Source: an uncultured Mediterraneibacter sp.
Lineage (GTDB): Bacteria; Bacillota; Clostridia; Lachnospirales; Lachnospiraceae
NCBI GenBank assembly: GCA_944377745.1
Contig: CALWFV010000006.1
Coordinates: 59,115 to 123,114, forward strand
Length of the DNA: 64,000 nucleotides
Direction of reading: 5' to 3'
Part shown: positions 1 through 64,000 of the stretch, one piece after another
Layout: each line of letters starts with the position of its first letter
Numbering within the stretch: the first letter of the stretch is position 1
Notes under the pieces: model-generated
What the model was told of the DNA's origin: nothing
Databases searched by the model: none
The model's input: only the letters and a program-made list of their open reading frames with translations
Translations under genes and position numbers: made by a program

Positions 1-108
1 AAACAGATTGTTCCAGCGGAAGCGCTCCCTTTTCAGATCACAATTTTCCCCTTGCCTTTTCCACTCTCTCGGGAGCAGCGCCCTTCGGGCGCGTCATCCC
101 AGACGCTC

Positions 109-452
109 TGGAGCTGCCGGAGGACTGCCGGGCTGAGTGTAGCAGAAAGCTGCGGGAGGCGGCTGTGAAAGTCTTTCGCGGAGGCGGCGTGGGCGGAGCA
201 GGCGACTTTGGAGGAATCCATAGAAATAGTTAGAACTCTGTGAAACAGCGTCAGGTCCTGTAATGGTGATTGTCTGAGCCAAAGGCGGCACCATTGCAGG
301 ACCTGTATTTAGCTGTTTTACAGAGTTCTTAGTATTTCATGGATTCCGGAACGGAGCCTGAGCCGTCCATGCCGTCTCCGCGAATACACCGCGACAGCCT
401 CCGCAGTTTTCGGACTTCTCGCACTTCGCCCAGTCCCCCGCCAGCCCCGGGC
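109..452. repeat. Giant imperfect palindrome beside coaX
   Basis: Two arms, about 109-267 and 289-452, are inverted copies of each other. The inner part (213-267 against 289-347) is nearly perfect, with the matching blocks GGTCCTGYAATGGTG, AACTCTGTRAAACAGC and GGAATCCAT. The outer parts match with more substitutions. A loop of about 21 bases separates the arms. Short ORFs starting ATGGATTCC run outward from both arms and are probably by-products of the symmetry. The right arm abuts the coaX stop codon. It could be a decayed MITE-like repeat or encode a long hairpin RNA. A smaller GC-rich hairpin (GCGCCC/GGGCGC) lies at 78-93; I see nothing else in 1-108. Confidence 0.65.
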
Positions 453-1220
453 TTATCTCCGGTTCTTGTGATATATGATTGCCAGACCCTTCAGCAGCAG
501 TTCATCATCCAATATGATCTTCCTCCTGCAGTAGGGCACGATCTTCTTCGCCAGCCCGCCGGTGGCGATCACCGTCACCTCGCCATCCAGCTCTTCCTCC
601 AGCCGGTCGATCAGTCCGTCGATCGCCGCTGCGCTGCTGTAGATTGCGCCACTCTTCATGCACTCCACTGTATTCTTCCCGATGATGTGCTCCGGCGTCT
701 CCAGGCTGATGCCGCCGAGCTGGGATGCATTGGCGGTCAGTGAATCCAGAGAGACACCTATGCCCGGATAGATCATGCCGCCCACATAATTTTTGTTTTT
801 GTCGATCACACAGACTGTGTTCGCCGTACCCATATCAAAGATCAGCAAGGGCACCGGATACTGTGCGATGGCTGCAACGGAATCCACCACCAGGTCGCTT
901 CCCAGCTGCGCCGGGTTATCAATCCGTATGTTCAGGCCGGTCCGGATGCCTGCGCCCACGACCAGAATTTCCTTTTTCAGTATCTTCTCCACCGCCATCT
1001 TCGCCACAGTGGTGATCTGCGGAACAACGGACGAGATGATCCCCCCCTCCAGTTCCTGATTTCTGATGTGATAAATATCAAGGACACTCTTGATATCTAT
1101 GGCATATTCCAGTTCCGTCTTTGTCCGCACCGTGGAAAGTCTTTCAACGAATATGGCGCGATTCCCGTCCATGCACCCAATCACGATATTTGTATTTCCG
1201 ATATCAATCGCTAAAATCAT
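453..1220 (-). CDS. coaX: Type III pantothenate kinase
   Basis: Phosphorylates pantothenate with ATP, the first step of coenzyme A synthesis, in the cytosol. The N-terminus reads MILAIDIGNTN, the ASKHA-fold phosphate-binding start typical of CoaX. Further family motifs are DNPAQLGSDLVVDSVAA, an internal DMGTANTVCVID and the late ATGGLA segment. At about 255 residues it has the usual CoaX length. I place the start at 1220, where the family normally begins; an in-frame start nine codons earlier would overlap the upstream gene. It lies one base after the ECF S-component gene and is the last gene of a coaBC / transporter / coaX operon, so it is probably translationally coupled. Confidence 0.95.
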   Translation of the reverse strand: MILAIDIGNTNIVIGCMDGNRAIFVERLSTVRTKTELEYAIDIKSVLDIYHIRNQELEGGIISSVVPQITTVAKMAVEKILKKEILVVGAGIRTGLNIRIDNPAQLGSDLVVDSVAAIAQYPVPLLIFDMGTANTVCVIDKNKNYVGGMIYPGIGVSLDSLTANASQLGGISLETPEHIIGKNTVECMKSGAIYSSAAAIDGLIDRLEEELDGEVTVIATGGLAKKIVPYCRRKIILDDELLLKGLAIIYHKNRR

Positions 1221-1221
1221 T

Positions 1222-1911
1222 TCAGAACCCCAGTCTTTCCCTGACATTTTTCTTCATAAGGACTCTTCCAATACAGAGTGTGAGCACGCCTGCTACGATC
1301 GCCTCCGGAACTCCGTTGATCCCGATGACCGTCAGTATAAATGTGTAGACCGCTGACACCGCAACATCGTTTGCCTCTGCGTATCCTTCCCGGAAGAACA
1401 CAAAGATCAGATTCATCACCAGCAGTGTGTTTACGAGGGCACCGGATACTCCGGCAAGGATCAATCCGATATTCGACACGCCCTCCTTCTTCCTGAAGCG
1501 CATCACCAGTTTATAAACATAAAACGGCAGAACGCCGACCAGGATCCTCGGGACAAAACAAATGATCACGCTTCCGATCCCCCCGCTCACATCGCCGATG
1601 CTGTAAAACGGCGTGAACACAAATGATGTGGGCGTCGGGTTCATGGTGTTGTTGATAAAGCTGGTAAGCCCGAACAAAAATCCGAGCACCCCGCCTTTTT
1701 TCGGTCCCAAAAGCAGGGAAACGACAATGACCGGTACGTGTATGATCGTAGCACGGGTAAATCCAAGCGGAATATATCCGAGAAAGGGGGTAAACGCCAT
1801 AATGATCACGATGGCGCCGAATATCGCCGTCTGGACCATCCCTGTCGTACTGATCCTGCTGCCTGCCTGCTGCCTGTTCTGTGGCTGTCTGCCTGTTTCT
1901 AAATTCTTCAT
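1222..1911 (-). CDS. ECF transporter S component, probable pantothenate binder
   Basis: A small membrane protein of about 229 residues with roughly six hydrophobic helices (for example VIVVSLLLG and GSVIICFVPRILVG) and the ECF-family pattern FTRATIIHVPVIV...LLGPKKGGVLGFLFGLTS. S components bind one vitamin and work with a shared EcfA/EcfA'/EcfT module encoded elsewhere. The start is set at 1911 because AAGGAGG lies five bases upstream; longer starts lack this site. It sits between coaBC and coaX, both pantothenate-pathway genes, so pantothenate is the likely substrate (a PanT role). That is inferred from context; the sequence itself does not fix the ligand. Confidence 0.85.
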   Translation of the reverse strand: MKNLETGRQPQNRQQAGSRISTTGMVQTAIFGAIVIIMAFTPFLGYIPLGFTRATIIHVPVIVVSLLLGPKKGGVLGFLFGLTSFINNTMNPTPTSFVFTPFYSIGDVSGGIGSVIICFVPRILVGVLPFYVYKLVMRFRKKEGVSNIGLILAGVSGALVNTLLVMNLIFVFFREGYAEANDVAVSAVYTFILTVIGINGVPEAIVAGVLTLCIGRVLMKKNVRERLGF

Positions 1912-2047
1912 AACTGCCTCCTTGGTTATCATTCTCTTTTCTCTGAGATACAATACTAATACTGGCACAGAAGATAGTTCCTCTGTTCAATTTTAAAGTT
2001 TTCTAATCCAGATCTTTTCCTGTCCTCCGGATCCTGACGACGGATCT

Positions 2048-3247
2048 TTATACTGCCGTGCGCCTTTCCATGATCTGATCCAGGAGTTTTGAGGCTGTCT
2101 CCTCTTTCGTCATCTTATCGAGTGAAACTTCCCCGTCCTCCGTGATGATCGTAATCACATTCGTGTCGCCGCCGAAGCCCGCGCCTTCTGTCTTCAGGCT
2201 GTTTGCGGCGATCATGTCCACATTTTTCTTTCTTAATTTGTTTCTGGAGTTCTCCAGAACGTTTTCTGTTTCCATTGAGAATCCGCACAGGAACTGTCCG
2301 GGTCTCTTGTGACTTCCCAGCCATGCAAGGATATCGTCTGTGCGCTCCAGCTCCAACGCCATCTCTCCGGCCTGTTTCTTTACCTTCTCACTGCTCACAT
2401 TTCTTGGACGGTAATCCGCCACTGCCGCCGCCTTGATGATGATCTCCTGTTCCGGCGCACGCTCTGTGACCTCCTCGAACATCTCCTTCGCCGTAGTGAC
2501 CGGGACGAAATTGATAAACTCCGGGCGCCCCAGCATGGACGGACCGCTCACTAATGTGACATTCGCACCGCGCCGCATACAGACTTTCGCTATGGCATAT
2601 CCCATCTTTCCGGTAGAATGGTTGGTGATATACCTCACCGGATCCACCGGCTCCTGGGTCGGTCCCGCCGTCACAAGGACGTTCAGGCCTGCCATATCTT
2701 TCTCATATGCGGTCTCCCGCAGGATATACTCCATCAGCAATGCCGGTTCCGGCATCTTCCCTGCTCCGGTATCTCCGCACGCGAGGTATCCCACCGCCGG
2801 GGCAATGACCCCGTAGCCGTATCCCCGCAGGATCTGAAGATTATCCTGAACAATAGGATTTTCAAACATGTTGGTGTTCATCGCCGGAGCAATATACACC
2901 GGACATTTGCACGCCATGACCGTGGTCGTCAGCATATCGTCGGCAATACCGTGAGCGATCTTTCCGATCACATTGGCGCTGGCCGGAGCGATCATCACCA
3001 TGTCCGCCTGCTTCGCCAGAGATACATGTTCCACGCTGAATTCAAAATTCCGGTCAAACGTGTCTACCAGGCACTTGTTGCCGGTCAGCGTCTCAAACGT
3101 GATCGGATTGATGAAATTCGTGGCGTTCTTCGTCATCAGGACATGAACGTCCGCATTCAGCTTTTTCAGCGCGCTGGCAAGATTTGCCGTCTTATACGCC
3201 GCAATGCTCCCCGATACTCCGAGCAGGATCGTCTTTCCTTTAAGCAT
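2048..3247 (-). CDS. coaBC: Phosphopantothenoylcysteine decarboxylase / phosphopantothenate-cysteine ligase
   Basis: Bifunctional flavoenzyme making 4'-phosphopantetheine from 4'-phosphopantothenate and cysteine, in the cytosol. Residues 1-175 are the FMN-dependent CoaC half: LLGVSGSIAAYK, the catalytic His in SVEHVSLA, and the substrate clamp PAMNTNMF. Residues 190-399 are the CoaB ligase half: TAGPTQEPVDPVRYITNHS, then AAAVADYRP, and the late nucleotide-binding KKNVDMIAANSL. At 399 aa it is full length for the fused protein. A purine-rich ribosome site (GGGGGAAG) sits just before the start. It is the promoter-proximal gene of the CoA operon; the 136 bases between it and the S-component gene show no clear signal other than that gene's ribosome site. 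Confidence 0.96.
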   Translation of the reverse strand: MLKGKTILLGVSGSIAAYKTANLASALKKLNADVHVLMTKNATNFINPITFETLTGNKCLVDTFDRNFEFSVEHVSLAKQADMVMIAPASANVIGKIAHGIADDMLTTTVMACKCPVYIAPAMNTNMFENPIVQDNLQILRGYGYGVIAPAVGYLACGDTGAGKMPEPALLMEYILRETAYEKDMAGLNVLVTAGPTQEPVDPVRYITNHSTGKMGYAIAKVCMRRGANVTLVSGPSMLGRPEFINFVPVTTAKEMFEEVTERAPEQEIIIKAAAVADYRPRNVSSEKVKKQAGEMALELERTDDILAWLGSHKRPGQFLCGFSMETENVLENSRNKLRKKNVDMIAANSLKTEGAGFGGDTNVITIITEDGEVSLDKMTKEETASKLLDQIMERRTAV

Positions 3248-3301
3248 AGTCTTCCCCCTTTCTTTTTTTCTGCTTCATTATATTGCAAGTTCCAGGAAAA
3301 A

Positions 3302-4519
3302 TCAACGCAAAGCCGTGTCTTTCCGGAGCGCACGGAGTAGAACCAGCATCACCGCCGGGAAGAGGATTGCCGCAAAAAGTCCTGCTTTCAGTCCGAACTT
3401 GGGCAGATGCTCCGCCACGAAGCTGACCACTCCCGGACCTGCCGCGCATCCCACATCTCCGGCAAGAGCAAACAGGGCAAACATCAGCGTTCCGCCCTGA
3501 GGGCAGTGCTTCACGGCAAGGCTGAAGGTCCCCGGCCACATGATCCCTACGGAAAGGCCGCAAAGACCGCATCCCGCCAGGGCAAGAAGAGGATTTTTCA
3601 TAAAGACTGCAAGAAGATAACTGCACACGCACAGTACACCGCTGCCAGCCATGAATTTCCGGAGATTCATCTTTTCACCGAATTTTCCGTAAAACGCTCT
3701 GGAGCTGCCCATAAGAACAGCGAAAAGACAGGGGCCCAGAAGGTCTCCCATAGTCTTGGAAAGATTCAGTCCATCCTCTGCAAACATGGACGCCCACTGA
3801 GACATTCCCTGCTCTGACGCACCCGCGCAGATCATAAGTCCGATAAAAACCCAGAAGATGCCGGAGGACACAAGTTGCTTCGCCGGAGTCCTGTCTTCCT
3901 CCTCCACCAGATGACGGATCGGCACTCTGGTAAAGAGGAGCAGGTTCAGGATCGGGACAAGGCTCCAGAGGACAGGGAGCAGGTACCATCGATCCATCCC
4001 GAGTATGGTAAACCCGACCGTGGAAAGCACGACTACCGCCACATGTCCCCAGCAGTAGAAGGAGTGGAGCAGACTCATGGCCGCGTCCTTTGCATGGGAG
4101 GAAGGCGCCGCCTCCACGATGGGACTTACAAGCACCTCGATCAGTCCGCCTCCAACGGCTCCCAGTGCCATCGACGCCACAAGTCCGAGATACGCGTTTT
4201 CAAGTACAAACGGAAGTGTCCCCATACAGATCAGTCCTGCTGCGCTGCACGCATGAGCCAGGATCACAGACGCCCTGTAGCCGATCCGGTCCGCATATTT
4301 CGCTGCAGCCATATCCGTCAGGATCTGCACTCCGAAATTAATGGTGATAAGCAGCCCGATACGCTCCAGCGAGATCCCGAACTCCCTCTGAAATGTCAGA
4401 AAGAGGAGGGGTGCAAGATTGTTGATGACTGCCTGCACCACATACCCTGCATAACACGCATATATCGTATAATTATAGTTTTCATTGATCTTTTTTGCTA
4501 TCATGGTCTTTTCCCGCAT
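3302..4519 (-). CDS. MFS transporter
   Basis: Integral membrane carrier of 405 residues with about 12 predicted helices. The typical MFS loop after helix 2 appears as AAAKYADRIGYRASV. The protein resembles the sugar/FucP-like or drug-H+ group of MFS carriers, but the substrate cannot be read from the sequence. The start at 4519 has GGAGG eight bases upstream; an ATG five codons later is the alternative. It ends 54 bases before coaBC on the same strand, so it could be the first gene of that transcript, although nothing links its function to CoA. It is divergent from the gene at 4684. Confidence 0.85.
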   Translation of the reverse strand: MREKTMIAKKINENYNYTIYACYAGYVVQAVINNLAPLLFLTFQREFGISLERIGLLITINFGVQILTDMAAAKYADRIGYRASVILAHACSAAGLICMGTLPFVLENAYLGLVASMALGAVGGGLIEVLVSPIVEAAPSSHAKDAAMSLLHSFYCWGHVAVVVLSTVGFTILGMDRWYLLPVLWSLVPILNLLLFTRVPIRHLVEEEDRTPAKQLVSSGIFWVFIGLMICAGASEQGMSQWASMFAEDGLNLSKTMGDLLGPCLFAVLMGSSRAFYGKFGEKMNLRKFMAGSGVLCVCSYLLAVFMKNPLLALAGCGLCGLSVGIMWPGTFSLAVKHCPQGGTLMFALFALAGDVGCAAGPGVVSFVAEHLPKFGLKAGLFAAILFPAVMLVLLRALRKDTALR

Positions 4520-4683
4520 TTCTGCTTCCTCCGAAACTCATCATGGGCTCCATTATACTCTGCGGCAGGTTGTTTCACAATGTTTTCATGTATAAATTTC
4601 CACTTGTGGCAAAAACTATATCCGGCGGAAACGCATATAGATCCAAAGATGTAAAATTGATCATTTCAAGGAGGATATCACAG

Positions 4684-5115
4684 ATGGATGAACAGACAAG
4701 AAAGCTTCTGGAGGAATGCAGTTCCGGATGCAGGATGGCGGTGGACAGTTTCGGACAGGTAAGAGAGTATGTCCAGGACACGAACCTTCTCCGCCTGATC
4801 GATGATTACACGGAGAAGCACCGCCAGCTTGAGGAAGAAGCAGCCACCCTTCTCCAGGAAGCGGGAAACGAAGAGAAAGAACCCGGAGTCATGGCAACCA
4901 CACTATCCTGGTTCACCACAGGGATCAAACTGACTATGGACAGCAGCAATTCACAGGTGGCAAAACTCCTCATGGACGGGTGCAATATGGGGATCAAGAC
5001 TCTGGGCGAGAAGGCGAACCGGTATGGAAGCGCAGAGAGAAAAGCTTCCACTCTCACGCAGAAGATCATTCGGACAGAGGAAGAACTGATGAAGAAACTC
5101 CAGGAGTATCTCTGA
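4684..5115 (+). CDS. Small helical-bundle protein, ferritin-like (DUF2383-type?)
   Basis: A 143-residue acidic, soluble and almost wholly helical protein, starting MDEQTRKLLEECSSGCRMAV. Recognisable stretches are YTEKHRQLEEEA and the C-terminal EEELMKKLQEYL; the helix spacing fits a four-helix bundle of the DUF2383/ferritin-like kind common in Lachnospiraceae. The start at 4684 is chosen for AAGGAGG at 4668-4674; an upstream in-frame extension to 4495 has no support and overlaps the divergent MFS gene. No metal-binding EXXH pattern stands out, so a metal role is not claimed. It is probably a single-gene transcript. Confidence 0.7.
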   Translation: MDEQTRKLLEECSSGCRMAVDSFGQVREYVQDTNLLRLIDDYTEKHRQLEEEAATLLQEAGNEEKEPGVMATTLSWFTTGIKLTMDSSNSQVAKLLMDGCNMGIKTLGEKANRYGSAERKASTLTQKIIRTEEELMKKLQEYL

Positions 5116-5227
5116 TCATGTTCCGGCTGGTCTCGCGCTCCGAACGCAGCGCGGGACCGCTTTTCTTTTTCCCGAAAATGTACTATACTGTCCGCATAGG
5201 ATTTTTTACAAAGGAGTACATACAGCA

Positions 5228-5923
5228 ATGCTGAAATCATACGTTGCATTCGACCTTGAGACCACAGGACTGGATCCTCAGGAAAATGAGATTATTGAGA
5301 TCGGAGCGCTGAAAGTGCGGGACGGAAAAGTTGCGGAGCGTTTCATGGAGTTTATCCATCCTCTCACACCGGTCTCCGCCGCGATCACAGACCTGACCGG
5401 GATCACCAACGAGATGGTCGCGGACGCCCGCCCGAGAAAGGCCGTGATCTCGGATTTCCTGGATTTCTGCGGGGACGACGTCCTGGTGGGGCATAACATC
5501 TCTTTCGACTACAGTTTTATGAAGGCCGGCGCCGCTATGGACAGTATGCCTTTTGAGAAAATGGGCATCGATACGCTGAAGATCGCCCGGAAGGTCCATA
5601 AGGATCTGGATTCCAAGAGCCTGGGGCGCCTCTGTGCCTACTATCACATTGAAAACAAAGCCGCTCACCGGGCATACCACGACGCCCTCGCCACGGCAAA
5701 GCTATACCAGACTCTGGCACACTATTTTGAGGCAGACGAACCGAAACTCTTTAACCCGATGCAGCTTACATATAAGGTAAAAAAACCACAGCCCGCCACG
5801 CAAAAGCAGATTGCCTTTCTGGAGAGTCTGATCCGGAAGAAAGGCGCGGTCCTTGAATGGGATCCGGAGACAATCAGCCGGAGTGAGGCATCAAGGCTGA
5901 TCGACGGGCTGTTGAAGGGATAA
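5228..5923 (+). CDS. DEDDh 3'-5' exonuclease (DNA polymerase III epsilon-like)
   Basis: A 231-residue protein. Residues 1-165 form a DnaQ-type exonuclease: ExoI AFDLETTGLDP (metal-binding Asp and Glu), ExoII VGHNISFDYSFM, and ExoIII HRAYHDALATAKLY with the His and Asp of the DEDDh class. The C-terminal 50 residues (TQKQIAFLESLIRKKG...SRSEASRLIDGLL) look like a small helical add-on found in similar proteins. It likely trims DNA or RNA 3' ends; whether it serves as replicative proofreader is uncertain because PolC normally carries that activity in Firmicutes. The ribosome site AAAGGAG is about 10 bases before the start. The AraC gene follows after 41 bases. Confidence 0.9.
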   Translation: MLKSYVAFDLETTGLDPQENEIIEIGALKVRDGKVAERFMEFIHPLTPVSAAITDLTGITNEMVADARPRKAVISDFLDFCGDDVLVGHNISFDYSFMKAGAAMDSMPFEKMGIDTLKIARKVHKDLDSKSLGRLCAYYHIENKAAHRAYHDALATAKLYQTLAHYFEADEPKLFNPMQLTYKVKKPQPATQKQIAFLESLIRKKGAVLEWDPETISRSEASRLIDGLLKG

Positions 5924-5964
5924 TTTATTTTTTCTTTCTATGAGATTTGTCAGGAGGACCTATA

Positions 5965-7407
5965 ATGCATATTATACTGATGTTTACGCAAGATCCTGCT
6001 TTTCAGGAGACACTCCGTAATGCTATAGGAGCTCAGGATCTCGTTTTCGATGCTGTTTCCGGATTGCGGAACTTTACCTGGTACTTTCCAGGCAATTTCC
6101 CATGCCTTACGCTAATAGACTGTGACAGCATTCCCACTGAAGAATCGAAATTGATCCAGAATACACTTCCTTTGAGGTATCCCTGCCGAATTATCTTATG
6201 CAGGAATATATCACAGGATATCCTTCAGACAGAATACCTTTCCGATCTTATTTCCGATTTGAGGAAAAAGTCTGTCCCCATTCCATCGGAAAACCTTTTT
6301 CCCCTCGAGAAAATAAGAGATTTCAGCGCACGGATCTGCGATCCGCTCTCTTCTTCCTTTGATTTCAGATCCTGCAAAAATATTCTTCCAATGTATCAAT
6401 TTTTTTCTTGTCTCACAGATGTGCCGTCAGAAAAAAATCGTCTGAGGCTTCTCGCGCTGCTGACTCATCACTTCAAGGACTTTACCCTCCTTCCTTTCCG
6501 CGGCAGTGCATATATTCTTATCTGCTGGGCGCATGTAGACGATTATGAAAACTTTGCTAATTTTCGCGGACATTTTATACACAAAATGCATATGCTTCCT
6601 TCTTACCGCTACATTCCGCAGATCTTTTTCGGATGTATCCATAACAGCTTGTTTGGAATATATAAGTCATTTCTTGAAGCCAAAGAGACCTTTTATATAA
6701 ACAAGCTTTATCACAAGGCAGATTCTTTTGATGAAATCAGCTCTATCACAAAGCATGCTGTGAAGCCAATGGGGCTTGTTCTAATCGAACGTCAGATCCG
6801 TTCCGACCTCGAATACAGGAACGGCGAATCCGTCATACGCCTGGTACAGGAATGGTTTGAAGAAAGCCTTCGCGAAGGTCATGACCTCGAAGATATCCAG
6901 ATGGATCTTCTTAATCTGTACAGCAGCATAAAATATGTCATATTCGATATGTATGCGCTTCACGGCACCCGTATCAAAAACGGCTGGGAGGCCTATGAAA
7001 TTTTTAAAATACAGACAGTGGACGAACTAAGAGAATGGTTTTTTGACTGGATCAATTATACGCTAAATAATGTACAGGTTAAAAAAAGCCAGGGTTTTAA
7101 CATCGAGGATATAAAAGAATTTATCGAACATCATCTGATGGATCACCTTACCCTGGAAAATACAGCCAGCTTTTTCGGGTATAATCAATCTTACTTCAGC
7201 ACCATGTTTAAAAAAGAGACGCAGGAAACATTTATTTCCTACGTCTCAAGAGAAAAAATGAAAAAAGCCTATGAATTGTTAAAAGGCGGCCATAAGGTTT
7301 CAGAAACCGCTTCTTTGCTCGGCTACAATGATCTGAAATATTTTCGCACGTTATTCCGTCAGTATTTTCAGGTTACCCCTTCTTCTGTTCTGAAGCAGAA
7401 GGAATGA
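5965..7407 (+). CDS. AraC-family transcription regulator
   Basis: A 480-residue regulator. The last 100 residues are the AraC/XylS double helix-turn-helix: HLTLENTASFFGYNQSYFS for the first helix pair and HKVSETASLLGYNDLKYF for the second. The N-terminus (MHIILMFTQDPAFQETLRNA) has the outline of a response-regulator receiver, but the usual acidic phosphorylation pocket is not evident, so it may be a degenerate receiver. The middle portion is unassigned. The start at 5965 follows AGGAGG at 5952-5957. It converges on the GH31 remnant / GH3 operon, two bases away, and is the best local candidate regulator of the 7409-15368 sugar locus. That link is inference. Confidence 0.88.
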   Translation: MHIILMFTQDPAFQETLRNAIGAQDLVFDAVSGLRNFTWYFPGNFPCLTLIDCDSIPTEESKLIQNTLPLRYPCRIILCRNISQDILQTEYLSDLISDLRKKSVPIPSENLFPLEKIRDFSARICDPLSSSFDFRSCKNILPMYQFFSCLTDVPSEKNRLRLLALLTHHFKDFTLLPFRGSAYILICWAHVDDYENFANFRGHFIHKMHMLPSYRYIPQIFFGCIHNSLFGIYKSFLEAKETFYINKLYHKADSFDEISSITKHAVKPMGLVLIERQIRSDLEYRNGESVIRLVQEWFEESLREGHDLEDIQMDLLNLYSSIKYVIFDMYALHGTRIKNGWEAYEIFKIQTVDELREWFFDWINYTLNNVQVKKSQGFNIEDIKEFIEHHLMDHLTLENTASFFGYNQSYFSTMFKKETQETFISYVSREKMKKAYELLKGGHKVSETASLLGYNDLKYFRTLFRQYFQVTPSSVLKQKE

Positions 7408-7408
7408 T

Positions 7409-7795
7409 CTATTCCATATAATCCTCTCCGTAAGACGTGGAAACCGGCTTCCGATTCCAGCGCATATATCCCAGATTGTGAAAACCACATCTGGTGATCA
7501 CCTTTTGTTCACGACACGTCTCTGTCTCGACATCCTGCCCCTTCAGGCTGAACTTCGGTTTTTTCGTATCATATCCTCGAAAATGTGTAATGGCAACTCT
7601 GACAGCGGAAGGTGTGACCGCAGTAAACTCCAGAGTAAGGCAGGGGACATTCACCGTATCACCTCTGCCGTCTACCCGCTTCATGGGAGCGAGAAGACGC
7701 ATTCCTCCTCTGATCTCCTGCATCTCCCAGACACTCTGCACGTAAAGCGCATTCGACCGTTCATTTCTAAGCCAGTAGCCTTCTGTAAATTTCAT
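7409..7795 (-). pseudogene. Truncated GH31 alpha-xylosidase/alpha-glucosidase remnant
   Basis: Encodes only 128 residues. It begins like the beta-sandwich N-domain of YicI-type GH31 alpha-xylosidases (MKFTEGYWLRN..., then LTLEFTAVTPSAVRVAITHF). Normal family members are about 650-770 aa. After FSLKGQDVE the text jumps to a segment (GFHNLGYMRWNRKP) that usually lies about 60 residues further on, and then stops. The whole catalytic barrel is absent, so an internal deletion and a 3' truncation seem likely. It follows the GH3 gene by 16 bases as the last gene of that operon. It cannot be an active glycosidase; whether the fragment is still translated is unknown. Confidence 0.75.
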
Positions 7796-7811
7796 CGCCT
7801 GCTATTCTCCT

Positions 7812-10565
7812 TTATTTTGTCACATCAATCCAGCAGATCTCCAGACCCTTTCTGCGTTCCTCCAGGCTCATCGTATAGTTCCCTGCCTTGAGGAAAATAT
7901 CTTCCAGCTTAAGAATCTTCCACTTCCCGTCAGTCCCTCCCGACTGTATTGTTGCTGCCGGAGAATCATTCAGCAGAAGATTTGTTGAAGCCTGAGCAAG
8001 CGGAGATAATTCCGATCTCAATTTGACAATGAATTTATATCTTCCATCCATCCGAATCTCAAGCTCTGCTTCAATATCCTCCGGGCTGAAACGGACCGGC
8101 TTGAAGAACAGATCGTTCTCTGTTTCATCGTCCCGGACTTTTGGACCGCGCCGTGCAGCTTCCGTACCAAGTATAAACCGGCATATATTCATTGCCGTCC
8201 TCTGAAGCTCCGCGACAGTAAGATGCCCATTATTCAGTTCTTCCAATGTATTATCTTCAAAATTGTTTGTCTCCGCTCCTCCGTTCGTCACTACCATATA
8301 AAGGTCGTTCTGAGCGCGTATCATCGCGGCTGTATTTTTCATGTCCGGTTCGCCGCCGGTACAGGGGTCATTCATCTTTGCCCACCAGTCTGTCATAACA
8401 ATCCCATCAAACCCCCACTCTCCACGAAGTATCGTCGTGCAGAGATCATAATTTGATGCACACCAGTGTCCGTTGAGCGGATTATAAGCTGTCATTACCG
8501 ACTTTGCTTTTCCCTCTTTTACTGCCAGTTCAAATCCTTTCAAATAAATTTCCCTCAAAGCCCGCTCCGACACAATAGAGTCTGTTCTGTTCCGGTTATA
8601 TTCCTGGTTGTTACATGCAAAATGCTTTACCGTACCATATACACCGTTTTTCCCTAATCCGCGTACTGCCGCCGCGGCAAATGCTCCGGTCAGTCGCGGA
8701 TCTTCAGAAAAATATTCAAAATTTCGTCCATTCAGAGGATTTCGGTGAATATTTACACCAGGGCCAAGAAGTACATCAACCCGGTTTTCTTTCATTTCAT
8801 CTGCAAGAGTTCCGTACAGCTCTTCTATCAATCCAGGATTCCATGTGGATGCCAGCATGGTTCCGATCGGAAGCTGCGAAGCTTTCGCCCCATTGTCCAT
8901 CCGTATTCCAGATGGTCCATCCGCCGTGCACACCGCTGGAATTCCATATTTCTCAATACTCTCCGCCACTCCTCCAAATGCCGAAGCTGTTCCTGCCGTG
9001 ACTTTCGGACTACACATTCCTTCTCCTCTTACAAGAATCGCAAGTTCTTTCGAATTAAACTGTGCAATAAACTCTCTGAGGGATGCATTTCCAGACATAA
9101 CATCCTGGAAGTTGATGCCCTTGTTTCCGGTATACGGTATATCTTCCGGCAAATCTGCAAGGATTCTCTCTCCCAAAGACTCTTTCCCGATGGGGACAGA
9201 TTCATACAGGATCTCAAACTCATCCTTGCCCCGATCTTTTCCCGGTCTCATCCGTTGGAAATGTATTGTCGGAGCCATTGCTTCTCTGCAAGATCTCACG
9301 CAAATATCTTCTGCAGTATTCAATCCGTCACCAACCGTCTCAAATCCTGCAAGAACCTGTTTTTCCTCAAAGCATCTCACCATTTCAGCGCTTCTCACAT
9401 CTTTTCCTATATAGAAACGATATAATCCCTTTTCCAGCATATAAGAAGACAGGTAACCGGTTTTTCCTTCATCATCATAAGAAGACAGTTCTTCCACAGA
9501 GATTTGAAAGGAGAAGTGTTCCTCATGACCAGGGGCAAGTTCTCCGGTCTTACAGAAGCGGATCAGTTCTCTCTTCGGCTTTCCCATTCTCCCCTGAGGC
9601 GCCTCAAAGTACACCTGAACAACCTCTCTGCCCGAATACTGTGTTCCCGTATTTTTTACAATGCCTTCGAATACCACAAATACATTATCATCTTCGCATA
9701 TCCCTTTAGCAGACTTCACGCAGATTTCAAAGTCTGTATAGGACATTCCAAATCCAAACGGATACATTACCTTATCTTTGCAGAAAGTTTCAAAGTAGCG
9801 GTATCCCACGTAGATATCTTCTTCATAGATGTTTCTCTCCGCTCCTCCGAAGCAGGATGTGGTCGGATAATCTTTCAGATGCCAGGCGATCGTATCGGGC
9901 AGTTTTCCGCTCGGGCTCCTTACTCCAGTCAGGATGTCAACAAGGCTGTTTCCACCTTCCATCCCACCCTGCCATACATATAACACAGCACGGATATGCC
10001 CTCTGTAAACAGGATCTTCTGTCCACCGCATATCGATGAGATTAGACACATTGAGGAGCACGATCACAGTATCAAAATATTCTGTCACTTTCCGAAGAAT
10101 ATCCTTTTCGGTTTCCGTAAGATAATAGCTGCCGGATTTTGGCGCGTTGTCCTGATCTTCTCCTGCAGTCCTTCCTATCACAATGATCGCTTTATCGCTC
10201 TGCGCTCCCGCACTTCTGGCAAGATCATCTTCTATCTCCATTTCTTGCTGATGCCACGGTTCCTTTCCCCACTCTCCATTGCCATCATCAAATGGATGCT
10301 CAGTTATCCACTCCTCATATAGCCGGGCTAATTCTTCATTTACATTGATCTCCCGCTGTTTCCTTAACCCGTCGATCAAATTCGTAGTATATTCTACATT
10401 TACTGCTCCTCCGGATCCTGTTCCACTGCGATAATATTCTTTCTGGCATCTTCCAAAAACCGATACTCTTTCTCCCCGCCGCAGCGGAAGCGCCCCTTCA
10501 TTTTTCAGCATAATGATGCCTTCTGTTCCTGCATCCCTGCACAGGCGGATCATTCTTTCATTCAT
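7812..10565 (-). CDS. GH3 family beta-glucosidase, circularly permuted domain order
   Basis: A 917-residue glycoside hydrolase without a signal peptide, so probably cytosolic. The order is unusual: the GH3 C-terminal domain comes first (GIIMLKNEGALPLR near residue 16), then a fibronectin-III-like domain at about 290-400 (VVQVYFEAPQG), then the GH3 N-terminal barrel from about 500 (TADGPSGIR, GPGVNIHRNPLNGRNFEYF, KHFACNNQEYNR). The nucleophile Asp is in IVMTDWWA near residue 726. This permuted order is known from Ruminococcus and Butyrivibrio enzymes. It likely splits beta-linked glucosides brought in by the ABC system encoded upstream. Ribosome site GGAGGATATGGAAG; 16 bases after the preceding gene. 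Confidence 0.93.
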   Translation of the reverse strand: MNERMIRLCRDAGTEGIIMLKNEGALPLRRGERVSVFGRCQKEYYRSGTGSGGAVNVEYTTNLIDGLRKQREINVNEELARLYEEWITEHPFDDGNGEWGKEPWHQQEMEIEDDLARSAGAQSDKAIIVIGRTAGEDQDNAPKSGSYYLTETEKDILRKVTEYFDTVIVLLNVSNLIDMRWTEDPVYRGHIRAVLYVWQGGMEGGNSLVDILTGVRSPSGKLPDTIAWHLKDYPTTSCFGGAERNIYEEDIYVGYRYFETFCKDKVMYPFGFGMSYTDFEICVKSAKGICEDDNVFVVFEGIVKNTGTQYSGREVVQVYFEAPQGRMGKPKRELIRFCKTGELAPGHEEHFSFQISVEELSSYDDEGKTGYLSSYMLEKGLYRFYIGKDVRSAEMVRCFEEKQVLAGFETVGDGLNTAEDICVRSCREAMAPTIHFQRMRPGKDRGKDEFEILYESVPIGKESLGERILADLPEDIPYTGNKGINFQDVMSGNASLREFIAQFNSKELAILVRGEGMCSPKVTAGTASAFGGVAESIEKYGIPAVCTADGPSGIRMDNGAKASQLPIGTMLASTWNPGLIEELYGTLADEMKENRVDVLLGPGVNIHRNPLNGRNFEYFSEDPRLTGAFAAAAVRGLGKNGVYGTVKHFACNNQEYNRNRTDSIVSERALREIYLKGFELAVKEGKAKSVMTAYNPLNGHWCASNYDLCTTILRGEWGFDGIVMTDWWAKMNDPCTGGEPDMKNTAAMIRAQNDLYMVVTNGGAETNNFEDNTLEELNNGHLTVAELQRTAMNICRFILGTEAARRGPKVRDDETENDLFFKPVRFSPEDIEAELEIRMDGRYKFIVKLRSELSPLAQASTNLLLNDSPAATIQSGGTDGKWKILKLEDIFLKAGNYTMSLEERRKGLEICWIDVTK

Positions 10566-10581
10566 CTTCCATATCCTCCGA

Positions 10582-12129
10582 TCATATTCTCGGACTGCTC
10601 AGTATTTTATCTCCTTTTATTGTTCTCTCCCATACGACCGGCATCGTTGTTCCGGTCTCGCTTACAAGTACAAAGGGAATTGTCATAACATGACTGTTTT
10701 TGTTTTCTTCAAATCGGAGTTCCGCAACAAAATAATGAATATTCCGTTCCTGTTTCTCAGAACTAATCTCAAATTCCACAGCCTTGATCCCCGAACCCAT
10801 ATGCGCCATTGTAAGAAATACAGCCTGTTCGCTGGAAGGTCGGATCTCATACCCGTCTCTAGAATAGATATAGATTCTGACTCTGTCTGAATTAATAGAT
10901 TTTGAATTGTTTGAAAGGATAAATCTTATCTTCTTCTGTTCACCCTGTTTTAGCACCGGATCTCCACAGTAATCCAGTCGTACGGTGAGATACGGGAACT
11001 CATACTTTACAACATTCAGATCATCATATATATTCCTAAAATAGGACGGTGCGCAGAAGTCCGTTTTCTGTTCATCCATACTTCCGTTTTCTTCCGCAGC
11101 AGTCTCATAAAGTTTGTATACCCGCTCTGTCAGTTCTCCGATCGTACGCGGTATTTTCTTTTCCAGACGAAACGGATCCAGACTGATCGTTACAATAGAA
11201 TCACCTATGGGAGAAAGCCATTTTTCATCCATACAGTCGGTCCCATACATAATCCCAAAAAGAGCGGCGATCGTACCTGCCGTACAGTCCGTATCCTCTC
11301 CATAATGTACAGCTGTGCAGATCGATCTGTCAAAATCTCCTTTTCCGAACAGCAGGGCAAATACGATAATCATGATATTAGACGGAACATCCCACCCCAT
11401 CTTTCCCTGATCATATCCCTTTTCCGCATCTTCTACTGCGATTTCATGCCACTCCAGATGTCCTATATATTCCTTCATGATCAGTTCCCGTGACTCTTCC
11501 CATGTAATTCCTCTGTCGTATGCATCCAGAGCAGTCATTATACCTCTGTAAACCGCACATTCCTCCGGAATATATGTCAGGCCAATTTCGATCAGTTTCC
11601 GAATATCATTTTCAAAGAAAGCCGCACTCTCCATTGCGGTAATAAAAATCTCCGCATATACCCCTTCCCCGTTTCCATGATCCACGATTGCATCTTCAAA
11701 AGCATATCTTGCCGCCCGTTCCGGGTCTCCGGGATAAAGGCATGCCCAGATTTCCGAGCGGATATAAGATCCGCAGCTGTCCTTAAAATCATTATTGAAT
11801 GTACCGGTCACCGGTGGCTGCAGACCGGAGCGTAGATTAGTCTTGGCTGTGCCGTATTCCGCATGGGTAAATATCATGAACTCATTGAAATATTCTCCCA
11901 GTATCTTTGCGTCGATATCTACTCCTTTTTCTTCCATTGCGATCAGCCAGAGGATCTGAATATCAAGATCATCATTTGCCAGCGGTTTCCCATTGTTCTC
12001 ATGAGTATAATAAGTCACCTGATTTGCCGCCCGTTCCCATTCCATAGGCATTCCCAGGGTTCCTCCCACATTCTTTCCTACCCAGCATCCGTATACTTTC
12101 TTTTTGTATAACTCCTTACTGATAAACAT
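10582..12129 (-). CDS. ADP-ribosylglycohydrolase-fold protein in a sugar operon
   Basis: A 515-residue protein. The first ~330 residues fit the ADP-ribosylglycohydrolase (ARH) family: an N-terminal GCWVGKNVGGTLGMPMEW, the metal-binding-like LANDDLDIQILWL, and the late HYGEDTDCTAGTIAALFG with paired acidic residues. The last ~170 residues are beta-rich (VRLDYCGDPVLKQGEQKKIRF) and may form a carbohydrate-binding or accessory domain. ARH-fold proteins inside glycosidase operons are thought to act on N-glycosidic or unusual sugar linkages, but the substrate is not known. It lies between the permease gene at 12165 and the GH3 gene. Ribosome site AAGGAG. No signal peptide is seen. Confidence 0.85.
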   Translation of the reverse strand: MFISKELYKKKVYGCWVGKNVGGTLGMPMEWERAANQVTYYTHENNGKPLANDDLDIQILWLIAMEEKGVDIDAKILGEYFNEFMIFTHAEYGTAKTNLRSGLQPPVTGTFNNDFKDSCGSYIRSEIWACLYPGDPERAARYAFEDAIVDHGNGEGVYAEIFITAMESAAFFENDIRKLIEIGLTYIPEECAVYRGIMTALDAYDRGITWEESRELIMKEYIGHLEWHEIAVEDAEKGYDQGKMGWDVPSNIMIIVFALLFGKGDFDRSICTAVHYGEDTDCTAGTIAALFGIMYGTDCMDEKWLSPIGDSIVTISLDPFRLEKKIPRTIGELTERVYKLYETAAEENGSMDEQKTDFCAPSYFRNIYDDLNVVKYEFPYLTVRLDYCGDPVLKQGEQKKIRFILSNNSKSINSDRVRIYIYSRDGYEIRPSSEQAVFLTMAHMGSGIKAVEFEISSEKQERNIHYFVAELRFEENKNSHVMTIPFVLVSETGTTMPVVWERTIKGDKILSSPRI

Positions 12130-12164
12130 AAATAGATCTCCTTGTTATATTTAATTTTCTGATT

Positions 12165-12965
12165 CTATTCTTTCACCGCACCGTCTGTCGCACCGGAGGT
12201 CACAAATTTCTGAAGGATAAAATATACAGCCATGACCGGTACGATAATAATGAATAGTGATGCAAACAGTTTGCCTGTGTTCCCGCCATACATCTGCTGA
12301 AACTTTGTCGGGATTACCGTGATCGTCAACACACTGTCATTCCGAAGCATAATAGAAGCGAAAAGATATTCATTCCAGCTTGAAAGGAAAGTCCAGATCA
12401 CAGCCATAACAATAGAGGGTTTACACATAGGAACCGCAATCTTCCAAAGCGCTTTGAATGTAGTACAGCCGTCAATCAGTGCAGCTTCAAGCACCGTATT
12501 GGGAAGCGCGTCAAACCCGTTTTTAACTGTCAGAAGATTAAACGGTGCGATCAGGACCACGTATGGCCCCAACAATGATATATATGTGTTCAGGATTCCC
12601 ATGCCTGAACTAATCTGAAATACCGGAACCATGATCGCAGCAGCCGGAAGAAGCAGTGCGGATAAAAGGAAGATATAGATAAAATTCTTCCCCGGAAAAT
12701 TCAGTTTCGACAGAGCGAAGCCTGCCAGGATATCCATGATAACCACAAGCGCTACAACCAACAGAGTGATAATAATACTGTTTTTAAAATAGTTTTCAAT
12801 ATGATAGTTTGTCAGAATATCAATATAGTTCTGTAATCCGCCGCCCTTCAGCGATCCATAGACCAGAATCGCAATAGGTATAATGATCAGTGCCGCTAAG
12901 AATATCGTGACAAGATATGTCAGGAAGGATTTTATCGTCTTCTTTTTTTTCACTGATACCACCAT
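12165..12965 (-). CDS. Sugar ABC transporter permease (MalG type)
   Basis: A 266-residue membrane protein with about six helices and the inner-membrane EAA loop LEAALIDGCTTFKALWKIAVPMCKPS, which contacts the ATPase. It matches the MalG/LacG half of CUT1 sugar importers. It pairs with the MalF-type permease gene four bases upstream and the binding protein at 13998. No ATPase gene is present in the operon; CUT1 systems of Firmicutes usually share one MsmX-like ATPase encoded elsewhere. Confidence 0.92.
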   Translation of the reverse strand: MVVSVKKKKTIKSFLTYLVTIFLAALIIIPIAILVYGSLKGGGLQNYIDILTNYHIENYFKNSIIITLLVVALVVIMDILAGFALSKLNFPGKNFIYIFLLSALLLPAAAIMVPVFQISSGMGILNTYISLLGPYVVLIAPFNLLTVKNGFDALPNTVLEAALIDGCTTFKALWKIAVPMCKPSIVMAVIWTFLSSWNEYLFASIMLRNDSVLTITVIPTKFQQMYGGNTGKLFASLFIIIVPVMAVYFILQKFVTSGATDGAVKE

Positions 12966-12969
12966 CCCT

Positions 12970-13851
12970 TCAATATATTGATTTTGAATTGTATAGACGA
13001 AGCTGGATGACTGTGATGATCATGGCGATGACAAACATGACCACAGCTATCGTACAGGCGTATCCCTGTCTGAAATTTGTAAATGCAGCCTCGTACATAT
13101 AAGTCGCAAACGTCTGTGTTGAATTTGCCGGACCGCCTCCGGTCATGACTGATACAAGGTCGTACTGTTTCAGTGCTCCGATCACTCCGATGATCGTCAG
13201 ATTATAGGTCGTTCCTCTCACGAGAGGAACTGTAATGCGCGTCAGAATTTGAAAGCCACTGGCTCCGTCGATTTTAGCCGCTTCATAGAGATCATTCGAT
13301 ATCCCCATCATCGCTCCATAGTAAAGTGTCACGGAATATCCGGTCCACTGCCAGATGTTGATGATAATGATCACAAAAAACGCCGTCTTTGGATCAGACA
13401 GCCATGATCCCGCAAGAAAATCCAGACCTACCGCGTTGAAAAAAGCATTTAGATATCCTATATTGGGATCCATGATCCTGAAAAATATCTGTCCGATGAT
13501 GACCGAAGAAAGCACCGCTGGCATAAATATGACTGCTTTTGAAATATCTCTGCCAAAAAATTTCTTCCGAAAAAGATTCGCGATCAGAATCCCCAGAATG
13601 CTCTGGACGCCTACCGTCAAAACTGCAAAAAGCAAAAAGTTCTTCAATACCGTTTTAAATACCGGATCTTTTAACAATTCTATATAGTTCTGTATTCCTA
13701 TGAAAATCTTATCAGCTGCAATCCCGTTCCAGTCATAGAAACTGTTCTGTACATTAAAAATGATCGGATAGACCATAAATACTGTCACAAATATACAAAG
13801 CGGAATCACAAACAGATATCCCAGCATTTTACTGTTCTTATAATTTACCAT
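12970..13851 (-). CDS. Sugar ABC transporter permease (MalF type)
   Basis: A 293-residue membrane protein with six likely helices. The first is LGYLFVIPLCIFVTVFMVYP. The EAA loop is YEAAKIDGASGFQILTRITVP. It is the MalF/LacF half of a CUT1 importer, forming a heterodimer with the MalG-type subunit encoded next. An intrinsic terminator lies between its start and the binding-protein gene, so it should be expressed below the binding protein. Confidence 0.92.
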   Translation of the reverse strand: MVNYKNSKMLGYLFVIPLCIFVTVFMVYPIIFNVQNSFYDWNGIAADKIFIGIQNYIELLKDPVFKTVLKNFLLFAVLTVGVQSILGILIANLFRKKFFGRDISKAVIFMPAVLSSVIIGQIFFRIMDPNIGYLNAFFNAVGLDFLAGSWLSDPKTAFFVIIIINIWQWTGYSVTLYYGAMMGISNDLYEAAKIDGASGFQILTRITVPLVRGTTYNLTIIGVIGALKQYDLVSVMTGGGPANSTQTFATYMYEAAFTNFRQGYACTIAVVMFVIAMIITVIQLRLYNSKSIY

Positions 13852-13878
13852 TTTGTCAGACCACCTCTCATTTTTGAG

Positions 13879-13931
13879 AAAAAAGGAGACCGGATTTTCT
13901 CATCCCTGTTCCGGGGCTTTGTCCGGTCTCC
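13879..13931 (-). terminator. Partial terminator between binding-protein and permease genes
   Basis: On the minus strand, GGAGACCGGA (13931-13922) pairs with TCCGGTCTCC (13894-13885) and is followed by TTTTTTCTC. It sits after the binding-protein gene and before the permeases. Read-through control of this kind commonly keeps the binding protein in excess. Confidence 0.8.
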
Positions 13932-13997
13932 TGACTTGTTTTTCCGACCGGCACAGAGTGTGATGCTGCCGATCCTTTATTCAGTTATGCTCTCCTG

Positions 13998-15368
13998 TTA
14001 TTGAGCAGAGATAGAAGAGCATGCATCCGACATAGCCTGTGCCGCTTCAGCCGGTGTAGTTCCTCCTGTTGCCAGAAGCTGAAGATTATCAAACAGTGCA
14101 TCACTCATCTCTGTGTAGAGCGCTTCTCTAAATCCTACCGTGTTTCCGCTGGCGATGATGTCCGCAACAGTATCATATACATTTTGATATTCCTCTGTTG
14201 TCTCAGTCGTCATTTCCGGAGCGTCCTGCAATACACTGAAGAAGCCCAGTCCATCCACAACTGCCTGCTGCATATCATCAACCATCCATCTGATAAACTC
14301 CCACGCCGCATCTTTCACTTCGCTGGATCCGGTAATAGCCCACGAAACATCCGGTGCCACAATAGCTATGCTGTCTTTTCCTTCAATTGATGGCAGCGTA
14401 GAGACCCCGATTCCTCTCTTTGAAAAAACATCATAATAAGGATTAGAACTGTTCAATGACCCCAGATCCCAGGAACCATTGAAGATCATAGACGCGTCCC
14501 CGTATCCGTCATCGTCTCTCCAGACAGAATAGCCTTCATTATAAATTGTTGTCGTAGCTGCTCCATCCTGTACAATTCCTTCCGTATAGAGCTGTTGGAA
14601 ATATTCAAACGCTTTGACCACATCCTCCTGATTCCAGTCAGCTTCCAGATTGAATATCTGATTGCAGAGATCTTTATTAATGCTCCCCATTATCGTAATG
14701 AACATGTCATAGTTCTCCCATGCATCCTGTCCGCCAAATACCATAGGAATACTGCCGTTCTCACGCAGAGTTGACGATGCTTCTATCAATTCCTCCCATG
14801 TGGCCGGCATCGCATCGACTCCTCCTGCCGTAAGCTGTTCGTCCGCATACCATACTGTTCCGGCAACCGACATTGCGCTCGGGAATGCATAAATCTCCTC
14901 TCCTGACATTTCCACATTAGTAAAAGCGTCCGCCACAAATTTTTCCTTCCAGTTTTCGCCCCACTCTTCTTCTGCATATGGCGCCAGCGGTTCAAGCTGT
15001 GTCTTAAACTGTTCCAGAGTCGAACCTGCTGCAATACCGATCACATCCGGAGCCGTTCCTGCGGAAAGATCTACCCGAAGCTGATTATAATGATCTTCCT
15101 GTCTTGTCAAGATTACTTCCAGATCAATATCCGGATGGGATGCTTCAAACTCTTCCTCGATTGCCGCCTCAATATCATCATCTTCAGTAAACCCTTTGTA
15201 GTTTCCAAGCGCATACTGCCACGATTGAACTGTAAGTTTTGTTTTTTCCCCGTTGCTCTCTGTGTTTGTCTCTTCTGCGCCTGCTGTATCCGTATTTCCA
15301 GATGAACATCCTGCCGCCAGGCCAATCGTCAGACACAGTGCTGTAGCTAATGCAATCTGCTTTTTCAT
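13998..15368 (-). CDS. Sugar ABC transporter substrate-binding lipoprotein
   Basis: A 456-residue extracellular binding protein. The N-terminus is a lipoprotein signal: MKKQIALATALCLTIGLAAGCSS, with the acylated Cys at residue 21. It is followed by a low-complexity acidic linker (NTDTAGAEETNTES) and an SBP_bac_1 type fold (SWQYALGNY, LSAGTAPDVIG, MIFNGSWDL). Length and pattern fit CUT1 oligosaccharide importers. It is the first gene of the operon that ends with GH3 and the GH31 remnant, so a glucoside or xyloglucan-type oligosaccharide is a reasonable guess. The ribosome site is AAGGAGACGG. The upstream 180 bases are AT-rich and contain a possible promoter, TTTGCT - 17 bases - TAATAT, near 15435-15465. 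Confidence 0.93.
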   Translation of the reverse strand: MKKQIALATALCLTIGLAAGCSSGNTDTAGAEETNTESNGEKTKLTVQSWQYALGNYKGFTEDDDIEAAIEEEFEASHPDIDLEVILTRQEDHYNQLRVDLSAGTAPDVIGIAAGSTLEQFKTQLEPLAPYAEEEWGENWKEKFVADAFTNVEMSGEEIYAFPSAMSVAGTVWYADEQLTAGGVDAMPATWEELIEASSTLRENGSIPMVFGGQDAWENYDMFITIMGSINKDLCNQIFNLEADWNQEDVVKAFEYFQQLYTEGIVQDGAATTTIYNEGYSVWRDDDGYGDASMIFNGSWDLGSLNSSNPYYDVFSKRGIGVSTLPSIEGKDSIAIVAPDVSWAITGSSEVKDAAWEFIRWMVDDMQQAVVDGLGFFSVLQDAPEMTTETTEEYQNVYDTVADIIASGNTVGFREALYTEMSDALFDNLQLLATGGTTPAEAAQAMSDACSSISAQ

Positions 15369-15550
15369 AATCCGTCTCCTTTATCTGTAATTTGTTATAG
15401 AACTTATAGTTTCAATTCGCCGGCTTTTGATACAAATATATTACTATCTTTTGAAATTTTAGCAAAGAGAGAATTTCCTGTTTTTATAGGGGGATTTTTT
15501 TAGCTGCAACGAATTGTCCTCTATAATTCTTTTTTAAACCCAAACAGCAG

Positions 15551-15591
15551 GAGACCGCAGCCGTTATCCGTCTGATAACAGCTGCGGTCTC
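15551..15591 (-). terminator. Hairpin after the GH32 gene
   Basis: AGACCGCAGC (15552-15561) and GCTGCGGTCT (15581-15590) form a strong stem with an inner GTTAT/ATAAC extension. On the minus strand it is followed by a moderately T-rich stretch. It probably ends the GH32 transcript and insulates the next operon. The remaining bases 15592-15683 contain a short direct repeat GGATTCGGATC and nothing else recognised. Confidence 0.6.
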
Positions 15592-15683
15592 TCTACACCA
15601 TTATTCACCTATTTATTTCACGCCAGGATTCGGATCTGTCCCCGGGTTCAGTTCCCGGATTCGGATCACATATCAACCCGGCA

Positions 15684-17168
15684 TCACACCAGGTCATATT
15701 TCACCACGTCCATATTCACCGTTCCGTCTGCGAAGAACGAGATCCCGTCCGCCGACTGGTCCGTATACATGGTCGCTGTCATGACCTGCTCCCCATCGTT
15801 TACAAAGACTTCCACGCTGAACCGGTCCAGGATCACCCGCAGTTTCAGCTCTCCGTTTCTACTGTTCACAAGGCTTCTCCTCTGATGGATGATCGCCCTT
15901 CTGGAACCGGAGAATTTCCGGTCTACTTTGAGGACCGACTCGCGGGGGCGGAAGCTGACCGCTGTCTGATACTTCTCATCCTGGGCGAAACGCAGGGCGA
16001 ACTTCTGGTAGAGCTTTTCCCCTTCCGCCGGGCGCAGGGTCAGTTCCATGTCCACTTTCCGCCCTCTGATCCCGTTCAGGCTGATCACATCGGAGAATGT
16101 CACATTGTGGTATTCCACTTTGTCTCTCCTCATTTCATCCAGCTCTCTCACCGGTCTCTGATAAAGCCGTCCGTCTTTTAGGAACAGTTCTCTGGGAAGG
16201 CTCATCTGACCGAACCACTTTTCCTCCGGGGAGCGCAGGCTGCACGCGTCCCAGTTCTGCATCCAGCCGATCATCACTCGCCTGCCGTCCGGAGTCAGGA
16301 CAGTCTGGGGAGCATAGAAGTCGATCCCGTAATCGATCGCCTGGTTATGCTGTTCCGTGAATTTCCCGGTTTCCTCATCATACTCTCCGGTCAGGCAGAG
16401 GGTGCCGTTTCCGTTATGGTACTCAAACCCTTCCGGCAGCATATCCTGCGGGCTTGTCAGGAGGACCCATTTCCCGTCCAGCTCAAAAAAGTCCGGGCAT
16501 TCCCACATCTTGCCGAACCGGTTTTTATTTGCGGCAAGTATGCTTTTAAATTTCCACTGAAATCCGTCCGGGCTGGTATACAAAAGGATCTGCCCGCTTC
16601 CGTCCGCCGGACGGCTTCCGACTACGCAGCAATAGGTGCCGTCTTCCGCCTGCCACATCTTCGGGTCCCGGAAGTCGTGGACACTGCTCCCTTCCGGGAT
16701 ATCAGTTTTGTCCAGCACCGGATTCCTCTCATATTTTTCATAATCCACGCCGTCGCCCACGGCAAGGCACTGGGTCTGCACATCGCCGTATTCGCCGTTT
16801 TCCTGCCTTTCCCTGACAACTCCGGTATACATCAGGAGCTGCCTGCCGTCCGGGAGCGTTACCGCGCTCCCGGAAAAGCAGCCGTCCCGGTCGTAAGCCT
16901 CATCCGGCGCCAGAGCCGCCGGAAGGTACTCCCAATGCAGAAAATCTTTTGTCACCGCGTGCCCCCAATGCATGGAATCCCATCGCGGTTCATACGGGTT
17001 ATACTGGTAAAACAGATGGTACTGTCCGTTATAATATGAGAATCCGTTGGGGTCGTTCATCCAGCCGGTACGCACAGACAGATGAAAATCCGGGCGTTCC
17101 TCTTTTTTTATCATTTTTTCAGAAGCTTCTTCGTATTTTCTTGCTTCACGCAGTGTCTGACTTGTCAT
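15684..17168 (-). CDS. GH32 sucrose/fructan hydrolase
   Basis: A roughly 494-residue beta-fructosidase. The five-blade propeller is at about 25-330, with nucleophile motif WMNDPNG (Asp), the FRDPKMW motif (RDP stabiliser) and the acid/base Glu in MWECPDFF. A beta-sandwich C-domain follows (ends VFVNDGEQVMTATMY). There is no signal peptide, so it acts inside the cell on sucrose or short fructo-oligosaccharides. Start chosen at 17168, 22 bases after the binding-protein gene stop; a longer in-frame start at 17237 would overlap that gene by 47 bases. It is the last gene of the LacI-controlled lplB-lplC-SBP-GH32 operon, which defines the locus as fructan/sucrose uptake and cleavage. Confidence 0.94.
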   Translation of the reverse strand: MTSQTLREARKYEEASEKMIKKEERPDFHLSVRTGWMNDPNGFSYYNGQYHLFYQYNPYEPRWDSMHWGHAVTKDFLHWEYLPAALAPDEAYDRDGCFSGSAVTLPDGRQLLMYTGVVRERQENGEYGDVQTQCLAVGDGVDYEKYERNPVLDKTDIPEGSSVHDFRDPKMWQAEDGTYCCVVGSRPADGSGQILLYTSPDGFQWKFKSILAANKNRFGKMWECPDFFELDGKWVLLTSPQDMLPEGFEYHNGNGTLCLTGEYDEETGKFTEQHNQAIDYGIDFYAPQTVLTPDGRRVMIGWMQNWDACSLRSPEEKWFGQMSLPRELFLKDGRLYQRPVRELDEMRRDKVEYHNVTFSDVISLNGIRGRKVDMELTLRPAEGEKLYQKFALRFAQDEKYQTAVSFRPRESVLKVDRKFSGSRRAIIHQRRSLVNSRNGELKLRVILDRFSVEVFVNDGEQVMTATMYTDQSADGISFFADGTVNMDVVKYDLV

Positions 17169-17190
17169 ATCAATCCGATTCCTTTCCTGC

Positions 17191-18897
17191 TTAATTTCCT
17201 GCCGCAGCCTCAGAAGATCCCGCTTCCATTTCCGCAAGGGATTCCTGATAGCTGTCGAAATATTTCTGCTTGATCTGCAGATATTCAGATAAACCGTAGT
17301 CTTCCATCTTCTGCAGATACTCGTCCCACTCTTCCTCGATGCCGCCGTTTAAGATCCAGTCCGCCTTCTTCTGCTCCGCGTATTTCTTGATATCCGTGTC
17401 AAGCTGCGACACTCTGTTGGTGTCGTCGATGCTCATAAATACATTCGGATAAACATACTTGCTGTGCATATCGTCCAGATAAACTTCATGCATATTGTCG
17501 AGGCGCCATTTGGCATCGTCCGGCTGTGTCACATAGACGTCATAGTAATCATTCAGCACAGCCAGCGGACCGTTGACGGACTGCGCCTGGCGCACTTCCA
17601 CCGGGGAAGCATCCCCCAGGTCGAGATGTTTGAGCATCGGTTCGCCCTCAGCGTTCGTGCTCAACTCAAAAATGTTGTCCGCGTCCTTTTCCCCGTAGGT
17701 TCCCCAGTTATTCTGCGGAGACTGGAGGGGAGCGTACATCTGGTCGATCCATGCCGCCGCAAGCGCCGTATCCCGGCAGCTTGTCGTAAGCACGCATCTT
17801 CCGCGGTCAAATCCACTGGTCTCGCTTCCGTTCTGCCTTGTAATATTGACAAGACCGTCCGGACCCGCAAGAGCCGGCATCATCACGTAATCCTCATAGT
17901 TGTCGATATTTGCGATGTCCCACGTAAAGCAGAGACCGTATCTGTGGTTCTTGCCCTTTGCCACATAAGTAGACCACTCCTGGGTAAATGCTTCCGGGTC
18001 TACAAGATCCTGTTCCACAAGAGAGTGAAGCCACTCGATCCCTTCCTTGTAGCCTTCCTGCACAGCTGTATAGATCACTTCTCCGTCGTCTGTCACCGCG
18101 AAATGATCCGTGGTATCTCCATAACCCTCCCCGAAGCCGTTGATCAGGATCGCCGGGTCCTGGTCGCCGTTGTTGATGATAAACGACATGGGGATCACAT
18201 CGCCCTCAATATCAAATTCCTTTTCAAGGGCATCCGCGTTATCGCGGAATGCGATCAGCGCCTGCTCCAGTTCATCCGTTGTGGTCGGCACCTCAAGTCC
18301 CAGGAAATCCAGCCACTTTTTGTTAATATACGGGATATCGCCGATGGCCTGGATCGCTTCTTTCCCTTCTCCCAGCTGTTCGATCCATGGGAAAGAGTAG
18401 ATATGTCCGTCCGGTGCCGTCACCATGGTCCGATACTCCGGATATTTTTCAAACACAGCCTGAAGGTTGGGCATATATTTGTCGATCAGATTCTCCAGCG
18501 GGATGATGATCCCCTGTTTCGCATAGCGGAGCAGATCGTAGTCGTTCATTCCCGCGGTAAACAGTCCGTCCGGAAGATTTCCGAACTGTGCCAGAGCAAG
18601 GTTTTTCTTATCCGCGAACTGATCTTCCACAAAGCAGGTCCAGTCGATATGTACATTGGTCTGCTCCTCCAGTCTCTGAAAGATCAGTTTTTCGTTGGGC
18701 TCCTGTGTTGTCGTTGCCGGAGCGCTTGTTATAAATGAAAGTTCTTTTGTTTCTTTTAACGGAAACGTGACATCTTCAACAGGTGTATCCGGATCCAGAT
18801 CCGCAACCTGTCCGGTTCCGCTGCTGCATCCGAACAGGGACAATACCATTATCAGGGACAATCCAAGCCCGGTCAGTCTCTTGATTCTTTTTTTCAT
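17191..18897 (-). CDS. Extracellular sugar-binding lipoprotein (LplA type)
   Basis: A 568-residue substrate-binding protein. The lipoprotein signal MKKRIKRLTGLGLSLIMVLS ends in the lipobox SLFGCSS, Cys at residue 24. The mature part is the large two-lobe fold used by LplA/YtcQ-type importers (FQRLEEQTNVHIDW, LENLIDKYMPNL). It is encoded between the permease genes and GH32. The likely ligand is a fructo-oligosaccharide, inferred from the GH32 neighbour. It is separated from the lplC-like gene by 14 bases. Confidence 0.92.
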   Translation of the reverse strand: MKKRIKRLTGLGLSLIMVLSLFGCSSGTGQVADLDPDTPVEDVTFPLKETKELSFITSAPATTTQEPNEKLIFQRLEEQTNVHIDWTCFVEDQFADKKNLALAQFGNLPDGLFTAGMNDYDLLRYAKQGIIIPLENLIDKYMPNLQAVFEKYPEYRTMVTAPDGHIYSFPWIEQLGEGKEAIQAIGDIPYINKKWLDFLGLEVPTTTDELEQALIAFRDNADALEKEFDIEGDVIPMSFIINNGDQDPAILINGFGEGYGDTTDHFAVTDDGEVIYTAVQEGYKEGIEWLHSLVEQDLVDPEAFTQEWSTYVAKGKNHRYGLCFTWDIANIDNYEDYVMMPALAGPDGLVNITRQNGSETSGFDRGRCVLTTSCRDTALAAAWIDQMYAPLQSPQNNWGTYGEKDADNIFELSTNAEGEPMLKHLDLGDASPVEVRQAQSVNGPLAVLNDYYDVYVTQPDDAKWRLDNMHEVYLDDMHSKYVYPNVFMSIDDTNRVSQLDTDIKKYAEQKKADWILNGGIEEEWDEYLQKMEDYGLSEYLQIKQKYFDSYQESLAEMEAGSSEAAAGN

Positions 18898-18911
18898 ACT
18901 CTATCGGCCTC

Positions 18912-19811
18912 CTAACCTTTTACGGAACCTACCATGATTCCCTTGTCAAAATATTTCTGGAAGAACGGATACATGATCAGCAGCGGGATACTCGATACAA
19001 CGATCGTAGCATATTTCAAAAGTTCCGCCACTTTTGCCATCTCCGCCGTGCTCTGGATATCCGCGATCATTCCCGGCTGAGGAGTGTTCTGCACAAGGAT
19101 GGATCGAAGCACAAGCTGCAGCGGCTGCAGGTTTGCGTCATTCAGATAGATCATGGCGTCAAAGTAGCTGTTCCACATTCCTACAAAGGACCAGAGAGCA
19201 AGCACCGCGATGATCGGCTTGCACACCGGCATCATGATCTTGAAAAAATGCTGGATCTCGTTCGCCCCGTCGAGAGCGGAAGCCTCACGGAGTTCTCCCG
19301 GTATAGACTGGAAATAGGTCCTTGCAAGGATCATATTCCAGACATTGAATGCTCCCGGAAGAAGGATCGCCCAGATCGTATTGACCATGTGCAGGTTATT
19401 GATCAGGATAAAGGTGGGGATCATGCCGCCGCCGAAAAACATGGTGATCACAAAGATCACATTGAAAAAGTTTCTGCCTACGAATTCCTTCTTTGACATG
19501 GGATACGCCGCCAGCAGCGTGACGAACACGGAGATCACGGTAAATGCAGCCGAATAGAATAAAGAGTTTGCGAATCCCCGCCAGATCATGTCGTTTTCCA
19601 GGACACGTCTGTAGGCATCCAGTGTCCAGTCCTTAAAGTTAAAACTGATTCCCTGATTGTTCAGCACATTTGGGTCCATAAAAGAAGCCAGCACCACGTA
19701 TACCAGGGGAACAAATACCGCCAGCACAAAAAGACCGAGCAGCGTATATCCGACGCCGAGAATAACTTTGTCGGACGTTCCGAGTTTCATTTTTCTTCTC
19801 GTTTCCATCAT
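18912..19811 (-). CDS. Carbohydrate ABC permease (LplC/YtcP type)
   Basis: A 299-residue membrane subunit with about six helices; EAA loop REASALDGANEIQHFFKIMMPVCKP. The C-terminal FFQKYFDKGIMVGSVKG is a hallmark of the LplC/YtcP family. It partners the LplB-type subunit encoded 12 bases upstream. The start at 19811 has GGGGGA upstream and is one of two adjacent ATG codons. No ATPase is encoded in the operon. Confidence 0.93.
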   Translation of the reverse strand: MMETRRKMKLGTSDKVILGVGYTLLGLFVLAVFVPLVYVVLASFMDPNVLNNQGISFNFKDWTLDAYRRVLENDMIWRGFANSLFYSAAFTVISVFVTLLAAYPMSKKEFVGRNFFNVIFVITMFFGGGMIPTFILINNLHMVNTIWAILLPGAFNVWNMILARTYFQSIPGELREASALDGANEIQHFFKIMMPVCKPIIAVLALWSFVGMWNSYFDAMIYLNDANLQPLQLVLRSILVQNTPQPGMIADIQSTAEMAKVAELLKYATIVVSSIPLLIMYPFFQKYFDKGIMVGSVKG

Positions 19812-19823
19812 CTAATCCCCCTT

Positions 19824-20762
19824 TTATAATCCTTCGCCGTCATTTAACTTCTTCACAACCCAGTTTACAAAGATCAGAAGGATCACATTGATCACGGAGT
19901 TGAAAAGACCGACCGCCGTCGAATATCCATAGTCGCCGTTCAGAAGGCCGAGCCTGTATACATAAGTAGAAAGGATCTCGGAAGCCGGAAGGTTCATATC
20001 CGTCTGCAGCGCGTAGGCTTTCTCGAATCCGATGCTCATGATATTTCCCGCCTGCAGGATAAACTGTATCACGATGATATTCTTGATGGCAGGCAGCTGT
20101 ACATACCGTATCTGCTGAAGGATATTGGCTCCGTCCACGATCGCCGCTTCCTCCAGATCCTTGCTGGCATTGGAAAGGGCCGCCGTGTACATGATGGAGG
20201 ACCATCCTGCCGTCTGCCAGATCCCGCTGGCGATATAGATCGTACGGAACGCCTCCGGCATGGTCATCCAGTTCGTGTCGATCCCCAGCAGTGAATTGAT
20301 CGGTCCCACCGGGGACAGGAACATACGGACCATACCGCAGAGTACGATGACCGAGATAAAGTTCGGCGCGTAGATCAGAAGCTGGATCTTCTTACGGATC
20401 CCGGTCCTGCGGATCTGGTTCAGGAGAAGAGCCAGAATGATCGGTATGGGGAATCCCCACAGCAGACCGAACACACTCAGCTTCAATGTGTTCATCAGAT
20501 AACTCATGAAATCCGGCGATGAAAGGAAGCGCCGGAAATACTCCAGCCCCACCCAGGGACTTCCCAGAACCCCCTCTATGACGTTGTAATCTTCAAATGC
20601 GATCAGGATCCCTCCCATGGGACCGTATTTGAAGATCAGGGTGAGCAGCAGCCCCGGCAGAAGAAAGAATACATACAACTGCCAGTTCTTTTTTACATAC
20701 TTCAGTTTTTCCCGCGGCGTCTGTTTTGCCAGCGCCGTACTTTTTTTACGGAAAGCTCTCAT
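19824..20762 (-). CDS. Carbohydrate ABC permease (LplB/YteP type)
   Basis: A 312-residue membrane subunit. After a basic N-terminus, the first helix is LYVFFLLPGLLLTLIFKYGP. The EAA loop is LEEAAIVDGANILQQIRYVQLP and the C-terminus is FVNWVVKKLNDGEGL, as in LplB/YteP proteins. It is the first gene of the operon with LplC, binding protein and GH32. The ribosome site AGGAGGGG lies just upstream. Its leader contains one of the TTTACATTTGCA operator-like repeats. Confidence 0.93.
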   Translation of the reverse strand: MRAFRKKSTALAKQTPREKLKYVKKNWQLYVFFLLPGLLLTLIFKYGPMGGILIAFEDYNVIEGVLGSPWVGLEYFRRFLSSPDFMSYLMNTLKLSVFGLLWGFPIPIILALLLNQIRRTGIRKKIQLLIYAPNFISVIVLCGMVRMFLSPVGPINSLLGIDTNWMTMPEAFRTIYIASGIWQTAGWSSIMYTAALSNASKDLEEAAIVDGANILQQIRYVQLPAIKNIIVIQFILQAGNIMSIGFEKAYALQTDMNLPASEILSTYVYRLGLLNGDYGYSTAVGLFNSVINVILLIFVNWVVKKLNDGEGL

Positions 20763-20778
20763 TTTCTTACCCCTCCTG

Positions 20779-20922
20779 TTTTACATTTGCACCATTTACA
20801 TTTTTCGATCGATCTTTTTATGTATAGATGTTTTAAAGGTTGAGGTAATAGTAACATTACTTGTGCATTATGTCAATATTGTTTTTACATTTGCATCACT
20901 TTTTCATTTTACATTTGCATCA
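20779..20922. promoter_or_regulatory. Fructan operon promoter with repeated TTTACATTTGCA elements
   Basis: Minus-strand promoter: -35 TTGACA at 20876-20871, 17-base spacer, -10 TACTAT at 20853-20848. Three copies of the 15-mer TTTACATTTGCAYCA flank it: near 20780-20794 (downstream leader), 20884-20898 and 20908-20922 (just upstream of -35). They are likely binding sites of the divergent LacI-type repressor, or of a second factor. Confidence 0.75.
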
Positions 20923-20984
20923 TTTTCTTTATTTTTCACATACTTATACGCATTTCACCTCATTTTTATAGCAGCTTTATTTAT

Positions 20985-21024
20985 ACATTTGACAAATGTG
21001 CACAAATCATATACATTAAATGTA
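20985..21024 (+). promoter_or_regulatory. lacI-type gene promoter overlapped by two palindromic operators
   Basis: The -35 TTGACA (20989-20994) lies inside the palindrome ACATTTGACAAATGT (20985-20999). After a 17-base spacer the -10 TACATT (21012-21017) lies inside the palindrome TACATTAAATGTA (21012-21024). Both share the half-site ACATTTG/ACATT with the repeats near the permease promoter, so the repressor probably controls its own gene. Confidence 0.75.
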
Positions 21025-21055
21025 ACACCACTAACCGGAAAGAGGTACTATTATT

Positions 21056-22093
21056 ATGGAAAAGAAAGTTACGATCCAGGATATTGCAGACGCGTTGGGC
21101 CTTTCCAGAAATACAGTATCAAAAGCACTGAACAATACGGGGGTCCTGGCGGAAGAAACACGTCAGAAGGTTCTTGAAAAAGCCGCGGAGATGGGATACC
21201 GCCGTTTTATCTATCTTTCCCGGTCCTCATCTTCTGATGAGAATACCGAAATAAAAGAACTGGCGCTGATCACACAGAACATGCCGTATGGTTCTCATTT
21301 CGGGACCTACGCGCTGAATACTTTTCAGGAAAAGATCAGCCGGAACAATTACCGGCTTTCCATGTTCCCGGTAAGAGAGGCGGAAATCTCCTCCCTCCAG
21401 CTTCCCATGGGTTTTAACAGGGAAAAGACAGCCGGGATCCTCTGCCTGGAAATGTTTGATCCGGAATATATCGAGATGCTGGACACTCTTGGTATCCCGC
21501 TTCTTTTTATCGATACGGCGGCCGACGCGGACATGACTCAGATCCGGGCGGATTTCCTGTTAATGGAGAACCATCTGAGCATTTTCAACCTGACCGATAC
21601 ACTGATACAGAACGGATACAGGAATTTTGCCTTTGCCGGGGAGCCGAAGCACTGCCGTTCTTTCAACGAACGGTATGAAGGTTTTATGCACGCTCTTACT
21701 GTAAACAGGCTCACTCCTTCCATCTCTCAGTTTACGGGGCGGACCGTTTTTGACACCCCGCAGAACCTTGCGGAAACCATCCGGCGGACGATCCAGCTCC
21801 CGGACGTTTTTATCTGCGCAAATGATTTTGTTGCCATAGACCTGATCCGGGCTCTGAAGAAACAGGGGATCCGGGTGCCGGAGGATGTACTGGTCACCGG
21901 ATTCGACAACTCCGCCGAATCAAGGATCATCGATCCTCATCTTACCACCGTCGATATCCCCAGTTCAAAGATGGGATATATCGCCGCCGACATGCTGCTC
22001 TCCCGGATCAATGAGCCGGATATGCCGTACCGTATCACACATGTCCGGACCACGCTGAAGTTCCGGGCGTCAACAGGGGAATTAAAACTGTAG
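21056..22093 (+). CDS. LacI-family transcription repressor
   Basis: A 345-residue repressor. Residues 4-50 are the LacI helix-turn-helix plus hinge: VTIQDIADALGLSRNTVSKALNN. The rest is a periplasmic-binding-like sensor domain with DVFICANDFVAIDLIRALKKQG and the terminal DEVLVTGFDNS-like segment (DVLVTGFDNSAESRIIDP). It is divergent from the lplB-lplC-SBP-GH32 operon and separated from it by an operator-rich region. It therefore likely represses the operon until a fructan or sucrose signal binds. A strong terminator overlaps its stop codon. Confidence 0.93.
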   Translation: MEKKVTIQDIADALGLSRNTVSKALNNTGVLAEETRQKVLEKAAEMGYRRFIYLSRSSSSDENTEIKELALITQNMPYGSHFGTYALNTFQEKISRNNYRLSMFPVREAEISSLQLPMGFNREKTAGILCLEMFDPEYIEMLDTLGIPLLFIDTAADADMTQIRADFLLMENHLSIFNLTDTLIQNGYRNFAFAGEPKHCRSFNERYEGFMHALTVNRLTPSISQFTGRTVFDTPQNLAETIRRTIQLPDVFICANDFVAIDLIRALKKQGIRVPEDVLVTGFDNSAESRIIDPHLTTVDIPSSKMGYIAADMLLSRINEPDMPYRITHVRTTLKFRASTGELKL

Positions 22094-22128
22094 CCGCACC
22101 AGACCGTCACTGACGGAGCGGCTTTTTC
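22092..22128 (+). terminator. Terminator of the lacI-type gene
   Basis: AGCCGC (from 22092, inside the stop codon) pairs with GCGGCT, with an inner CCGTCA/TGACGG helix, and is followed by TTTTT. A classic intrinsic terminator. Confidence 0.85.
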
Positions 22129-22141
22129 TACAGCATTCGCC

Positions 22142-22251
22142 TTTTCAATCCGCTTAGAATTGTATTGCACCTCGTCCACTACTTCGCTCACAGGTATATG
22201 GTTTCCGGCTTCGCAGCTTTTCGGGCTGTTCGTTTGCCTTGCCTTTATCTT
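22142..22251 (-). repeat. Remnant copy of a mobile-element gene leader
   Basis: Bases 22142-22162 are identical to 26260-26280, and 22163-22251 match 26463-26551 with four differences. In the intact copy these two blocks are separated by 182 bases that include the start of the gene at 26067-26396. So this is an internally deleted copy of that locus, left outside the present element. It supports an older related insertion having occupied 22142-23530. Confidence 0.75.
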
Positions 22252-22328
22252 GATTACGTTATAACCCTTTTCAAGTTATATGCCAACCTTTTTGTAATAT
22301 ATTTTTTATTGTTTTTATGTTTAATAGG

Positions 22329-22357
22329 TTGGTTTATAACCTGTTTATTGTTATAAT
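22329..22357 (+). promoter_or_regulatory. Promoter of small HTH gene
   Basis: -35 TTGGTT (22329-22334), 17-base spacer, -10 TATAAT (22352-22357). The -35 region is part of GGTTGGTTTATAACC, and related ATAACC/GGTTAT blocks lie at 22258 and 22350. These are possible autoregulatory sites for the HTH protein. The rest of 22252-22328 is AT-rich with nothing recognised. Confidence 0.7.
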
Positions 22358-22381
22358 CAAGACAGAAAGCGAGGTGTCATT

Positions 22382-22609
22382 ATGCCAATAATATACAAAG
22401 ATAACGAACAGATTGTTATTGAAATAAAAAAGCTCATGCTCGAAAACAAGATATCTCAACGTGAAATTGCTGATAAAATGAATATCAAACCGCAAGGACT
22501 AACCAAAATATTAAACAAGAAAAATTTCGGTTTTGAAGATGCAGAAAGAATCCTTTCTGCTATGGGATACAATCTAATAGTCGATTTTCAAAGCAACCTA
22601 GAGGTTTAA
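22382..22609 (+). CDS. Small HTH (XRE-like) DNA-binding protein
   Basis: A 75-residue protein with one helix-turn-helix: ENKISQREIADKMNIKPQGLTKILN. The C-terminal part (FEDAERILSAMGYNLIVDF) is typical of compact Cro/C1-type regulators in clostridial mobile DNA. AT-rich relative to neighbours, which fits transfer. Together with the two following genes it forms a small tandem set just outside the left end of the integrated element. Confidence 0.8.
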   Translation: MPIIYKDNEQIVIEIKKLMLENKISQREIADKMNIKPQGLTKILNKKNFGFEDAERILSAMGYNLIVDFQSNLEV

Positions 22610-22633
22610 GCACCACGAAAGGATGTGCATTTT

Positions 22634-22837
22634 ATGAAACTATGGTGGCGCTGTCCGAATTGCGGAAACAAGGTTGATTTTACAGAAGAATTAATAGACA
22701 CTTGCTTTGATCCTGAGGACGGAGAAGCTTATTTTGATCCTGAACATGGGATTATTTTTCACACAATATTTTGTCATTCCTGCGGTGCCTCATGGATTAT
22801 GGACATTGGCAGTATAAGCCGGGAATTTATCAAATAG
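22634..22837 (+). CDS. Small CxxC zinc-ribbon-like protein
   Basis: A 67-residue protein with two Cys pairs, WRCPNCGN near the N-terminus and FCHSCGASW further on, the layout of a zinc ribbon. The acidic centre (DPEDGEAYFDPEHG) separates them. The start is at 22634 (MKLWWRCPNCG) after GAAAGGATG; a GTG three codons earlier is the alternative. Function unknown. It sits between the HTH gene and the Uma2 gene, with nearly the same ribosome-site sequence as the latter. Confidence 0.7.
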   Translation: MKLWWRCPNCGNKVDFTEELIDTCFDPEDGEAYFDPEHGIIFHTIFCHSCGASWIMDIGSISREFIK

Positions 22838-22868
22838 CAATCTTATTTTCAAGAAAGGATGTGTTACT

Positions 22869-23414
22869 ATGCCATTACCACAGCAGAACAAAGAATATAC
22901 CATTGATGATATCTATGCCCTGCCGGACGGCCAGAGGGCAGAACTGATCGATGGACAGATGTATATGATGGCGCCGCCTACGCGGAAGCATCAGCAGATA
23001 CTTGGTGCCCTCTATCGTAAGGTTGCGGACTACATTGACAAGAAAGGCGGCTCCTGCGAGGTCGATATCGCCCCATTTGCTGTATTTCTGAATGCAGATG
23101 ATAAAAACTATGTCGAACCGGATATAAGCGTTATTTGCAATCCCGACAAGCTCACAGACAAAGGCTGCACAGGCGCGCCGGACTGGATCATTGAGATCGT
23201 TTCTCCGGGCAGCAGGCGAACAGACTACTATACCAAATTGTTCAAATACCGTACTGCCGGAGTTCGTGAATACTGGATTGTTGATCCTGAGAAAAACAGG
23301 ATCATGGTTTATTCCTTTGAGTCCGACGATACCGCAGAATATACTTTCTCTGAGGCTGTCAAAGTCGGGATCTATGATGATCTGGAAATTGATTTCAACT
23401 CAATAGATATCTAA
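22869..23414 (+). CDS. Uma2-family putative endonuclease (DUF820)
   Basis: A 181-residue PD-(D/E)XK-fold protein. Motifs seen: RAELIDGQMYMM near residue 22, VEPDISVIC (catalytic Asp) near 97, and DWIIEIVSPGSRRTDYYTKLFKYR (E and later K/R) near 120. Uma2 proteins are predicted restriction-endonuclease-like nucleases, widely distributed in mobile regions; their physiological role is not established. It ends the three-gene group 22382-23414. The 113 bases after it up to the terminator at 23528 show no gene. Confidence 0.85.
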   Translation: MPLPQQNKEYTIDDIYALPDGQRAELIDGQMYMMAPPTRKHQQILGALYRKVADYIDKKGGSCEVDIAPFAVFLNADDKNYVEPDISVICNPDKLTDKGCTGAPDWIIEIVSPGSRRTDYYTKLFKYRTAGVREYWIVDPEKNRIMVYSFESDDTAEYTFSEAVKVGIYDDLEIDFNSIDI

Positions 23415-23527
23415 ATATCAACAACAGAAAGCAACTTACATCATCAGAAAGAGATGCACTACTGGAAAAAATTTCGAGACACTGTCGACTCTGCCGAATT
23501 TACACGAGATTATTAATAAATATATAA

Positions 23528-23561
23528 AGCACCCTGTCCTCCACGGGATAGAGTGCTTTTT
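23528..23561 (+). terminator. Terminator upstream of the orphan queT leader
   Basis: AGCACCCTGTCC / GGGATAGAGTGCT hairpin followed by TTTTTC. A close homologue is found at 32544-32577 inside the right end of the element, in the same position relative to the promoter and leader RNA. Confidence 0.8.
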
Positions 23562-23581
23562 CATTTCATTGTGGGTACGGC

Positions 23582-23610
23582 TTGAATTTCAGCCCTCTCC
23601 GTGTTATACT
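23582..23610 (+). promoter_or_regulatory. Original (now orphan) queT promoter
   Basis: -35 TTGAAT (23582-23587), 17-base spacer, -10 TATACT (23605-23610). It drives the leader RNA at 23616-23717, but the downstream DNA is now the inserted element, where a terminator (23758-23796) stops the transcript. By position it should be the chromosomal queT promoter before insertion. Confidence 0.7.
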
Positions 23611-23615
23611 ATCCA

Positions 23616-23717
23616 ACGTTGCAAAGCCCACAAAAACCAAGGTCTATCGGGCTTGCCGCCGATTCCCGGCGTTAAATGAATCGAGTGTTCGAGACCTTCC
23701 ACTCGTAAAACAAAACT
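23616..23717 (+). ncRNA. Orphan queT-type leader (preQ1 riboswitch-like)
   Basis: Three stems are visible: GCAAAGCCC/GGGCTTGC (23621-23656, one A bulged), CGCCG/CGGCG (23657-23671), and CGAGTG/CACTCG (23682-23705). A conserved AAGGTCT (23639-23645) in the first loop complements AGACCTT (23692-23698) in the third loop, suggesting a loop-loop pseudoknot. The copy at 32643-32730 has different stem bases that still pair. The link to preQ1 comes from queT downstream of that second copy. The exact riboswitch class was not checked. Confidence 0.65.
23682..23717. other. attL: left 36-bp core repeat of the integrated element
   Basis: Thirty-six bases identical to 32707-32742, starting CGAGTGTTCGAGACC and ending AAACAAAACT. 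The first 24 bases form the inverted repeat CGAGTG...CACTCG that is also the third stem of the leader RNA, a typical crossover target for a tyrosine recombinase. Confidence 0.85.
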
Positions 23718-23757
23718 TCGATTCTTACCTATTTATATAGGTTTATGGTTGATTATT

Positions 23758-23796
23758 GAGCCTTGAAAACAGCGTGTTTTCAGGCTCTTTCTTTTT
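23758..23796 (+). terminator. Terminator just inside attL
   Basis: GAGCCTTGAAAACA (23758-23771) pairs with TGTTTTCAGGCTC (23775-23787, one base offset), followed by TTTCTTTTT. It points rightward, so it ends transcripts coming through the core: the orphan leader in the integrated state, or the element's own leader RNA in the excised circle. Confidence 0.85.
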
Positions 23797-23822
23797 ATTA
23801 TGATTTATCATGATATATGCAG

Positions 23823-23842
23823 TTTGGTACTTTTTTGGTACT
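23823..23842. other. Putative integrase arm-type site, left
   Basis: TTTGGTACTTTTTTGGTACT, two GGTAC copies 13 bases apart, identical to 32582-32601. It is 105 bases from the core repeat. The N-terminal domain of Tn916-like integrases binds such arm repeats. Confidence 0.7.
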
Positions 23843-23874
23843 GTCAGAATAAAAATAGAGGGCAGCAGGTCCCT

Positions 23875-24993
23875 CTAAAATACATTCGCTATTTTCTCCA
23901 TTTCCTCCGCCTTTGTATCCGGCAAAACGTGACTGTACAGATCCATTGTCATAGCAAGAGAACTATGCCCGAGAATCGTCTTTAATACCTGCGGTTGCAT
24001 CCCCGCCTCTATTGCTCTGGTGGCAAATGTATGCCGGAACACATGGGAAGTGATCCTCGGGAAGTCATGGCCTGCTGCCCTGATCCGCTTTATAGTCCGG
24101 TCTATTTCTGCCTGTATTCTTTCCCGGCTTAGCGCCTCCCCTCTTTCATTGCAGAAAATATACTGATTCATATTAACGACCTTAAAGCCCCAGTAATTCC
24201 GCTGTGCCTCTATATGCTCCAATACGGCAGCAGTCAGCGGGATATCCCTTGTAGAAGTCCGTGTTTTTGGCGTGTCCTCTATATATCCGTGATGCTCAAT
24301 ATATTTCAGCGTGCGCCTGACGTGTATAACGTTTGCTTTTCGGTCTATATCCGGATATTTAAGCCCCTGCATCTCTCCTTTTCTCATGCCAGTGCGGAGC
24401 ATAACCTCAAAGAAATGATATAAATAGCTTTCCTCCGCATATTCCATGAACAACGCCTGCTGCTCTCTTGTCATAGCCTTCCGTGTTTTCTTCTCCGTCT
24501 GACGTGGTAATTCTGCTAATTTCACCGGATTCCGTTCAATCAGACCGTTCCGTTCTGCCTGCTTAAAACAGCCATTCAACACAGCAGATATAATTTTGAT
24601 GCTTGAAAGTGCATACCCCTCTTTTACCAGATCATTGTATAATTTTTGAATATGCTCGCCTCGTATATCATTTAAGTTCCTGCTACCGAGTCTGCTCTTA
24701 ATGACACTCTGATAATATTTTTCATAGCTGGTATATGTTCCGATCTTCACCCGATTCTTTTTATATTCCTCCAGCCATGTTTTATACCATTCGTCCAATG
24801 TGAGCTTTTCTTTTGCCACATACAGCCCATGCTCCAGCTTATATTTAAGCTCTGTCATGGCTTTCTGCGTCTCTGTGACCGTTTTCCCATGCACAAGGTA
24901 TCTTTTCCCCTGATACATGAAACGCCCTTCAAAATCTTCATAGCGCTGCCTTATTCCTTTCGGGAGCTTTCTCCCTCGCTTATCAACTGCCAT
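23875..24993 (-). CDS. Tyrosine site-specific recombinase (integrase)
   Basis: A 372-residue Tn916/phage-type integrase that would catalyse insertion and excision at the 36-bp core. Domains: arm-binding N-terminus (about 1-60, FEGRFMYQGKRYLVHGKT), SAM-like core-binding domain (about 65-160), catalytic domain (about 170-372). Catalytic residues seen: Arg in MLRTGMRKGEMQGL, Lys in the following beta hairpin, HVFRHTFATRAIE (H-x-x-R), HSS in LGHSSLAMTMDLY, and nucleophile Tyr in DLYSHV. Start at 24993 has AAAGGAGCAGGC. It lies next to attL, reading toward it, the normal position. Confidence 0.95.
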   Translation of the reverse strand: MAVDKRGRKLPKGIRQRYEDFEGRFMYQGKRYLVHGKTVTETQKAMTELKYKLEHGLYVAKEKLTLDEWYKTWLEEYKKNRVKIGTYTSYEKYYQSVIKSRLGSRNLNDIRGEHIQKLYNDLVKEGYALSSIKIISAVLNGCFKQAERNGLIERNPVKLAELPRQTEKKTRKAMTREQQALFMEYAEESYLYHFFEVMLRTGMRKGEMQGLKYPDIDRKANVIHVRRTLKYIEHHGYIEDTPKTRTSTRDIPLTAAVLEHIEAQRNYWGFKVVNMNQYIFCNERGEALSRERIQAEIDRTIKRIRAAGHDFPRITSHVFRHTFATRAIEAGMQPQVLKTILGHSSLAMTMDLYSHVLPDTKAEEMEKIANVF

Positions 24994-25135
24994 GCCTGCT
25001 CCTTTCTCTGCCGGCTGAACGTCAGTTCACATATTGCAATAGGGCCACATGACAGTATATAATCATGTCGACCCTTTATCGTGTGTATTGGGTTATTTCT
25101 GTTTTGCCTCGTGGTGTTGCCGCACCGCGGGGCTT

Positions 25136-25384
25136 TTAATTGCTCAGGCTTTCAAAAATCAGCGACAGAGCATACCTAAAGCCACTCTCGAAGCCTTGCG
25201 CCTGTCCGTAGCTTGTGCCGAGACAGACCAGATCTGACCACTCATCCTCTGATAACGGACCACCTGCCCGGCTCTTCTCGCGCTCAATCTGCTCTCGGAC
25301 TGCCTCGCCTACTGTATTATCATCTACAGTGGCAGCAGGCGTATTATTATAAGCTCTCTGGTAAATATCCTGCAATTTGCTCAT
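25136..25384 (-). CDS. Hypothetical protein of the element
   Basis: An 82-residue protein, start MSKLQDIYQRAYNN, with a purine-rich site (AAGAAGGTGAGA) upstream. Mostly helical, acidic in the middle (EREKSRAGGPLSEDEWSD). Not recognised. It lies upstream of the integrase on the same strand; a GC-rich hairpin with a T tail on the plus strand (about 25107-25137) and an inverted repeat ACATGA-N10-TCATGT (near 25049-25070) lie between the two genes. Confidence 0.6.
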   Translation of the reverse strand: MSKLQDIYQRAYNNTPAATVDDNTVGEAVREQIEREKSRAGGPLSEDEWSDLVCLGTSYGQAQGFESGFRYALSLIFESLSN

Positions 25385-25498
25385 TCTCTCACCTTCTTTC
25401 TTTTTAAGGTGTACAAAATGTCCAGATTAGTTTCTTTTTATGAAAAAATTTCGGAGAAATAAATTCATCTTTCCTTTTTAGGGACGGAAGTTAAATTA

Positions 25499-25627
25499 CT
25501 ATTCATCCGGAATATCTCGCACAAAATATTTCATTACATAGTTTAAAATCTTGTTCAGACGATCAATATCTTGAATCTGATTTACGTATTTTTTTATATA
25601 CTCTATGTATTCCTCTCTAGTTAACAC
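25499..25627 (-). CDS. Small 42-residue protein
   Basis: GTG start after GGAGAAAATAAAA, reading VLTREEYIEYIKKYVNQIQD and ending KYFVRDIPDE. Strongly amphipathic helix with regular hydrophobic spacing, suggesting a small coiled-coil or adaptor peptide. Not recognised. Supported by the ribosome site and its position in a same-strand run of element genes. Bases 25385-25498 hold nothing else that I can support. Confidence 0.45.
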   Translation of the reverse strand: MLTREEYIEYIKKYVNQIQDIDRLNKILNYVMKYFVRDIPDE

Positions 25628-25701
25628 TTTTATTTTCTCCTATCTGCTCTGTCTCCCGGATCAGGCACGCCAACACCTTCACCGGGATGGAATATACGTT
25701 A

Positions 25702-25953
25702 TTACGTCGTTTTCTTCCTTCTGGCTCTCTCTGCGCGTTTACCGTATATATACCCCAACATGAAAATATCACTCGCGGCATCTACCGTAAATGTATACGG
25801 TCTCGCTTCACTGATCTCCTTAATCTCATGGCGCACTACGTCGTTATCCCAAATGATTGATGCGGCATATTGATGGCCTAATAGCCGCATTGTGTCGTTT
25901 TTCCTATATGGATTCTGGTTCTGTGGTATTTCTTTTCCGAAAACGTTTTTCAT
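25702..25953 (-). CDS. Hypothetical protein of the element
   Basis: An 83-residue protein, start MKNVFGKEIPQNQNPYRKND chosen for the site AAGGAAGAGGAAAG just upstream; an upstream start at 25983 is less likely. Contains ASDIFMLGYIYGKRAERARRKK, a hydrophobic stretch followed by a basic tail. Not recognised; similar short proteins with a C-terminal YGKRAERAR tail are common in clostridial integrative elements. Confidence 0.6.
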   Translation of the reverse strand: MKNVFGKEIPQNQNPYRKNDTMRLLGHQYAASIIWDNDVVRHEIKEISEARPYTFTVDAASDIFMLGYIYGKRAERARRKKTT

Positions 25954-26066
25954 CTTTCCTCTTCCTTTCCCCATAGGATCCATGCTATTATGTAAATGGT
26001 ATGTTACTGCATGGCTCCGGCTGTGCTGCCCCTGTCAGTGTTGCAGCACTGGCAAGGGCTTTTTCT

Positions 26067-26396
26067 TTATGCTGTCGCGATTTCCTGTACCTGAGAGCGT
26101 CCGAAGAATCTCGCTTTGTATACAGCACCATCACCCTTACTTCCCCAGATCAGCTCTGCACCAAACAACGCCCTGCTGCCGTGTATCACTTCATATCCGA
26201 GCTGTTTCCATCCGCTCCATGTGTTCGTATCCTCGTTGATTCCTGCTGCCGCTTTCGCGTTTTCAATCCGCTTAGAATTGACTTCCTCGGCTTTCGCTGA
26301 GAGCCATGCTCTATGTAAGCACTCCGCGAATGAAAGCTGCATCTTACGGTAGTTCTTCCATGCTCTTAACATGATCGCCCTGAGATTGTATTTCAT
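26067..26396 (-). CDS. Small conserved element protein
   Basis: A 109-residue basic protein starting MKYNLRAIMLRAWKNYRKMQ, with AAGGAG eight bases upstream. Pattern: helical N-terminus with the FAECLHRAWLSAK repeat, then GWKQLGYEVIHGSRALFGAELIWG. Proteins of this type recur in Firmicutes integrative elements; function unknown. A partial, internally deleted copy of its start region lies at 22142-22251. Downstream, a hairpin with GCCCCTG/AAGGGC arms lies near 26027-26053. Confidence 0.65.
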   Translation of the reverse strand: MKYNLRAIMLRAWKNYRKMQLSFAECLHRAWLSAKAEEVNSKRIENAKAAAGINEDTNTWSGWKQLGYEVIHGSRALFGAELIWGSKGDGAVYKARFFGRSQVQEIATA

Positions 26397-26462
26397 GTTC
26401 CTGTCTCCTTCCATTGTTTTTTCTAAGATATCGGATGCATCCGGCCGGATCATCTTCCTGAC

Positions 26463-26551
26463 TATTGCACCTCGTCCACGACTTCGCTCACAGGGATATG
26501 GTTTCCGGCTTTGCAGCTTTTCGGGCTGTTCGTTTGCCTTACCTTTATCTT
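26463..26551 (-). promoter_or_regulatory. Conserved 89-base leader upstream of the 26067-26396 gene
   Basis: This block lies between a likely promoter and the gene start and is conserved (four changes) in the remnant at 22163-22251. The high conservation suggests a functional leader or a recent common ancestor. No clear stem structure or leader peptide with its own start is obvious. Confidence 0.45.
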
Positions 26552-26566
26552 ATGTTCTTATTATAG

Positions 26567-26646
26567 TACATGTACATGTATATTTCTATTGACAGAATCC
26601 ACAAACATGTACATGTATTTCTGTCTATTTTGTACATGTACATGTA
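26567..26646. promoter_or_regulatory. Triple ACATGTACATGT operator with divergent promoters
   Basis: Three identical 12-bp palindromes at 26568-26579, 26605-26616 and 26634-26645. The third overlaps the -35 (TGTACA, 26637-26642) of a plus promoter with -10 TATACT (26660-26665, 17-base spacer). The first abuts a minus-strand -10 TATAAT (26565-26560). A likely autoregulatory site for the ribbon-helix-helix protein encoded next. Confidence 0.7.
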
Positions 26647-26726
26647 TTTCAATATATGCTATACTTAAGGCATACTAGAAGAGGTGTATCCATTTTGGGA
26701 CTCACCCCATGAAAGGAAGTGAATAC

Positions 26727-26936
26727 ATGGCACTAACTGATGCGCAAAAGCAAGCGCGATATAATTACGCACGAAAAAGCCTCAAGCGTATCCCTCTGGA
26801 CGTTCAAAAAGAAAAATATGAGGAAATAAAATTGGCAGCAGAGCGCTCTGGAGAGTCTGTGAACGGATATATCAAGAAAGCCATAGATGACCGCATAGAG
26901 CATGAATCTTCCGGATTCTCTGGAAATTCTAAGTAA
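26727..26936 (+). CDS. Ribbon-helix-helix DNA-binding protein
   Basis: A 69-residue protein, start MALTDAQKQARYNYARKSLK after AAAGGAAGTG. The ribbon RIPLDVQKEKYEEIKLAAER followed by SGESVNGYIKKAIDDR is the Arc/MetJ-type fold used by dimeric repressors and antitoxins. No toxin gene is adjacent on the same strand. The three ACATGTACATGT sites upstream fit tandem RHH dimers, so it probably represses itself and the divergent genes. Confidence 0.8.
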   Translation: MALTDAQKQARYNYARKSLKRIPLDVQKEKYEEIKLAAERSGESVNGYIKKAIDDRIEHESSGFSGNSK

Positions 26937-26975
26937 TATCTTGCACCACTATTCCGAATATGCTATATTAAAAGT

Positions 26976-27067
26976 GCAAAAGGAACAACCGCCACAAAGT
27001 GGTTGGCCCCGTTAAAGAGTAATAGAATCACCACCCTAACTCGCCAAAGTTTCCGGGGTGGTTTTTC
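26976..27067 (+). ncRNA. Small RNA, probable antitoxin RNA of a type I toxin
   Basis: Promoter -35 TTGCAC (26941-26946), 17-base spacer, -10 TATATT (26964-26969). The predicted RNA of about 90 bases has a hairpin CAACCGCCAC/GTGGTTGG and ends at a terminator, ACCACCC...GGGTGGT plus TTTTT (27031-27067). It converges tail-to-tail with the small hydrophobic peptide gene at 27082-27174, the arrangement of holin-like toxin / RNA antitoxin pairs in Firmicutes. The function is inferred from arrangement. Confidence 0.6.
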
Positions 27068-27081
27068 TATGCCTTAAAACA

Positions 27082-27174
27082 TTACTTCAAGTTCGCAAAA
27101 ACGAATGTCAGCAATGCCAGAATGAACATTCCAAAAGCCATCAGATCTTTAAAGTCAAACGGTTTCTTGTCCAT
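27082..27174 (-). CDS. Small hydrophobic peptide, putative holin-like type I toxin
   Basis: A 30-residue peptide: MDKKPFDFKDLMAFGMF followed by ILALLTFVFANLK, a single membrane helix with a basic end. It fits the Hol_Tox/TxpA-like group of type I toxins that depolarise the membrane. The G-rich ribosome site (GGGGGTGG) is preceded by ATTCTACATAGAAT, a hairpin that could mask it. Promoter: -35 TTGCTG (27269-27264), 17 bases, -10 TAGGAT (27246-27241). The 3' end faces the RNA at 26976-27067. Likely stabilises the element. Confidence 0.7.
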   Translation of the reverse strand: MDKKPFDFKDLMAFGMFILALLTFVFANLK

Positions 27175-27347
27175 CAGCACCACCCCCATTCTATGTAGAA
27201 TAGAGGTCAGCCACCCTGCAACACGGTTGTTCCTGTCCATATCCTACCACATCGGGCAGCAGGCAGCAACCACTTGTTCGATTTCTTTATAAACTTAAAA
27301 GCGAAATTCTCCCCCTTTTATAAATTCTCAGCTAGAGTTGGAAAAAG

Positions 27348-27548
27348 TTACCCACAGCCAGTAGAGCCGGGATAGCCCACTCGATTATGGGAGGGGGGGA
27401 TAGCATTTAAAATCTGATGCGGGAATATATTGTAAATCAAGGTGAGGGGCGGTGAAGTGCAGACCCTCCTGCCCCGGCGTTTCGCCCGATGAGCCCGCCT
27501 GATCGCCTTTCCTGCTGTCGGACCGTGATACCCTTCGTGATTCTTCAT
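27348..27548 (-). CDS. Small conserved element protein (MKNHEGY type)
   Basis: A 66-residue ORF starting MKNHEGYHGPTAGKAIRRAH, overlapping the sigma-factor stop as ATGA, so likely translated by coupling. The first ~25 residues are the conserved part known from many clostridial elements, where the protein is usually shorter; the remainder (TSPPLTLIYNIFPHQ...) looks like read-through beyond a lost stop. Function unknown. Bases 27175-27347 otherwise hold only the toxin promoter and leader. Confidence 0.55.
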   Translation of the reverse strand: MKNHEGYHGPTAGKAIRRAHRAKRRGRRVCTSPPLTLIYNIFPHQILNAIPPSHNRVGYPGSTGCG

Positions 27549-28453
27549 CATGAATACCCCAACTCCTTCTCCGCCCATCGAAGTGCCTCTCTTTCAACCT
27601 CGCTCTCCCATGTCTCAAGATACCGCTGCACTCCTACGTGATGGATCGGAGCGGCTGAGAGATATTCTTCAAAGTACCCCCGGAACACTTTGCACCTATG
27701 AGGCTGTCGCAGAATCCGCATTGCCTTGCTTTCAAGCTGTCTCGCCCTCTCCCGGTTCACGCCCAGCGCCTGCCCTGTCTTTTCCAGTGTCAGCCTGTCT
27801 TTGTACCGCAACCGGACGGCAGCAGGCAGATCTCCGGGGAGCTGATCCACAGCAATCCACAGTTCCCGCTTCATCTGCTCCTTGTCGATCTCCCTGATGG
27901 TATCCTCTTCCATGTCCTCACCAGATGGCACAGTATCACCTATACTGATATCGCCCTCCATGCCCTGCACAGGCTCGTCAAGGCTTCGGATATTGCCCAT
28001 CTGAGCCGCTTTCCTGATCTGATCGAGTTTCTTCCGGCTGACGTACAGGAAGGCGCACAGCTCCCTATCTGAGGGATCACAGCCGTACTCCTGCCGGTAT
28101 TCCCTCACGATCTTCTGGTACTGCCGGACTTCATCTCCTGCGTTGAATGACAGCCGCACCGTCCGGCTGTTGTCCGCGCAGATCCGCATCCGGCGCTTGA
28201 TCCAGAATGCCGCATAACTTATGAATGACATTCCGCGAGCCGGACCATAATGCTGAACCGCTTCACACAGGGCAATATAGCCCTCCTGCTCCAGATCCTC
28301 CATCTCTGCCCCTGCAGAATATCTCCGGGCTATCATTGCAATAAAGCCCTTGTTCTGCTGCCAGAGCTGAAGCATATTCTCTGCCTCATTGTCTCCGGCC
28401 TGAACCGCTGCAACGATACATTCGTTTGTTCTGTCATTTTGATTTATTGACAC
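27548..28453 (-). CDS. Sigma-70 family RNA polymerase sigma factor
   Basis: A 301-residue sigma factor. Region 2 near residues 45-95: MEDLEQEGYIALCEAVQHYGP and FISYAAFWIKRRMR (-10 recognition). Region 3 follows (DPSDRELCAFLYVSRKKLDQI). Region 4 near 205-250: LPAAVRLRYKDRLTLEKTGQALGVNRERARQLESKAMRIL (-35 recognition helix). An extra C-terminal tail of about 45 residues is present. Such factors in phages and satellites redirect transcription to late or mobile genes; targets here are unknown. Confidence 0.88.
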   Translation of the reverse strand: MSINQNDRTNECIVAAVQAGDNEAENMLQLWQQNKGFIAMIARRYSAGAEMEDLEQEGYIALCEAVQHYGPARGMSFISYAAFWIKRRMRICADNSRTVRLSFNAGDEVRQYQKIVREYRQEYGCDPSDRELCAFLYVSRKKLDQIRKAAQMGNIRSLDEPVQGMEGDISIGDTVPSGEDMEEDTIREIDKEQMKRELWIAVDQLPGDLPAAVRLRYKDRLTLEKTGQALGVNRERARQLESKAMRILRQPHRCKVFRGYFEEYLSAAPIHHVGVQRYLETWESEVEREALRWAEKELGYS

Positions 28454-28490
28454 TTATACCTTGCCCCTTTATAATTTGATTATCGAATAC

Positions 28491-28766
28491 TTAGGAAAGG
28501 GCTTGACCATTTTCGGCAGGCTCTTTTTGCGTATCTATCAACCGAATGCAACATAATGGCACAGATAACAGCAATCCATTTTCCAGACAAATAGTGCCTC
28601 TATCTCCAGAAACCTCTATCAGATCACCCCTGACCTCATAAAATTCATAATCTTCATGCTTATTATCGTCCATTAATGCCGCGGTCCATGCCACCGGAAA
28701 TAAACGTTTTCCCAATCTTATAGCAGGATCATCTTTTCTGACCATTGCTTTACAGCTTCTTTTCAT
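28491..28766 (-). CDS. Hypothetical protein of the element
   Basis: A 91-residue protein, starts MKRSCKAMVRKDDPAIRLGK. The centre is beta-rich and acidic (YEFYEVRGDLIEVSGDRG). Not recognised. Its start overlaps the end of the 28750-28980 gene by 17 bases, which suggests co-translation within the helicase operon. Confidence 0.55.
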   Translation of the reverse strand: MKRSCKAMVRKDDPAIRLGKRLFPVAWTAALMDDNKHEDYEFYEVRGDLIEVSGDRGTICLENGLLLSVPLCCIRLIDTQKEPAENGQALS

Positions 28767-28980
28767 CCTTCGCTTTCCTTTCCAATTCGTTTATTAGTGC
28801 TAATGCCAGTTCCTTTGAAAATTCCGTCTCATACTTCCTGTAAAATGCGTCTGTATCCTCGATCACTTTATTCCAGTATGCCTCTGAGTCTTCAACGCCC
28901 CAATTTTCTTCGAGCATCTTCCAGTAATCCCGGAACATTTCAAATTCCTCAGTTCCCTTTTGTAGTTTTATTGCGCTCAT
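28750..28980 (-). CDS. Hypothetical helical protein of the element
   Basis: A 76-residue acidic, helical protein (MSAIKLQKGTEEFEMFRDYW; later YWNKVIEDTDAFYRKYETEF). It follows the DnaB-like gene by three bases. Tryptophan- and tyrosine-rich small proteins at this position are common next to element replication genes; no function assigned. Confidence 0.6.
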   Translation of the reverse strand: MSAIKLQKGTEEFEMFRDYWKMLEENWGVEDSEAYWNKVIEDTDAFYRKYETEFSKELALALINELERKAKDEKKL

Positions 28981-28983
28981 ACT

Positions 28984-30273
28984 TTAATCAAACGGAGTTT
29001 TTGCCGGGGCCCGTTTAAATTCCCCGCTGCTTTTTGCTTCTTCATCAGTTTCTATGAATTTCATTTCACCGCCGTCAAACCTATACACAATCTTTCCAAG
29101 CTCTCCCTGCCGGTTCTTATCGACTTTCAGCCCCTTCCTACTGATATCCTCTGTATCCAGATTCCACAACAGGATAATAATACTTGCATCCTGCTCAATG
29201 TCTCCGGCTTCTCTAAGCTCTCCCATTGTGGGCTCTTTTGTCTCCCTTATCTCACTGACTCGGTTCAACTGAGAGAGTGCGATAATCGGTATATTCAGCT
29301 CCATAGCAAGCGCCTTTATCGCTTTAGAAATAGCTCCAACTTCGCTCGCCCGACTCTGATATCTAATATCTGCTTTTACCAACTGCAGATAGTCGATAAT
29401 GATACAGTCAAGTTCCTGATGTCGGCATTCGTTACGGATTTCAGATACAGACTTTGCGCCACTACTGATAAGAATATCCATCTTCCCTAGTGCTTCATTG
29501 GCTTTCTGAAAACGGTCCTGTTCATCTCCCAGAAACCGCTTTGCTCTGCGTATACGATTCATCCTGATTCCGCTCCGATTGCTTAGGAAACGCTCATACA
29601 CCTGCTTATCTGACATTTCCAGATTATAGAAACCGATCCGTTTTCCCTTTTTCGCCATTTCAAGAATAATCTGAGAGATAAAAGCAGACTTCCCGACTCC
29701 CGGCCGGGCACCTATCACAATCATGTCACCGCCCTCTAAGCCGCCTGTGATATCATCCAGTTTAGAGAATCCTGTGTACAGCTTGTCCTCGGTCTGCTCT
29801 TTGAAATACTGATCCTGATATTCTCCTACGATTGCAGATAGTTTCCTTGTCCGGCCCTTTTCATTCTTCTTAAGCGCTTCAAGCCCCCTCAGTAGATCTG
29901 CAATCTGTGTATTAACGCCTGCTGCCGTGATCTGCATATTAGACACAAGCCGCTTCAATTCTCTCGCCCTATACTCTTTCACAAGACTGGCAGCACAGCT
30001 ACTGATCTCTCCGGATGTGATCGGCAGCAGGACGCATTCCTTTAACACTTGGCCAATATGCTCTCGCGGGAATGTGTCGCACTCTACCGCCTGCGTGATT
30101 GTTACGAGATTGGACGGCTGCCCGATATCATAAGCCTTTACAATCTCCCGGTATATATCTCGCATAAGCGGATCACTGAACATTTCCGGCTTTAATATGT
30201 CGTAAATTTTACGTATCTGTCCATTATCCATCAGCAGACAGCCGATCACGGAACGTTCTTCAAGGCTGCTCAT
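28984..30273 (-). CDS. DnaB-like replicative helicase of the element
   Basis: A 429-residue helicase. N-terminal DnaB domain (about 1-95, SLEERSVIGCLLMDNGQIRK), linker, then a RecA-like ATPase: Walker A GARPGVGKSAF near residue 200, Walker B LDCIIIDYLQLV near 300, and the DnaB motif GELREAGDIEQDAS. It would unwind DNA for element replication. Start at 30273 chosen for GGAGG six bases upstream and the classic MSSLEERSV beginning; it overlaps the preceding gene by 14 bases. Confidence 0.93.
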   Translation of the reverse strand: MSSLEERSVIGCLLMDNGQIRKIYDILKPEMFSDPLMRDIYREIVKAYDIGQPSNLVTITQAVECDTFPREHIGQVLKECVLLPITSGEISSCAASLVKEYRARELKRLVSNMQITAAGVNTQIADLLRGLEALKKNEKGRTRKLSAIVGEYQDQYFKEQTEDKLYTGFSKLDDITGGLEGGDMIVIGARPGVGKSAFISQIILEMAKKGKRIGFYNLEMSDKQVYERFLSNRSGIRMNRIRRAKRFLGDEQDRFQKANEALGKMDILISSGAKSVSEIRNECRHQELDCIIIDYLQLVKADIRYQSRASEVGAISKAIKALAMELNIPIIALSQLNRVSEIRETKEPTMGELREAGDIEQDASIIILLWNLDTEDISRKGLKVDKNRQGELGKIVYRFDGGEMKFIETDEEAKSSGEFKRAPAKTPFD

Positions 30274-31030
30274 TCTCTGTGTCCTCCACATAATCAAGAA
30301 GCTGACTTCCCATCAAGGTATCAAAATTTTTGTAATATTCTAATTCTGTTCCTCCGGCTTTCTGCTGCTCTACGTACCGGTACACGGCAAGATACATTTC
30401 CCGATTCGTCAGCTTTCTACGTTTCCCGTTTACTGTCCGACCTTTCAGCCACGAACAATAATTTGTAAATGCTTTTGTTCGCCCGCGCTTTTTCGGATAG
30501 ATTGCATAGATTTTTTCAAAGTTTTGTTCACGTTCGTCCGGCTCCGGCGAACATATATTATATATATCTTTATCTTCTTCTTTATCTGAAACAGCGACGT
30601 CAGACGAGCTTTCAGACGATGCGTCAGACGATTTTGAAATTAACGCCTTTTGGCGGGCTCTTCTTACTGCCTGATACTCTCTGTCACGAGCTTTTTTCTT
30701 CTCATAAGCATCTAACGTCTGGTGCTTTCCCCAGTTTGGAATAGTAATAGCACCATCTATCTTTTCAATCATCCCGAATTGTTCAAATGTGTCCAGTGCT
30801 AATTTTACCGTTGCCCCCTTCATCCGAAATATAGTTGCCAGCATTTTGTCTGTGTATGCGATCCGGTCATTCATGATGAATACCCCGTCATTATTTTGTT
30901 TTCCTGCAAGACACAATAATTTGAACCATGCTGTTATGATTGCATAGGAGTCCGGCATGCTTTCGATAAGGAGGATTTTTTCATCATCGAAAATATCTGT
31001 TGCTATCTTAATCCACTTCACTTCTGCCAT
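30260..31030 (-). CDS. Replisome organiser / DnaD-like loader
   Basis: A 256-residue protein. Residues 1-115 form the phage replisome-organiser N-terminal winged helix: VKWIKIATDIFDDEKILLIE, then MKGATVKLALDTFEQFGMI. A Ser-rich, acidic linker (about 135-160) leads to a C-terminal domain KIYAIYPKKRGRTKAFTNY of the sort that contacts the helicase. It probably binds the element origin and loads the DnaB-like helicase encoded next. No clear iteron set was found within its gene. Confidence 0.85.
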   Translation of the reverse strand: MAEVKWIKIATDIFDDEKILLIESMPDSYAIITAWFKLLCLAGKQNNDGVFIMNDRIAYTDKMLATIFRMKGATVKLALDTFEQFGMIEKIDGAITIPNWGKHQTLDAYEKKKARDREYQAVRRARQKALISKSSDASSESSSDVAVSDKEEDKDIYNICSPEPDEREQNFEKIYAIYPKKRGRTKAFTNYCSWLKGRTVNGKRRKLTNREMYLAVYRYVEQQKAGGTELEYYKNFDTLMGSQLLDYVEDTENEQP

Positions 31031-31397
31031 CTTTTCCGCTCCCCTCTATGGCCTGCTGCCCGGCCGGAATTTTTAAAGCCGCTCTCGCACTCTTGGTTGC
31101 TCTCAGAGTATTCAACGCCCTTGCGTCCATCGTCCTGACAAACTCCTGTATTTCCTGCCGGTCCTTCGGTTTCCAGTACCCCCGCCCGGAGCCGGAGCAT
31201 ATCACCGCACCATGATTTCTCTCATAAGCGATACGCTCCTGAAGATTTCGGGCAGATTTACACCCCATCAACCGCACCAGATCCGCTGTCCTGATTGCAT
31301 TTTCTTTCCCTACTGGCAGCAGGCTCATTATTGGAAATTCAGTCTTGCCGGACTGATCCCCTGTATGTACTCGGTTATTTCTGTTTTCTTTCTGCAT
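31008..31397 (-). CDS. HTH-containing element protein
   Basis: A 129-residue protein. A helix-turn-helix-like part reads AIRTADLVRLMGCKSARNLQERIAYER, followed by ICSGSGRGYWKPKD. This resembles small proteins placed ahead of phage replication initiators that act as DNA-binding accessories. Start overlaps the excisionase-like gene stop (ATG/stop overlap at 31397) and its end overlaps the replisome-organiser start by 23 bases, so this is a tightly coupled early operon. Confidence 0.65.
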   Translation of the reverse strand: MQKENRNNRVHTGDQSGKTEFPIMSLLPVGKENAIRTADLVRLMGCKSARNLQERIAYERNHGAVICSGSGRGYWKPKDRQEIQEFVRTMDARALNTLRATKSARAALKIPAGQQAIEGSGKDGRSEVD

Positions 31398-31600
31398 TAC
31401 TTTACCCCCGTAAGCGAATCGAAATACTGGTCTGCTTTTTTCAAATCATACAGGACCCTCTTCCCTATCTTTACTTTACATCCTATTTCACCCCCCAGTT
31501 TCAGCGCTGTATTTCTCCCTACCCCTAAATAGGTAGCAAAATCTACAACACCCACAAGACGTTTTTCTCCATCAGGATTCATAACACTTCTTTTTATCAT
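31397..31600 (-). CDS. Excisionase-like HTH protein
   Basis: A 67-residue protein with a winged-helix pattern DFATYLGVGRNTALKLGGEIG and basic wing CKVKIGKRVLYDLKKADQYF, as in Xis and MerR-like excisionases. Ribosome site AAAGGAG. It is the first gene of the leftward early operon driven from the divergent promoter switch at 31638-31669, a fitting place for the protein that drives excision. Direct evidence of Xis function is lacking. Confidence 0.75.
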   Translation of the reverse strand: MIKRSVMNPDGEKRLVGVVDFATYLGVGRNTALKLGGEIGCKVKIGKRVLYDLKKADQYFDSLTGVK

Positions 31601-31637
31601 TGATTTATCTCCTTTCCATCATTTATCTTGTTTCACC

Positions 31638-31669
31638 TTGATTATACGTCAGAAATAGTGTATAGTGAA
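31638..31669. promoter_or_regulatory. Interlocked divergent promoters (repressor / early operon switch)
   Basis: Rightward: -35 TTGATT (31638-31643), 17 bases, -10 TATAGT (31661-31666). Leftward: -35 TTCACT (31669-31664), 17 bases, -10 TATAAT (31646-31641). Each -35 overlaps the other promoter's -10, so only one polymerase can bind at a time. TATAC...GTATA within the spacer is a possible repressor operator. Confidence 0.8.
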
Positions 31670-31723
31670 GATGTACATTTATTTTCTTTATTTTATTATT
31701 TTAACTTTTTGGAGGAAATAAAA

Positions 31724-32527
31724 TTGCATACTTTTTCTGCCATACCGAAAGAACAGCTTAAATTTTTTGGAAAGCGATTACAAGAACGCCGAAAAAAAGT
31801 CGGCATTAAATCACAAGAGGATTTTGCCGATAAGCTGGATGTAAATTTGAAAACTATTAGAAATTGGGAGCAGGGGCGAAACGCTCCAGAACTTAATACT
31901 CTGATTAATATCTGCAATATGCTAGATTGTAGCCCTGATTTTCTTCTGGGATATATAGACGAAACATCTCACGATATGCGTTACATTTCACAGGAAACAG
32001 GGCTTACAGAAACCTCGATCAGAAATATACAAGAAATGTGGCTTAAAACACTGACAAAAGATGAACGTACATTAGCCTTGTGGAACAAAAGTGAAGAAGT
32101 GCCTGAATTGCAATATAGAAAAAATGCCGTTCAATCGGTAGCCGAGCTTCATAAATACTGGAAAGAACATGGCCAATTAATAAGCGGATACGAAGAAGAT
32201 CCTGACCACTATCTATCTGAACTAGTAAAAGAAAAGAAAGAAAAAAGCAGAACTCTTTCCGCCCTCAATGTGCTTTTATCATCTCCCACCGGCAAAGCAA
32301 TACTGGAAAACATTTACGCCTTTCTCCATTTTGAATACGAGCCAAGTGACGAAGAAAAAGAAAAGACTAAGGAATTTAATGCGAAACATGGTACAAGCTA
32401 CAAGAGTGTAATTAAAGGAAAGAATGGATATGTTGACTCGGAGTATTTAAATAATAGCTTCCTTGTGAGCATACAAAACAACTGCGCTAAACTAAAGGAA
32501 GAAATTACAAAGAAAGATAGCCCTTAA
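31724..32527 (+). CDS. XRE-family repressor of the element
   Basis: About 267 residues with a TTG start eight bases after GGAGGAAATAAAA; earlier in-frame ATG codons lie inside the promoter. N-terminal HTH_3: FGKRLQERRKKVGIKSQEDFADKLDVNLKTIRNWEQG. The rest is helical and charged with no protease or sensor motif recognised. Position and divergence from the excisionase/replication operon mark it as the C1-like lysogeny repressor. Followed by a terminator at 32544. Confidence 0.82.
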   Translation: MHTFSAIPKEQLKFFGKRLQERRKKVGIKSQEDFADKLDVNLKTIRNWEQGRNAPELNTLINICNMLDCSPDFLLGYIDETSHDMRYISQETGLTETSIRNIQEMWLKTLTKDERTLALWNKSEEVPELQYRKNAVQSVAELHKYWKEHGQLISGYEEDPDHYLSELVKEKKEKSRTLSALNVLLSSPTGKAILENIYAFLHFEYEPSDEEKEKTKEFNAKHGTSYKSVIKGKNGYVDSEYLNNSFLVSIQNNCAKLKEEITKKDSP

Positions 32528-32543
32528 TTCACATGATAATATG

Positions 32544-32577
32544 GCACCCTGCCCATTACGGGATAGAGTGCTTTTTT
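32544..32577 (+). terminator. Terminator after the XRE repressor
   Basis: GCACCCTGCC / GGGATAGAGTGC hairpin followed by TTTTTTCC. Homologous to the chromosomal terminator at 23528-23561, marking how far the element's captured queT leader region extends. Confidence 0.85.
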
Positions 32578-32581
32578 CCCA

Positions 32582-32601
32582 TTTGGTACTTTTTTGGTAC
32601 T
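32582..32601. other. Putative integrase arm-type site, right
   Basis: Identical 20 bases to 23823-23842, 105 bases from the right core repeat. It lies immediately upstream of the promoter that serves queT. Confidence 0.7.
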
Positions 32602-32605
32602 TTTC

Positions 32606-32634
32606 TTGATTTCCTGCTGCCATCATGCTATACT
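32606..32634 (+). promoter_or_regulatory. queT: Element-borne promoter reading out into queT
   Basis: -35 TTGATT (32606-32611), 17-base spacer, -10 TATACT (32629-32634). It is inside the element, before the core repeat, and its transcript enters the chromosomal queT gene. Confidence 0.75.
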
Positions 32635-32642
32635 GACTTTCG

Positions 32643-32750
32643 TTGCAGACCCGTCTAAAACCAAGGTCTTTCAAGGTCTGCCGGCGGTCACCGCCGTAAA
32701 ATGTGCCGAGTGTTCGAGACCTTCCACTCGTAAAACAAAACTAAAGGAGA
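32643..32750 (+). ncRNA. Rebuilt preQ1 riboswitch-like leader of queT
   Basis: Stems: GCAGACC/GGTCTGC (32645-32681), CGGCGG/CCGCCG (32682-32696), CGAGTG/CACTCG (32707-32730). AAGGTCT (32663-32669) is complementary to AGACCTT (32717-32723), a probable loop-loop pseudoknot. Bases up to 32706 come from the element, the third stem is the shared core, and the ribosome site AAAGGAGA (32743-32750) is chromosomal. Placement before queT suggests preQ1 sensing; the multi-stem form with a long-range pseudoknot recalls class III, not verified. Confidence 0.68.
32707..32742. other. attR: right 36-bp core repeat
   Basis: Identical to attL at 23682-23717. Directly followed by the queT ribosome site, so the host side of the insertion retains only the expression end of the leader. 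Confidence 0.85.
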
Positions 32751-32758
32751 ACAGAAAA

Positions 32759-33256
32759 ATGAAAAACAAACAAAGCAAAGTGCTCTTCATAGCACAGGCG
32801 GCCATGGTTGCCGCAATCTACGTTGTACTGACACTCGTCGGCGCGTCTTTCAGTTACGGAGAGGTTCAGGTCCGTATTTCCGAGGCTCTGACCATTCTTC
32901 CGGTATTCACCCCCGCTGCGATCCCCGGATTATTTATCGGCTGTCTGATCAGCAACATACTGGGCGGATGCATCCTTCCGGACATTATCTTCGGAAGCCT
33001 GGCAACCCTGATCGGCGCGATCTTCACCTGGATGCTCCGGAACAAGAGCAAGTATCTTGCTCCGCTTCCTCCCATCATCGCGAATGTGATCGTGGTGCCG
33101 TTCGTACTCAGATACGGATATCAGGTTCCGCTTCCGATCCCGTTCATGATGCTGACAGTAGGGATCGGGGAAGTGATCTCCTGCGGCGTGCTGGGTATGA
33201 TACTGCATACGGCGCTGAGCAGATATAAAAATATCATCTTCCACGCGCAGGCGTAA
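32759..33256 (+). CDS. queT: ECF transporter S component for queuosine precursors
   Basis: A 165-residue membrane protein with five or six helices. It matches QueT: SFSYGEVQVRISEALTILPV, then TPAAIPGLFIGCLISNILGG and IFGSLATLIGAIFTW. QueT binds preQ1/preQ0 and works with the shared ECF energy module to salvage queuosine precursors. The start at 32759 follows AAAGGAGA; the longer frame to 32594 lies in the leader RNA. It is transcribed from the element-supplied promoter and leader. Confidence 0.93.
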   Translation: MKNKQSKVLFIAQAAMVAAIYVVLTLVGASFSYGEVQVRISEALTILPVFTPAAIPGLFIGCLISNILGGCILPDIIFGSLATLIGAIFTWMLRNKSKYLAPLPPIIANVIVVPFVLRYGYQVPLPIPFMMLTVGIGEVISCGVLGMILHTALSRYKNIIFHAQA

Positions 33257-33300
33257 CAGCCTCGCGCTCTGCGTACAGGATTTTTATTCTTCAGAGAAAA

Positions 33301-33340
33301 CAAGACGGCTCCTCAGGATTTTCCCGAGACAGCCGTCTTG
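33301..33340. terminator. Terminator shared by queT and the opu operon
   Basis: CAAGACGGCT (33301-33310) and AGCCGTCTTG (33331-33340) form a perfect 10-bp stem between convergent genes. T-rich sequence follows on the plus strand and A-rich precedes it, so it can work in both directions. Confidence 0.8.
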
Positions 33341-33360
33341 TCTTATTTTCTGTTTGATTT

Positions 33361-34938
33361 TTAATCGATCAGGCCCTTTTCCTCAAGGAATTCCCGGGCC
33401 GTTTCCGCCGGCGTCTTCCCTTCCACGTCCACCTGGTAATTCATCTCCATCATTTCTTCCGTGGTGATCGCGCCATCCATCTCTGAAAGTACATCTTCCA
33501 GTTCGGGATATTCATCCAGCACCTCGTCGCGAACAACCGACAGCGCCTGATAGGGAGGAAAGAATCCGATATCATCTTCTACTACCACCAGCCCTGATTC
33601 TTTAAGAAGCGCATCCGTTTCATACGCATCTATCACATCCACTTTTCCGGACTGGATCGCCTGATAACGGATATTTCCTTCCAGGCCGTTAACCTCAGCA
33701 AAGGATACGCCGTATTCGTCTGTCAGTTTCGGGAGAAGATCCTCTCTCTGGGTAAATACTGTTGTACATCCCAGGCGGAGTTCTCCTGCATACTCAAGGA
33801 GCTGGGAAAGCTTCGTGATCCCGTATTTGTCCGACACTTCCTGAGAGACCGCGAATACATAGGTATTGCTGAACCCGATCGGCTCGGAAACCTTCATATT
33901 ATATTGCTCTTCCATTCCGTCTCTGACCTGTTCATAGACCTGATCCGTATCCGTTGACAGCCCCAGTTTCAGAACATTAGGCGCCAGAACCCCCGTATAG
34001 TCGGTGAACATATCTATGTCCCCTCCCTCCATTGCGGACATTGTGATCATGGTTCCGTTCAGATTAAATTTCTCTTCCACGTCAAGATCTGTGTTATCCT
34101 GTATCAGGATACTGTAAATATTTCCCAGTATAAGCGCCTCAGTAAAATTTTCGCTCCCCACCACCACTTTTTTCTCATCCGGTTTCAGGAACGCAGACAG
34201 CGTATACAGACAGGGAAGAAAAAAAATAAGTATAAATGCGGTGACCGACCAGCAGATCCTTTTTTTCCGTTCCTTCTCCGTCCGGTAACAGATCTTGTCC
34301 GCAGGTTTCAGGCCTTCCGGCGTCAGAGCAGTTTCAACCTTTCCCAGGATAAAATCGATGAGCAGCGCCAGGGCGCATGCCGGAATCGCGCCAAGGAGCA
34401 CCAGATCCGCATCATTTGCATTCAGCCCCAGGTTGATGAACCAACCCAGGCCGCCTGCCCCGGCAAACGCGGCAATGGTAACTGTTCCCACCGCCGTGAC
34501 CGCGGAGATCCGGATTCCCGCCATGATATAGGGCATCGCAATGGGGATCTGCACTTTTAACAGAGTCTGGAATCCGGAAAGTCCCACTGCCTTGGCAGCT
34601 TCCATGGTACTGGACTCAATCCCCGTGATCCCGATATATGTGTTCTTTATAATGGGGAGCAGAGCATAAATGATCACCATGATGATCGCAGGGCGCTGCC
34701 CGATCCCCACAACAGGGACAAGGAACGCAAGGAGGCCGATGCTGGGGATCGACTGCATAAGATTGGCGACTCCGATCACCACATTCGCCGCCGTCTTCCA
34801 CCTGGTGATCAGGATCCCGGCCGGAATCCCAATGCAGATTGAAAGCAGCACCGCGATCGATGTCATCTCCATATGCTGGATAAAAAGTTCAAGAAGTTCT
34901 CCCCTTCTCTGCATGAATACTTCCAGCAGTCCGTTCAT
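33361..34938 (-). CDS. Betaine/choline ABC permease fused to substrate-binding domain
   Basis: A 525-residue fusion. Residues 1-210 are an OpuCB-type permease (ISICIGIPAGI-like helices, EAA loop MEAAKAVGLSGFQTLLKVQIP). A membrane helix near 232-252 (SVTAFILIFFLPCLYTL) leads to an OpuAC/ProX-type binding domain (about 260-525: VVVGSENFTEALILGNIYS, DMFTDYTGVLAPN, VDVIDAYETDALL). Imports glycine betaine, choline or carnitine as osmoprotectants. Overlaps the ATPase gene by four bases. Confidence 0.93.
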   Translation of the reverse strand: MNGLLEVFMQRRGELLELFIQHMEMTSIAVLLSICIGIPAGILITRWKTAANVVIGVANLMQSIPSIGLLAFLVPVVGIGQRPAIIMVIIYALLPIIKNTYIGITGIESSTMEAAKAVGLSGFQTLLKVQIPIAMPYIMAGIRISAVTAVGTVTIAAFAGAGGLGWFINLGLNANDADLVLLGAIPACALALLIDFILGKVETALTPEGLKPADKICYRTEKERKKRICWSVTAFILIFFLPCLYTLSAFLKPDEKKVVVGSENFTEALILGNIYSILIQDNTDLDVEEKFNLNGTMITMSAMEGGDIDMFTDYTGVLAPNVLKLGLSTDTDQVYEQVRDGMEEQYNMKVSEPIGFSNTYVFAVSQEVSDKYGITKLSQLLEYAGELRLGCTTVFTQREDLLPKLTDEYGVSFAEVNGLEGNIRYQAIQSGKVDVIDAYETDALLKESGLVVVEDDIGFFPPYQALSVVRDEVLDEYPELEDVLSEMDGAITTEEMMEMNYQVDVEGKTPAETAREFLEEKGLID

Positions 34939-36074
34939 AGCTCTTCCTCCTCATGTCGGTAGCGTTTGCTCAGAGCAGAAAGCAGCATGCTCTTCGTCAG
35001 GAACCCTTTCAGCTCCCCGCGCCGGTTCAGGACCGGTATGATCCCGGAGCGGTCATAGTCGATCCGGTCGATGATCTCCTGAAGTGTTGTATCTTCAAAC
35101 ACAAAACGATAGTCCACCGACAGTACTTCGCTGAGGCGGAGCGCCATTTTTCTGTCGTCCAGTTTCTGAAGATCCTCCAGCCACACTACGCCTTCCAGTA
35201 TCTTTCTCGGTCCTGCCGCCGTGACCAGAACGCTGTTGATCCCGTTCTTCCGCATAGTCTGGAGCGCCTGGAGCGCCGTTCTGTCCTTGGAAAGCTGCAC
35301 CGGTTTTGTACTCATGATATCAGACGCGTGGATATAGCTGGGATTTCCCCAGAGACGGTTTCTGCCCACAAATTTCTCCACATAGTCATCAGCGGGATGT
35401 TTCAGGATTTCCTCCGGCTGATCGAACTGGGCCACCCGCCCTTCTTCGATCACACAGATCTTATCCGCACATTTGATCGCTTCATCCATATCATGGGTGA
35501 CAAAAATAACCGTCTTTTTGTATTCCTTCTGGAGTTTCACGATCTCATCCTGAAGTTCCTCCCTGGTCAGCGGGTCCAGAGCCGAAAACGGCTCGTCCAT
35601 CAGGATCAGATCCGGGTCGAGCGCAAAGGCTCTGGCGACGCCGACTCTCTGCCTCTGACCTCCGGAGAGCTGGCATGGATAACTGTTGCAGTAGACCTTC
35701 GGATCCATATTGACCATGTCCAGCAGTTCAAAAACGCGGTCGACCCTTTTTTCAGTCGGCATATTCCCGATCTTCAGTACAAGTTCCAGATTCTCTTTTA
35801 CGGTGAGATGGGGGAAGAGCCCTCCGTCCTGAAGGACATAGCCGATCTTCCGCCGCAGCTCCGTCCCCTGTACATCGCGTATACTGTGGCCGTTTATGAT
35901 AATATTTCCCCTGTCCATGGGCAGGAGTTTATTTATAAGCTTCAGGAGAGTCGTTTTTCCGCATCCGCTTGATCCGATAATGACTATAAATTCATTATCT
36001 TCCACCGTCACGGAGACGTCCCTCAGCACCAGCTTATCTTTATATGATTTTGAAACATGTTCTATCTTTATCAT
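34935..36074 (-). CDS. Betaine/choline ABC transporter ATPase with CBS domains
   Basis: A 379-residue OpuCA/ProV-type ATPase. Walker A GSSGCGKTT near residue 35, Q-loop GYVLQDGGLFPH, signature QLSGGQRQR, Walker B LILMDEPFSALDP and switch His in FVTHDMDEA. Two C-terminal CBS domains (about 250-370) sense ionic strength in relatives. Energises the permease/binding fusion encoded next. It lies 33 bases after the dehydrogenase gene, so the osmoprotectant pair is the tail of the operon starting at 40694. Confidence 0.94.
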   Translation of the reverse strand: MIKIEHVSKSYKDKLVLRDVSVTVEDNEFIVIIGSSGCGKTTLLKLINKLLPMDRGNIIINGHSIRDVQGTELRRKIGYVLQDGGLFPHLTVKENLELVLKIGNMPTEKRVDRVFELLDMVNMDPKVYCNSYPCQLSGGQRQRVGVARAFALDPDLILMDEPFSALDPLTREELQDEIVKLQKEYKKTVIFVTHDMDEAIKCADKICVIEEGRVAQFDQPEEILKHPADDYVEKFVGRNRLWGNPSYIHASDIMSTKPVQLSKDRTALQALQTMRKNGINSVLVTAAGPRKILEGVVWLEDLQKLDDRKMALRLSEVLSVDYRFVFEDTTLQEIIDRIDYDRSGIIPVLNRRGELKGFLTKSMLLSALSKRYRHEEEEL

Positions 36075-36107
36075 TGTTCACACATCCCGCCCGGACAGAT
36101 CCTGAAT

Positions 36108-37103
36108 TTACAGCTCTACGTCGTTTACCATACGGAACACCTTGTCCTTTTCCCTTTTCAGGATGTAGACCAGATTCTCCGCTCCGATTCTCTGGCATTC
36201 AAAAAGCGCCTTGTCGGAATAGAATGCACTGTGGGGGGTCAGGATCACATCCTCACGTCCCACGAACGGAGATTTCTTCGTGTTTTCATCCGTTTCCTCC
36301 ACAAGAACATCCAGACCCGCGCCGAACACCTTTCCGGAATCCAGCGCTTCCAGAAGAGCCTCTTCATCGATCAGCTGTCCTCTGGATACGTTGACGATGA
36401 CCGTTTTCTTTTCCATCATCTCAAAAGCATCCCGGTTCAGTATGTTTTCATTCTCCGGCGTAAGCCTCATATTGAGAGTGATGATATCCGACCTTTTATA
36501 CAGCTCTTCTTTTGTGACCAGTTCCACGCCCAGTTCCTGAGCTGCTTTCTCCGGCCAGGACGGACTGTACGCGATAATGTGGAAGCCAAAGCCTTTCGCT
36601 CTTTTTGCCACAGCTTTTCCGATCTTTCCCAGTCCCATGATACCGAAAGTACAGTCCTCCATCCTTTTCATCCCGGAAGTGGAATTATAATCATATTTAT
36701 GTTTATATTCGATCTCTCTGTCGTAATGTTTCAGTTTTCTGGACACCGCCAGCGCGAGCGCCATCGTGTGGTCAGCCACTTCCTGGGTACAGTACTCTCC
36801 GATGACCGCCACAGCAGTCCCCTGCTTCTGGGCTGCGTCGGCGTCTACAAAATTATATCCTGTAGCTTCAATGGAAATTCCTTTCAGGTTCGGATTGCTC
36901 TCGATCACCTCTGCCGGGAATTCCAGATAGGACGTCAGAATCCCGTCCGCTCCGCTGATCGCCCGCTTCAGGTCTTCTACGTCCCCGTTATATTCATATG
37001 TCTCTATCTCTATGTCATCCCCGAGACCTTTTCTGAAAAAATGTTTTTCAATCTCAAGATCTCTGTTAAGAGGTTCTTTATAGTCTGCGATCACGATCTT
37101 CAT
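36108..37103 (-). CDS. D-2-hydroxyacid dehydrogenase (NAD-dependent)
   Basis: A 331-residue enzyme. Rossmann motif GIMGLGKIGKAVAKR near residue 155, substrate Arg in NVSRGQLIDEEALLEAL, Glu in DVLVEETDE and catalytic His in LTPHSAFYS. It interconverts a 2-oxoacid and a D-2-hydroxyacid. The close relatives include phosphoglycerate and aryl-/branched-lactate dehydrogenases. Next to a HisC-like aminotransferase and an M20 hydrolase, a role in reducing the 2-oxoacid made by transamination is likely. Spaced three bases after the M20 gene. Confidence 0.9.
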   Translation of the reverse strand: MKIVIADYKEPLNRDLEIEKHFFRKGLGDDIEIETYEYNGDVEDLKRAISGADGILTSYLEFPAEVIESNPNLKGISIEATGYNFVDADAAQKQGTAVAVIGEYCTQEVADHTMALALAVSRKLKHYDREIEYKHKYDYNSTSGMKRMEDCTFGIMGLGKIGKAVAKRAKGFGFHIIAYSPSWPEKAAQELGVELVTKEELYKRSDIITLNMRLTPENENILNRDAFEMMEKKTVIVNVSRGQLIDEEALLEALDSGKVFGAGLDVLVEETDENTKKSPFVGREDVILTPHSAFYSDKALFECQRIGAENLVYILKREKDKVFRMVNDVEL

Positions 37104-37106
37104 TTT

Positions 37107-38315
37107 TCACTCTTCTCCTTCGAAATTATTTTCTCCGGCCTGTCTCTGCTTTTCTCTGTACTCGTCGTGAGATTTTTTAATAGCGTCAAACAGTCCCGGC
37201 TCATAGGCAAGCCGCGCGATATAACTTGCAATAACTTTTGCGCCGCGCAGCAGCGTAGCCTTTCCGGTCTCGCCGTGCATGCATGCTTCAAATTCCTTCG
37301 TATGCATTTCTGTCCCGGCGTTTACTCCCTTTATCTGCAGATGAAACGCAGGGATCACCATATCCACATTTCCCGCGTCGGTAGAACCGCCGGGGGGCTC
37401 AAACTCAACTACGTCTTCTCCCAACGCTTCAAACGTTTCTTTGATAGCGCGGATTGCCGGCGGATTATAATACAGTTCCGCAAAGGTAGGATATCTCTGT
37501 TCAATCTCACATGTCACACCGATACCATCTGCGATCCCCGCCGCGAGTCTTTTGATCCAGCCCCTGAGTTCTTCCAGCTCGGTCAGGTCAGCCGCTCTCG
37601 TATAATAATCAAGCGACGCTGTGTCCGGCACCACATTCGGAGCGCTCCCGCCTTCCGCCACTACGCCGTGAACCTGCATAAAAGGTTTAAACTGCCCTCT
37701 GAGGAGAGCGATCCCATGCATCAGAAGTTCCGCTGCGTTCAGGGCATTTCGCCCTTTCCACGGCGCAGAGGATGCATGAGAACTTTTTCCATGAAAAGTG
37801 ATAAACATGTCATTGCAGGCGAGGTTTCTCATCTGGGGCGCGTTCACATTATCAATATGCCCCATAATGGCAAATTCATATCTGTCAAACCCGCCGTTTT
37901 CTGTCAGTACACACTTACCGCCGATCGTCTCCTCTCCCGGAGTCCCCACCAGCTCGATCTGGTAGGGGAAATCGGGGAACGTCTTTTCCAGCGCAAGCGC
38001 GGTCAGAAGACTGATCCCGCAGCTGATGGAATGTCCGCATGCGTGGCCGATCTCCGGCAGGGCATCGTACTCACACATGACCGCGATCTTCTTCTCTCTT
38101 CCCGTCTCCTTCCAGGCCCGGAAAGAATATTCCAGGCCGCAGTAAGGAGATTCAACCTGATACCCGTGTTTTTTCAGGAACTCAGTAATATACGCGCAGG
38201 ACTCTTTTTCATTTCCGCCCGTCTCAGGATGTTCTGTCAGAAACTCGGAGACAGGGAATACTTCATCTTCCAGGCTTTTTACATTGTCGATAAGTTTTTT
38301 ATCTGCAGTATACAT
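37107..38315 (-). CDS. M20D-family amidohydrolase (AbgB-like)
   Basis: A 402-residue metallo-hydrolase. Metal-site motifs: CEYDALPEIGHACGHS near residue 80 (Cys/His), GTPGEETIGGK near 125 (Glu pair), IMGHIDNVN near 150, and GGSTDAGNVDMVIPAFH near 315. The lid/dimer domain is at about 175-290 (SSHASSAPWKGRNALNA). Members split N-acyl- or p-aminobenzoyl-amino acids. It is cytosolic (no signal). It is a clear paralogue of the 41384-42577 gene. Located after the MFS gene with 16 bases between. Confidence 0.9.
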   Translation of the reverse strand: MYTADKKLIDNVKSLEDEVFPVSEFLTEHPETGGNEKESCAYITEFLKKHGYQVESPYCGLEYSFRAWKETGREKKIAVMCEYDALPEIGHACGHSISCGISLLTALALEKTFPDFPYQIELVGTPGEETIGGKCVLTENGGFDRYEFAIMGHIDNVNAPQMRNLACNDMFITFHGKSSHASSAPWKGRNALNAAELLMHGIALLRGQFKPFMQVHGVVAEGGSAPNVVPDTASLDYYTRAADLTELEELRGWIKRLAAGIADGIGVTCEIEQRYPTFAELYYNPPAIRAIKETFEALGEDVVEFEPPGGSTDAGNVDMVIPAFHLQIKGVNAGTEMHTKEFEACMHGETGKATLLRGAKVIASYIARLAYEPGLFDAIKKSHDEYREKQRQAGENNFEGEE

Positions 38316-38331
38316 TTGCCGCGCCGCCTTT

Positions 38332-39573
38332 CTATTTTGCTGCCGCTTTTTTATGGTACACTCTGTAAAGACAGATACTGATCACGGTCACGATGAAGCA
38401 GAGCGCTGTCAGGATCGCGAAAATTGTCATATAGCCCGCGTCGCCGTTTGAATCAAGGATCTGTCCGAAAAATGTCTGAAGGAACATATCCGGAAGATAA
38501 CCTATGATGGAAGCGATTCCGATGGCAGTTCCCGCAGTCTTTACAGGAATATTGATCTCATGCATCGCTGAGAACATAACGCCGTACAGGCACATGCTGA
38601 ACAGTCCCGGGATCAGCGTCAGGATCGCGATAAGCCACCCGTTTGCTCCCGTTCCGGTCAGGATGACAAGCAGGATGGACACGCCCAGCACAAGGGAACC
38701 CACAGAGAACCATTTCAATGTCGAACGGAAAATCTTATCGACCAGAATTCCCCCGATCGGAGCAGCGATCAGCATGACCACATAAGATCTGACGATCTGA
38801 AGATATCCTGCCGTTGTCTCTGAAAAGCCGATAACGTTCGTCAGATACGGCGTGAAGTAAGAGGAACAGCTGTAAACTCCGTAGATGCAGAAGAAAGCAA
38901 TGGAGATCAGCCACACAGCCGGGTTGGTCAGCACGGATTTCAGATCGGAGAAATGGAATTTATCCTCTTCTGCCGTCTGCTCAACCTTCTTGCCTTTTTC
39001 GTTCAGAAGGAATACCAGCAGGACTGCACAGATCACCACAGATGCGCACATTACTACCAGCGCCCAGGTAAATCCTGTCCTCGCATTTGAAAATCCGCCG
39101 TAAACCCTCAGCGCCAGTGCGTTGATCACAGCGCTGGCCGTTCCGTTTGCAGCATAATACACGCCGTACATCCTTCCCTGCTCTTCATCGGTTCCGACCA
39201 TACGGACCGCCTTCAGGATTGCCGACCAGAAGATGAATCCGGTCCCGAACGCAAACATCAGCCATACAAAAAGTCCAACCGCGTAGCTCATGGAGAAAGC
39301 AAACAGCAGTCCGCACACCGCGGTTCCGAGAAGCGAGAAGATAACGGCTTTCTTCGGAGACACTTTATCTGACAGGATTCCGCCCGGGATGTACAGGACC
39401 ACACATCCGATGGCGTACATGGAAAGCAGAAATCCTGACTGGGCGTTTGAGATCCCGAGTGCATTGGTTATCGCATCATAAAATACATATTTGATATAAG
39501 GCAGTGTATAGATTGCACCGCCGGCGGCGCCTAGGACGATCAGCGTCAGATATTTCTTAAAGTTTCCTTTCAT
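38332..39573 (-). CDS. MFS transporter of the M20/aminotransferase operon
   Basis: A 413-residue carrier with 12 likely helices. The conserved loop is GILSDKVSPKKAVIF after helix 2, matched by GGILVDKIFRS in the second half, and TAGTAIGIASIIGYLPD is close to the UhpC/GlpT/ExuT style. By position it most likely imports the substrate that the adjacent M20 enzyme cleaves. Substrate unproven. Its start is two bases after the HisC-like gene. Confidence 0.88.
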   Translation of the reverse strand: MKGNFKKYLTLIVLGAAGGAIYTLPYIKYVFYDAITNALGISNAQSGFLLSMYAIGCVVLYIPGGILSDKVSPKKAVIFSLLGTAVCGLLFAFSMSYAVGLFVWLMFAFGTGFIFWSAILKAVRMVGTDEEQGRMYGVYYAANGTASAVINALALRVYGGFSNARTGFTWALVVMCASVVICAVLLVFLLNEKGKKVEQTAEEDKFHFSDLKSVLTNPAVWLISIAFFCIYGVYSCSSYFTPYLTNVIGFSETTAGYLQIVRSYVVMLIAAPIGGILVDKIFRSTLKWFSVGSLVLGVSILLVILTGTGANGWLIAILTLIPGLFSMCLYGVMFSAMHEINIPVKTAGTAIGIASIIGYLPDMFLQTFFGQILDSNGDAGYMTIFAILTALCFIVTVISICLYRVYHKKAAAK

Positions 39574-39575
39574 TA

Positions 39576-40694
39576 TTATTCACCCTCTTTTTCGCTCAGT
39601 TCTTTAAACGTAGCCTCGAGTTCCTTTAAGACTTCTTTATTCTGCTCTGTAGTACCGATGGAAATCCTGATATGTTTGTCGTATCCCCATCCTCCGCAGG
39701 GCCTTACGATGATCCCTTTTCTGAGAAGGAGTTCTGCCACATCGTCAGCGTTGTAAGGCGTGGAGAAGAATACGAAGTTTGCCTGAGACGGATAGCAGTC
39801 GCATCCCATTTCCGTCAGCTTTTTATTCATCATCTCGCGGTCCGCTTTCATGATCTCGCAGTATTTCTCACAGTTCTCCTGATCCTTCTCCAGCAGAGCG
39901 CATGCTCCTGCAAGTCCGATACGGTTCGCGTTGAACGGTTCGCTTACTGTATCGTACCAGTTGACCAGTTCCGGATTTGCGATCAGATATCCGATCCTTC
40001 CTCCGGCAAGTCCATAATATTTGGAAAACGTCCTGATCCCGATCACATTTTTTCCTTCCTTGATGTATTTTACTGTATCCGGAAGCAGTTCCTGATCCGC
40101 GAATTCCGCATATGCCTCGTCAATGATAAGCCAGCAGTTTTCCGGAAGCTGATCAACAAACCAGTCGATATCTTCTTTCGGAACAACAGAACCTGTCGGA
40201 TTGTTCGGATTGCACAGCCAGACGATCTTGGTCTTGTCAGAAAGTACTTTTGCAAAATCTTTCATGTCAATCTCATATTTATCGGTAAGAGACACTTCAA
40301 CGACTTTCGCTCCCATGATCTTTGAGATCTCTCTGTACAGACGATAAGACTGCTGCGGAACGATCACTTCGTCTCCGTCCTCAAGAAGAGTCTTCGCAAT
40401 ACTGTCAAGAACATTTCCCGCGCCGTGTCCCAGACTGATCCAGTCGCTCTCTACGCCGAATTTTTCTGCCAGGAGTTCCTTCAGGTGAATATAATTTCTC
40501 TCCGGATAAATATTCAGAAGACCGATTTCTTCTGCCATGGCTTTTTTCGCATTCTCATAGGGGCCGTACTGGTTCTCGTTGGATCCGAGCTTAATGACCT
40601 TTTCCAGTCCGTAGTCCCTCATGACCTCGTCCATACTTTTCCCTGATACATACTTTTCACATTCGTAAGCCTGTTTTCTGATTCCCTTTACCAT
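39576..40694 (-). CDS. HisC-like PLP aminotransferase
   Basis: A 372-residue fold-type I aminotransferase. LGSNENQYGPYENAKKAM near residue 37, CNPNNPTGS near 163, IIDEAYAEFAD near 195, PLP-lysine in RTFSKYYGLAGGRIGY near 225, and the C-terminal Arg in KHIRISIGT. It matches histidinol-phosphate aminotransferases, but there are no other his genes nearby. Relatives often act on aromatic amino acids. It probably removes the amino group from the amino acid released by the M20 enzyme. Preceded by the promoter-terminator leader at 40723-40808. Confidence 0.9.
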   Translation of the reverse strand: MVKGIRKQAYECEKYVSGKSMDEVMRDYGLEKVIKLGSNENQYGPYENAKKAMAEEIGLLNIYPERNYIHLKELLAEKFGVESDWISLGHGAGNVLDSIAKTLLEDGDEVIVPQQSYRLYREISKIMGAKVVEVSLTDKYEIDMKDFAKVLSDKTKIVWLCNPNNPTGSVVPKEDIDWFVDQLPENCWLIIDEAYAEFADQELLPDTVKYIKEGKNVIGIRTFSKYYGLAGGRIGYLIANPELVNWYDTVSEPFNANRIGLAGACALLEKDQENCEKYCEIMKADREMMNKKLTEMGCDCYPSQANFVFFSTPYNADDVAELLLRKGIIVRPCGGWGYDKHIRISIGTTEQNKEVLKELEATFKELSEKEGE

Positions 40695-40722
40695 TTTTCT
40701 TCATCCTTCCATATTTTATAAC

Positions 40723-40767
40723 AAAAAAGGACGCCGCACTTACCCCTTGGGTAAACGCAACGTCCTT
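40723..40767 (-). terminator. Terminator-like hairpin in the leader of the HisC-like operon
   Basis: On the minus strand AAGGACG (40767-40761) pairs with CGTCCTT (40733-40727), with an inner TTTACCC/GGGTAA helix, followed by TTTTTT. It starts only about 10 bases after the predicted transcription start and lies 30 bases before the start codon. Confidence 0.8.
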
Positions 40768-40779
40768 GTTGTTAGACGT

Positions 40780-40808
40780 ATCATAATAGAAACAGGAAAA
40801 TGAGTCAA
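40780..40808 (-). promoter_or_regulatory. Promoter of the HisC-like operon
   Basis: -35 TTGACT (40808-40803), 17-base spacer, -10 TATGAT (40785-40780). Drives transcription directly into the hairpin at 40723-40767. Lrp-type regulation is plausible, the regulator gene being just upstream. Confidence 0.75.
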
Positions 40809-40893
40809 TAAAAATCGGCTATTTTTTAGTTATATTATGCTTTTTTCACTTTCACATTATTTTATTAGGTTGTATCCTTATTTTTTAAGGCGT

Positions 40894-41343
40894 TCAATCT
40901 GTTTCATCTGTCTCAATCTGCAGTCCTCTGTGCTCAATGATCTCCGAAAACACGATATATGTCTTTGTCTCTCCGAATTCCTGCAGGCTTTCGACAAATG
41001 AACTGATATCCCGGGTCCTGGGAAATACACCCTCAATGAGCATATCATAGTCTCCGGTTATGCAGTGGCATGCCACTACTTCTTTTGTCCGTTTCACATG
41101 TTTGAAAAAATCCGCTCTTCTTTTTACCTTTACCTGAACCTGAATAAAGGCGCGGATCGGATATCCTGCCATCTCGGTATTGATAACGGCATGGTAACCC
41201 GAGATCACACCGGATTCTTCCATTTTCTGTATTCTTGCCGCGACCGACGGCGCCGACAGGCTTACCCGCTCCGCGAGTTCTTTTACCGTCATCCTCGCAT
41301 TTTTCTGGAGAAGTGCCAGAATCTTTCTGTCCGTACTGTCCAT
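40894..41343 (-). CDS. Lrp/AsnC-family regulator
   Basis: A 149-residue regulator. N-terminal HTH (about 1-50, DRKILALLQKNARMTVKELAERVSLSAPSVAARIQKM) and C-terminal RAM/AsnC effector domain (about 65-145, VVACHCITGDYDMLIEG). It senses amino acids and binds DNA as an octamer. It lies between the second M20 gene and the HisC-like operon and is the natural regulator for both. Its stop is 86 bases from the operon's -35. Confidence 0.92.
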   Translation of the reverse strand: MDSTDRKILALLQKNARMTVKELAERVSLSAPSVAARIQKMEESGVISGYHAVINTEMAGYPIRAFIQVQVKVKRRADFFKHVKRTKEVVACHCITGDYDMLIEGVFPRTRDISSFVESLQEFGETKTYIVFSEIIEHRGLQIETDETD

Positions 41344-41383
41344 AATCCTCTGCCTTTCTTTGATCCTGCTGTTTTATACTTCC

Positions 41384-42577
41384 CTATTCTTTCTCCGGGT
41401 CGCGGTATTCATCATGTTCTCTCCTGATCTCTTTCAGCAGTTCCGGTTCCGCCGCAAGCCTCTCTATGATCCGGATGATCACCCGTGCCCCCTGTTCCAT
41501 TGCCTTTCTTCCGTTTTCTGACCCGACAAGCCGGCCAAACTCTTTTGAGTAAAGAGCGACGTCTCTCTGCCCCAGAGAGATCATGGGATGGAACACAGGG
41601 ATCACCTGGTCTACATTACCGATATCGCTGGAACCTGCGGGTTTCTGCTGCTCCTCCCATTCCATCCCTTCCTCTGACATGATATCACAGATCAGGTCAT
41701 GAGCCTTCTGTCCGAGAAACAATTCCGCGTATGTAGGCGTTGTCTGCGCTGTATCAAACGTAGTCTCCGTGGCAATGGCAGCGCCTCTCGCGCAGTTGAT
41801 CACTCTGGTCTGAAGATGGCGCAGCTTTTCGATCGTGGCCGCGCGGAGATAGATATACCCGGTAGCCTTTGCCGGGATCCTGTTCGGAATCACTCCGCCT
41901 TCCAGAATAATTCCCTGGAGCTGGTCATCCGGCTCCAGCACCTGGCGCAGCATGTCTGTCGCATGAAAAAACAGCTGCAGTCCGTTTAACGCATTGGCTC
42001 CTTTCCACGGTTCCATGGACGCATGAGCTGCTTTTCCGTAATAATTGATCACAAGATCGCTGGAGGCAAGATTTTTAAATGTGGGCTGATTCACATTATT
42101 CATATGCGCAATGACCGCGCACTCATATTCATTGAACACGCCTTTCTGGAGCAGTGAGATCTTTCCTCCGTGAACCTCCTCTCCAGGCGTCCCGATGAGG
42201 TCAAGCTGAAACGGAAGATCCTCCCGGAGTTCATTCAGCACGTTCGCGCAGATAATACTGGCGGCGCAGCTAAGAGAGTGTCCGCACGCCTGCCCCAGCC
42301 CCTCGATGGAATCATACTCACAGAGTACTGCGACTTTCGGCTTTTTCTTCCTGCCCTGCCCCTTTCTTACTGCCCGGAAGGAATATTTTACCCCCTGGCA
42401 CGGACTCTCTACTCTGTATCCTCTCTTTTTCAGGAGATCGATCAGGTAGCGGCTGCTCTCTTTTTCCTGTCCGGAAACCTCCGGATGGTCATTCAGCCAC
42501 GCCGCGATCTGCCATCCTTCCTCATAATATCTGCTCAGATCTTCCCGCTCCGTTATACTCTTGGTCTCATCGGCCAT
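41384..42577 (-). CDS. M20D-family amidohydrolase, second copy
   Basis: A 397-residue paralogue of the 37107-38315 enzyme: CEYDSIEGLGQACGHSLSC, GTPGEEVHGGK, IAHMNNVNQP and GSSDIGNVDQVIPVFH repeat the metal-site order. The DUF-lid domain is at about 175-290 (AAHASMEPWKGANALNG). Likely acts on another N-acyl amino acid or conjugate. It ends 40 bases before the Lrp gene and follows the 42593 gene by 15 bases. The second copy next to the regulator suggests two related substrates. Confidence 0.9.
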   Translation of the reverse strand: MADETKSITEREDLSRYYEEGWQIAAWLNDHPEVSGQEKESSRYLIDLLKKRGYRVESPCQGVKYSFRAVRKGQGRKKKPKVAVLCEYDSIEGLGQACGHSLSCAASIICANVLNELREDLPFQLDLIGTPGEEVHGGKISLLQKGVFNEYECAVIAHMNNVNQPTFKNLASSDLVINYYGKAAHASMEPWKGANALNGLQLFFHATDMLRQVLEPDDQLQGIILEGGVIPNRIPAKATGYIYLRAATIEKLRHLQTRVINCARGAAIATETTFDTAQTTPTYAELFLGQKAHDLICDIMSEEGMEWEEQQKPAGSSDIGNVDQVIPVFHPMISLGQRDVALYSKEFGRLVGSENGRKAMEQGARVIIRIIERLAAEPELLKEIRREHDEYRDPEKE

Positions 42578-42592
42578 TGTACTGCCTCCCGC

Positions 42593-45034
42593 TTACTGTA
42601 TATATCCAATAAATGTATTTCCGCTTCCGCTCACCATATCTTCCATCTCGTTCACGCTCACCGTCTCTTCCTCTCCGGTATCCGGATCGATATAGGTGAT
42701 ATCTGTCCTGGTGTACCCGGTCAGAAGGATCGCATGGCTGGAATCTGTCATGGCGATCATCGGGCACCCCTTATTGATCACATACAAGACCTGATCCAGG
42801 GCACACCCTGTCAGGTCCACCTGATGTGCGTTGTACTGTTCCATATAACTCTCACATGCCTGAAGGGACGTCTCCCCTCTCTGTGTCCGGAACGGTTCCA
42901 CATCGATGGAGTAAGCCAGGTCCCTGTTTCCGCTCTCCCAGATATAAGCCTGGTCGGAGGATATGACCACTCCGGAAATATTCGCCGCTGCCTGGATCGC
43001 GTTTCCCGCATTGTCATAGATCCCCTGCAGTTCACCCATACCGTATACATAATATTTTACGCCCTCGCTTCCTCCGCTCAGAGTAATCGTCAGCGGTTCG
43101 CCCGAGACGAGCTCGTTGGGCGTGAGGATCTCCGGTTCCGTATTCTCTATTCCCTCTGCAAAGGTGAGTCTTTCCTGGGTCTGCATCCGCTCTGTAGTAT
43201 AAGTCGCAAGGGAGATCGTGCTGTCCGAACGTTCTACATTATTTGTGATAAACTCCTGTTCCGTGGACTGATACGTACTTCCGTTCTTCCGCACCCGGTT
43301 CAGCGTCACCATATTCCCTTCCACAAGGATACCTGTGGTATAAATATTGTTATCAGTAAAGGAATACGATGCCTCTGTCTCATTATCCGCATTACGGATC
43401 TCCAGTTCATACATCGGGGTGATCTCCTCCCCGGACGCTGTCGCCCCCGCGTCATCCGGGTTGATCTTCCCATAGATAAAATCGCCGTTTACAAATCCCA
43501 ATGGCCGGATGCCGTCACTTCCCGAAGCCTGTATCGTATTTTCATCGCCTGTAGTCAGGTTCATGACCCGGATCTCGGTAGACGTATAGAGCGATCCGTT
43601 CGTCTGATACGCCATAAGATGCCCGTCGTCCGATACCGCATACTGTCCTTCCTCCAGCCCCTCTGCCAGGACATTCTGTTCATCATTCTCAAGGTTGATC
43701 TGATAAAGCGTTCCGTCCGCAAGGACGTAGAGCATTTCCTGCCCGTGATTATAGTACACCATCTTTCCCAGCTCATCTTCTGCAATAGCAAAAGATTTTG
43801 TGCTCGGGATAAATGCCTTTTCCTCGATCGCGTTGCTGTCGATGTCAAAATAATAGATTCCGACGCCTACTTCTCCTTCATGTGTTCCCCGGTTCATATA
43901 TCCGTACACCGCGAAAGCCATGCTGCCGTCGTCCTCAAGACTGATGATCCTTACCGCGTGCTGGTCATTTCTGCTCCGCTCGTCGCTCCCTTCCTGGTTC
44001 GCAAAGCTGAAAACCTGCAGAAGCTCGTTCGTGTCTTTCTCGTACAACCACAGATCCCGTTCCTGAACAAACGCCACAGCAGTATCATCCCCGTTTGTCA
44101 CATACCGGATATCCCCAGATGCGATTCCGAACCTGATCCCGTTTTCATCCACCGGCCGGAGTTCCGCATTGAACACCTGCTGCATATCCCGATTATAATC
44201 AAGAAGATAGATTGTATCACCGCTGATCCTGACCCGGAAAAATTCCTTGATATTATACGTCTGGAGCTGGCCGTTGTCGTCCTCACAATTCACCTGATAC
44301 TTTGCCAGAAGAGATGTATATACACTGTTGCTCTCCTTGATACTCCAATTCACATTCCCGACCACCTCAGGGTTCAGTTCTCCCCACTGGATATGAGTAA
44401 TATCCGAATGGATATTCACCGTCTGATATGTGGTATTATCGCTTTCCTCCCCGGGTTCCAGATAAGGGCTCAGTTCCTCAGAAGCACCTTTCTCAATAGC
44501 TTTTGTGTGGAAATCCTGAGCAAACGTGAGACATTCCGAAGCCGTGATCTCATCAGGCATCTCAATCCTCGTATAATAGCTGATCGCTTCATCTCCTGAA
44601 GTCAGGATCACCTTGAGCACCGCTTCCTGTACGGAATCCGACAGAGCGTCTCCCAGTTCCATCACCATCGGTTCATCCGGGGTGATCTCTTCCACCTCAC
44701 CCGTCTTATATGTCTCTTCCCCGTTCAGAGAATAGACCTCATACTGTATCCGGCTGATCTCATTGCCGTCCGCCTCCAGATTCATTGGAAGTGTGCCGTC
44801 CGCTTCCAGAGGCGTGATCGTATCACGCATTGCCGTCACGTCCATATCATTTACATATCCGAACAGCGTGTTGACCTCCCTGCCGTCTACGACAAAAGAA
44901 ATCCTCGGCAGCGATGCCGCTCCCATATCGACGATCTCGTCCTCAGCCCCTCTGTTCAGAACAAGGCTGCTGATGATCAAAGCCGCAATAAAGATAACTC
45001 CCAGTATAGCTCCCTTGATTACCCTTCTTTTCAT
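42593..45034 (-). CDS. Membrane-anchored beta-propeller-like protein with C39-like end
   Basis: An 813-residue protein. One N-terminal membrane helix (residues 7-24, IKGAILGVIFIAALIISS) and a large extracytoplasmic part. Repeated short beta units (for example DGSMAFAVYGYMN, DDGHLMAYQTNGSLY) between about 260 and 560 suggest a propeller. The C-terminal 110 residues (LDQVLYVINKGCPMIAMTDSSHAILLTGY and ITYIDPDTGEE) look like a C39-type papain-fold with His and Asp but without an obvious catalytic Cys motif. Likely a surface or envelope protein of unknown function. It overlaps the methyltransferase gene by one base. Confidence 0.7.
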   Translation of the reverse strand: MKRRVIKGAILGVIFIAALIISSLVLNRGAEDEIVDMGAASLPRISFVVDGREVNTLFGYVNDMDVTAMRDTITPLEADGTLPMNLEADGNEISRIQYEVYSLNGEETYKTGEVEEITPDEPMVMELGDALSDSVQEAVLKVILTSGDEAISYYTRIEMPDEITASECLTFAQDFHTKAIEKGASEELSPYLEPGEESDNTTYQTVNIHSDITHIQWGELNPEVVGNVNWSIKESNSVYTSLLAKYQVNCEDDNGQLQTYNIKEFFRVRISGDTIYLLDYNRDMQQVFNAELRPVDENGIRFGIASGDIRYVTNGDDTAVAFVQERDLWLYEKDTNELLQVFSFANQEGSDERSRNDQHAVRIISLEDDGSMAFAVYGYMNRGTHEGEVGVGIYYFDIDSNAIEEKAFIPSTKSFAIAEDELGKMVYYNHGQEMLYVLADGTLYQINLENDEQNVLAEGLEEGQYAVSDDGHLMAYQTNGSLYTSTEIRVMNLTTGDENTIQASGSDGIRPLGFVNGDFIYGKINPDDAGATASGEEITPMYELEIRNADNETEASYSFTDNNIYTTGILVEGNMVTLNRVRKNGSTYQSTEQEFITNNVERSDSTISLATYTTERMQTQERLTFAEGIENTEPEILTPNELVSGEPLTITLSGGSEGVKYYVYGMGELQGIYDNAGNAIQAAANISGVVISSDQAYIWESGNRDLAYSIDVEPFRTQRGETSLQACESYMEQYNAHQVDLTGCALDQVLYVINKGCPMIAMTDSSHAILLTGYTRTDITYIDPDTGEEETVSVNEMEDMVSGSGNTFIGYIQ

Positions 45035-46194
45035 TATTTATCATTCTCCTCTTTCTCTTTAAGAAGCTCCCCCAAAGTTGGATGTACATCCAGAAATCTT
45101 TCAAACTTTTTAATTTCTATATCATTTTTTTCATTTCTATTATTACTTTTAATTGCTCTTAACAAAATATTCTTTGGCGTATGTTCCATGTCAATAAATT
45201 CCAGGACCTGAGTCTCATATCCCTCCCGCTCCAGGTATTTTGCCCTGAGCCCGTCCGTTGCCAGCGCCGCGAACCGCTCCTTCAGAAGCCCGTAGTCCAT
45301 GACCGGCGCCAGTATCTGATTTTTCATCTGGCCGTTAAGCTCATGCTGACAGCATGGAACTGACAGTATGACCTTTGCGTTCCATCCCACCGCTTTTGCC
45401 AACGCAAAATCAGTAGCTGTATCACACGCATGGAGTGTCACGACCATATCCACCTGATCCACTCCGTCATAATCTGCAATATCCCCTTCGAGAAACGTCA
45501 GCTTATCATATCCGTATTTTATGGCAAGACTGCTGCAGTGTCTGATCACATCCTTCTTCAGATCCAGCCCGATAATACGTATGTCATATTCTTTCAGTTC
45601 ATGCAGATAATAATACATGGCAAATGTCAGATAAGATTTTCCGCACCCGAAATCCAGTATTGTCAGCTCCCGCCCTTTATCCAGACGGGGCAGGATATCT
45701 TCGATAAACTCCAGAAAACGGTTGATCTGTCTGAACTTGTCGGTTTTAGACCGGACGACCTTCCCATCCTCTGTCATCACGCCCAGATCTTTCAGGAACG
45801 GAACCGGGATTCCCTCCTCCAGGATATGGCGTTTTCTGCGGTCATGAGTCAGATTCGCCTTTTCCGCGGCCTCCTTCTTTTTCTTTCTCTGTATCGTTAC
45901 CTTTCCTTTTTTGCTCACGAGCATCGTAACATCTTCGTTTACCGTCTCAGTCTGCATCTGGCGGAACTCCTTCATATAGAAAGTGATCTTCTCTGCTGCC
46001 TCCTCCGGAGTCAGATTTTCATGAAATGCCTGGGTCTTTGTAAAGGATTCAAGCTGAAAATACAGCGTCCCCTTTCGCTCCAGCGGACGTACTCTTACTT
46101 TTATTATGCCCTCTTTTTTTCTCGGGCCGCTTATGGTCCCGCGTATAAAGTCTATGTCCAATATGCTCTTCAGCACGTTTTGGATTTCTTCCAT
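45034..46194 (-). CDS. SAM-dependent methyltransferase (Methyltransf_32 type)
   Basis: A 386-residue protein. SAM-binding motif LTILDFGCGKSYLTFAMYYYL near residue 180, then IIGLDLKKDVIRHC, DMVVTLHACDTATDFALA and the late SVPCCQHELN with the Cys pair typical of this family (relatives of METTL25/GSTCD). RNA is a likely target, but the exact base is unknown. The N-terminal 110 residues are a charged family-specific domain. Start at 46194 (MEEIQNVLKS) with AGAGGTG upstream; a GTG four codons earlier is possible. Confidence 0.85.
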   Translation of the reverse strand: MEEIQNVLKSILDIDFIRGTISGPRKKEGIIKVRVRPLERKGTLYFQLESFTKTQAFHENLTPEEAAEKITFYMKEFRQMQTETVNEDVTMLVSKKGKVTIQRKKKKEAAEKANLTHDRRKRHILEEGIPVPFLKDLGVMTEDGKVVRSKTDKFRQINRFLEFIEDILPRLDKGRELTILDFGCGKSYLTFAMYYYLHELKEYDIRIIGLDLKKDVIRHCSSLAIKYGYDKLTFLEGDIADYDGVDQVDMVVTLHACDTATDFALAKAVGWNAKVILSVPCCQHELNGQMKNQILAPVMDYGLLKERFAALATDGLRAKYLEREGYETQVLEFIDMEHTPKNILLRAIKSNNRNEKNDIEIKKFERFLDVHPTLGELLKEKEENDK

Positions 46195-46299
46195 ATAACA
46201 GAACACCTCTTACTGAATTTTTTCGTTTTCATTGTAAAGCAAAACTCAGTGCAGTGCAAGCCATAAGCACGAACGAAGGCAGTCGCTTGCTTATCGTAC

Positions 46300-46359
46300 A
46301 AGAAGAAGACCGGACAGACAGTTTCCCCTGTCTCGCAGGTTCCTGCTGCCTGTCCGGTC
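46300..46359 (-). terminator. Terminator of the nad operon
   Basis: GACCGGACAG (46308-46317) pairs with CTGTCCGGTC (46350-46359); on the minus strand it is followed by CTTCTTCTT. It ends the nadABC-niaR transcript. Confidence 0.75.
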
Positions 46360-46380
46360 CTTTCCGAATCTCCGCTCCAT

Positions 46381-46911
46381 TTATACCATATTTCCGCTCT
46401 GCTCTTTTTTCACCAGAAATCCTTTCTCCTCCAGCATATCCGCGATCAGATCCAGCGTCTCTTCACTGTCCGCCTCGATCACATGATAATGATAACCGGA
46501 CGTGATATTTTTCAGCGGACTGGATTTTCCGCTCCTGATATCTTCGATAAACTCCGCCGCCTTTCTGCGGGAAGTAATATTCAGCGGCGCTTCCATATGT
46601 CCGTAAACTTTATGGTTTACAATGACATTTTTCACGCAACCTCCCAAATCCACAATAGAATAAAGTTCCTCTTCAAGCTGCTCATCCGTATGCCGTACCT
46701 TAAACGTCCTGCTGACAACTGCGGACCGGTTCAGGATATACCCCCGGTTCGTGGACAGTATCTCGTATCCCGCCGCGCGGATCAGCGCGATATCCTGAAC
46801 GATCACCTGGCGGCTGACGCCGAATGATGCTGCAAGCGCAGTTCCCGATACCGGCGTTCCGCTGTTTTCTATCCTGCTGACAATGGCTTCTCTTCTTTCT
46901 GATCCGGTCAT
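46381..46911 (-). CDS. niaR: NAD biosynthesis repressor NiaR
   Basis: A 176-residue repressor. N-terminal HTH_11 (RREAIVSRIENSGTPVSGTALAASFGVSRQVIVQDIALIR) and C-terminal 3H domain with its three His positions (KVRHTDEQ, VNHKVYGHMEAPLN, GYHYHVIE). It represses NAD genes when nicotinate is available. Last gene of nadA-nadB-nadC-niaR, 27 bases after nadC, a self-contained regulated operon. Confidence 0.93.
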   Translation of the reverse strand: MTGSERREAIVSRIENSGTPVSGTALAASFGVSRQVIVQDIALIRAAGYEILSTNRGYILNRSAVVSRTFKVRHTDEQLEEELYSIVDLGGCVKNVIVNHKVYGHMEAPLNITSRRKAAEFIEDIRSGKSSPLKNITSGYHYHVIEADSEETLDLIADMLEEKGFLVKKEQSGNMV

Positions 46912-46938
46912 CCCGTATCATCCTTTCTCTTGCCTTAC

Positions 46939-47793
46939 TTACTCTATAGCATGAAGGTTTTTCATAGAAATGTCAAGTATCGGCGCGGAGTGTGTCAGCG
47001 CTCCGCTGGAAATATAATCTACGCCGATCCCGGTCAGACGGCCGATATTTTCCTTTGTCACATTGCCGGAGCATTCCGTCTCGGCTCTCCCGTCGATGAT
47101 GCGCACCGCCTCTTTCATCTCCTCCGGCGACATATTATCCAGCATGATGATGTCGGCTCCCGCCTCCACTGCCTCTCTGACCATATCCAGGTTCTCCACC
47201 TCGATCTCGATCTTCCGGACAAAGGGCGCGTATTCCTTCGCCATCCGGACCGCCTTCGTGACGCTCCCGGCAGCTCCGATATGATTGTCCTTGAGGAGGA
47301 CACCGTCAGAAAGATTATATCTGTGGTTGTATCCTCCCCCGACACGGACAGCATATTTCTCAAAAATCCGCATATTCGGAGTTGTCTTTCTCGTATCAAG
47401 AAGTTTCATTCCTGTCCCCCTGAGCATTTCCGCAACAGAATGAGTATATGTAGCAATCCCGCTCATCCGCTGGAGATAGTTCAGCGCCACACGCTCTCCG
47501 GAGAGAAGGACCCGGATATCCCCCGTCACTTTCCCCATGAGCTGACCCGCTTTTACTTCGTCTCCGTCCTTACAGTAAAACTCCGCCTCTGTCCTGCCAT
47601 CCAGAAGCTCGAAAACTCTCCTGTATACCTCAAGCCCTGCGATGATTCCATCCTGCTTACAGATCAGTTCCACTTCACCTTTCACGTATTCCTTCATTAC
47701 CGAATTGGTGCTTACATCTTCACTAGATATATCTTCCTTCAGTGCCTCCAGGATCAGATGGTCACACTGAAGTGTCATTGTAATCTTATTCAT
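46939..47793 (-). CDS. nadC: Quinolinate phosphoribosyltransferase
   Basis: A 284-residue enzyme converting quinolinate and PRPP to nicotinate mononucleotide. Motifs: SGIATYTHSVAEM, LLDTRKTTPNMRIFEKYAVRVGGGYNHR (substrate binding Arg/Lys/His cluster near 140-165), KDNHIGAAG, EIEVENLD and a late ECSGNVTKENI with the phosphate-binding region. Full length. Lies 28 bases after nadB. Confidence 0.96.
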   Translation of the reverse strand: MNKITMTLQCDHLILEALKEDISSEDVSTNSVMKEYVKGEVELICKQDGIIAGLEVYRRVFELLDGRTEAEFYCKDGDEVKAGQLMGKVTGDIRVLLSGERVALNYLQRMSGIATYTHSVAEMLRGTGMKLLDTRKTTPNMRIFEKYAVRVGGGYNHRYNLSDGVLLKDNHIGAAGSVTKAVRMAKEYAPFVRKIEIEVENLDMVREAVEAGADIIMLDNMSPEEMKEAVRIIDGRAETECSGNVTKENIGRLTGIGVDYISSGALTHSAPILDISMKNLHAIE

Positions 47794-47821
47794 TTCTTTA
47801 CGCCTTTCTTTCTGATTTCAT

Positions 47822-49042
47822 CTATTTTCTCCGACTGTAATTCCCTTCGATCTTTCCTGCAGCCCGCTTTGCGAAGACCATACTTTCCAGAAGGGAATTG
47901 CTTGCAAGCCGGTTTGCACCGTGGACGCCGTTGCAGCTCGTCTCTCCCACAGCAAACAGGTTTTCCATTGAGGTCCTGCTGTCGGAATCGACCCAGATCC
48001 CGCCCATGAAATAGTGCTGTGCCGGAACCACGGGGATACTCTCCTTCGTCACATCATATCCCTCTTCCAGGCAGTGCTCATAGATATTGGGGAAATGCTT
48101 CAGAATGGTCTCTTTGTCTATATTCTTCATGGACAGCCACACATGATCCGTTCCATCCTTCTCCATCTGCTCCCGGATTTCCTTTGTCACCACATCTCTG
48201 GGGAGCAGTTCGTTGACGAAGCACTTGCCGTCCTTGTTCAGAAGTACCGCTCCTTCTCCTCTTACTGATTCAGAAATCAGGAATCTTCGCCCCGGTTTGT
48301 CCGAATACAGCGTGGTCGGATGGATCTGTACATACTCCAGATGTTCCAGTCTGATCCCGCGCTTTCTGGATATCTCGATGGCGTCTCCCGTAATATGAGG
48401 GAAATTGGTCGAATGCCTGTATCTCCCGCCGATGCCGCCGCATGCAAAGATCGTGTAGTCCGCCCGGATCCTGACCGGTTCTCCATCCGGTCCCTCTGCG
48501 AGGACGCCGGCGCACCTTCCGTCTTCCTCTATGATATCTTTCATCGTAGTATACTCATATATGGTTACATTTTCAAGCTCTTTTACCCGTGCCAGGAGTT
48601 TGCCTGTGATCTCCTTTCCCGTAACGTCTTCGTGGAAGAGGATCCTTGGTCTGGAATGTGCCCCTTCCCGGGTGAACGCGTACCCCCTGAGCAGGGAATC
48701 CCTGTCATCCTCGCCGTCCTTACTCTCCGCTTTCTGGAACTCCACACCGTATCCGATCAGATCACGAATGATATCCTGAGAACTCCGTATCATAATATCG
48801 ACGGACTCTTTCCGGTTCTCATAATGTCCCGCTCTCATTGTATCTTCAAAGTAACTGTCATAATCCTCCTCATTCCTCAGGACGCAGATCCCTCCCTGAG
48901 CAAGGAACGAATCGCTGCTCTCAGCGTCTGCCTTTGTGATCATGATGATTTGTCTGTCCCTCGATAGGTTCAGCGCACTGAACAGACCTGCCGCTCCGGT
49001 CCCTACGATCACTACATCTGTCTTCATGTCCATTTTCTTCAA
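47822..49042 (-). CDS. nadB: L-aspartate oxidase
   Basis: A 406-residue FAD enzyme oxidising L-aspartate to iminoaspartate for quinolinate synthesis. FAD-binding VVIVGTGAAGLFSALNL at the N-terminus, SFLAQGGICVLRNEED, HSRPRILFHEDVTGKEI, FACGGIGGRYRHSTNF, and the C-terminal AVGETSCNGVHGANRLASNSLLE. It lacks the long helical C-terminal domain of the E. coli protein (about 540 aa), as is usual in clostridial forms. 20 bases after nadA. Confidence 0.94.
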   Translation of the reverse strand: MKKMDMKTDVVIVGTGAAGLFSALNLSRDRQIIMITKADAESSDSFLAQGGICVLRNEEDYDSYFEDTMRAGHYENRKESVDIMIRSSQDIIRDLIGYGVEFQKAESKDGEDDRDSLLRGYAFTREGAHSRPRILFHEDVTGKEITGKLLARVKELENVTIYEYTTMKDIIEEDGRCAGVLAEGPDGEPVRIRADYTIFACGGIGGRYRHSTNFPHITGDAIEISRKRGIRLEHLEYVQIHPTTLYSDKPGRRFLISESVRGEGAVLLNKDGKCFVNELLPRDVVTKEIREQMEKDGTDHVWLSMKNIDKETILKHFPNIYEHCLEEGYDVTKESIPVVPAQHYFMGGIWVDSDSRTSMENLFAVGETSCNGVHGANRLASNSLLESMVFAKRAAGKIEGNYSRRK

Positions 49043-49062
49043 CCGCTTTCCTTATCCCATTC

Positions 49063-49971
49063 TTATTTCTGTCCCAGATCCAGCATCCGCTCCAGCGGTT
49101 TCCTGGATCCGGTTATGACCGATCCGTCCAGAAGGACCTCATTCTCCCCGGTCCGGAGCACATGCAGGATCTTCTCCAGAGTGATGCTCTTCATGTCCTG
49201 GCAGACCGGTCTGGTCTCTGTAAAATAGAACTTCTTCCCGGGGCACCGTTTCTGAAGTTCATACTCCACGCCGACCTCTGTACAAATGATAAATTCCTCC
49301 CGGCTGCTCTTCTCAGCATAGCTTATGATCCCGGAAGTACTCCCGATATAGTCCGCTGCTTCAAGCACTTCCCCCGGGCATTCAGGATGAGCCAGGACCA
49401 GCGCCCCGGGATGCTTCGCCTTCGCCTTATGTATCTCCTCACGGCTGATCCGTGCATGGATCGGACAGCAGCCGTCATTGTATATAAAGTTTTTCTCCGG
49501 GAGCTGTTCTGCCACAAAATGCGCCAGGTGCCTGTCCGGGATAAAAAAGATGTTCCGCTCCGGCAGAGCTCTCACGATATTTACCGCGTTCGCCGAGGTC
49601 ACACACACATCGGAATGTCTCTTCAGTTCTGCTGTGGAATTGATGTAACAAACCACCGCCAGATCTTCATATTCCTTCCTCATACGCTCGATAGTCTGTA
49701 CGTCAGCCATATGCGCCATTGCGCAGTCCGCCGCAGCGTCCGGCATCAGCACCGTTTTCTCCGGATTCAGGATCTTCGCGCTCTTACCCATGAAGGAAAC
49801 GCCGCAGAATACGATCGTCTGCTCCTTTAATCCCACCGCGATCCTGCTCAGATAGAATGAATCTCCTATGTAGTCCGCGACCTCCTGGACTTCCGGCCTC
49901 ACATAATAATGCGCGAGGATCACCGCATTCCTCTCTTTTTTTAACTGTTCGATTTCTTCTTTCACTGTCAT
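49063..49971 (-). CDS. nadA: Quinolinate synthase
   Basis: A 302-residue 4Fe-4S enzyme joining iminoaspartate and dihydroxyacetone phosphate to quinolinate. Three pseudo-repeat domains with Cys ligands in VVCYINSTAELK, AHPECPGEVLEAAD and RPVCQDMKSITLEKI. Start MTVKEEIEQLKKERNAVILA at 49971 follows AGAGG; the longer in-frame start at 50094 lies on the promoter and is rejected. First gene of the operon. Confidence 0.95.
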   Translation of the reverse strand: MTVKEEIEQLKKERNAVILAHYYVRPEVQEVADYIGDSFYLSRIAVGLKEQTIVFCGVSFMGKSAKILNPEKTVLMPDAAADCAMAHMADVQTIERMRKEYEDLAVVCYINSTAELKRHSDVCVTSANAVNIVRALPERNIFFIPDRHLAHFVAEQLPEKNFIYNDGCCPIHARISREEIHKAKAKHPGALVLAHPECPGEVLEAADYIGSTSGIISYAEKSSREEFIICTEVGVEYELQKRCPGKKFYFTETRPVCQDMKSITLEKILHVLRTGENEVLLDGSVITGSRKPLERMLDLGQK

Positions 49972-50065
49972 TGTAATACCTCTTCTCCCGGTTATGGTTC
50001 TGTCTTCTGCCTGACGTTGGACTCCTTTCTTCCCACCAGTTCCCGCACAGGTCTTTTTCCCGGTT

Positions 50066-50094
50066 AGTATATCACTGTTGTTTATATATGACAA
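50066..50094 (-). promoter_or_regulatory. nadA operon promoter
   Basis: -35 TTGTCA (50094-50089), 17-base spacer, -10 TATACT (50071-50066). NiaR is expected to act here, but I did not identify its operator with confidence. Confidence 0.75.
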
Positions 50095-50112
50095 GACAGA
50101 TGAATTTACAAA

Positions 50113-50158
50113 AAAATATGATCAAAATCGTCTTTTTCCGACATTTTGATCATATTTT
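50113..50158 (-). terminator. Terminator after the NYN/OST-HTH gene
   Basis: A perfect 16-bp inverted repeat AAAATATGATCAAAAT (50113-50128) / ATTTTGATCATATTTT (50143-50158), followed on the minus strand by a T run. It separates the 50163 gene from the nadA promoter. Confidence 0.85.
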
Positions 50159-50162
50159 ATAT

Positions 50163-51125
50163 TTATTTTCCTCCGGTATAAACCGCTCTTGTCCGCTCTC
50201 CGTCATCCACCAGTTCTACATTCGGAAAGCTCTGGATATACTGTTTGAACTGGGAAAATCCGTAATCCCGCACCTTGAAGTCCCCGAACTTCATCCGGAT
50301 CCGGTTCCCCAGCGAGCCCAGAGAGATCCCGTATCTTCCGTTGCTCCTGATCTGCTGGATGATGTATTCTTCCAGCATCTCCTTTTTGCTCCGGTCCTCA
50401 TAAAGTGTCACCGTAACCTTGGTTCCCTCCTGGATCAGCTTCAGTTTCGGGAACGTCTCAAGGAATTTCGACAGCAGGCTGTACCCGTATCTCCTGACGT
50501 CAAAATCCGGATACAGTTTGACCAGGCGGCTGCCGACCTCGCCCAGACCGGTCTCCCTGTCGTCGTTCTGATTCTCTGTTATGATCTTGACCACAGCTTC
50601 CTCGATCTGATCCCTGGATGCGGCAGTCTCTTTCTTCGTCTCTTTTCCATGAGAGTGGGATACTGTCGTCTGTTCCTCCTTCTCCATCGTATTGTCTTCC
50701 AGGAGAAGTTCCAGCACTGTGAAGATATCACAGGCCTTCCGGAACGGAAACGGCGTCTTATCCTCTCCCATCCCTATGACCGTCTTCCCGCTCTCCCTGA
50801 GCCTGCTGGCAAGCTTTGTAAAGTCACTGTCACTGGAGACAAGACAGAATCCCTCCAGTTCACTGGTGTACAGCATGTCCATGGCGTCGATGATCATTGC
50901 GGAATCTGTCGCGTTCTTCCCGTGAGTATAGCTGAACTGCTGGATCGGCGTGATCGAATTCTGCAGCAGTTCCTCTTTCCAGCTGGCATTGTTTGTCTTT
51001 GTCCAGTCTCCGTAGATCCTTTTATAAGTCACATTGCCGTACTTTGACAGCTCGTCCAGGATCGGTTTGATATATTTTGCAGAAACATTATCTGCGTCGA
51101 TCAGCAGCGCGAATCGGTCTTCCAT
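50163..51125 (-). CDS. NYN-domain (PIN-like) RNase with two OST-HTH/LOTUS domains
   Basis: A 320-residue protein. Residues 3-145: NYN/LabA-type domain with acidic metal-site residues in ALLIDADNVSAKYI, DSAMIIDAMD and GFCLVSSDSDFTKLASRLRE. Residues about 175-240 and 255-320 are two OST-HTH modules (LGEVGSRLVKLYPDFDVRRYGYSLLSKFLE and GSLGNRIRMKFGDFKVRDYGFSQFKQYI). The combination suggests RNA binding plus cleavage; target unknown. Start overlaps the yfcE gene end by 25 bases. Confidence 0.93.
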   Translation of the reverse strand: MEDRFALLIDADNVSAKYIKPILDELSKYGNVTYKRIYGDWTKTNNASWKEELLQNSITPIQQFSYTHGKNATDSAMIIDAMDMLYTSELEGFCLVSSDSDFTKLASRLRESGKTVIGMGEDKTPFPFRKACDIFTVLELLLEDNTMEKEEQTTVSHSHGKETKKETAASRDQIEEAVVKIITENQNDDRETGLGEVGSRLVKLYPDFDVRRYGYSLLSKFLETFPKLKLIQEGTKVTVTLYEDRSKKEMLEEYIIQQIRSNGRYGISLGSLGNRIRMKFGDFKVRDYGFSQFKQYIQSFPNVELVDDGERTRAVYTGGK

Positions 51126-51670
51126 GTCATATACTCCTCTCCCTCAAGATTCTTCCATATAAATGTTCCATCCTCAAATACCATATAGCTGTGCTCGGAG
51201 TTTTCCTTAGGAATAGAAACAGATCCCGGATTCAGATAGCGGTATTTCTCTCCTTCCGCTCCGGCGATCTCCTCACATGCAGGCACATGAGTGTGTCCGT
51301 TCAGCAGGATGTCCCCATCCTTCAGCGGGGGAAGATGCCGCGGATGGAACACATGTCCGTGAGTCGCAAAGATGGTTGCCCCGCCCAGTTCAAGATAACA
51401 GTAGTCTGCCATGATCGGGAAGTCCAGTACCATCTGATCCACTTCTGTATCACAGTTTCCTCTGACACAGAGCAGTTCCTGTTTCACAGGGTTCAGCATC
51501 GCGATCACTTCCTTTGGCGCGTATCCGTCCGGCAGATCATTCCTCGGTCCGTGGTAGAGGATATCGCCCAGAAGCAGTAGGCGCCCTGCCTTCTCCCTTT
51601 TATAAGCATCCAGCATTTGTGCACAATACTTCGCCGAGCCATGGATGTCCGACGCAATCAAGAGTTTCAT
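51101..51670 (-). CDS. YfcE-type metallophosphodiesterase
   Basis: A 189-residue calcineurin-like phosphoesterase. Metal site: SDIHGS at residue 8 (Asp, His), LLGDILYHGPRND (Asp), VRGNCDTE (Asn/Asp), ATHGHVFHP and LNGHTHVPAC (His). Gene names in E. coli/Bacillus style are yfcE/ysnB. Cleaves phosphodiesters in vitro; physiological target unknown. Ribosome site CGGAGGGA. It overlaps the NYN gene by 25 bases, so it probably forms a two-gene operon. Confidence 0.9.
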   Translation of the reverse strand: MKLLIASDIHGSAKYCAQMLDAYKREKAGRLLLLGDILYHGPRNDLPDGYAPKEVIAMLNPVKQELLCVRGNCDTEVDQMVLDFPIMADYCYLELGGATIFATHGHVFHPRHLPPLKDGDILLNGHTHVPACEEIAGAEGEKYRYLNPGSVSIPKENSEHSYMVFEDGTFIWKNLEGEEYMTWKTDSRC

Positions 51671-52077
51671 TTTTAATCCCTCCGATGTTTTTTCATTTCT
51701 TATACCCTTATATAATTTCTTTTATTTTCTCATTTCATATTTTTCTTTTTTCCTGGTCTTTCTTTTAAGGAACTGCCGCGGAAAAAATGAATAATATCCT
51801 GCATTTTCCAGCATATCCGGGTCTCAAAAAAAGCCTTTCCCGCGTTCAGATTTTCGATTTCGCACAGTATTAAGAAAATATTTTTATTTCTTTATCCTTT
51901 AATTATTTTCTTTATTTCTCTATAATTTTCTCACATTTATTAGAAGTGTCCTTTCCTCCGAAAGTTTCTTCCCATCTTCATGATCCCGCTCAATTTTGCA
52001 GGATTTTATCCATTCCTGCAGAAAACCCCCGGAAGTTCTCCTTCAGCCGGAAAATCCCCGGGGCTTTCCCCTGACCG
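51671..52077. other. Intergenic region with a terminator
   Basis: About 400 bases without a gene. The centre (51680-51960) is very AT-rich with no clear promoter or RNA. Near 52027-52067 a CCCCGG...CCGGGG hairpin with a T-rich tail on the minus strand is the likely terminator of the aldo/keto reductase gene. Confidence 0.6.
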
Positions 52078-53040
52078 CTATACGATATAATCTTCTTTCC
52101 TGAACGGGATCTCAAACGTCTTCATCGCTTCAATAAGCTGATCCACATTTTTCGGACTATACAGCGGCGCACAGTCAAAATCCTGCTGCCCGAAAAATCC
52201 CAGCACAACCTGTGAGACAGTGGCGTTATAATCTTCGCACAGTTTTTTCACGCGCTCTGCGGTTCTGATATTTCCTTCCGTATAATAGGGGCTGTCCTTC
52301 ACCGTATCAGGACCTTTGGATATATACTTGTGGAAGAACCCGCTGCACACTCCCATATAGGGCATCAGAAGGTTTGTTTCTACCTGGCGGTGATACTCCT
52401 GCATCTCTTCATCTACATAGACAAGAGTATCGTCCTCGAGAGGATTCATATACTTATAGCCCAGATTCAAAAGGCACTGGTTCGCGGCAAATCCACGGTA
52501 CCCTTTCTCCCGACAGTATGCATCCGCCTCTTTCATCCTTGCGGTCGTCCAGTTGGAACATCCATAGTACCGGATCTTTCCTTCTCTGCGGAATCCTTCC
52601 ATGGTCTCGATCAGTTCCTCCACCGACTGGTTCAGATCGTCTCTGTGATAGAAATAAATATCAATGTGGTCTGTCCTCAGCTTCTTCAGCGACTCTTCCA
52701 GGTCTTTCGTCATATCAGCCTTTGTCATCCTGCTTATATGTGTATCCGGATTCTCAACAGTCATATCCGGATGTCCGCCCTTTGTGACGAGTACGACTCT
52801 GTTTCTTTTCCCGCTCCGCTCCAACCAGTCTCCGATAACACGCTCGCTCCTCGCCCTTTCCGGCTTCACCCAGTCTGAATACACATGTGCTGTGTCGATC
52901 AGGGAACCTCCGTTGTCCAAGAACGCGTCAAATATCCTGTCTGCGTCGGCACCGTCCCAGGCAAGTCCCGCTCCTGTGGTCCCAAGTCCAAAAGGAAACA
53001 TTTCTATATCTGTTTCGGGAATTCTGATTCTTTTCTCCAT
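52078..53040 (-). CDS. Aldo/keto reductase
   Basis: A 320-residue (alpha/beta)8 NADPH-dependent reductase. Catalytic Tyr in LIDTAHVYSDW near residue 55, Lys in VVLVTKGGH near 87 and His in DIYFYHRDD near 125; family motif YYGCSNWTTARMKEA. The fold resembles the YvgN/Tas-type group (DLEESLKKLRTDHIDI). Substrate unknown. Its terminator is at 52027-52067, and it stands alone after a 33-base gap from the AbiEi-like gene. Confidence 0.9.
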   Translation of the reverse strand: MEKRIRIPETDIEMFPFGLGTTGAGLAWDGADADRIFDAFLDNGGSLIDTAHVYSDWVKPERARSERVIGDWLERSGKRNRVVLVTKGGHPDMTVENPDTHISRMTKADMTKDLEESLKKLRTDHIDIYFYHRDDLNQSVEELIETMEGFRREGKIRYYGCSNWTTARMKEADAYCREKGYRGFAANQCLLNLGYKYMNPLEDDTLVYVDEEMQEYHRQVETNLLMPYMGVCSGFFHKYISKGPDTVKDSPYYTEGNIRTAERVKKLCEDYNATVSQVVLGFFGQQDFDCAPLYSPKNVDQLIEAMKTFEIPFRKEDYIV

Positions 53041-53073
53041 TGTCTTCCTCCTTTTCCTTTTTCTGCAGGTTTC

Positions 53074-53673
53074 CTACAGATTCCTCTCTTTAATGCACTT
53101 CAGCGCCCTGAGCCCCCTGCCGTAAGCAAGCAGCTGGTTTATATCCGGATCCCGCTTTTTATAGGATTCCTCAATCTCTTCCAGCACGCCTTCCCCAAGG
53201 CGGTTCTTCATCCGGATACAGTCGCATACCGTCCGGTCAACAGAATATACCCTGTAGAATCCGAACTCTGTGCTCACTCTCTCGATCTCGTCCTCGATAC
53301 CCGTATTCTGGAAATAATACCGGTTGACCGGAAACGCGAACTCCATCTTTTTCCTGTCCGTCCTCTCTGTTGCCACAGAGATGGTCTCCGGTTCTTTTTT
53401 CAGGAGTTTCTGAAGATATCCTGCACTGTCCATACAGATCACAGCCTTCTCGTTCACCTTCCCGATCTCGATGTATTTGCGGTCCACCGGTCTCTCATAA
53501 CCGCATTTGTTGCACCAGTACCATCCCCGCGCGAACTTGTCCAGGATCTCCCGGTCCGCAAGTTCCTGGATCTGGGCGATCGTGACCCCTTTTTCTTTCA
53601 ACTGGTCAAAACTCATATAACCGTGATTATCATGGAAGAGGTCAATGATTTTGTCATAGGTCTTCAGCAGCAT
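53074..53673 (-). CDS. Orphan AbiEi-like (type IV antitoxin fold) protein
   Basis: A 199-residue protein. N-terminal winged helix like AbiEi antitoxins: DLFHDNHGYMSFDQLKEKGVTIAQIQELADREILDKFARGWYW. The C-terminal part (YYFQNTGIEDEIERV...VYSVDRTVCDCIRMKNRLGE) matches the AbiEi/DUF6088-like layout that binds the toxin and DNA. No AbiEii nucleotidyltransferase toxin gene is next to it; a two-Cys motif (NKCGYERP) appears after the wing. May be a stand-alone repressor. Confidence 0.7.
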   Translation of the reverse strand: MLLKTYDKIIDLFHDNHGYMSFDQLKEKGVTIAQIQELADREILDKFARGWYWCNKCGYERPVDRKYIEIGKVNEKAVICMDSAGYLQKLLKKEPETISVATERTDRKKMEFAFPVNRYYFQNTGIEDEIERVSTEFGFYRVYSVDRTVCDCIRMKNRLGEGVLEEIEESYKKRDPDINQLLAYGRGLRALKCIKERNL

Positions 53674-53922
53674 TTACGTCTCTCCTTTTCTGTGTGCCGA
53701 TGCAGCACCTATGGAAGCGTATCTGCATCAATCATCCCTAGTCCTCTCGATATTTAAACTTACACATATCTTATCATTCGGCATTAAAAAGGTCAAGTGC
53801 TATTTTCCAACAGCTTTTTCAACTTGTAGTTTTATCTCTGAATCCCACTGTAAGATTCTTGAATTGGCCAGAAGGTGTCTGACCAATTCACTTTCCTCTT
53901 ATTGTTGACAGAACGGAACACC

Positions 53923-54540
53923 TTACGCTCTCCGCCCCCGGTCCATCAACTTGCAGAATATCACCGCTGCTCCCGTGCTCACCGCAGTTGCCACGATCCC
54001 TGCACCTACGATTGCCGCAGGATTCGGGCTCCCATACTGACTCCGATATGCGATCACGTTCACAGGGATAAGCTGCAGTGATGAGATATTGATGATCAGA
54101 AATGTGCACATCTCATTGCTGGCTATCCCCTTTTTTCTCACCGGTCCAGAAACAGTTCCCTTTCTTCTGCCCTCCTCCAGTTTCCCAAGTTCCTCCATAG
54201 CTTTCAGCCCCGCCGGCGTTGCCGCCCATCCCAGTCCCAGAAAATTCGCAATGAAATTGGCAGCTATATGTTCATTTGCCTTATGCCCCTCCGGTATCTC
54301 CGGAAAAAGGAACCGGATGACCGGTCTCAGTTTTCCGGAGGCTGCTTCTATGATACCCGCCCTGGAGGCGATCTCCATGATTCCGGTCCAGAAAGCCATC
54401 ACTCCGATCATGGTGATACACAGTGACACCGCGTCTTTTGCCGAGTCCAGAGCCGCGTTTGTGATGTCCGGCATCTTCCCGTTAAACGCTCCGAAAATAA
54501 TTCCCGTAAGGATCATTCCCGCCCACAGATAGTTCAGCAT
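53923..54540 (-). CDS. spmA: Spore maturation protein A
   Basis: A 205-residue membrane protein with about five helices and the nucleoside-recognition (Gate) domain: FNGKMPDITNAALDSAKDAVSLCITMIGVMAFW and FIANFLGLGWAATPAGLKAME. It is required for spore core dehydration in Bacillus. Start at 54540 (MLNYLWAGMIL) after AAGGAGGAGAAG. SpmB is not next to it but at 56555, on the other strand, with the DUF885 gene between. Bases 53674-53922 show no supported gene. Confidence 0.93.
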   Translation of the reverse strand: MLNYLWAGMILTGIIFGAFNGKMPDITNAALDSAKDAVSLCITMIGVMAFWTGIMEIASRAGIIEAASGKLRPVIRFLFPEIPEGHKANEHIAANFIANFLGLGWAATPAGLKAMEELGKLEEGRRKGTVSGPVRKKGIASNEMCTFLIINISSLQLIPVNVIAYRSQYGSPNPAAIVGAGIVATAVSTGAAVIFCKLMDRGRRA

Positions 54541-54565
54541 ATCTTCTCCTCCTTGCTTCTCCTTC

Positions 54566-56392
54566 TCACTCCTGCTCTTCATCCAGTATATCCCACATAT
54601 ATTCCTCCACGATCTCAAAAGTCGCCGGTCCTACTGTAAGGACCGCCTCATGGAATTCCTTCTGTGAAGGATCCTCCTGTTTCCTGAACCACTCTTTCTT
54701 GAGCTCCAGAAATTCCACATACCCGATATAATATTTCAGATAATTTGCCGGCGAACCGATGATCAGTTCATAGATCTGCTCCACGGTCCCCGCATCTGTT
54801 ATGCCGTAATTGCTGAAAAACTCCACCGTATCCAGCCTGCTCCAGCCCTCATAGTGGATCCCCATATCTGCCAGAGCATACAGGGCAAGTATGATAGAAC
54901 TGTTTTTCTGCAGGAGCACTGCCTGTTCCTTTGAGAGAGGTGTGAGATAATAGCTGCACATCTCCGCATAGGTCGCCCATCCTTCCACATAACCGCCGAA
55001 ACTGAACAGACTTCTCACCGGGTCCGGATCTGTTCCCTCGTAATATACTGTCTGATAGAGATGTCCCGGATAGCCTTCATGCGCCAGCGTTGTAAACAGC
55101 GTCAGATCATCCCCCATCTTTGAACTGTTGAGATAGATCACATTTTCCCCGGTATTGTCAATCGCCGGGATCATATAAAATGCAGGACTCAGATGATCTT
55201 CCATTTCCTCCGGAACATATTTCACCTGAAGTTGTGTCTCGGGCGGCTGCGGGAATGCATTTCTGATCCCCGATTCCAGCTCGCTCAGAATGAACTCTGC
55301 ATCCTCCTGCCCGGTCTGCGCCATCGTCTCTTTTGCCTCCTCAGCGGTCGTTCCCACTACCGCTTCCATCGCCTCAAGATCCTCCACGATCTGTCGTCTT
55401 GCCAGGTCTTCAAGTTCTCTCACTGTGAGGTCCGTTCCTGTAGACTGCCTTGCCAGAAATTCATAATATGCCTTTCCGTCCGGCAGGAAGCAAAGGCCCT
55501 TTTCATTCTCCCCTGTTCCCAACAGTTCCTCTACCGCTGAGATCAGCTTCTGATATGACGGGTAAATATAGTCTTCCAGCATAAGTGCATTTTCCTGTAT
55601 ATAGTCACTTTTTTCTTTCTCAGATAATTCTTTTACTTCATTCACTCTGTCTTTAAAAGTAGAATACAGGTAATTTCCATCCCCCATATCAAGAAATGCT
55701 CTGCACTGTTCCAGAACAGTCTCAGCCGCATAGTTTGCCATAAACAGTCCTGCTTCCGATTTTTTCCTCTCAAACTCGATCAGACTGTCAAAATACTCAG
55801 AAGTACTTTTCATCAGTCGCAGATAGGATTCCACATCCTCTCTGTCATAAAACTGATATTCAGATAAGATCACCGGAAGCTGCGTCTGGATCCCGCTCAC
55901 CAGTCCCAAGGGTTCGTCATAAAGGATATAATCCGCGCTCTCTTCGGCAGTTTTTCTGCTGTAGTCCAGAATGTCATATGTGATCCGGTTCCGGATATCC
56001 AGCTGCCCATAATCGAAACTTTCCAGAGCCTTTCCCATATTCTCGGCCGCCGCTCTGAGCTGAGAAGGATCCTGGTCGAGCTCTCCGAATCCTTCCGCTT
56101 CTGTACTGATTCCGAAAGCTTCCGGATCCTTCAGCGTGTAATGGAACGTGACCGCATCTGACGCCACCTCCGCGGCAAAAAGCGCAGACGTATAATCCTG
56201 AAATCGTTCATTCTCATCCTGGACATTTTCCTTCCCGCAGCCGGAGAGAAGAATCACCGGGATCAGCACCAGCGCTGCACTTTTGCTCAGCAGATTTCCT
56301 CGACCGGGACGGTCCGTTCTGTATAAATTCCTGCTCTTCCTGTTTATTTTCTTTTTATTGGGGATTATGTAAGAGATAAAGAGAAACGACAT
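54566..56392 (-). CDS. DUF885-family zinc peptidase lipoprotein
   Basis: A 608-residue predicted lipoprotein. Hydrophobic segment SAALVLIPVILLSGCG with a lipobox Cys near residue 51; the upstream 35-residue basic extension is unusual, so the true start may be later. The DUF885 domain fills the rest with metal-binding TTLAHEGYPGHLYQ near residue 425 and FGGYVEGWATYAE. Likely a surface-attached metallopeptidase with unknown substrate. It is placed between spmA (25 bases away) and the divergent spmB. Start at 56392 has GGAG upstream. Confidence 0.87.
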   Translation of the reverse strand: MSFLFISYIIPNKKKINRKSRNLYRTDRPGRGNLLSKSAALVLIPVILLSGCGKENVQDENERFQDYTSALFAAEVASDAVTFHYTLKDPEAFGISTEAEGFGELDQDPSQLRAAAENMGKALESFDYGQLDIRNRITYDILDYSRKTAEESADYILYDEPLGLVSGIQTQLPVILSEYQFYDREDVESYLRLMKSTSEYFDSLIEFERKKSEAGLFMANYAAETVLEQCRAFLDMGDGNYLYSTFKDRVNEVKELSEKEKSDYIQENALMLEDYIYPSYQKLISAVEELLGTGENEKGLCFLPDGKAYYEFLARQSTGTDLTVRELEDLARRQIVEDLEAMEAVVGTTAEEAKETMAQTGQEDAEFILSELESGIRNAFPQPPETQLQVKYVPEEMEDHLSPAFYMIPAIDNTGENVIYLNSSKMGDDLTLFTTLAHEGYPGHLYQTVYYEGTDPDPVRSLFSFGGYVEGWATYAEMCSYYLTPLSKEQAVLLQKNSSIILALYALADMGIHYEGWSRLDTVEFFSNYGITDAGTVEQIYELIIGSPANYLKYYIGYVEFLELKKEWFRKQEDPSQKEFHEAVLTVGPATFEIVEEYMWDILDEEQE

Positions 56393-56554
56393 AATGTCTC
56401 CAGAAATTTTCTTACATCATTATATGTGGTAATTTTATTGATATTCCTCAGACGGGATCCGTCGCCACACGTCTTACTGTACCCCGAGATGAATCCTCCG
56501 GCCTCGTCCTGCATATAAATCTATAAACCGTACACATTAGAGAAAGAGGTATCC

Positions 56555-57076
56555 GTGGATCTTATCGTTTATATATCTGATTTTATCGTCCCTTTTCTAA
56601 TACTGTCCATTGTTGTATACGGTATCCTGAAAGGGATCAATGTTTACGACACGTTTATCAGGGGCGCGCGGAGCGGCTTTCTGACCGTGATCCGGCTTAT
56701 GCCCACGCTGATCGGGCTTATGGCGGCTGTCGGGATCCTGCGCGCATCCAGCTTCCTGGATTTCCTGGCATCTGTGGTCGGGACCTTCTCCTCAAAGATC
56801 GGATTCCCCGGAGAACTGCTACCTCTGACGATCGTAAAAATGTTCTCCTCCTCCGCTGCCACCGGACTGCTACTGGACGTTTACGAGAATTACGGGACTG
56901 ACTCCCGGCTGGGTCTGATCGCGTCCATCTCCATGTGCTGTACCGAAACCATTTTCTACACGATGAGTGTTTACTTCATGACTGCAGGCGTCAGAAGGTC
57001 CCGTTACACCCTTGCCGGCGCGCTGATTGCAACATTCGCCGGGCTTGTGGCCAGCGTTTTGCTCGCGTCATGTTAA
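56555..57076 (+). CDS. spmB: Spore maturation protein B
   Basis: A 173-residue membrane protein with five helices, GTG start after AAAGAGG. SpmB/nucleoside-recognition pattern: GARSGFLTVIRLMPTLIGLMAAVGILRASSFLDFL, LPLTIVKMFSSSAATGLLLD and CCTETIFYTMSVYFMTAGVRR. Works with SpmA in spore core dehydration. Bacillus has spmA-spmB adjacent; here they diverge around the DUF885 gene. Confidence 0.93.
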   Translation: MDLIVYISDFIVPFLILSIVVYGILKGINVYDTFIRGARSGFLTVIRLMPTLIGLMAAVGILRASSFLDFLASVVGTFSSKIGFPGELLPLTIVKMFSSSAATGLLLDVYENYGTDSRLGLIASISMCCTETIFYTMSVYFMTAGVRRSRYTLAGALIATFAGLVASVLLASC

Positions 57077-57143
57077 GGATTGTACGTGGGTTTTCTTTGT
57101 GATAAAATATGATAATGAAAGACTGACAGATGGAGGTGTACTT

Positions 57144-57809
57144 ATGGCCAGCGTGACATTTGAACACTTAACAAAGACATACCCCAATGGTTTTGTTTCC
57201 GTAGATAATGTAAATCTATTTATAGAGGACGGAGAATTCGTTGTATTTCACGGCCCCAGCGGCTGCGGAAAATCTACGATCCTGCGGATGATCGGAGGAC
57301 TGGAGGATATCACTTCCGGTGAGATTTATCTGGGGAAAGAGCTCCTCAACGACATCCTTCCCCGTGACCGGCGTCTTGCGATGGCTTTTCAGAATTATAC
57401 TCTTTACAAGCATATGAATGTATATGACAACATGGCATTGGGACTCAGGCTGCGGGATCTTCCTCGCCCTGTGATCGATTCCCGCGTAAAATTTGCGGCG
57501 CAGTTCTTCGGAATTTCAGATGTCCTTACCGCAAAACTGCGCGCCATCTCAGACTCACAACGGCAGCGTGTTGCACTGGGACGTGCAATCGTATGTCAGC
57601 CCAAAGTTCTTCTTGTAGATGAGGACTTTGCCCGACAGAATGACGACAGACGCAGTGAAATGCTGCATGATATTCTAAAGATCAACAGCGAGCTTGGGAT
57701 AACCATCCTATATGTTACGAACGATTACGAAGAAGCAGTTTCCCTGGGGAAACGTATCGTCTATATGAAAGATGGAAAGATCGTCAGCTTTGGCGATATC
57801 TACAACTGA
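57144..57809 (+). CDS. Degenerate MalK/MsmK-like ABC ATPase, short form
   Basis: A 221-residue ABC domain starting MASVTFEHLTKTYPNGFVSV, GGAGGTG upstream. Walker A GPSGCGKST and Q-loop AFQNYTLYKHM match MalK/UgpC, but the signature LSGGQ reads ISDSQRQR, the D-loop region after Walker B is VDEDFARQNDD instead of DEPLSNLD, and the switch His is Asn (YVTNDYEEA). The C-terminal regulatory TOBE domain (about 130 aa) is absent. It could be a regulatory or inactive paralogue. Followed by a terminator; no permease adjacent. Confidence 0.85.
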   Translation: MASVTFEHLTKTYPNGFVSVDNVNLFIEDGEFVVFHGPSGCGKSTILRMIGGLEDITSGEIYLGKELLNDILPRDRRLAMAFQNYTLYKHMNVYDNMALGLRLRDLPRPVIDSRVKFAAQFFGISDVLTAKLRAISDSQRQRVALGRAIVCQPKVLLVDEDFARQNDDRRSEMLHDILKINSELGITILYVTNDYEEAVSLGKRIVYMKDGKIVSFGDIYN

Positions 57810-57826
57810 ATAGAATCATGAAACTG

Positions 57827-57863
57827 AAAAAAGCAGAAAAAGAGAAAACTCTTTCTGCTTTTT
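57827..57863. terminator. Bidirectional terminator between MalK-like gene and rsmI
   Basis: AAAAAGCAGAAAAAGAG (57827-57843) pairs with CTCTTTCTGCTTTTT (57849-57863). A- and T-rich flanks on both strands suit both convergent genes. Confidence 0.85.
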
Positions 57864-57869
57864 ATTTCT

Positions 57870-58721
57870 TTAGATTTTTTTTTGTTTTTCAAGATAGTTA
57901 TATATTTCTCGTTTTGGTACTCTTCTATCCTGAGCCGTTTTTTTCATCGCTTCTTTGCGGTCTGCTCCCTGTGATATATAATACGCCATATGATCTTCAA
58001 TACTCATCTGGCACCACTTCTGCTGTTCTTCCCTGTCAATCTCTTCCTGGCTTTTTCCTTCAATAACCAGCACACATTCCCCTTTGGGTTCCGTACTTGC
58101 ATAATAGGCTGCTGCCTCGGAAAGTGTTCCCCTGTAGAGAGTCTCATGCTTTTTTGTCAGCTCTCTGCAAACAGCAGTATTCCGCTCTCCCAGATGCTCT
58201 TCAAGGAGCTTCAAAGTCTTCACAAGCCGGTGCGGCGCTTCATATAGGATGATCGTCCTGGTCTCCTTCTCCAATTCCACAAGTATCCTTTCCCGTTCTT
58301 TCTTCTCGGGGGGCAGGAATGCCTCAAAAGCAAATCTTCGTGTCGGAAGTCCTGACATAGTAAGCGCGGTAATGCACGCTGCCGCTCCGGGAACAGCGAT
58401 GACGCGGATCCCGTTTTCATGGCACATACGTACCAGTTCTTCCCCAGGATCCGAGATCCCTGGTGTTCCGGCATCCGTAATCAGCGCGATGTTTTTTCCC
58501 TCCAGAAGCTTTTCTACAAGCTTCTTTCCCTTAACATATTTGTTGTACTCATGATAGGAAGTCATGGGCGTCTGTATCTCAAAATGGTTGAGCAGACGAA
58601 TACTGTTCCGTGTATCCTCTGCTGCGATAAGATCAGCCTCCTTCAATATCCGTATTGCACGGAAAGTCATGTCCTCCAGATTCCCTATAGGTGTTGCGCA
58701 CAGATATAAAATTCCTGTCAT
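57870..58721 (-). CDS. rsmI: 16S rRNA C1402 2'-O-methyltransferase
   Basis: A 283-residue tetrapyrrole-methylase-fold enzyme. Motifs: LYLCATPIGNLEDMTFRAIRILKEADLIAAEDTR at the N-terminus, LITDAGTPGISDPGEELV near residue 85, AVPGAAACITALTMSGLPTRRFAFEAFLP, and EAPHRLVKTL. Methylates the ribose of C1402 in 16S rRNA. Last gene of the holB/ricT/trmN6/rsmI block. 21 bases from the trmN6 gene. Confidence 0.95.
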   Translation of the reverse strand: MTGILYLCATPIGNLEDMTFRAIRILKEADLIAAEDTRNSIRLLNHFEIQTPMTSYHEYNKYVKGKKLVEKLLEGKNIALITDAGTPGISDPGEELVRMCHENGIRVIAVPGAAACITALTMSGLPTRRFAFEAFLPPEKKERERILVELEKETRTIILYEAPHRLVKTLKLLEEHLGERNTAVCRELTKKHETLYRGTLSEAAAYYASTEPKGECVLVIEGKSQEEIDREEQQKWCQMSIEDHMAYYISQGADRKEAMKKTAQDRRVPKREIYNYLEKQKKI

Positions 58722-58742
58722 CTTTTCCTCCCGAATCTTCTG

Positions 58743-59489
58743 TCACCGATGAGATCCCGTATGTCCATATCCGTTTTCCTGCTGACCATCTTCTGTCCGG
58801 GTAAACATTATGATCGGCGGTTCTATCTTTACATGAGACTTTGCTCCTCTCACCCCTTCTATGAGCACCATATTTGGTTCCCTGTCTATATAGGGATGGA
58901 CAAACTGAATCCTCTTCGGCTCAATTTTATAATAGTTCATCTTTATCAGAATCTCCGTGAGACGGAATGGGCGATGCACCATATAAAATCTTCCTTTGTC
59001 CTGAAGAAGTCTCATACTCTCCCTAAGAATATCGTCCAGTGAACACATCACCTCATGACGCGCGATCGCCTTTGCGTCATCCGGATTTCTCAACCCATGA
59101 TCTGCAAGCATATATGGAGGATTCGTTGTTATAACATCAAAAAAGGCCGGCTTGAAGATCTCCGCCGCCTCTTTGATGTCTCCTGTCACAATATCAATCC
59201 GCTCTTCCAGATGATTGTGCGCGATGCTCCTCCGCGCCATCTCTGCGATATCATCTTGTATCTCAAGCCCTGTGAGGTGTCCTGCTTTTGTTTTTGCAGA
59301 GAGCAGCACTGGTATAATACCGTTTCCGGTCCCAAGATCTAAAAGCTGCTCTCCCGGTCTTACCTTTACGAAATCTGAGAGCAGTACTGCATCGACTCCA
59401 AAACAGAATTTATCAGGATTCTGGATCAGTTCAAGCCCATTAAGCAGAAGATCGTCCAGCCGTTCTCCCAATTTGATCTCACTTGTCAT
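58743..59489 (-). CDS. tRNA(1)(Val) adenine-37 N6-methyltransferase-like
   Basis: A 248-residue class I methyltransferase: SAM motif LLDLGTGNGIIPVLLSAKT near residue 46, ITTNPPYMLADHG (N6-adenine NPPY motif) near 125, and an N-terminal DDLLLNGLELIQNPDKFCFGVDAVLLSDF. It matches TrmN6/YabB, which methylates A37 of a tRNA. The C-terminus extends slightly past the usual core. It overlaps the ricT gene by 11 bases. Confidence 0.92.
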   Translation of the reverse strand: MTSEIKLGERLDDLLLNGLELIQNPDKFCFGVDAVLLSDFVKVRPGEQLLDLGTGNGIIPVLLSAKTKAGHLTGLEIQDDIAEMARRSIAHNHLEERIDIVTGDIKEAAEIFKPAFFDVITTNPPYMLADHGLRNPDDAKAIARHEVMCSLDDILRESMRLLQDKGRFYMVHRPFRLTEILIKMNYYKIEPKRIQFVHPYIDREPNMVLIEGVRGAKSHVKIEPPIIMFTRTEDGQQENGYGHTGSHR

Positions 59490-60384
59490 TTAATTTTGAT
59501 GCTCCCTCTTTATGTTCCAGTGCAGACAATTTCTTTTTCTCTTCCCTCGTCACCCTCTGTTTCTTTTTCCTGGGCTTAAACTTCAATTCGTCCGCCTTGT
59601 ATTCGCGAATCTCCTTCTCGTCATTCTCCAGATTCACCACAACCTTGACCTGTCTGCGCAGAACACTCAGCGAGTGGACTACGCCCGTCAGTCCATCTTT
59701 TGTGGTCACTGTATCACCAACCGAGGGAAGCTGACTGTTGAGCACCTCGTATGTCTCTTCCTCATTGGTCAGACAGCACATCAGCCGTCCACATACCCCT
59801 GAGATCTTAGATGGATTCAGGGAAAGATTCTGTTCCTTTGCCATCTTGATTGACACTGCTGCGAACTCAGTCAGATACGTGCTGCAGCACAGAGGTCTTC
59901 CGCATATACCTATCCCTCCTTTTATCTTCGTCTCATCACGTACTCCGATCTGGCGCAGTTCGATTCTGGTTCGGAATACTGCGGCCAGATCTTTGACCAG
60001 TTCACGAAAATCGATCCTGCCGTCTGCTGTAAAGTAAAACAGGACTTTGTTGTTATCAAAGGTATATTCGGCATCGATCAGTTTCATCTCAAGACCGTGC
60101 TTTATGATCTTTTCCTTACAGATCTTAAATGCCTCTTTCTCCTTCTGATGGTTCTTTTCCACTGTTTTCCTATCCTGTTCTGTGGCCATCCGGATCACCG
60201 GTTTCAGCGGCTGCACAACCTCTTCGTCTTTAACATCCCGAGGGTCGCTTACAACACGCCCGTATTCGACGCCCCGCGCGGTCTCCACAATGACATGATC
60301 TCCGCGTTTTATACTGAATTTTCCCGGAGCGAAGAAGTAGATCTTCCCCGCTGTCCGGAATCTGACACCGATTACTTTTGTCAT
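59479..60384 (-). CDS. ricT: RicT (YaaT/PSP1-type) regulatory complex subunit
   Basis: A 301-residue protein. PSP1 C-terminal domain (about 60-145, EKIIKHGLEMKLIDAEYTFDNNKVLFYFTADGRIDFRELVKD) and two Cys-rich motifs, GICGRPLCCSTYLTEF and SGVCGRLMCCLTNEEETY, probable Fe-S ligands. In Bacillus RicT with RicA/RicF promotes RNase Y processing and sporulation phosphorelay. The C-terminus is a Lys-rich tail. Fits the conserved holB-ricT order. Confidence 0.94.
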   Translation of the reverse strand: MTKVIGVRFRTAGKIYFFAPGKFSIKRGDHVIVETARGVEYGRVVSDPRDVKDEEVVQPLKPVIRMATEQDRKTVEKNHQKEKEAFKICKEKIIKHGLEMKLIDAEYTFDNNKVLFYFTADGRIDFRELVKDLAAVFRTRIELRQIGVRDETKIKGGIGICGRPLCCSTYLTEFAAVSIKMAKEQNLSLNPSKISGVCGRLMCCLTNEEETYEVLNSQLPSVGDTVTTKDGLTGVVHSLSVLRRQVKVVVNLENDEKEIREYKADELKFKPRKKKQRVTREEKKKLSALEHKEGASKLNDK

Positions 60385-60388
60385 CCTG

Positions 60389-61384
60389 TCAATTCTCCTT
60401 TATCGTTAATAAAAGCAGTTCCATAGTAAGTTCAAGATTTACATTTGCTTTTATCCTGGCCTTTGCCTTCTCAAGTCCATCCAGGATATTCTCTATCCCC
60501 TCGTAAGAGCTCTTGCTCGCACGTTCCTTAATGTATCTGAGCTGATCAGAGAATACCACTCTGTCCACACTTTTTGTTGCCTTATAGATCAGGACGTCCC
60601 TGTACCAGATTGCGATGATATCCAGATAATCATTGATCTCCAGCTTATAAGTCATGCATTTCTTCACCGCCTCCATCAGCTCAGAGACATCCATCTCGTC
60701 AATATTTCTGAGAAGATGAACCGCCTCTTCCTTGATCTCATTAAAATAATCCGAGGTGGCGAGCAAAATGGCTTTTCCCATATTTCCCTGAGCAAACGCA
60801 ACACAAACATCCGCCTTGTAGTCCGGGACCTCCATCTGCTCCATGAGATACTTTTTCACAAGCTGATCCTTGATATTTCTCAGCTTCATCATAACGCATC
60901 TTGAGCGTATCGTTGGAAGCAGCGTCTCCGCGTTCTCTGTGAGCAGCATGATCACAGCGTACTCCGGAGGCTCCTCGATCGTTTTAAGGAGGGCGTTCTG
61001 GGCCTGAACACTCATCATATCCGCATCCGGGATAATATATATCTTATATTTGCTGCTGTAAGGTTTTATAACAATATCATTATTTACCTGCTCTCTGATA
61101 TCATCTACGCTGATCGTATTCGGTTTCTCATGGGTTACCCTGATAATATCCGGATGGTTCCCACTTACAGCCTGCTTACATGACTGACATTTCCCGCATG
61201 CATCGCCGTCTTCCTGCCTGTTCTGACACTGCAGGCTCATGGAAAAAAGGCTGGCCAGCATTTTCTTTCCAGATCCTCTTTCCCCGTTCAGGATATATGC
61301 ATGAGAAACAGCATCCGCACTCACAGCGCTCTCGATATATTTGATTATATTTTTATGCCCTACTACATCTTTAAACCTATTCAT
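60389..61384 (-). CDS. holB: DNA polymerase III delta' subunit
   Basis: A 331-residue clamp-loader subunit. AAA+ fold: GERGSGKKMLASLFSMS (P-loop) near residue 33, Zn-finger Cys DACGKCQSCKQ, YIIPDADMMSVQAQNALLKTIEEPPEYAVIMLLTENAETLLPTIRSRC near 115-160. Start at 61384 chosen for AGGTG spacing; GTG three codons earlier is possible. It is four bases from ricT. Confidence 0.94.
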   Translation of the reverse strand: MNRFKDVVGHKNIIKYIESAVSADAVSHAYILNGERGSGKKMLASLFSMSLQCQNRQEDGDACGKCQSCKQAVSGNHPDIIRVTHEKPNTISVDDIREQVNNDIVIKPYSSKYKIYIIPDADMMSVQAQNALLKTIEEPPEYAVIMLLTENAETLLPTIRSRCVMMKLRNIKDQLVKKYLMEQMEVPDYKADVCVAFAQGNMGKAILLATSDYFNEIKEEAVHLLRNIDEMDVSELMEAVKKCMTYKLEINDYLDIIAIWYRDVLIYKATKSVDRVVFSDQLRYIKERASKSSYEGIENILDGLEKAKARIKANVNLELTMELLLLTIKEN

Positions 61385-61451
61385 ACTTTTCACCTGCCGT
61401 GCATATTATTGATAATGCTGTTTATTTAGTATAACACAATCCGAACCTGAG

Positions 61452-62039
61452 TCATACCCCTAAATCTTCAATATACGCTCCAATCTCTTCCATACACTCC
61501 TCTAGATTTATGTTCTCGAAACGTTTGGTAATTCCAGCTTTTCTCAGGCTTTCCTCTGAAAAGTCTTCCTCGTCCGCAAGAAACCGTCTGCACATCTCCG
61601 AATATTTCGGCTGACTCTGCTCTTTTTCTCTCTTCAGTGCCCTGGCGAGACGAAGCCCATCTTCTGTTTCAATATAAATCGGAACAATACTATTTTCCCC
61701 ATAATATTCTTTCAGCGCCTGGCAGGATACCAGTGTCCCGATCACAAGATAATCATAGCAGGAAAGGTCTATCTGTCCGTCATCCGCAGTAAAGTATGTC
61801 CACACACCGCACTTTGTGTCGTAGGAGCGTGCTTCTATGATTCTGCCCTCTCTCTCCATTTCATCATAAGTTTCTCTGTCAACGAAAAAATATTCCACAC
61901 CATTTTTTTCATTCCCTCGAATAGGTCTCGTCGTATATGGAACAACCGTGTGAATCTGAGGATATTTTTCCTTCAGTTTTTTGTATATGGTATCTTTTCC
62001 CGAAGAGCTCTTCCCCATCAGGCAGAATATTTTCCTCAT
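61452..62039 (-). CDS. Guanylate kinase-like protein
   Basis: A 195-residue P-loop kinase. Walker A FCLMGKSSSGKDTIYKKL at the start, then TVVPYTTRPIRGNEKNGVEYFF, which is the GMP-binding pattern of guanylate kinases. The C-terminal lid is unusual (REKEQSQPKYSEMCRRFLADEEDFSEE). It takes the position where Bacillus has tmk before holB. It overlaps the decarboxylase gene by 131 bases. Nucleotide specificity is not certain. Confidence 0.85.
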   Translation of the reverse strand: MRKIFCLMGKSSSGKDTIYKKLKEKYPQIHTVVPYTTRPIRGNEKNGVEYFFVDRETYDEMEREGRIIEARSYDTKCGVWTYFTADDGQIDLSCYDYLVIGTLVSCQALKEYYGENSIVPIYIETEDGLRLARALKREKEQSQPKYSEMCRRFLADEEDFSEESLRKAGITKRFENINLEECMEEIGAYIEDLGV

Positions 62040-63504
62040 TTTTCATCACCTCTGTCTTTCCTTGTATCCTGGTCCCCTCTATGGTAAACCCCTTCTTTGC
62101 ATATGCCTCGATCTGTGCCACTGTATCGCGTCCGATCTTCTCGCCCGGAACGATAAGCGGTATTCCCGGAGGATAAAGATAGACGAATTCCATCGCAATT
62201 CGCCCCGCCGCATCCTCCCAGGGAACTATCTCAGTTTCCATTCCGGAAGACCGGAGCAGTTCAGCTTCCCAGCTCGTACATATTATTTCCTGCTTCTTAG
62301 CCATGGAGTCACCGGATCCAATTTCTCCGCCATTCTTCTCCAGTTCTCCGTCGAGCTCCATCACGGCATTCACAAAGTGTCTCAGTCCGGCTTCTGTATC
62401 TCCCGGGCCGGTCATTGCTACAATGTAAGACCCGGCTGCCATTTCAGGCTGTATATGATATTCCCTGATCAGTACCTGATAAAGTTCTCTTCCTCCGAAT
62501 GCCGGAAGTCCTTTTATTACCTCATTCTTTTCCTTACATCTTCTGATAAGGTCTTTCCCGGAAATCACGATCTTAGACCTGTCATATTGTCCCTGTTCCG
62601 GATCTCCGCTTTCTATGAGTCTAAGTTTCTTCAGGCCAGCCAGTTCAGCTCTTGTCTTTTTCAGAAGGCCGACATAATTCTTAAACAGTTCCTCGCCTCT
62701 CTCCATTACCATTCGAATGCATTCATCCATAGATGTCATCAGGATATAGGAAGGGCTGCTGGTCTGTATCATATGAAGATATCGCCGGATATTCTCTCTG
62801 TCCGCTTTCTGTCCGTTTATATGAAGTAATGCCGTCTGTGTCAGGGAAGGCATTGTTTTATGAAGACTGTGAATTACAATATCCGCACCTTTCATATTGG
62901 AATTCTCCGGAAAATAAGGATGAAAACCAAAATGTGCTCCATGTGCTTCATCTACGATCAGAGTAATATTCTTTCTGTGTACGATCTGTGCAATCCTCTC
63001 GACGTCGGAGACAACTCCATCATAAGTAGGGGATGTAATTACTACGGCCTGGATTTCCGGATTTTGTTCCAGTATGCTTTCCACATCTTCCGGAAGGATT
63101 TCTCCATTCAGTTCCGTTTCCGGATCAAACTTAGGATAAACATAAAGCGGATGAAGTTCCCCCATATATACAGCATTATAAACTGATTTGTGACAGTTTC
63201 TTGCCATCAGTATCCTTCCGTGTCTTGGCACAGATCCCAGTACGGCACTCAGAAGTCCTGCAGTGCTTCCATTTATCAGAAAATGTGTTTCTTCTGCATG
63301 ATAAATAGAAGCAGCACGGCTCTGCGCCTCCAGCAGAATCCCCGATGCATGGTGGAGGTCATCAAACCCTTCTATCTCCGTAATATCAAAAGCATAGGGC
63401 AGAATTCCTCCCGTTATATCCCTGTTCCTTTTATGTCCGGGCATGTGCAGGGGATAAAAATCCGATTTTGAATATTTCATAAGTTTATCATATAAATATT
63501 CCAT
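61909..63504 (-). CDS. Orn/Lys/Arg decarboxylase-family PLP enzyme (YaaO-like)
   Basis: About 531 residues. Fold-type I PLP: FYPLHMPGHKRN, THFLINGSTAGLLSAVLG, TSPTYDGVVSDVERIAQIVH, IVDEAHGAHFGFHPYFP and PLP-Lys in IHSLHKTMPSLTQTALLH. The large C-terminal domain has FVYLYPPGIPLIVPGEKIG. Substrate (lysine, ornithine or arginine) unresolved. Start 63504 after GTGGAGAG. Its last 44 codons run out of frame over the guanylate-kinase-like gene, giving an odd tail FGKRYHIQKTEGKISSDSHG. Confidence 0.88.
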   Translation of the reverse strand: MEYLYDKLMKYSKSDFYPLHMPGHKRNRDITGGILPYAFDITEIEGFDDLHHASGILLEAQSRAASIYHAEETHFLINGSTAGLLSAVLGSVPRHGRILMARNCHKSVYNAVYMGELHPLYVYPKFDPETELNGEILPEDVESILEQNPEIQAVVITSPTYDGVVSDVERIAQIVHRKNITLIVDEAHGAHFGFHPYFPENSNMKGADIVIHSLHKTMPSLTQTALLHINGQKADRENIRRYLHMIQTSSPSYILMTSMDECIRMVMERGEELFKNYVGLLKKTRAELAGLKKLRLIESGDPEQGQYDRSKIVISGKDLIRRCKEKNEVIKGLPAFGGRELYQVLIREYHIQPEMAAGSYIVAMTGPGDTEAGLRHFVNAVMELDGELEKNGGEIGSGDSMAKKQEIICTSWEAELLRSSGMETEIVPWEDAAGRIAMEFVYLYPPGIPLIVPGEKIGRDTVAQIEAYAKKGFTIEGTRIQGKTEVMKNEENILPDGEELFGKRYHIQKTEGKISSDSHGCSIYDETYSRE

Positions 63505-63634
63505 AAAACTCTCCACAGCTTCCAATCTTAACACATATTTTATATTTCCATCACACTTTACTTACAATTACACGCTATATTAAATATATCAAAGCTGAAG
63601 GGCTTTTCAATATATATTTTCCTCTTTTCTCAGC

Positions 63635-63656
63635 CGGTGACAAAGCGTCCCGGCTT
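63635..63656 (+). terminator. Terminator-like hairpin
   Basis: AGCCGG-TGAC / GTCCCGGCT followed by TTTTTC on the plus strand, with no known plus-strand gene upstream. Could end a small RNA or be a leftover structure. Confidence 0.35.
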
Positions 63657-63684
63657 TTTCTTTGCTCTTTTTTATATAAGAAAA

Positions 63685-63706
63685 AAGCCGGAGAACTTCT
63701 CCGGCT
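63685..63706 (-). terminator. Terminator of the tRNA operon
   Basis: AGCCGGAGAA/TTCTCCGGCT hairpin; on the minus strand it follows tRNA-Lys and runs into TTTTTTCTT. Confidence 0.85.
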
Positions 63707-63713
63707 CTGTAGA

Positions 63714-63786
63714 TGAGCGTGCGGGGATTCGAACCCCGGACAACTTGATTAAAAGTCAAGTGCTCTACCACCTGAGCTACACGCCC
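63714..63786 (-). tRNA. tRNA-Lys (anticodon UUU)
   Basis: A 73-nt cloverleaf. Acceptor GGGCGTG/CACGCTC, D arm TAGCTCAGGTGGTAGAGC, anticodon loop GACTTTTAATC with anticodon TTT, T arm GGGGTTCGAATCCCC, discriminator A. No encoded CCA. Last gene of the minus-strand tRNA group. Confidence 0.95.
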
Positions 63787-63832
63787 TTATTCAGTTAGTA
63801 TTCCCTGCAAACTGTTTTTTAGCAGAGAAAAA

Positions 63833-63905
<73 letters not shown>

Positions 63906-63932
63906 ATTCAACACGTAAAGCTTACGTGTAAG

Positions 63933-64000
63933 TTGCGGGAGCAGGATTTGAACCTGCGACCTTCGGGTTATGAGCCCGACGAGCTTCCAGACTGCTCCAC
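63933..64000 (-). tRNA. Initiator tRNA-Met (CAU), 5' end beyond window
   Basis: Shows GGAGCAGTCTGGAAGCTCG, anticodon arm CGGGCTCATAACCCG with three consecutive G-C pairs (the initiator hallmark), and T arm GCAGGTTCAAATCCTGC. The 5' acceptor strand is cut by the window end. A small palindrome ACACGTAA/TTACGTGT separates it from tRNA-Phe. Confidence 0.9.

Follow-up and report, generated by a model that had tools for sequence, protein, structure and literature searches.

A family of integrative elements in gut bacteria very probably uses the riboswitch aptamer of the preQ1 transporter gene queT as its chromosomal attachment site (attB), and the right arm of its attP would re-supply promoter and leader to the gene. 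Judging from sequence comparison, mobile DNA appears to swap the control region of queT repeatedly. We analysed a stretch of 64,000 nucleotides from an uncultured Mediterraneibacter sp. (the window), and all coordinates are positions within it. The window contains a 9.0-kb integrative element bounded by two exact copies of the 36-bp attachment core named in the original prediction (Table 1). The core comprises P1, the loop and the A-rich tail of a preQ1-I-like riboswitch ahead of queT.

In the proposed mechanism, a tyrosine integrase would recombine the core common to the attP of the circle and to attB, the preQ1-I-like aptamer of queT. The attP right arm would begin with integrase arm-type repeats, followed by a sigma-A-like promoter, then an RNA leader and finally the core. 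Once inserted, it would adjoin the Shine-Dalgarno (SD) sequence of queT from upstream, so that queT would lose its old promoter and gain the putative promoter and leader of the element, with the aptamer and SD kept or rebuilt. The old promoter would be stranded at attL, facing a terminator-like hairpin that may shield the element against it. As the element decays, its right end would persist as the queT promoter, giving successive promoter replacement. In this way a useful gene could stay active although a mobile element has entered its control region: the element targets a conserved ligand-sensing RNA and brings a promoter in its attP arm.

Table 1. Features in and around the queT-associated element, from left to right in the window
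Feature	Position	Strand	Remarks
LacI-type regulator gene, final host gene before the insertion region (left side)	21056..22093	+	Runs on to queT in the close empty site L054/G007; 'LacI-type' read from sequence
Probable remnant of older element	22163..23530	+	Absent from L054; PF01381 and PF05685 matches
HTH gene within remnant	22382-22609	+	Remnant scan (PF01381, PF05685)
Zinc-ribbon-like ORF within remnant	22625-22837	+	Weak
Uma2 nuclease gene within remnant	22869-23414	+	Remnant scan (PF01381, PF05685)
Single TGTGGGTAC unit, probable relic of older element's arm repeat	23570..23578	+	
Orphaned left (old) queT promoter, TTGAAT-17-TATACT	23582..23610	+	
Orphaned left 5' leader, type A	23611..23681	+	AAGGTCT 23639-23645; last 85 bp, core included, identical to L025 queT leader
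Left core (attL): preQ1-I-like P1, loop, A-rich tail	23682..23717	+	
Rightward terminator-like hairpin and T-run just inside left end	23758..23799	+	-16.3 kcal/mol, z -3.5
Left arm-type tandem repeat TTTGGTAC	23823..23841	+	11-bp period
Tyrosine integrase	23875..24993	-	PF00589 E 7e-29, PF14659; relatives at same site; 3' end of gene points toward left core
Small ribbon-helix-helix-like protein	26709..26936	+	PF16777 E 0.005, PF21983 (NikA-like) E 0.028, both below cut-off
Sigma-70 family factor	27548..28453	-	
DnaB-type replicative helicase	28984..30297	-	
Phage replisome organiser	30260..31030	-	PF09681 E 2e-43
Possible excisionase-like small protein (weak)	31397..31600	-	PF20063 E 0.009; phrog_66 E 0.002
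Cro/C1-type repressor	31628..32527	+	PF01381 E 2e-10
Terminator-like hairpin 5' of right-end promoter	32543..32577	+	-13.7 kcal/mol, z -2.6
Right arm-type tandem repeat TTTGGTAC	32582..32600	+	11-bp period; abuts -35 on its upstream side
Element-borne queT promoter (predicted), TTGATT-17-TATACT	32606..32634	+	32606-32611 and 32629-32634
Element-borne 5' leader, type B	32635..32706	+	AAGGTCT 32663-32669; last part could be host under alternative crossover
Right core (attR)	32707..32742	+	
Host SD, AAAGGAG	32743..32749	+	AAGG 32744-32747 can pair with CCUU of aptamer loop
queT, preQ1 transporter	32759..33256	+	PF06177 E 5e-50

Site-specific insertion and the empty site

The core (up to 2 mismatches) was found in 118 of the 397 family genomes searched and had no match in reversed control, which rejects a chance repeat. 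It lies directly ahead of the SD and queT in 37 of 40 loci analysed. Fifteen elements, some of them decayed, were found across at least 9 genus codes, and the right end was at queT in every one. The target, a preQ1-I-like sensor RNA, is conserved across genera.

The precise empty site belongs to a related element in Claveliimonas bilis (L010), not to the window's own strain. The element-free locus L166 of the near-identical genome G353 aligned without gaps to the L010 left flank plus core (9834 bp, 99.39%) and to the core plus right flank (1688 bp, 99.17%); it is an element-free relative of the kind proposed beforehand as a check. This site holds one core and one leader, and the three integrase matches in G353 all have 29-31% identity. 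Together with integrase kin at the same site in other genera, it bears out the claim of site-specific insertion into the queT leader.

In the window, the segments 5' of the two cores are homologous over about 200 bp yet diverged, and both contain a terminator, a promoter, the AAGGTCT loop and a GC stem. The right end has the homologous terminator, the leader and the promoter of its own that had been predicted for it. The same homology would be expected if the element had landed between two tandem host queT leaders. This is hardly credible and was rejected on the empty site, with its one core and one leader. Moreover, 38 of the 43 core-bearing genomes in the genus have a single copy. A second core occurs in 5 of 58 congeneric genomes, and an integrase (at least 65% identity, E up to 1e-80) is found in the same 5 only; tandem leaders lacking the integrase, named earlier as the refuting observation, were not seen among the two-core genomes of the genus.

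The integrase domains, the direct core repeats at the ends and the precise empty site identify an integrative element. In the scanned subset of its ORFs, no relaxase/transfer or capsid/terminase family exceeded the cut-off, and the mobilisation-protein match was sub-threshold (Table 1). It is filed as an integrative element only, not as an ICE, prophage or phage satellite. The element is predicted to excise; in the viral contigs scanned, neither an integrase relative nor the core was found, and no circular attP was seen. Phages and plasmids gave only matches below 60% identity.

Whether the integrase always sits in queT leaders had been posed as a check, and it does not. Same-family integrases do occupy this site in other genera, but 5 of the 14 relatives are not at a queT core (matches of 21-25% identity in L022 and L023 were not counted as relatives). 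The direct repeat is 16 bp at one such relative, L015, and an 11-bp match only at L020. The L134 integrase is 4 kb away from the left core.

The left flank of the window had been taken for host DNA. Plain native DNA was dropped as an explanation, because the close empty site L054 lacks the segment 22163-23530, and pieces of that segment sit inside the elements of L009 and L008. Its Uma2 part adjoins queT in L035, L038, L040 and L042. The flank is probably the end of an older, decayed element.

Paired repeats and the integrase N-terminus

Each element carries 11-12 bp tandem repeats at two places, some 105 bp into the element from the left core and immediately 5' of the queT -35 box. The repeats are of the same type at both ends of one element and differ between elements: the window type is TTTGGTAC and the L008 type TGTGGGTA, with a 12-bp period in L008 and L009. 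In all 14 elements tested, an exact 8-mer of the left arm recurred in the right arm of the same element (6.08 of 8 on average off the diagonal), and none of 200,000 permutations was as good. The fifteenth element, G023, is divided between two contigs and shows the same agreement on visual inspection. With one element per type, 2 of 5040 permutations were as good, a weaker result because several repeat types resemble one another. The agreement within elements also counts against tandem host leaders.

Between the window and L008 integrases, identity is 99% over the catalytic part but 60% over residues 1-60. The L010 integrase, from an element with the window's repeat type, has 92% identity in residues 1-60. 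Twenty of the 21 columns fixed between two repeat types fall in these residues (one is an insertion column), and one control partition gave 0. PF00589 and PF14659 were both matched in the integrase, which has catalytic and SAM-like core-binding parts; from the covariation with the repeats, and not from a family match, we infer that the N-terminal part binds the arms. As an internal control, relatives at other sites (L015 and L020) have repeats at both ends and no queT leader. Since the paired repeats follow the N-terminal domain, the promoter and 5' leader would belong to the attP arm of the element. This pairing of arm-site changes with changes in the integrase N-terminus is a natural series in which arm recognition can be tested directly.

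The repeats 5' of the -35 box might instead be operators of a host queT regulator. They abut the -35 box upstream, an operator-like place, and they are also present in element-free genomes. However, these repeats recur some 105 bp in from the opposite end of the element and change along with the first 60 residues of the integrase. In addition, the repeat types do not cluster on the queT tree, from which 2 of 49 loci without a core match were left out: the types change 20 times there, against 18.9 on average after shuffling, and 200 of 200 shuffles were as low. We consider operators very improbable, and integrase sites remain the preferred reading.

The aptamer and the position of the crossover

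The preQ1-I type I riboswitch regulates queT and has UC before the P1 3' strand, UU atop the 5' strand and a tail C, as described in PMC11625349. The sequences studied here have the UC and UU motifs and the tail C (the L099 variant has T for the latter) and likewise precede queT. Four of the 6 P1 pairs have changes on both sides, with 99.3% of cells paired. The candidate P2 pseudoknot between the loop and the SD region is nearly invariant (99.0% of cells paired), and its one varying pair changes on one side only. Three of 28 aptamer variants with indels were left out of the sequence comparison. One difference from the known class is the RF00522 score of the window, 23.8 bits (E 0.0066), below the gathering score of 39. 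Among 18 relatives, 5 had matches at E up to 0.5 (25.7 to 32.8 bits, same cut-off) and 13 had none. The name 'preQ1-I-like' was therefore chosen, and class membership is not rested on Rfam.

The third stem of the queT leader, as which the core was previously described, is P1 of this aptamer. A further difference from the known class is the accessory leader often found upstream, with an AAGGTCT that might base-pair with the loop of the aptamer. The original prediction that the element carries an aptamer half was rejected, as RF00522 matches no more than the core and SD, and the right ends of L012, L134 and L147 lack the upstream AAGGTCT leader. The aptamer is formed by the core and SD, and the upstream leader is an accessory. 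The rebuilt RNA is predicted to respond to preQ1, and selection for keeping queT regulated is plausible.

In the L010/L166 pair, the last 52 bp before the empty-site core equal attR, not attL, and point about 40 bp upstream of the core. The exchange between the L010 and L166 states was thus upstream of the core, or homologous recombination took place later. A crossover in the A-rich tail would fit stem variants that are swapped as units; this pair points upstream instead.

It is possible, though we doubt it, that site-specific exchange at the core is followed by RecA-mediated reshuffling of the attL and attR leaders (or loss of elements), the leader being partly host-derived and no fixed attP module existing. 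L166 and the L010 attL differ mainly in these 52 bp, and the leader modules are dispersed over the queT tree (24 changes, against 25.7 on average after shuffling, with 45 of 200 shuffles as low). However, this leaves unexplained why the repeats go with the integrase N-terminal domain. The L134 and L147 junctions share at most a few bases 5' of the core, so that the exchange there must lie in the core. Homologous recombination is compatible with the re-supply of the leader by attP and probably adds to it.

Strand exchange in the loop-1 segment AAAACCAAGGTCT instead of the core is rather unlikely; the aptamer would then come entirely from the host, and the element would contribute no more than its promoter and the initial part of the leader. 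Such an exchange agrees with the L010/L166 pair and with L008, L009, L010 and G023, one left-end family with a type B leader end at attL and type A at attR, the sister genomes having A. The window, however, has the opposite arrangement, with A at attL and B at attR, while L054, closely related to it, has A; and AAGGTCT is absent from the three right ends named above. In L008, L009 and L137, the attL and attR stems differ as entire units (GAG/CTC and GTG/CAC), as expected from a crossover in the tail but also from one anywhere 5' of P1.

Known systems and the proposed succession of promoters

Elements that target tRNA genes use a conserved stem-loop RNA gene as attB and restore its function, usually at the 3' end. 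The queT elements likewise have an RNA attB, but they replace the upstream promoter side. TnGBS-type ICEs use a DDE transposase and insert near (upstream of) promoters, sparing the gene as the queT elements do; to our knowledge they have no fixed site and no promoter replacement, in contrast to the latter. ICE SXT is conjugative and, as far as we know, involves no riboswitch. Restoration from the 5' side had been called a non-standard strategy. This was too strong, since elements that replace promoters at the 5' ends of coding sequences have been described: according to PMC8409611, SXT targets the 5' end of prfC and supplies a new promoter, and the dusA-specific elements, including IMEVchUSA3, integrate at the 5' end of a tRNA-modification gene, with the new promoter shown by lacZ fusions. 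The dusA elements are alike in their site-specific 5'-end target and in supplying a promoter (predicted for queT). In both dusA and prfC, however, the target is coding and a new N-terminus is given, whereas at queT an untranslated aptamer is targeted and the protein stays unchanged. Among the best matches in open-licence PMC literature, no title or abstract described integration into a riboswitch.

We think it fairly likely that riboswitch aptamers can act as a class of chromosomal attachment sites like tRNA genes, and that the queT promoter in this bacterial group is repeatedly rebuilt from attP arms, the sensor being kept and decayed elements leaving solo right ends as host promoters. This predicts that a riboswitch can be a hotspot for mobile DNA and that certain bacterial promoters derive from former integrase binding sites. 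The loci would form a natural series of promoter and leader swaps before one conserved aptamer.

Promoters were scored in 70 of 81 queT leaders (11 had no promoter by the rule; leaders with less than 250 bp upstream were not taken). An 11-bp tandem repeat was present 5' of the -35 box in 29 of the 70 (shuffle mean 0.33, maximum 3), and control offsets of 8-10 and 12-15 gave 0-1 promoters. By our listing, 15 of these 29 are without an element. The 71 'element-less' loci include L146, from a genome that carries a left end on a different contig, and that number is not used as evidence. The repeats in element-less promoters may be scars of former elements. Among 40 congeneric queT promoters without an element, 26 have no intact repeats and 14 keep them intact.

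The integrative element and its target

The window (G000:C6:59115-123114) carries the element between two copies of a 36-bp core, attL on the left and attR on the right. Between the cores lies a tyrosine integrase gene, oriented with its 3' end toward the left core, together with genes for a sigma-70 factor, a DnaB helicase, a phage-type replisome organiser, a Cro/C1 repressor and an excisionase-like small protein (weak match). In the subset of the element's ORFs that was scanned, no match to a relaxase, capsid or terminase family exceeded the cut-off. Hairpins followed by T-runs may act as insulators of the element and of the new promoter; in other elements these hairpins were compared by eye only.

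Features of the window element and repeat types of the elements read
Feature	Position	Remark
Left core	23682-23717	exact 36-bp copy
Right core	32707-32742	exact 36-bp copy; then AAAGGAG and queT
queT	directly 3' of right core and AAAGGAG	PF06177
AAGGTCT	23639-23645 and 32663-32669	upstream leader, both window copies
Hairpin with T-run	23758-23799	just inside left end
Hairpin with T-run	32543-32577	near right end
Small protein	26709-26936	NikA-like mobilisation protein match, sub-threshold, E 0.028
Repeat TTTGGTAC		window, L010
Repeat TGTGGGTA		L008, L009, G023
Repeat TTTTGTAC		L012, L136; mixed with TTTGGTAC in L135
Repeat GTCGGGCA		L133
Repeat CTGTGTA		L134
Repeat TTTTGGACA		L137, L147
Repeat TTGAGTCA		L132
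Repeat TTCCGGACA		L138
Repeat AGTGGTAC		G280

The PreQ1 family of Rfam (RF00522) matched window positions 32702-32750 at E 0.0066, its 23.8 bits falling short of the gathering score of 39. When 18 relatives were searched jointly, five matched at the core with 25.7-32.8 bits, all below the gathering score, and the other 13 gave no match at E up to 0.5. Among 25 distinct queT-proximal sequences (28 minus three with indels), the aptamer stem P1 showed two-sided changes at four of six pairs with 99.3% of cells paired; the predicted pseudoknot between the loop and the Shine-Dalgarno sequence (SD) was nearly invariant. The UC, UU and tail C given for type I preQ1 riboswitches in PMC11625349 are all present. 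Judged from the position of the match, the P1 covariation and these features, the aptamer is the core plus the SD. The original prediction had taken the upstream leader with AAGGTCT for the 5' half of the aptamer. This is contradicted, and the leader is better described as an accessory part, because it is missing from the right ends of three elements (L012, L134 and L147). The aptamer loop contains AGACCTT, the complement of AAGGTCT. Since AAGGTCT also includes the AAGG found in the SD, the two might be rivals for pairing with the loop.

In some congeneric queT leaders (L035, L036, L041 and L044) the aptamer tail reads GTTAAAAAAATACT in place of GTAAAACAAAACT. These loci have only a single core within the 15-kb stretches read, and the altered tail might be a resistant attachment site.

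Distribution of elements and empty sites

A scan of genome contigs found 16 integrase loci, 14 of them with a best segment of at least 60% identity. Nine of these 14 relatives have a core copy 3' of the integrase (eight at 154-181 bp, L019 at about 0.9 kb), and in five (L014-L017 and L020) none was found there. Two of the five, L015 and L020, lie in different intergenic regions and have repeats at each end but no queT leader; at L015, a 16-bp direct repeat, TAACAGAAAATTAACG, is a candidate core. Of the 58 congeneric genomes, 52 gave a queT match (weak or partial in three), 43 contain the core (at most 3 mismatches) and five have two cores. An integrase of at least 65% identity at E up to 1e-80 was present in exactly the same five; one further congeneric genome, G040, has a relative at 47%. 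In the family, 118 of 397 genomes contain the core (at most 2 mismatches), and a reversed-pattern control gave 0 matches.

Sequence was fetched at the cores of the two-core genomes from both searches, and 15 elements were read: those of the window, L008, L009, L010 (Claveliimonas bilis c-25), L012, L132-L138, L147, G280 and G023, the last two each split over two contigs. They represent nine genus codes (g1, g25, g139, g145, g156, g164, g215, g224 and g233) and the named records L010 and L012. In 15/15 elements the right core is followed by the SD and queT; the five integrase relatives lacking the core do not sit at queT. Some of the elements have decayed: the integrase is absent from the L132 locus and reduced to fragments in L133, L135 and L138. 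The cores of L138 are inverted relative to each other, and the integrase of L134 is 4 kb from the left core. Unlike the other elements read, G280 (L013/L139 and L140) has its integrase gene at the queT-side end, with the 3' end toward the right core.

Three genomes with two cores on separate contigs (G170, G199 and G422) are outside this set. In G199 (L145), one left end carries its own repeat type, GTCACAAATCT, beside the core and an orphaned leader. G170 (L141 and L142) has queT and a core near the end of each of two contigs, possibly a queT duplication or a mixed assembly. Two contigs of G422 (L143 and L144) break off at the core, which would be expected of a genome with a repeated core.

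The predicted empty site, joining left flank, core and right flank, was found for the related element L010. Locus L166 (G353) aligns with L010 without gaps over left flank and core (9834 bp, 99.39%) and over core and right flank (1688 bp, 99.17%), and both alignments meet at the core. From the near-identity of the flanks we infer that the two belong to one species; integrase matches in G353 reach only 29-31% identity. The flanks of the window's own element are joined in part. In L054 (G007), a regulator gene (window 20816-22092, 82%) is followed by about 120 bp and a leader whose last 85 bp, including the core, are identical to the left copy of the window, and then by queT and 2 kb of right flank (87%). 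Window positions 22163-23530, left of the left core, are missing there. This segment holds an HTH gene, a zinc-ribbon-like ORF and a Uma2 nuclease gene. Because it is absent from L054 and pieces of it occur within the L008 and L009 elements, it is probably a remnant or cargo of an older element that has decayed. Its Uma2 part recurs in relatives, adjoining queT or within elements. The left flanks of the remaining elements gave no comparably clean empty-site pairs.

Putative arm repeats and proposed promoter turnover

Inside the left core, 93-126 bp away (102-107 bp in 12 of 14 elements tested), lies a tandem repeat with a period of 11 or 12 bp, and in every element a matching repeat directly precedes the -35 box of the right-end queT promoter. 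Left and right arms share an exact 8-mer in all 14 elements tested, against a mean of 6.08 of 8 for other pairings, and 0 of 200,000 permutations were equally good. With one element per type (seven types) the figure was 2 of 5040, because two repeat types are alike. In the fifteenth element, G023, the repeats agree by eye. The window integrase shares 99% identity with that of L008 over the catalytic part, 96% over the core-binding part and 60% over residues 1-60; with that of L010, whose repeat type is the window's, the values are 90%, 83% and 92%. In the alignment, 21 columns are fixed between these two repeat types, and 20 of them fall within the first 60 residues (0 columns in a control with one partition). 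Most simply, residues 1-60 would bind the arm repeats, and both would have been exchanged together. The paired repeats and the covarying residues place promoter, leader and core, by prediction, inside the right arm of attP.

A promoter was assigned by a fixed rule in 70 of 81 distinct queT leaders. The 11-bp tandem repeat precedes the -35 box in 29 of the 70 (shuffle mean 0.33, maximum 3), and control offsets of 8-10 and 12-15 gave 0 or 1 positives. Repeats were present at 14 of the 15 promoters with an element, at 14 of 40 congeneric loci without one (none in 26) and at one of 15 other-genus loci without a second core (L166). At the repeat-negative L165, part of an integrase gene lies 2 kb upstream of queT. 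We read the repeats at element-less promoters as putative scars of past elements. On a queT tree of 47 loci, repeat types do not cluster phylogenetically, since they require at least 20 changes against a shuffled mean of 18.9 (as low in 200/200). Leader modules took 24 changes (shuffled 25.7, as low in 45/200); module C, counting modules A-C only, showed some clustering (6 changes, shuffled 8.1, as low in 20/500). L010 has an old promoter with TGTGGGTA repeats to the left of the newer element, whose repeats are TTTGGTAC, and in the empty L166 the old promoter is still upstream of queT, which suggests two successive promoters at one locus.

Crossover position and predicted promoter supply

The P1 stems of attL and attR differ as complete stems in L008, L009 and L137, the loops differ in L133 and L134 and the last base in L132, and upstream of the core attL and attR have almost nothing in common in L134 and L147. 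These differences favour an exchange in the A-rich tail. However, the last 52 bp before the core in the empty L166 equal attR of L010, not attL, a pattern that would need strands to be exchanged further upstream than the core, whether through the integrase or through homologous recombination. Because these lines of evidence conflict, the P1 hairpin may come from either element or host. Under either crossover, the predicted promoter and the beginning of the leader would come from the element, and the SD and queT from the host.

Among the open-licence papers searched, in part the best matches of longer lists, none was found to describe a riboswitch serving as an attachment site. Restoring the 5' half of a riboswitch had been called not a standard strategy, but PMC8409611 already describes elements that insert into the 5' coding end of a gene and provide it with a new promoter: IMEVchUSA3 in dusA, with lacZ fusions, and SXT in prfC. 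The queT elements would share this promoter supply with them; their target is a riboswitch, a new target class, whereas dusA and prfC are hit at the 5' coding end. By sequence comparison, the queT elements would represent a known strategy applied to a target of a new class, and there is evidence that turnover has been repeated.
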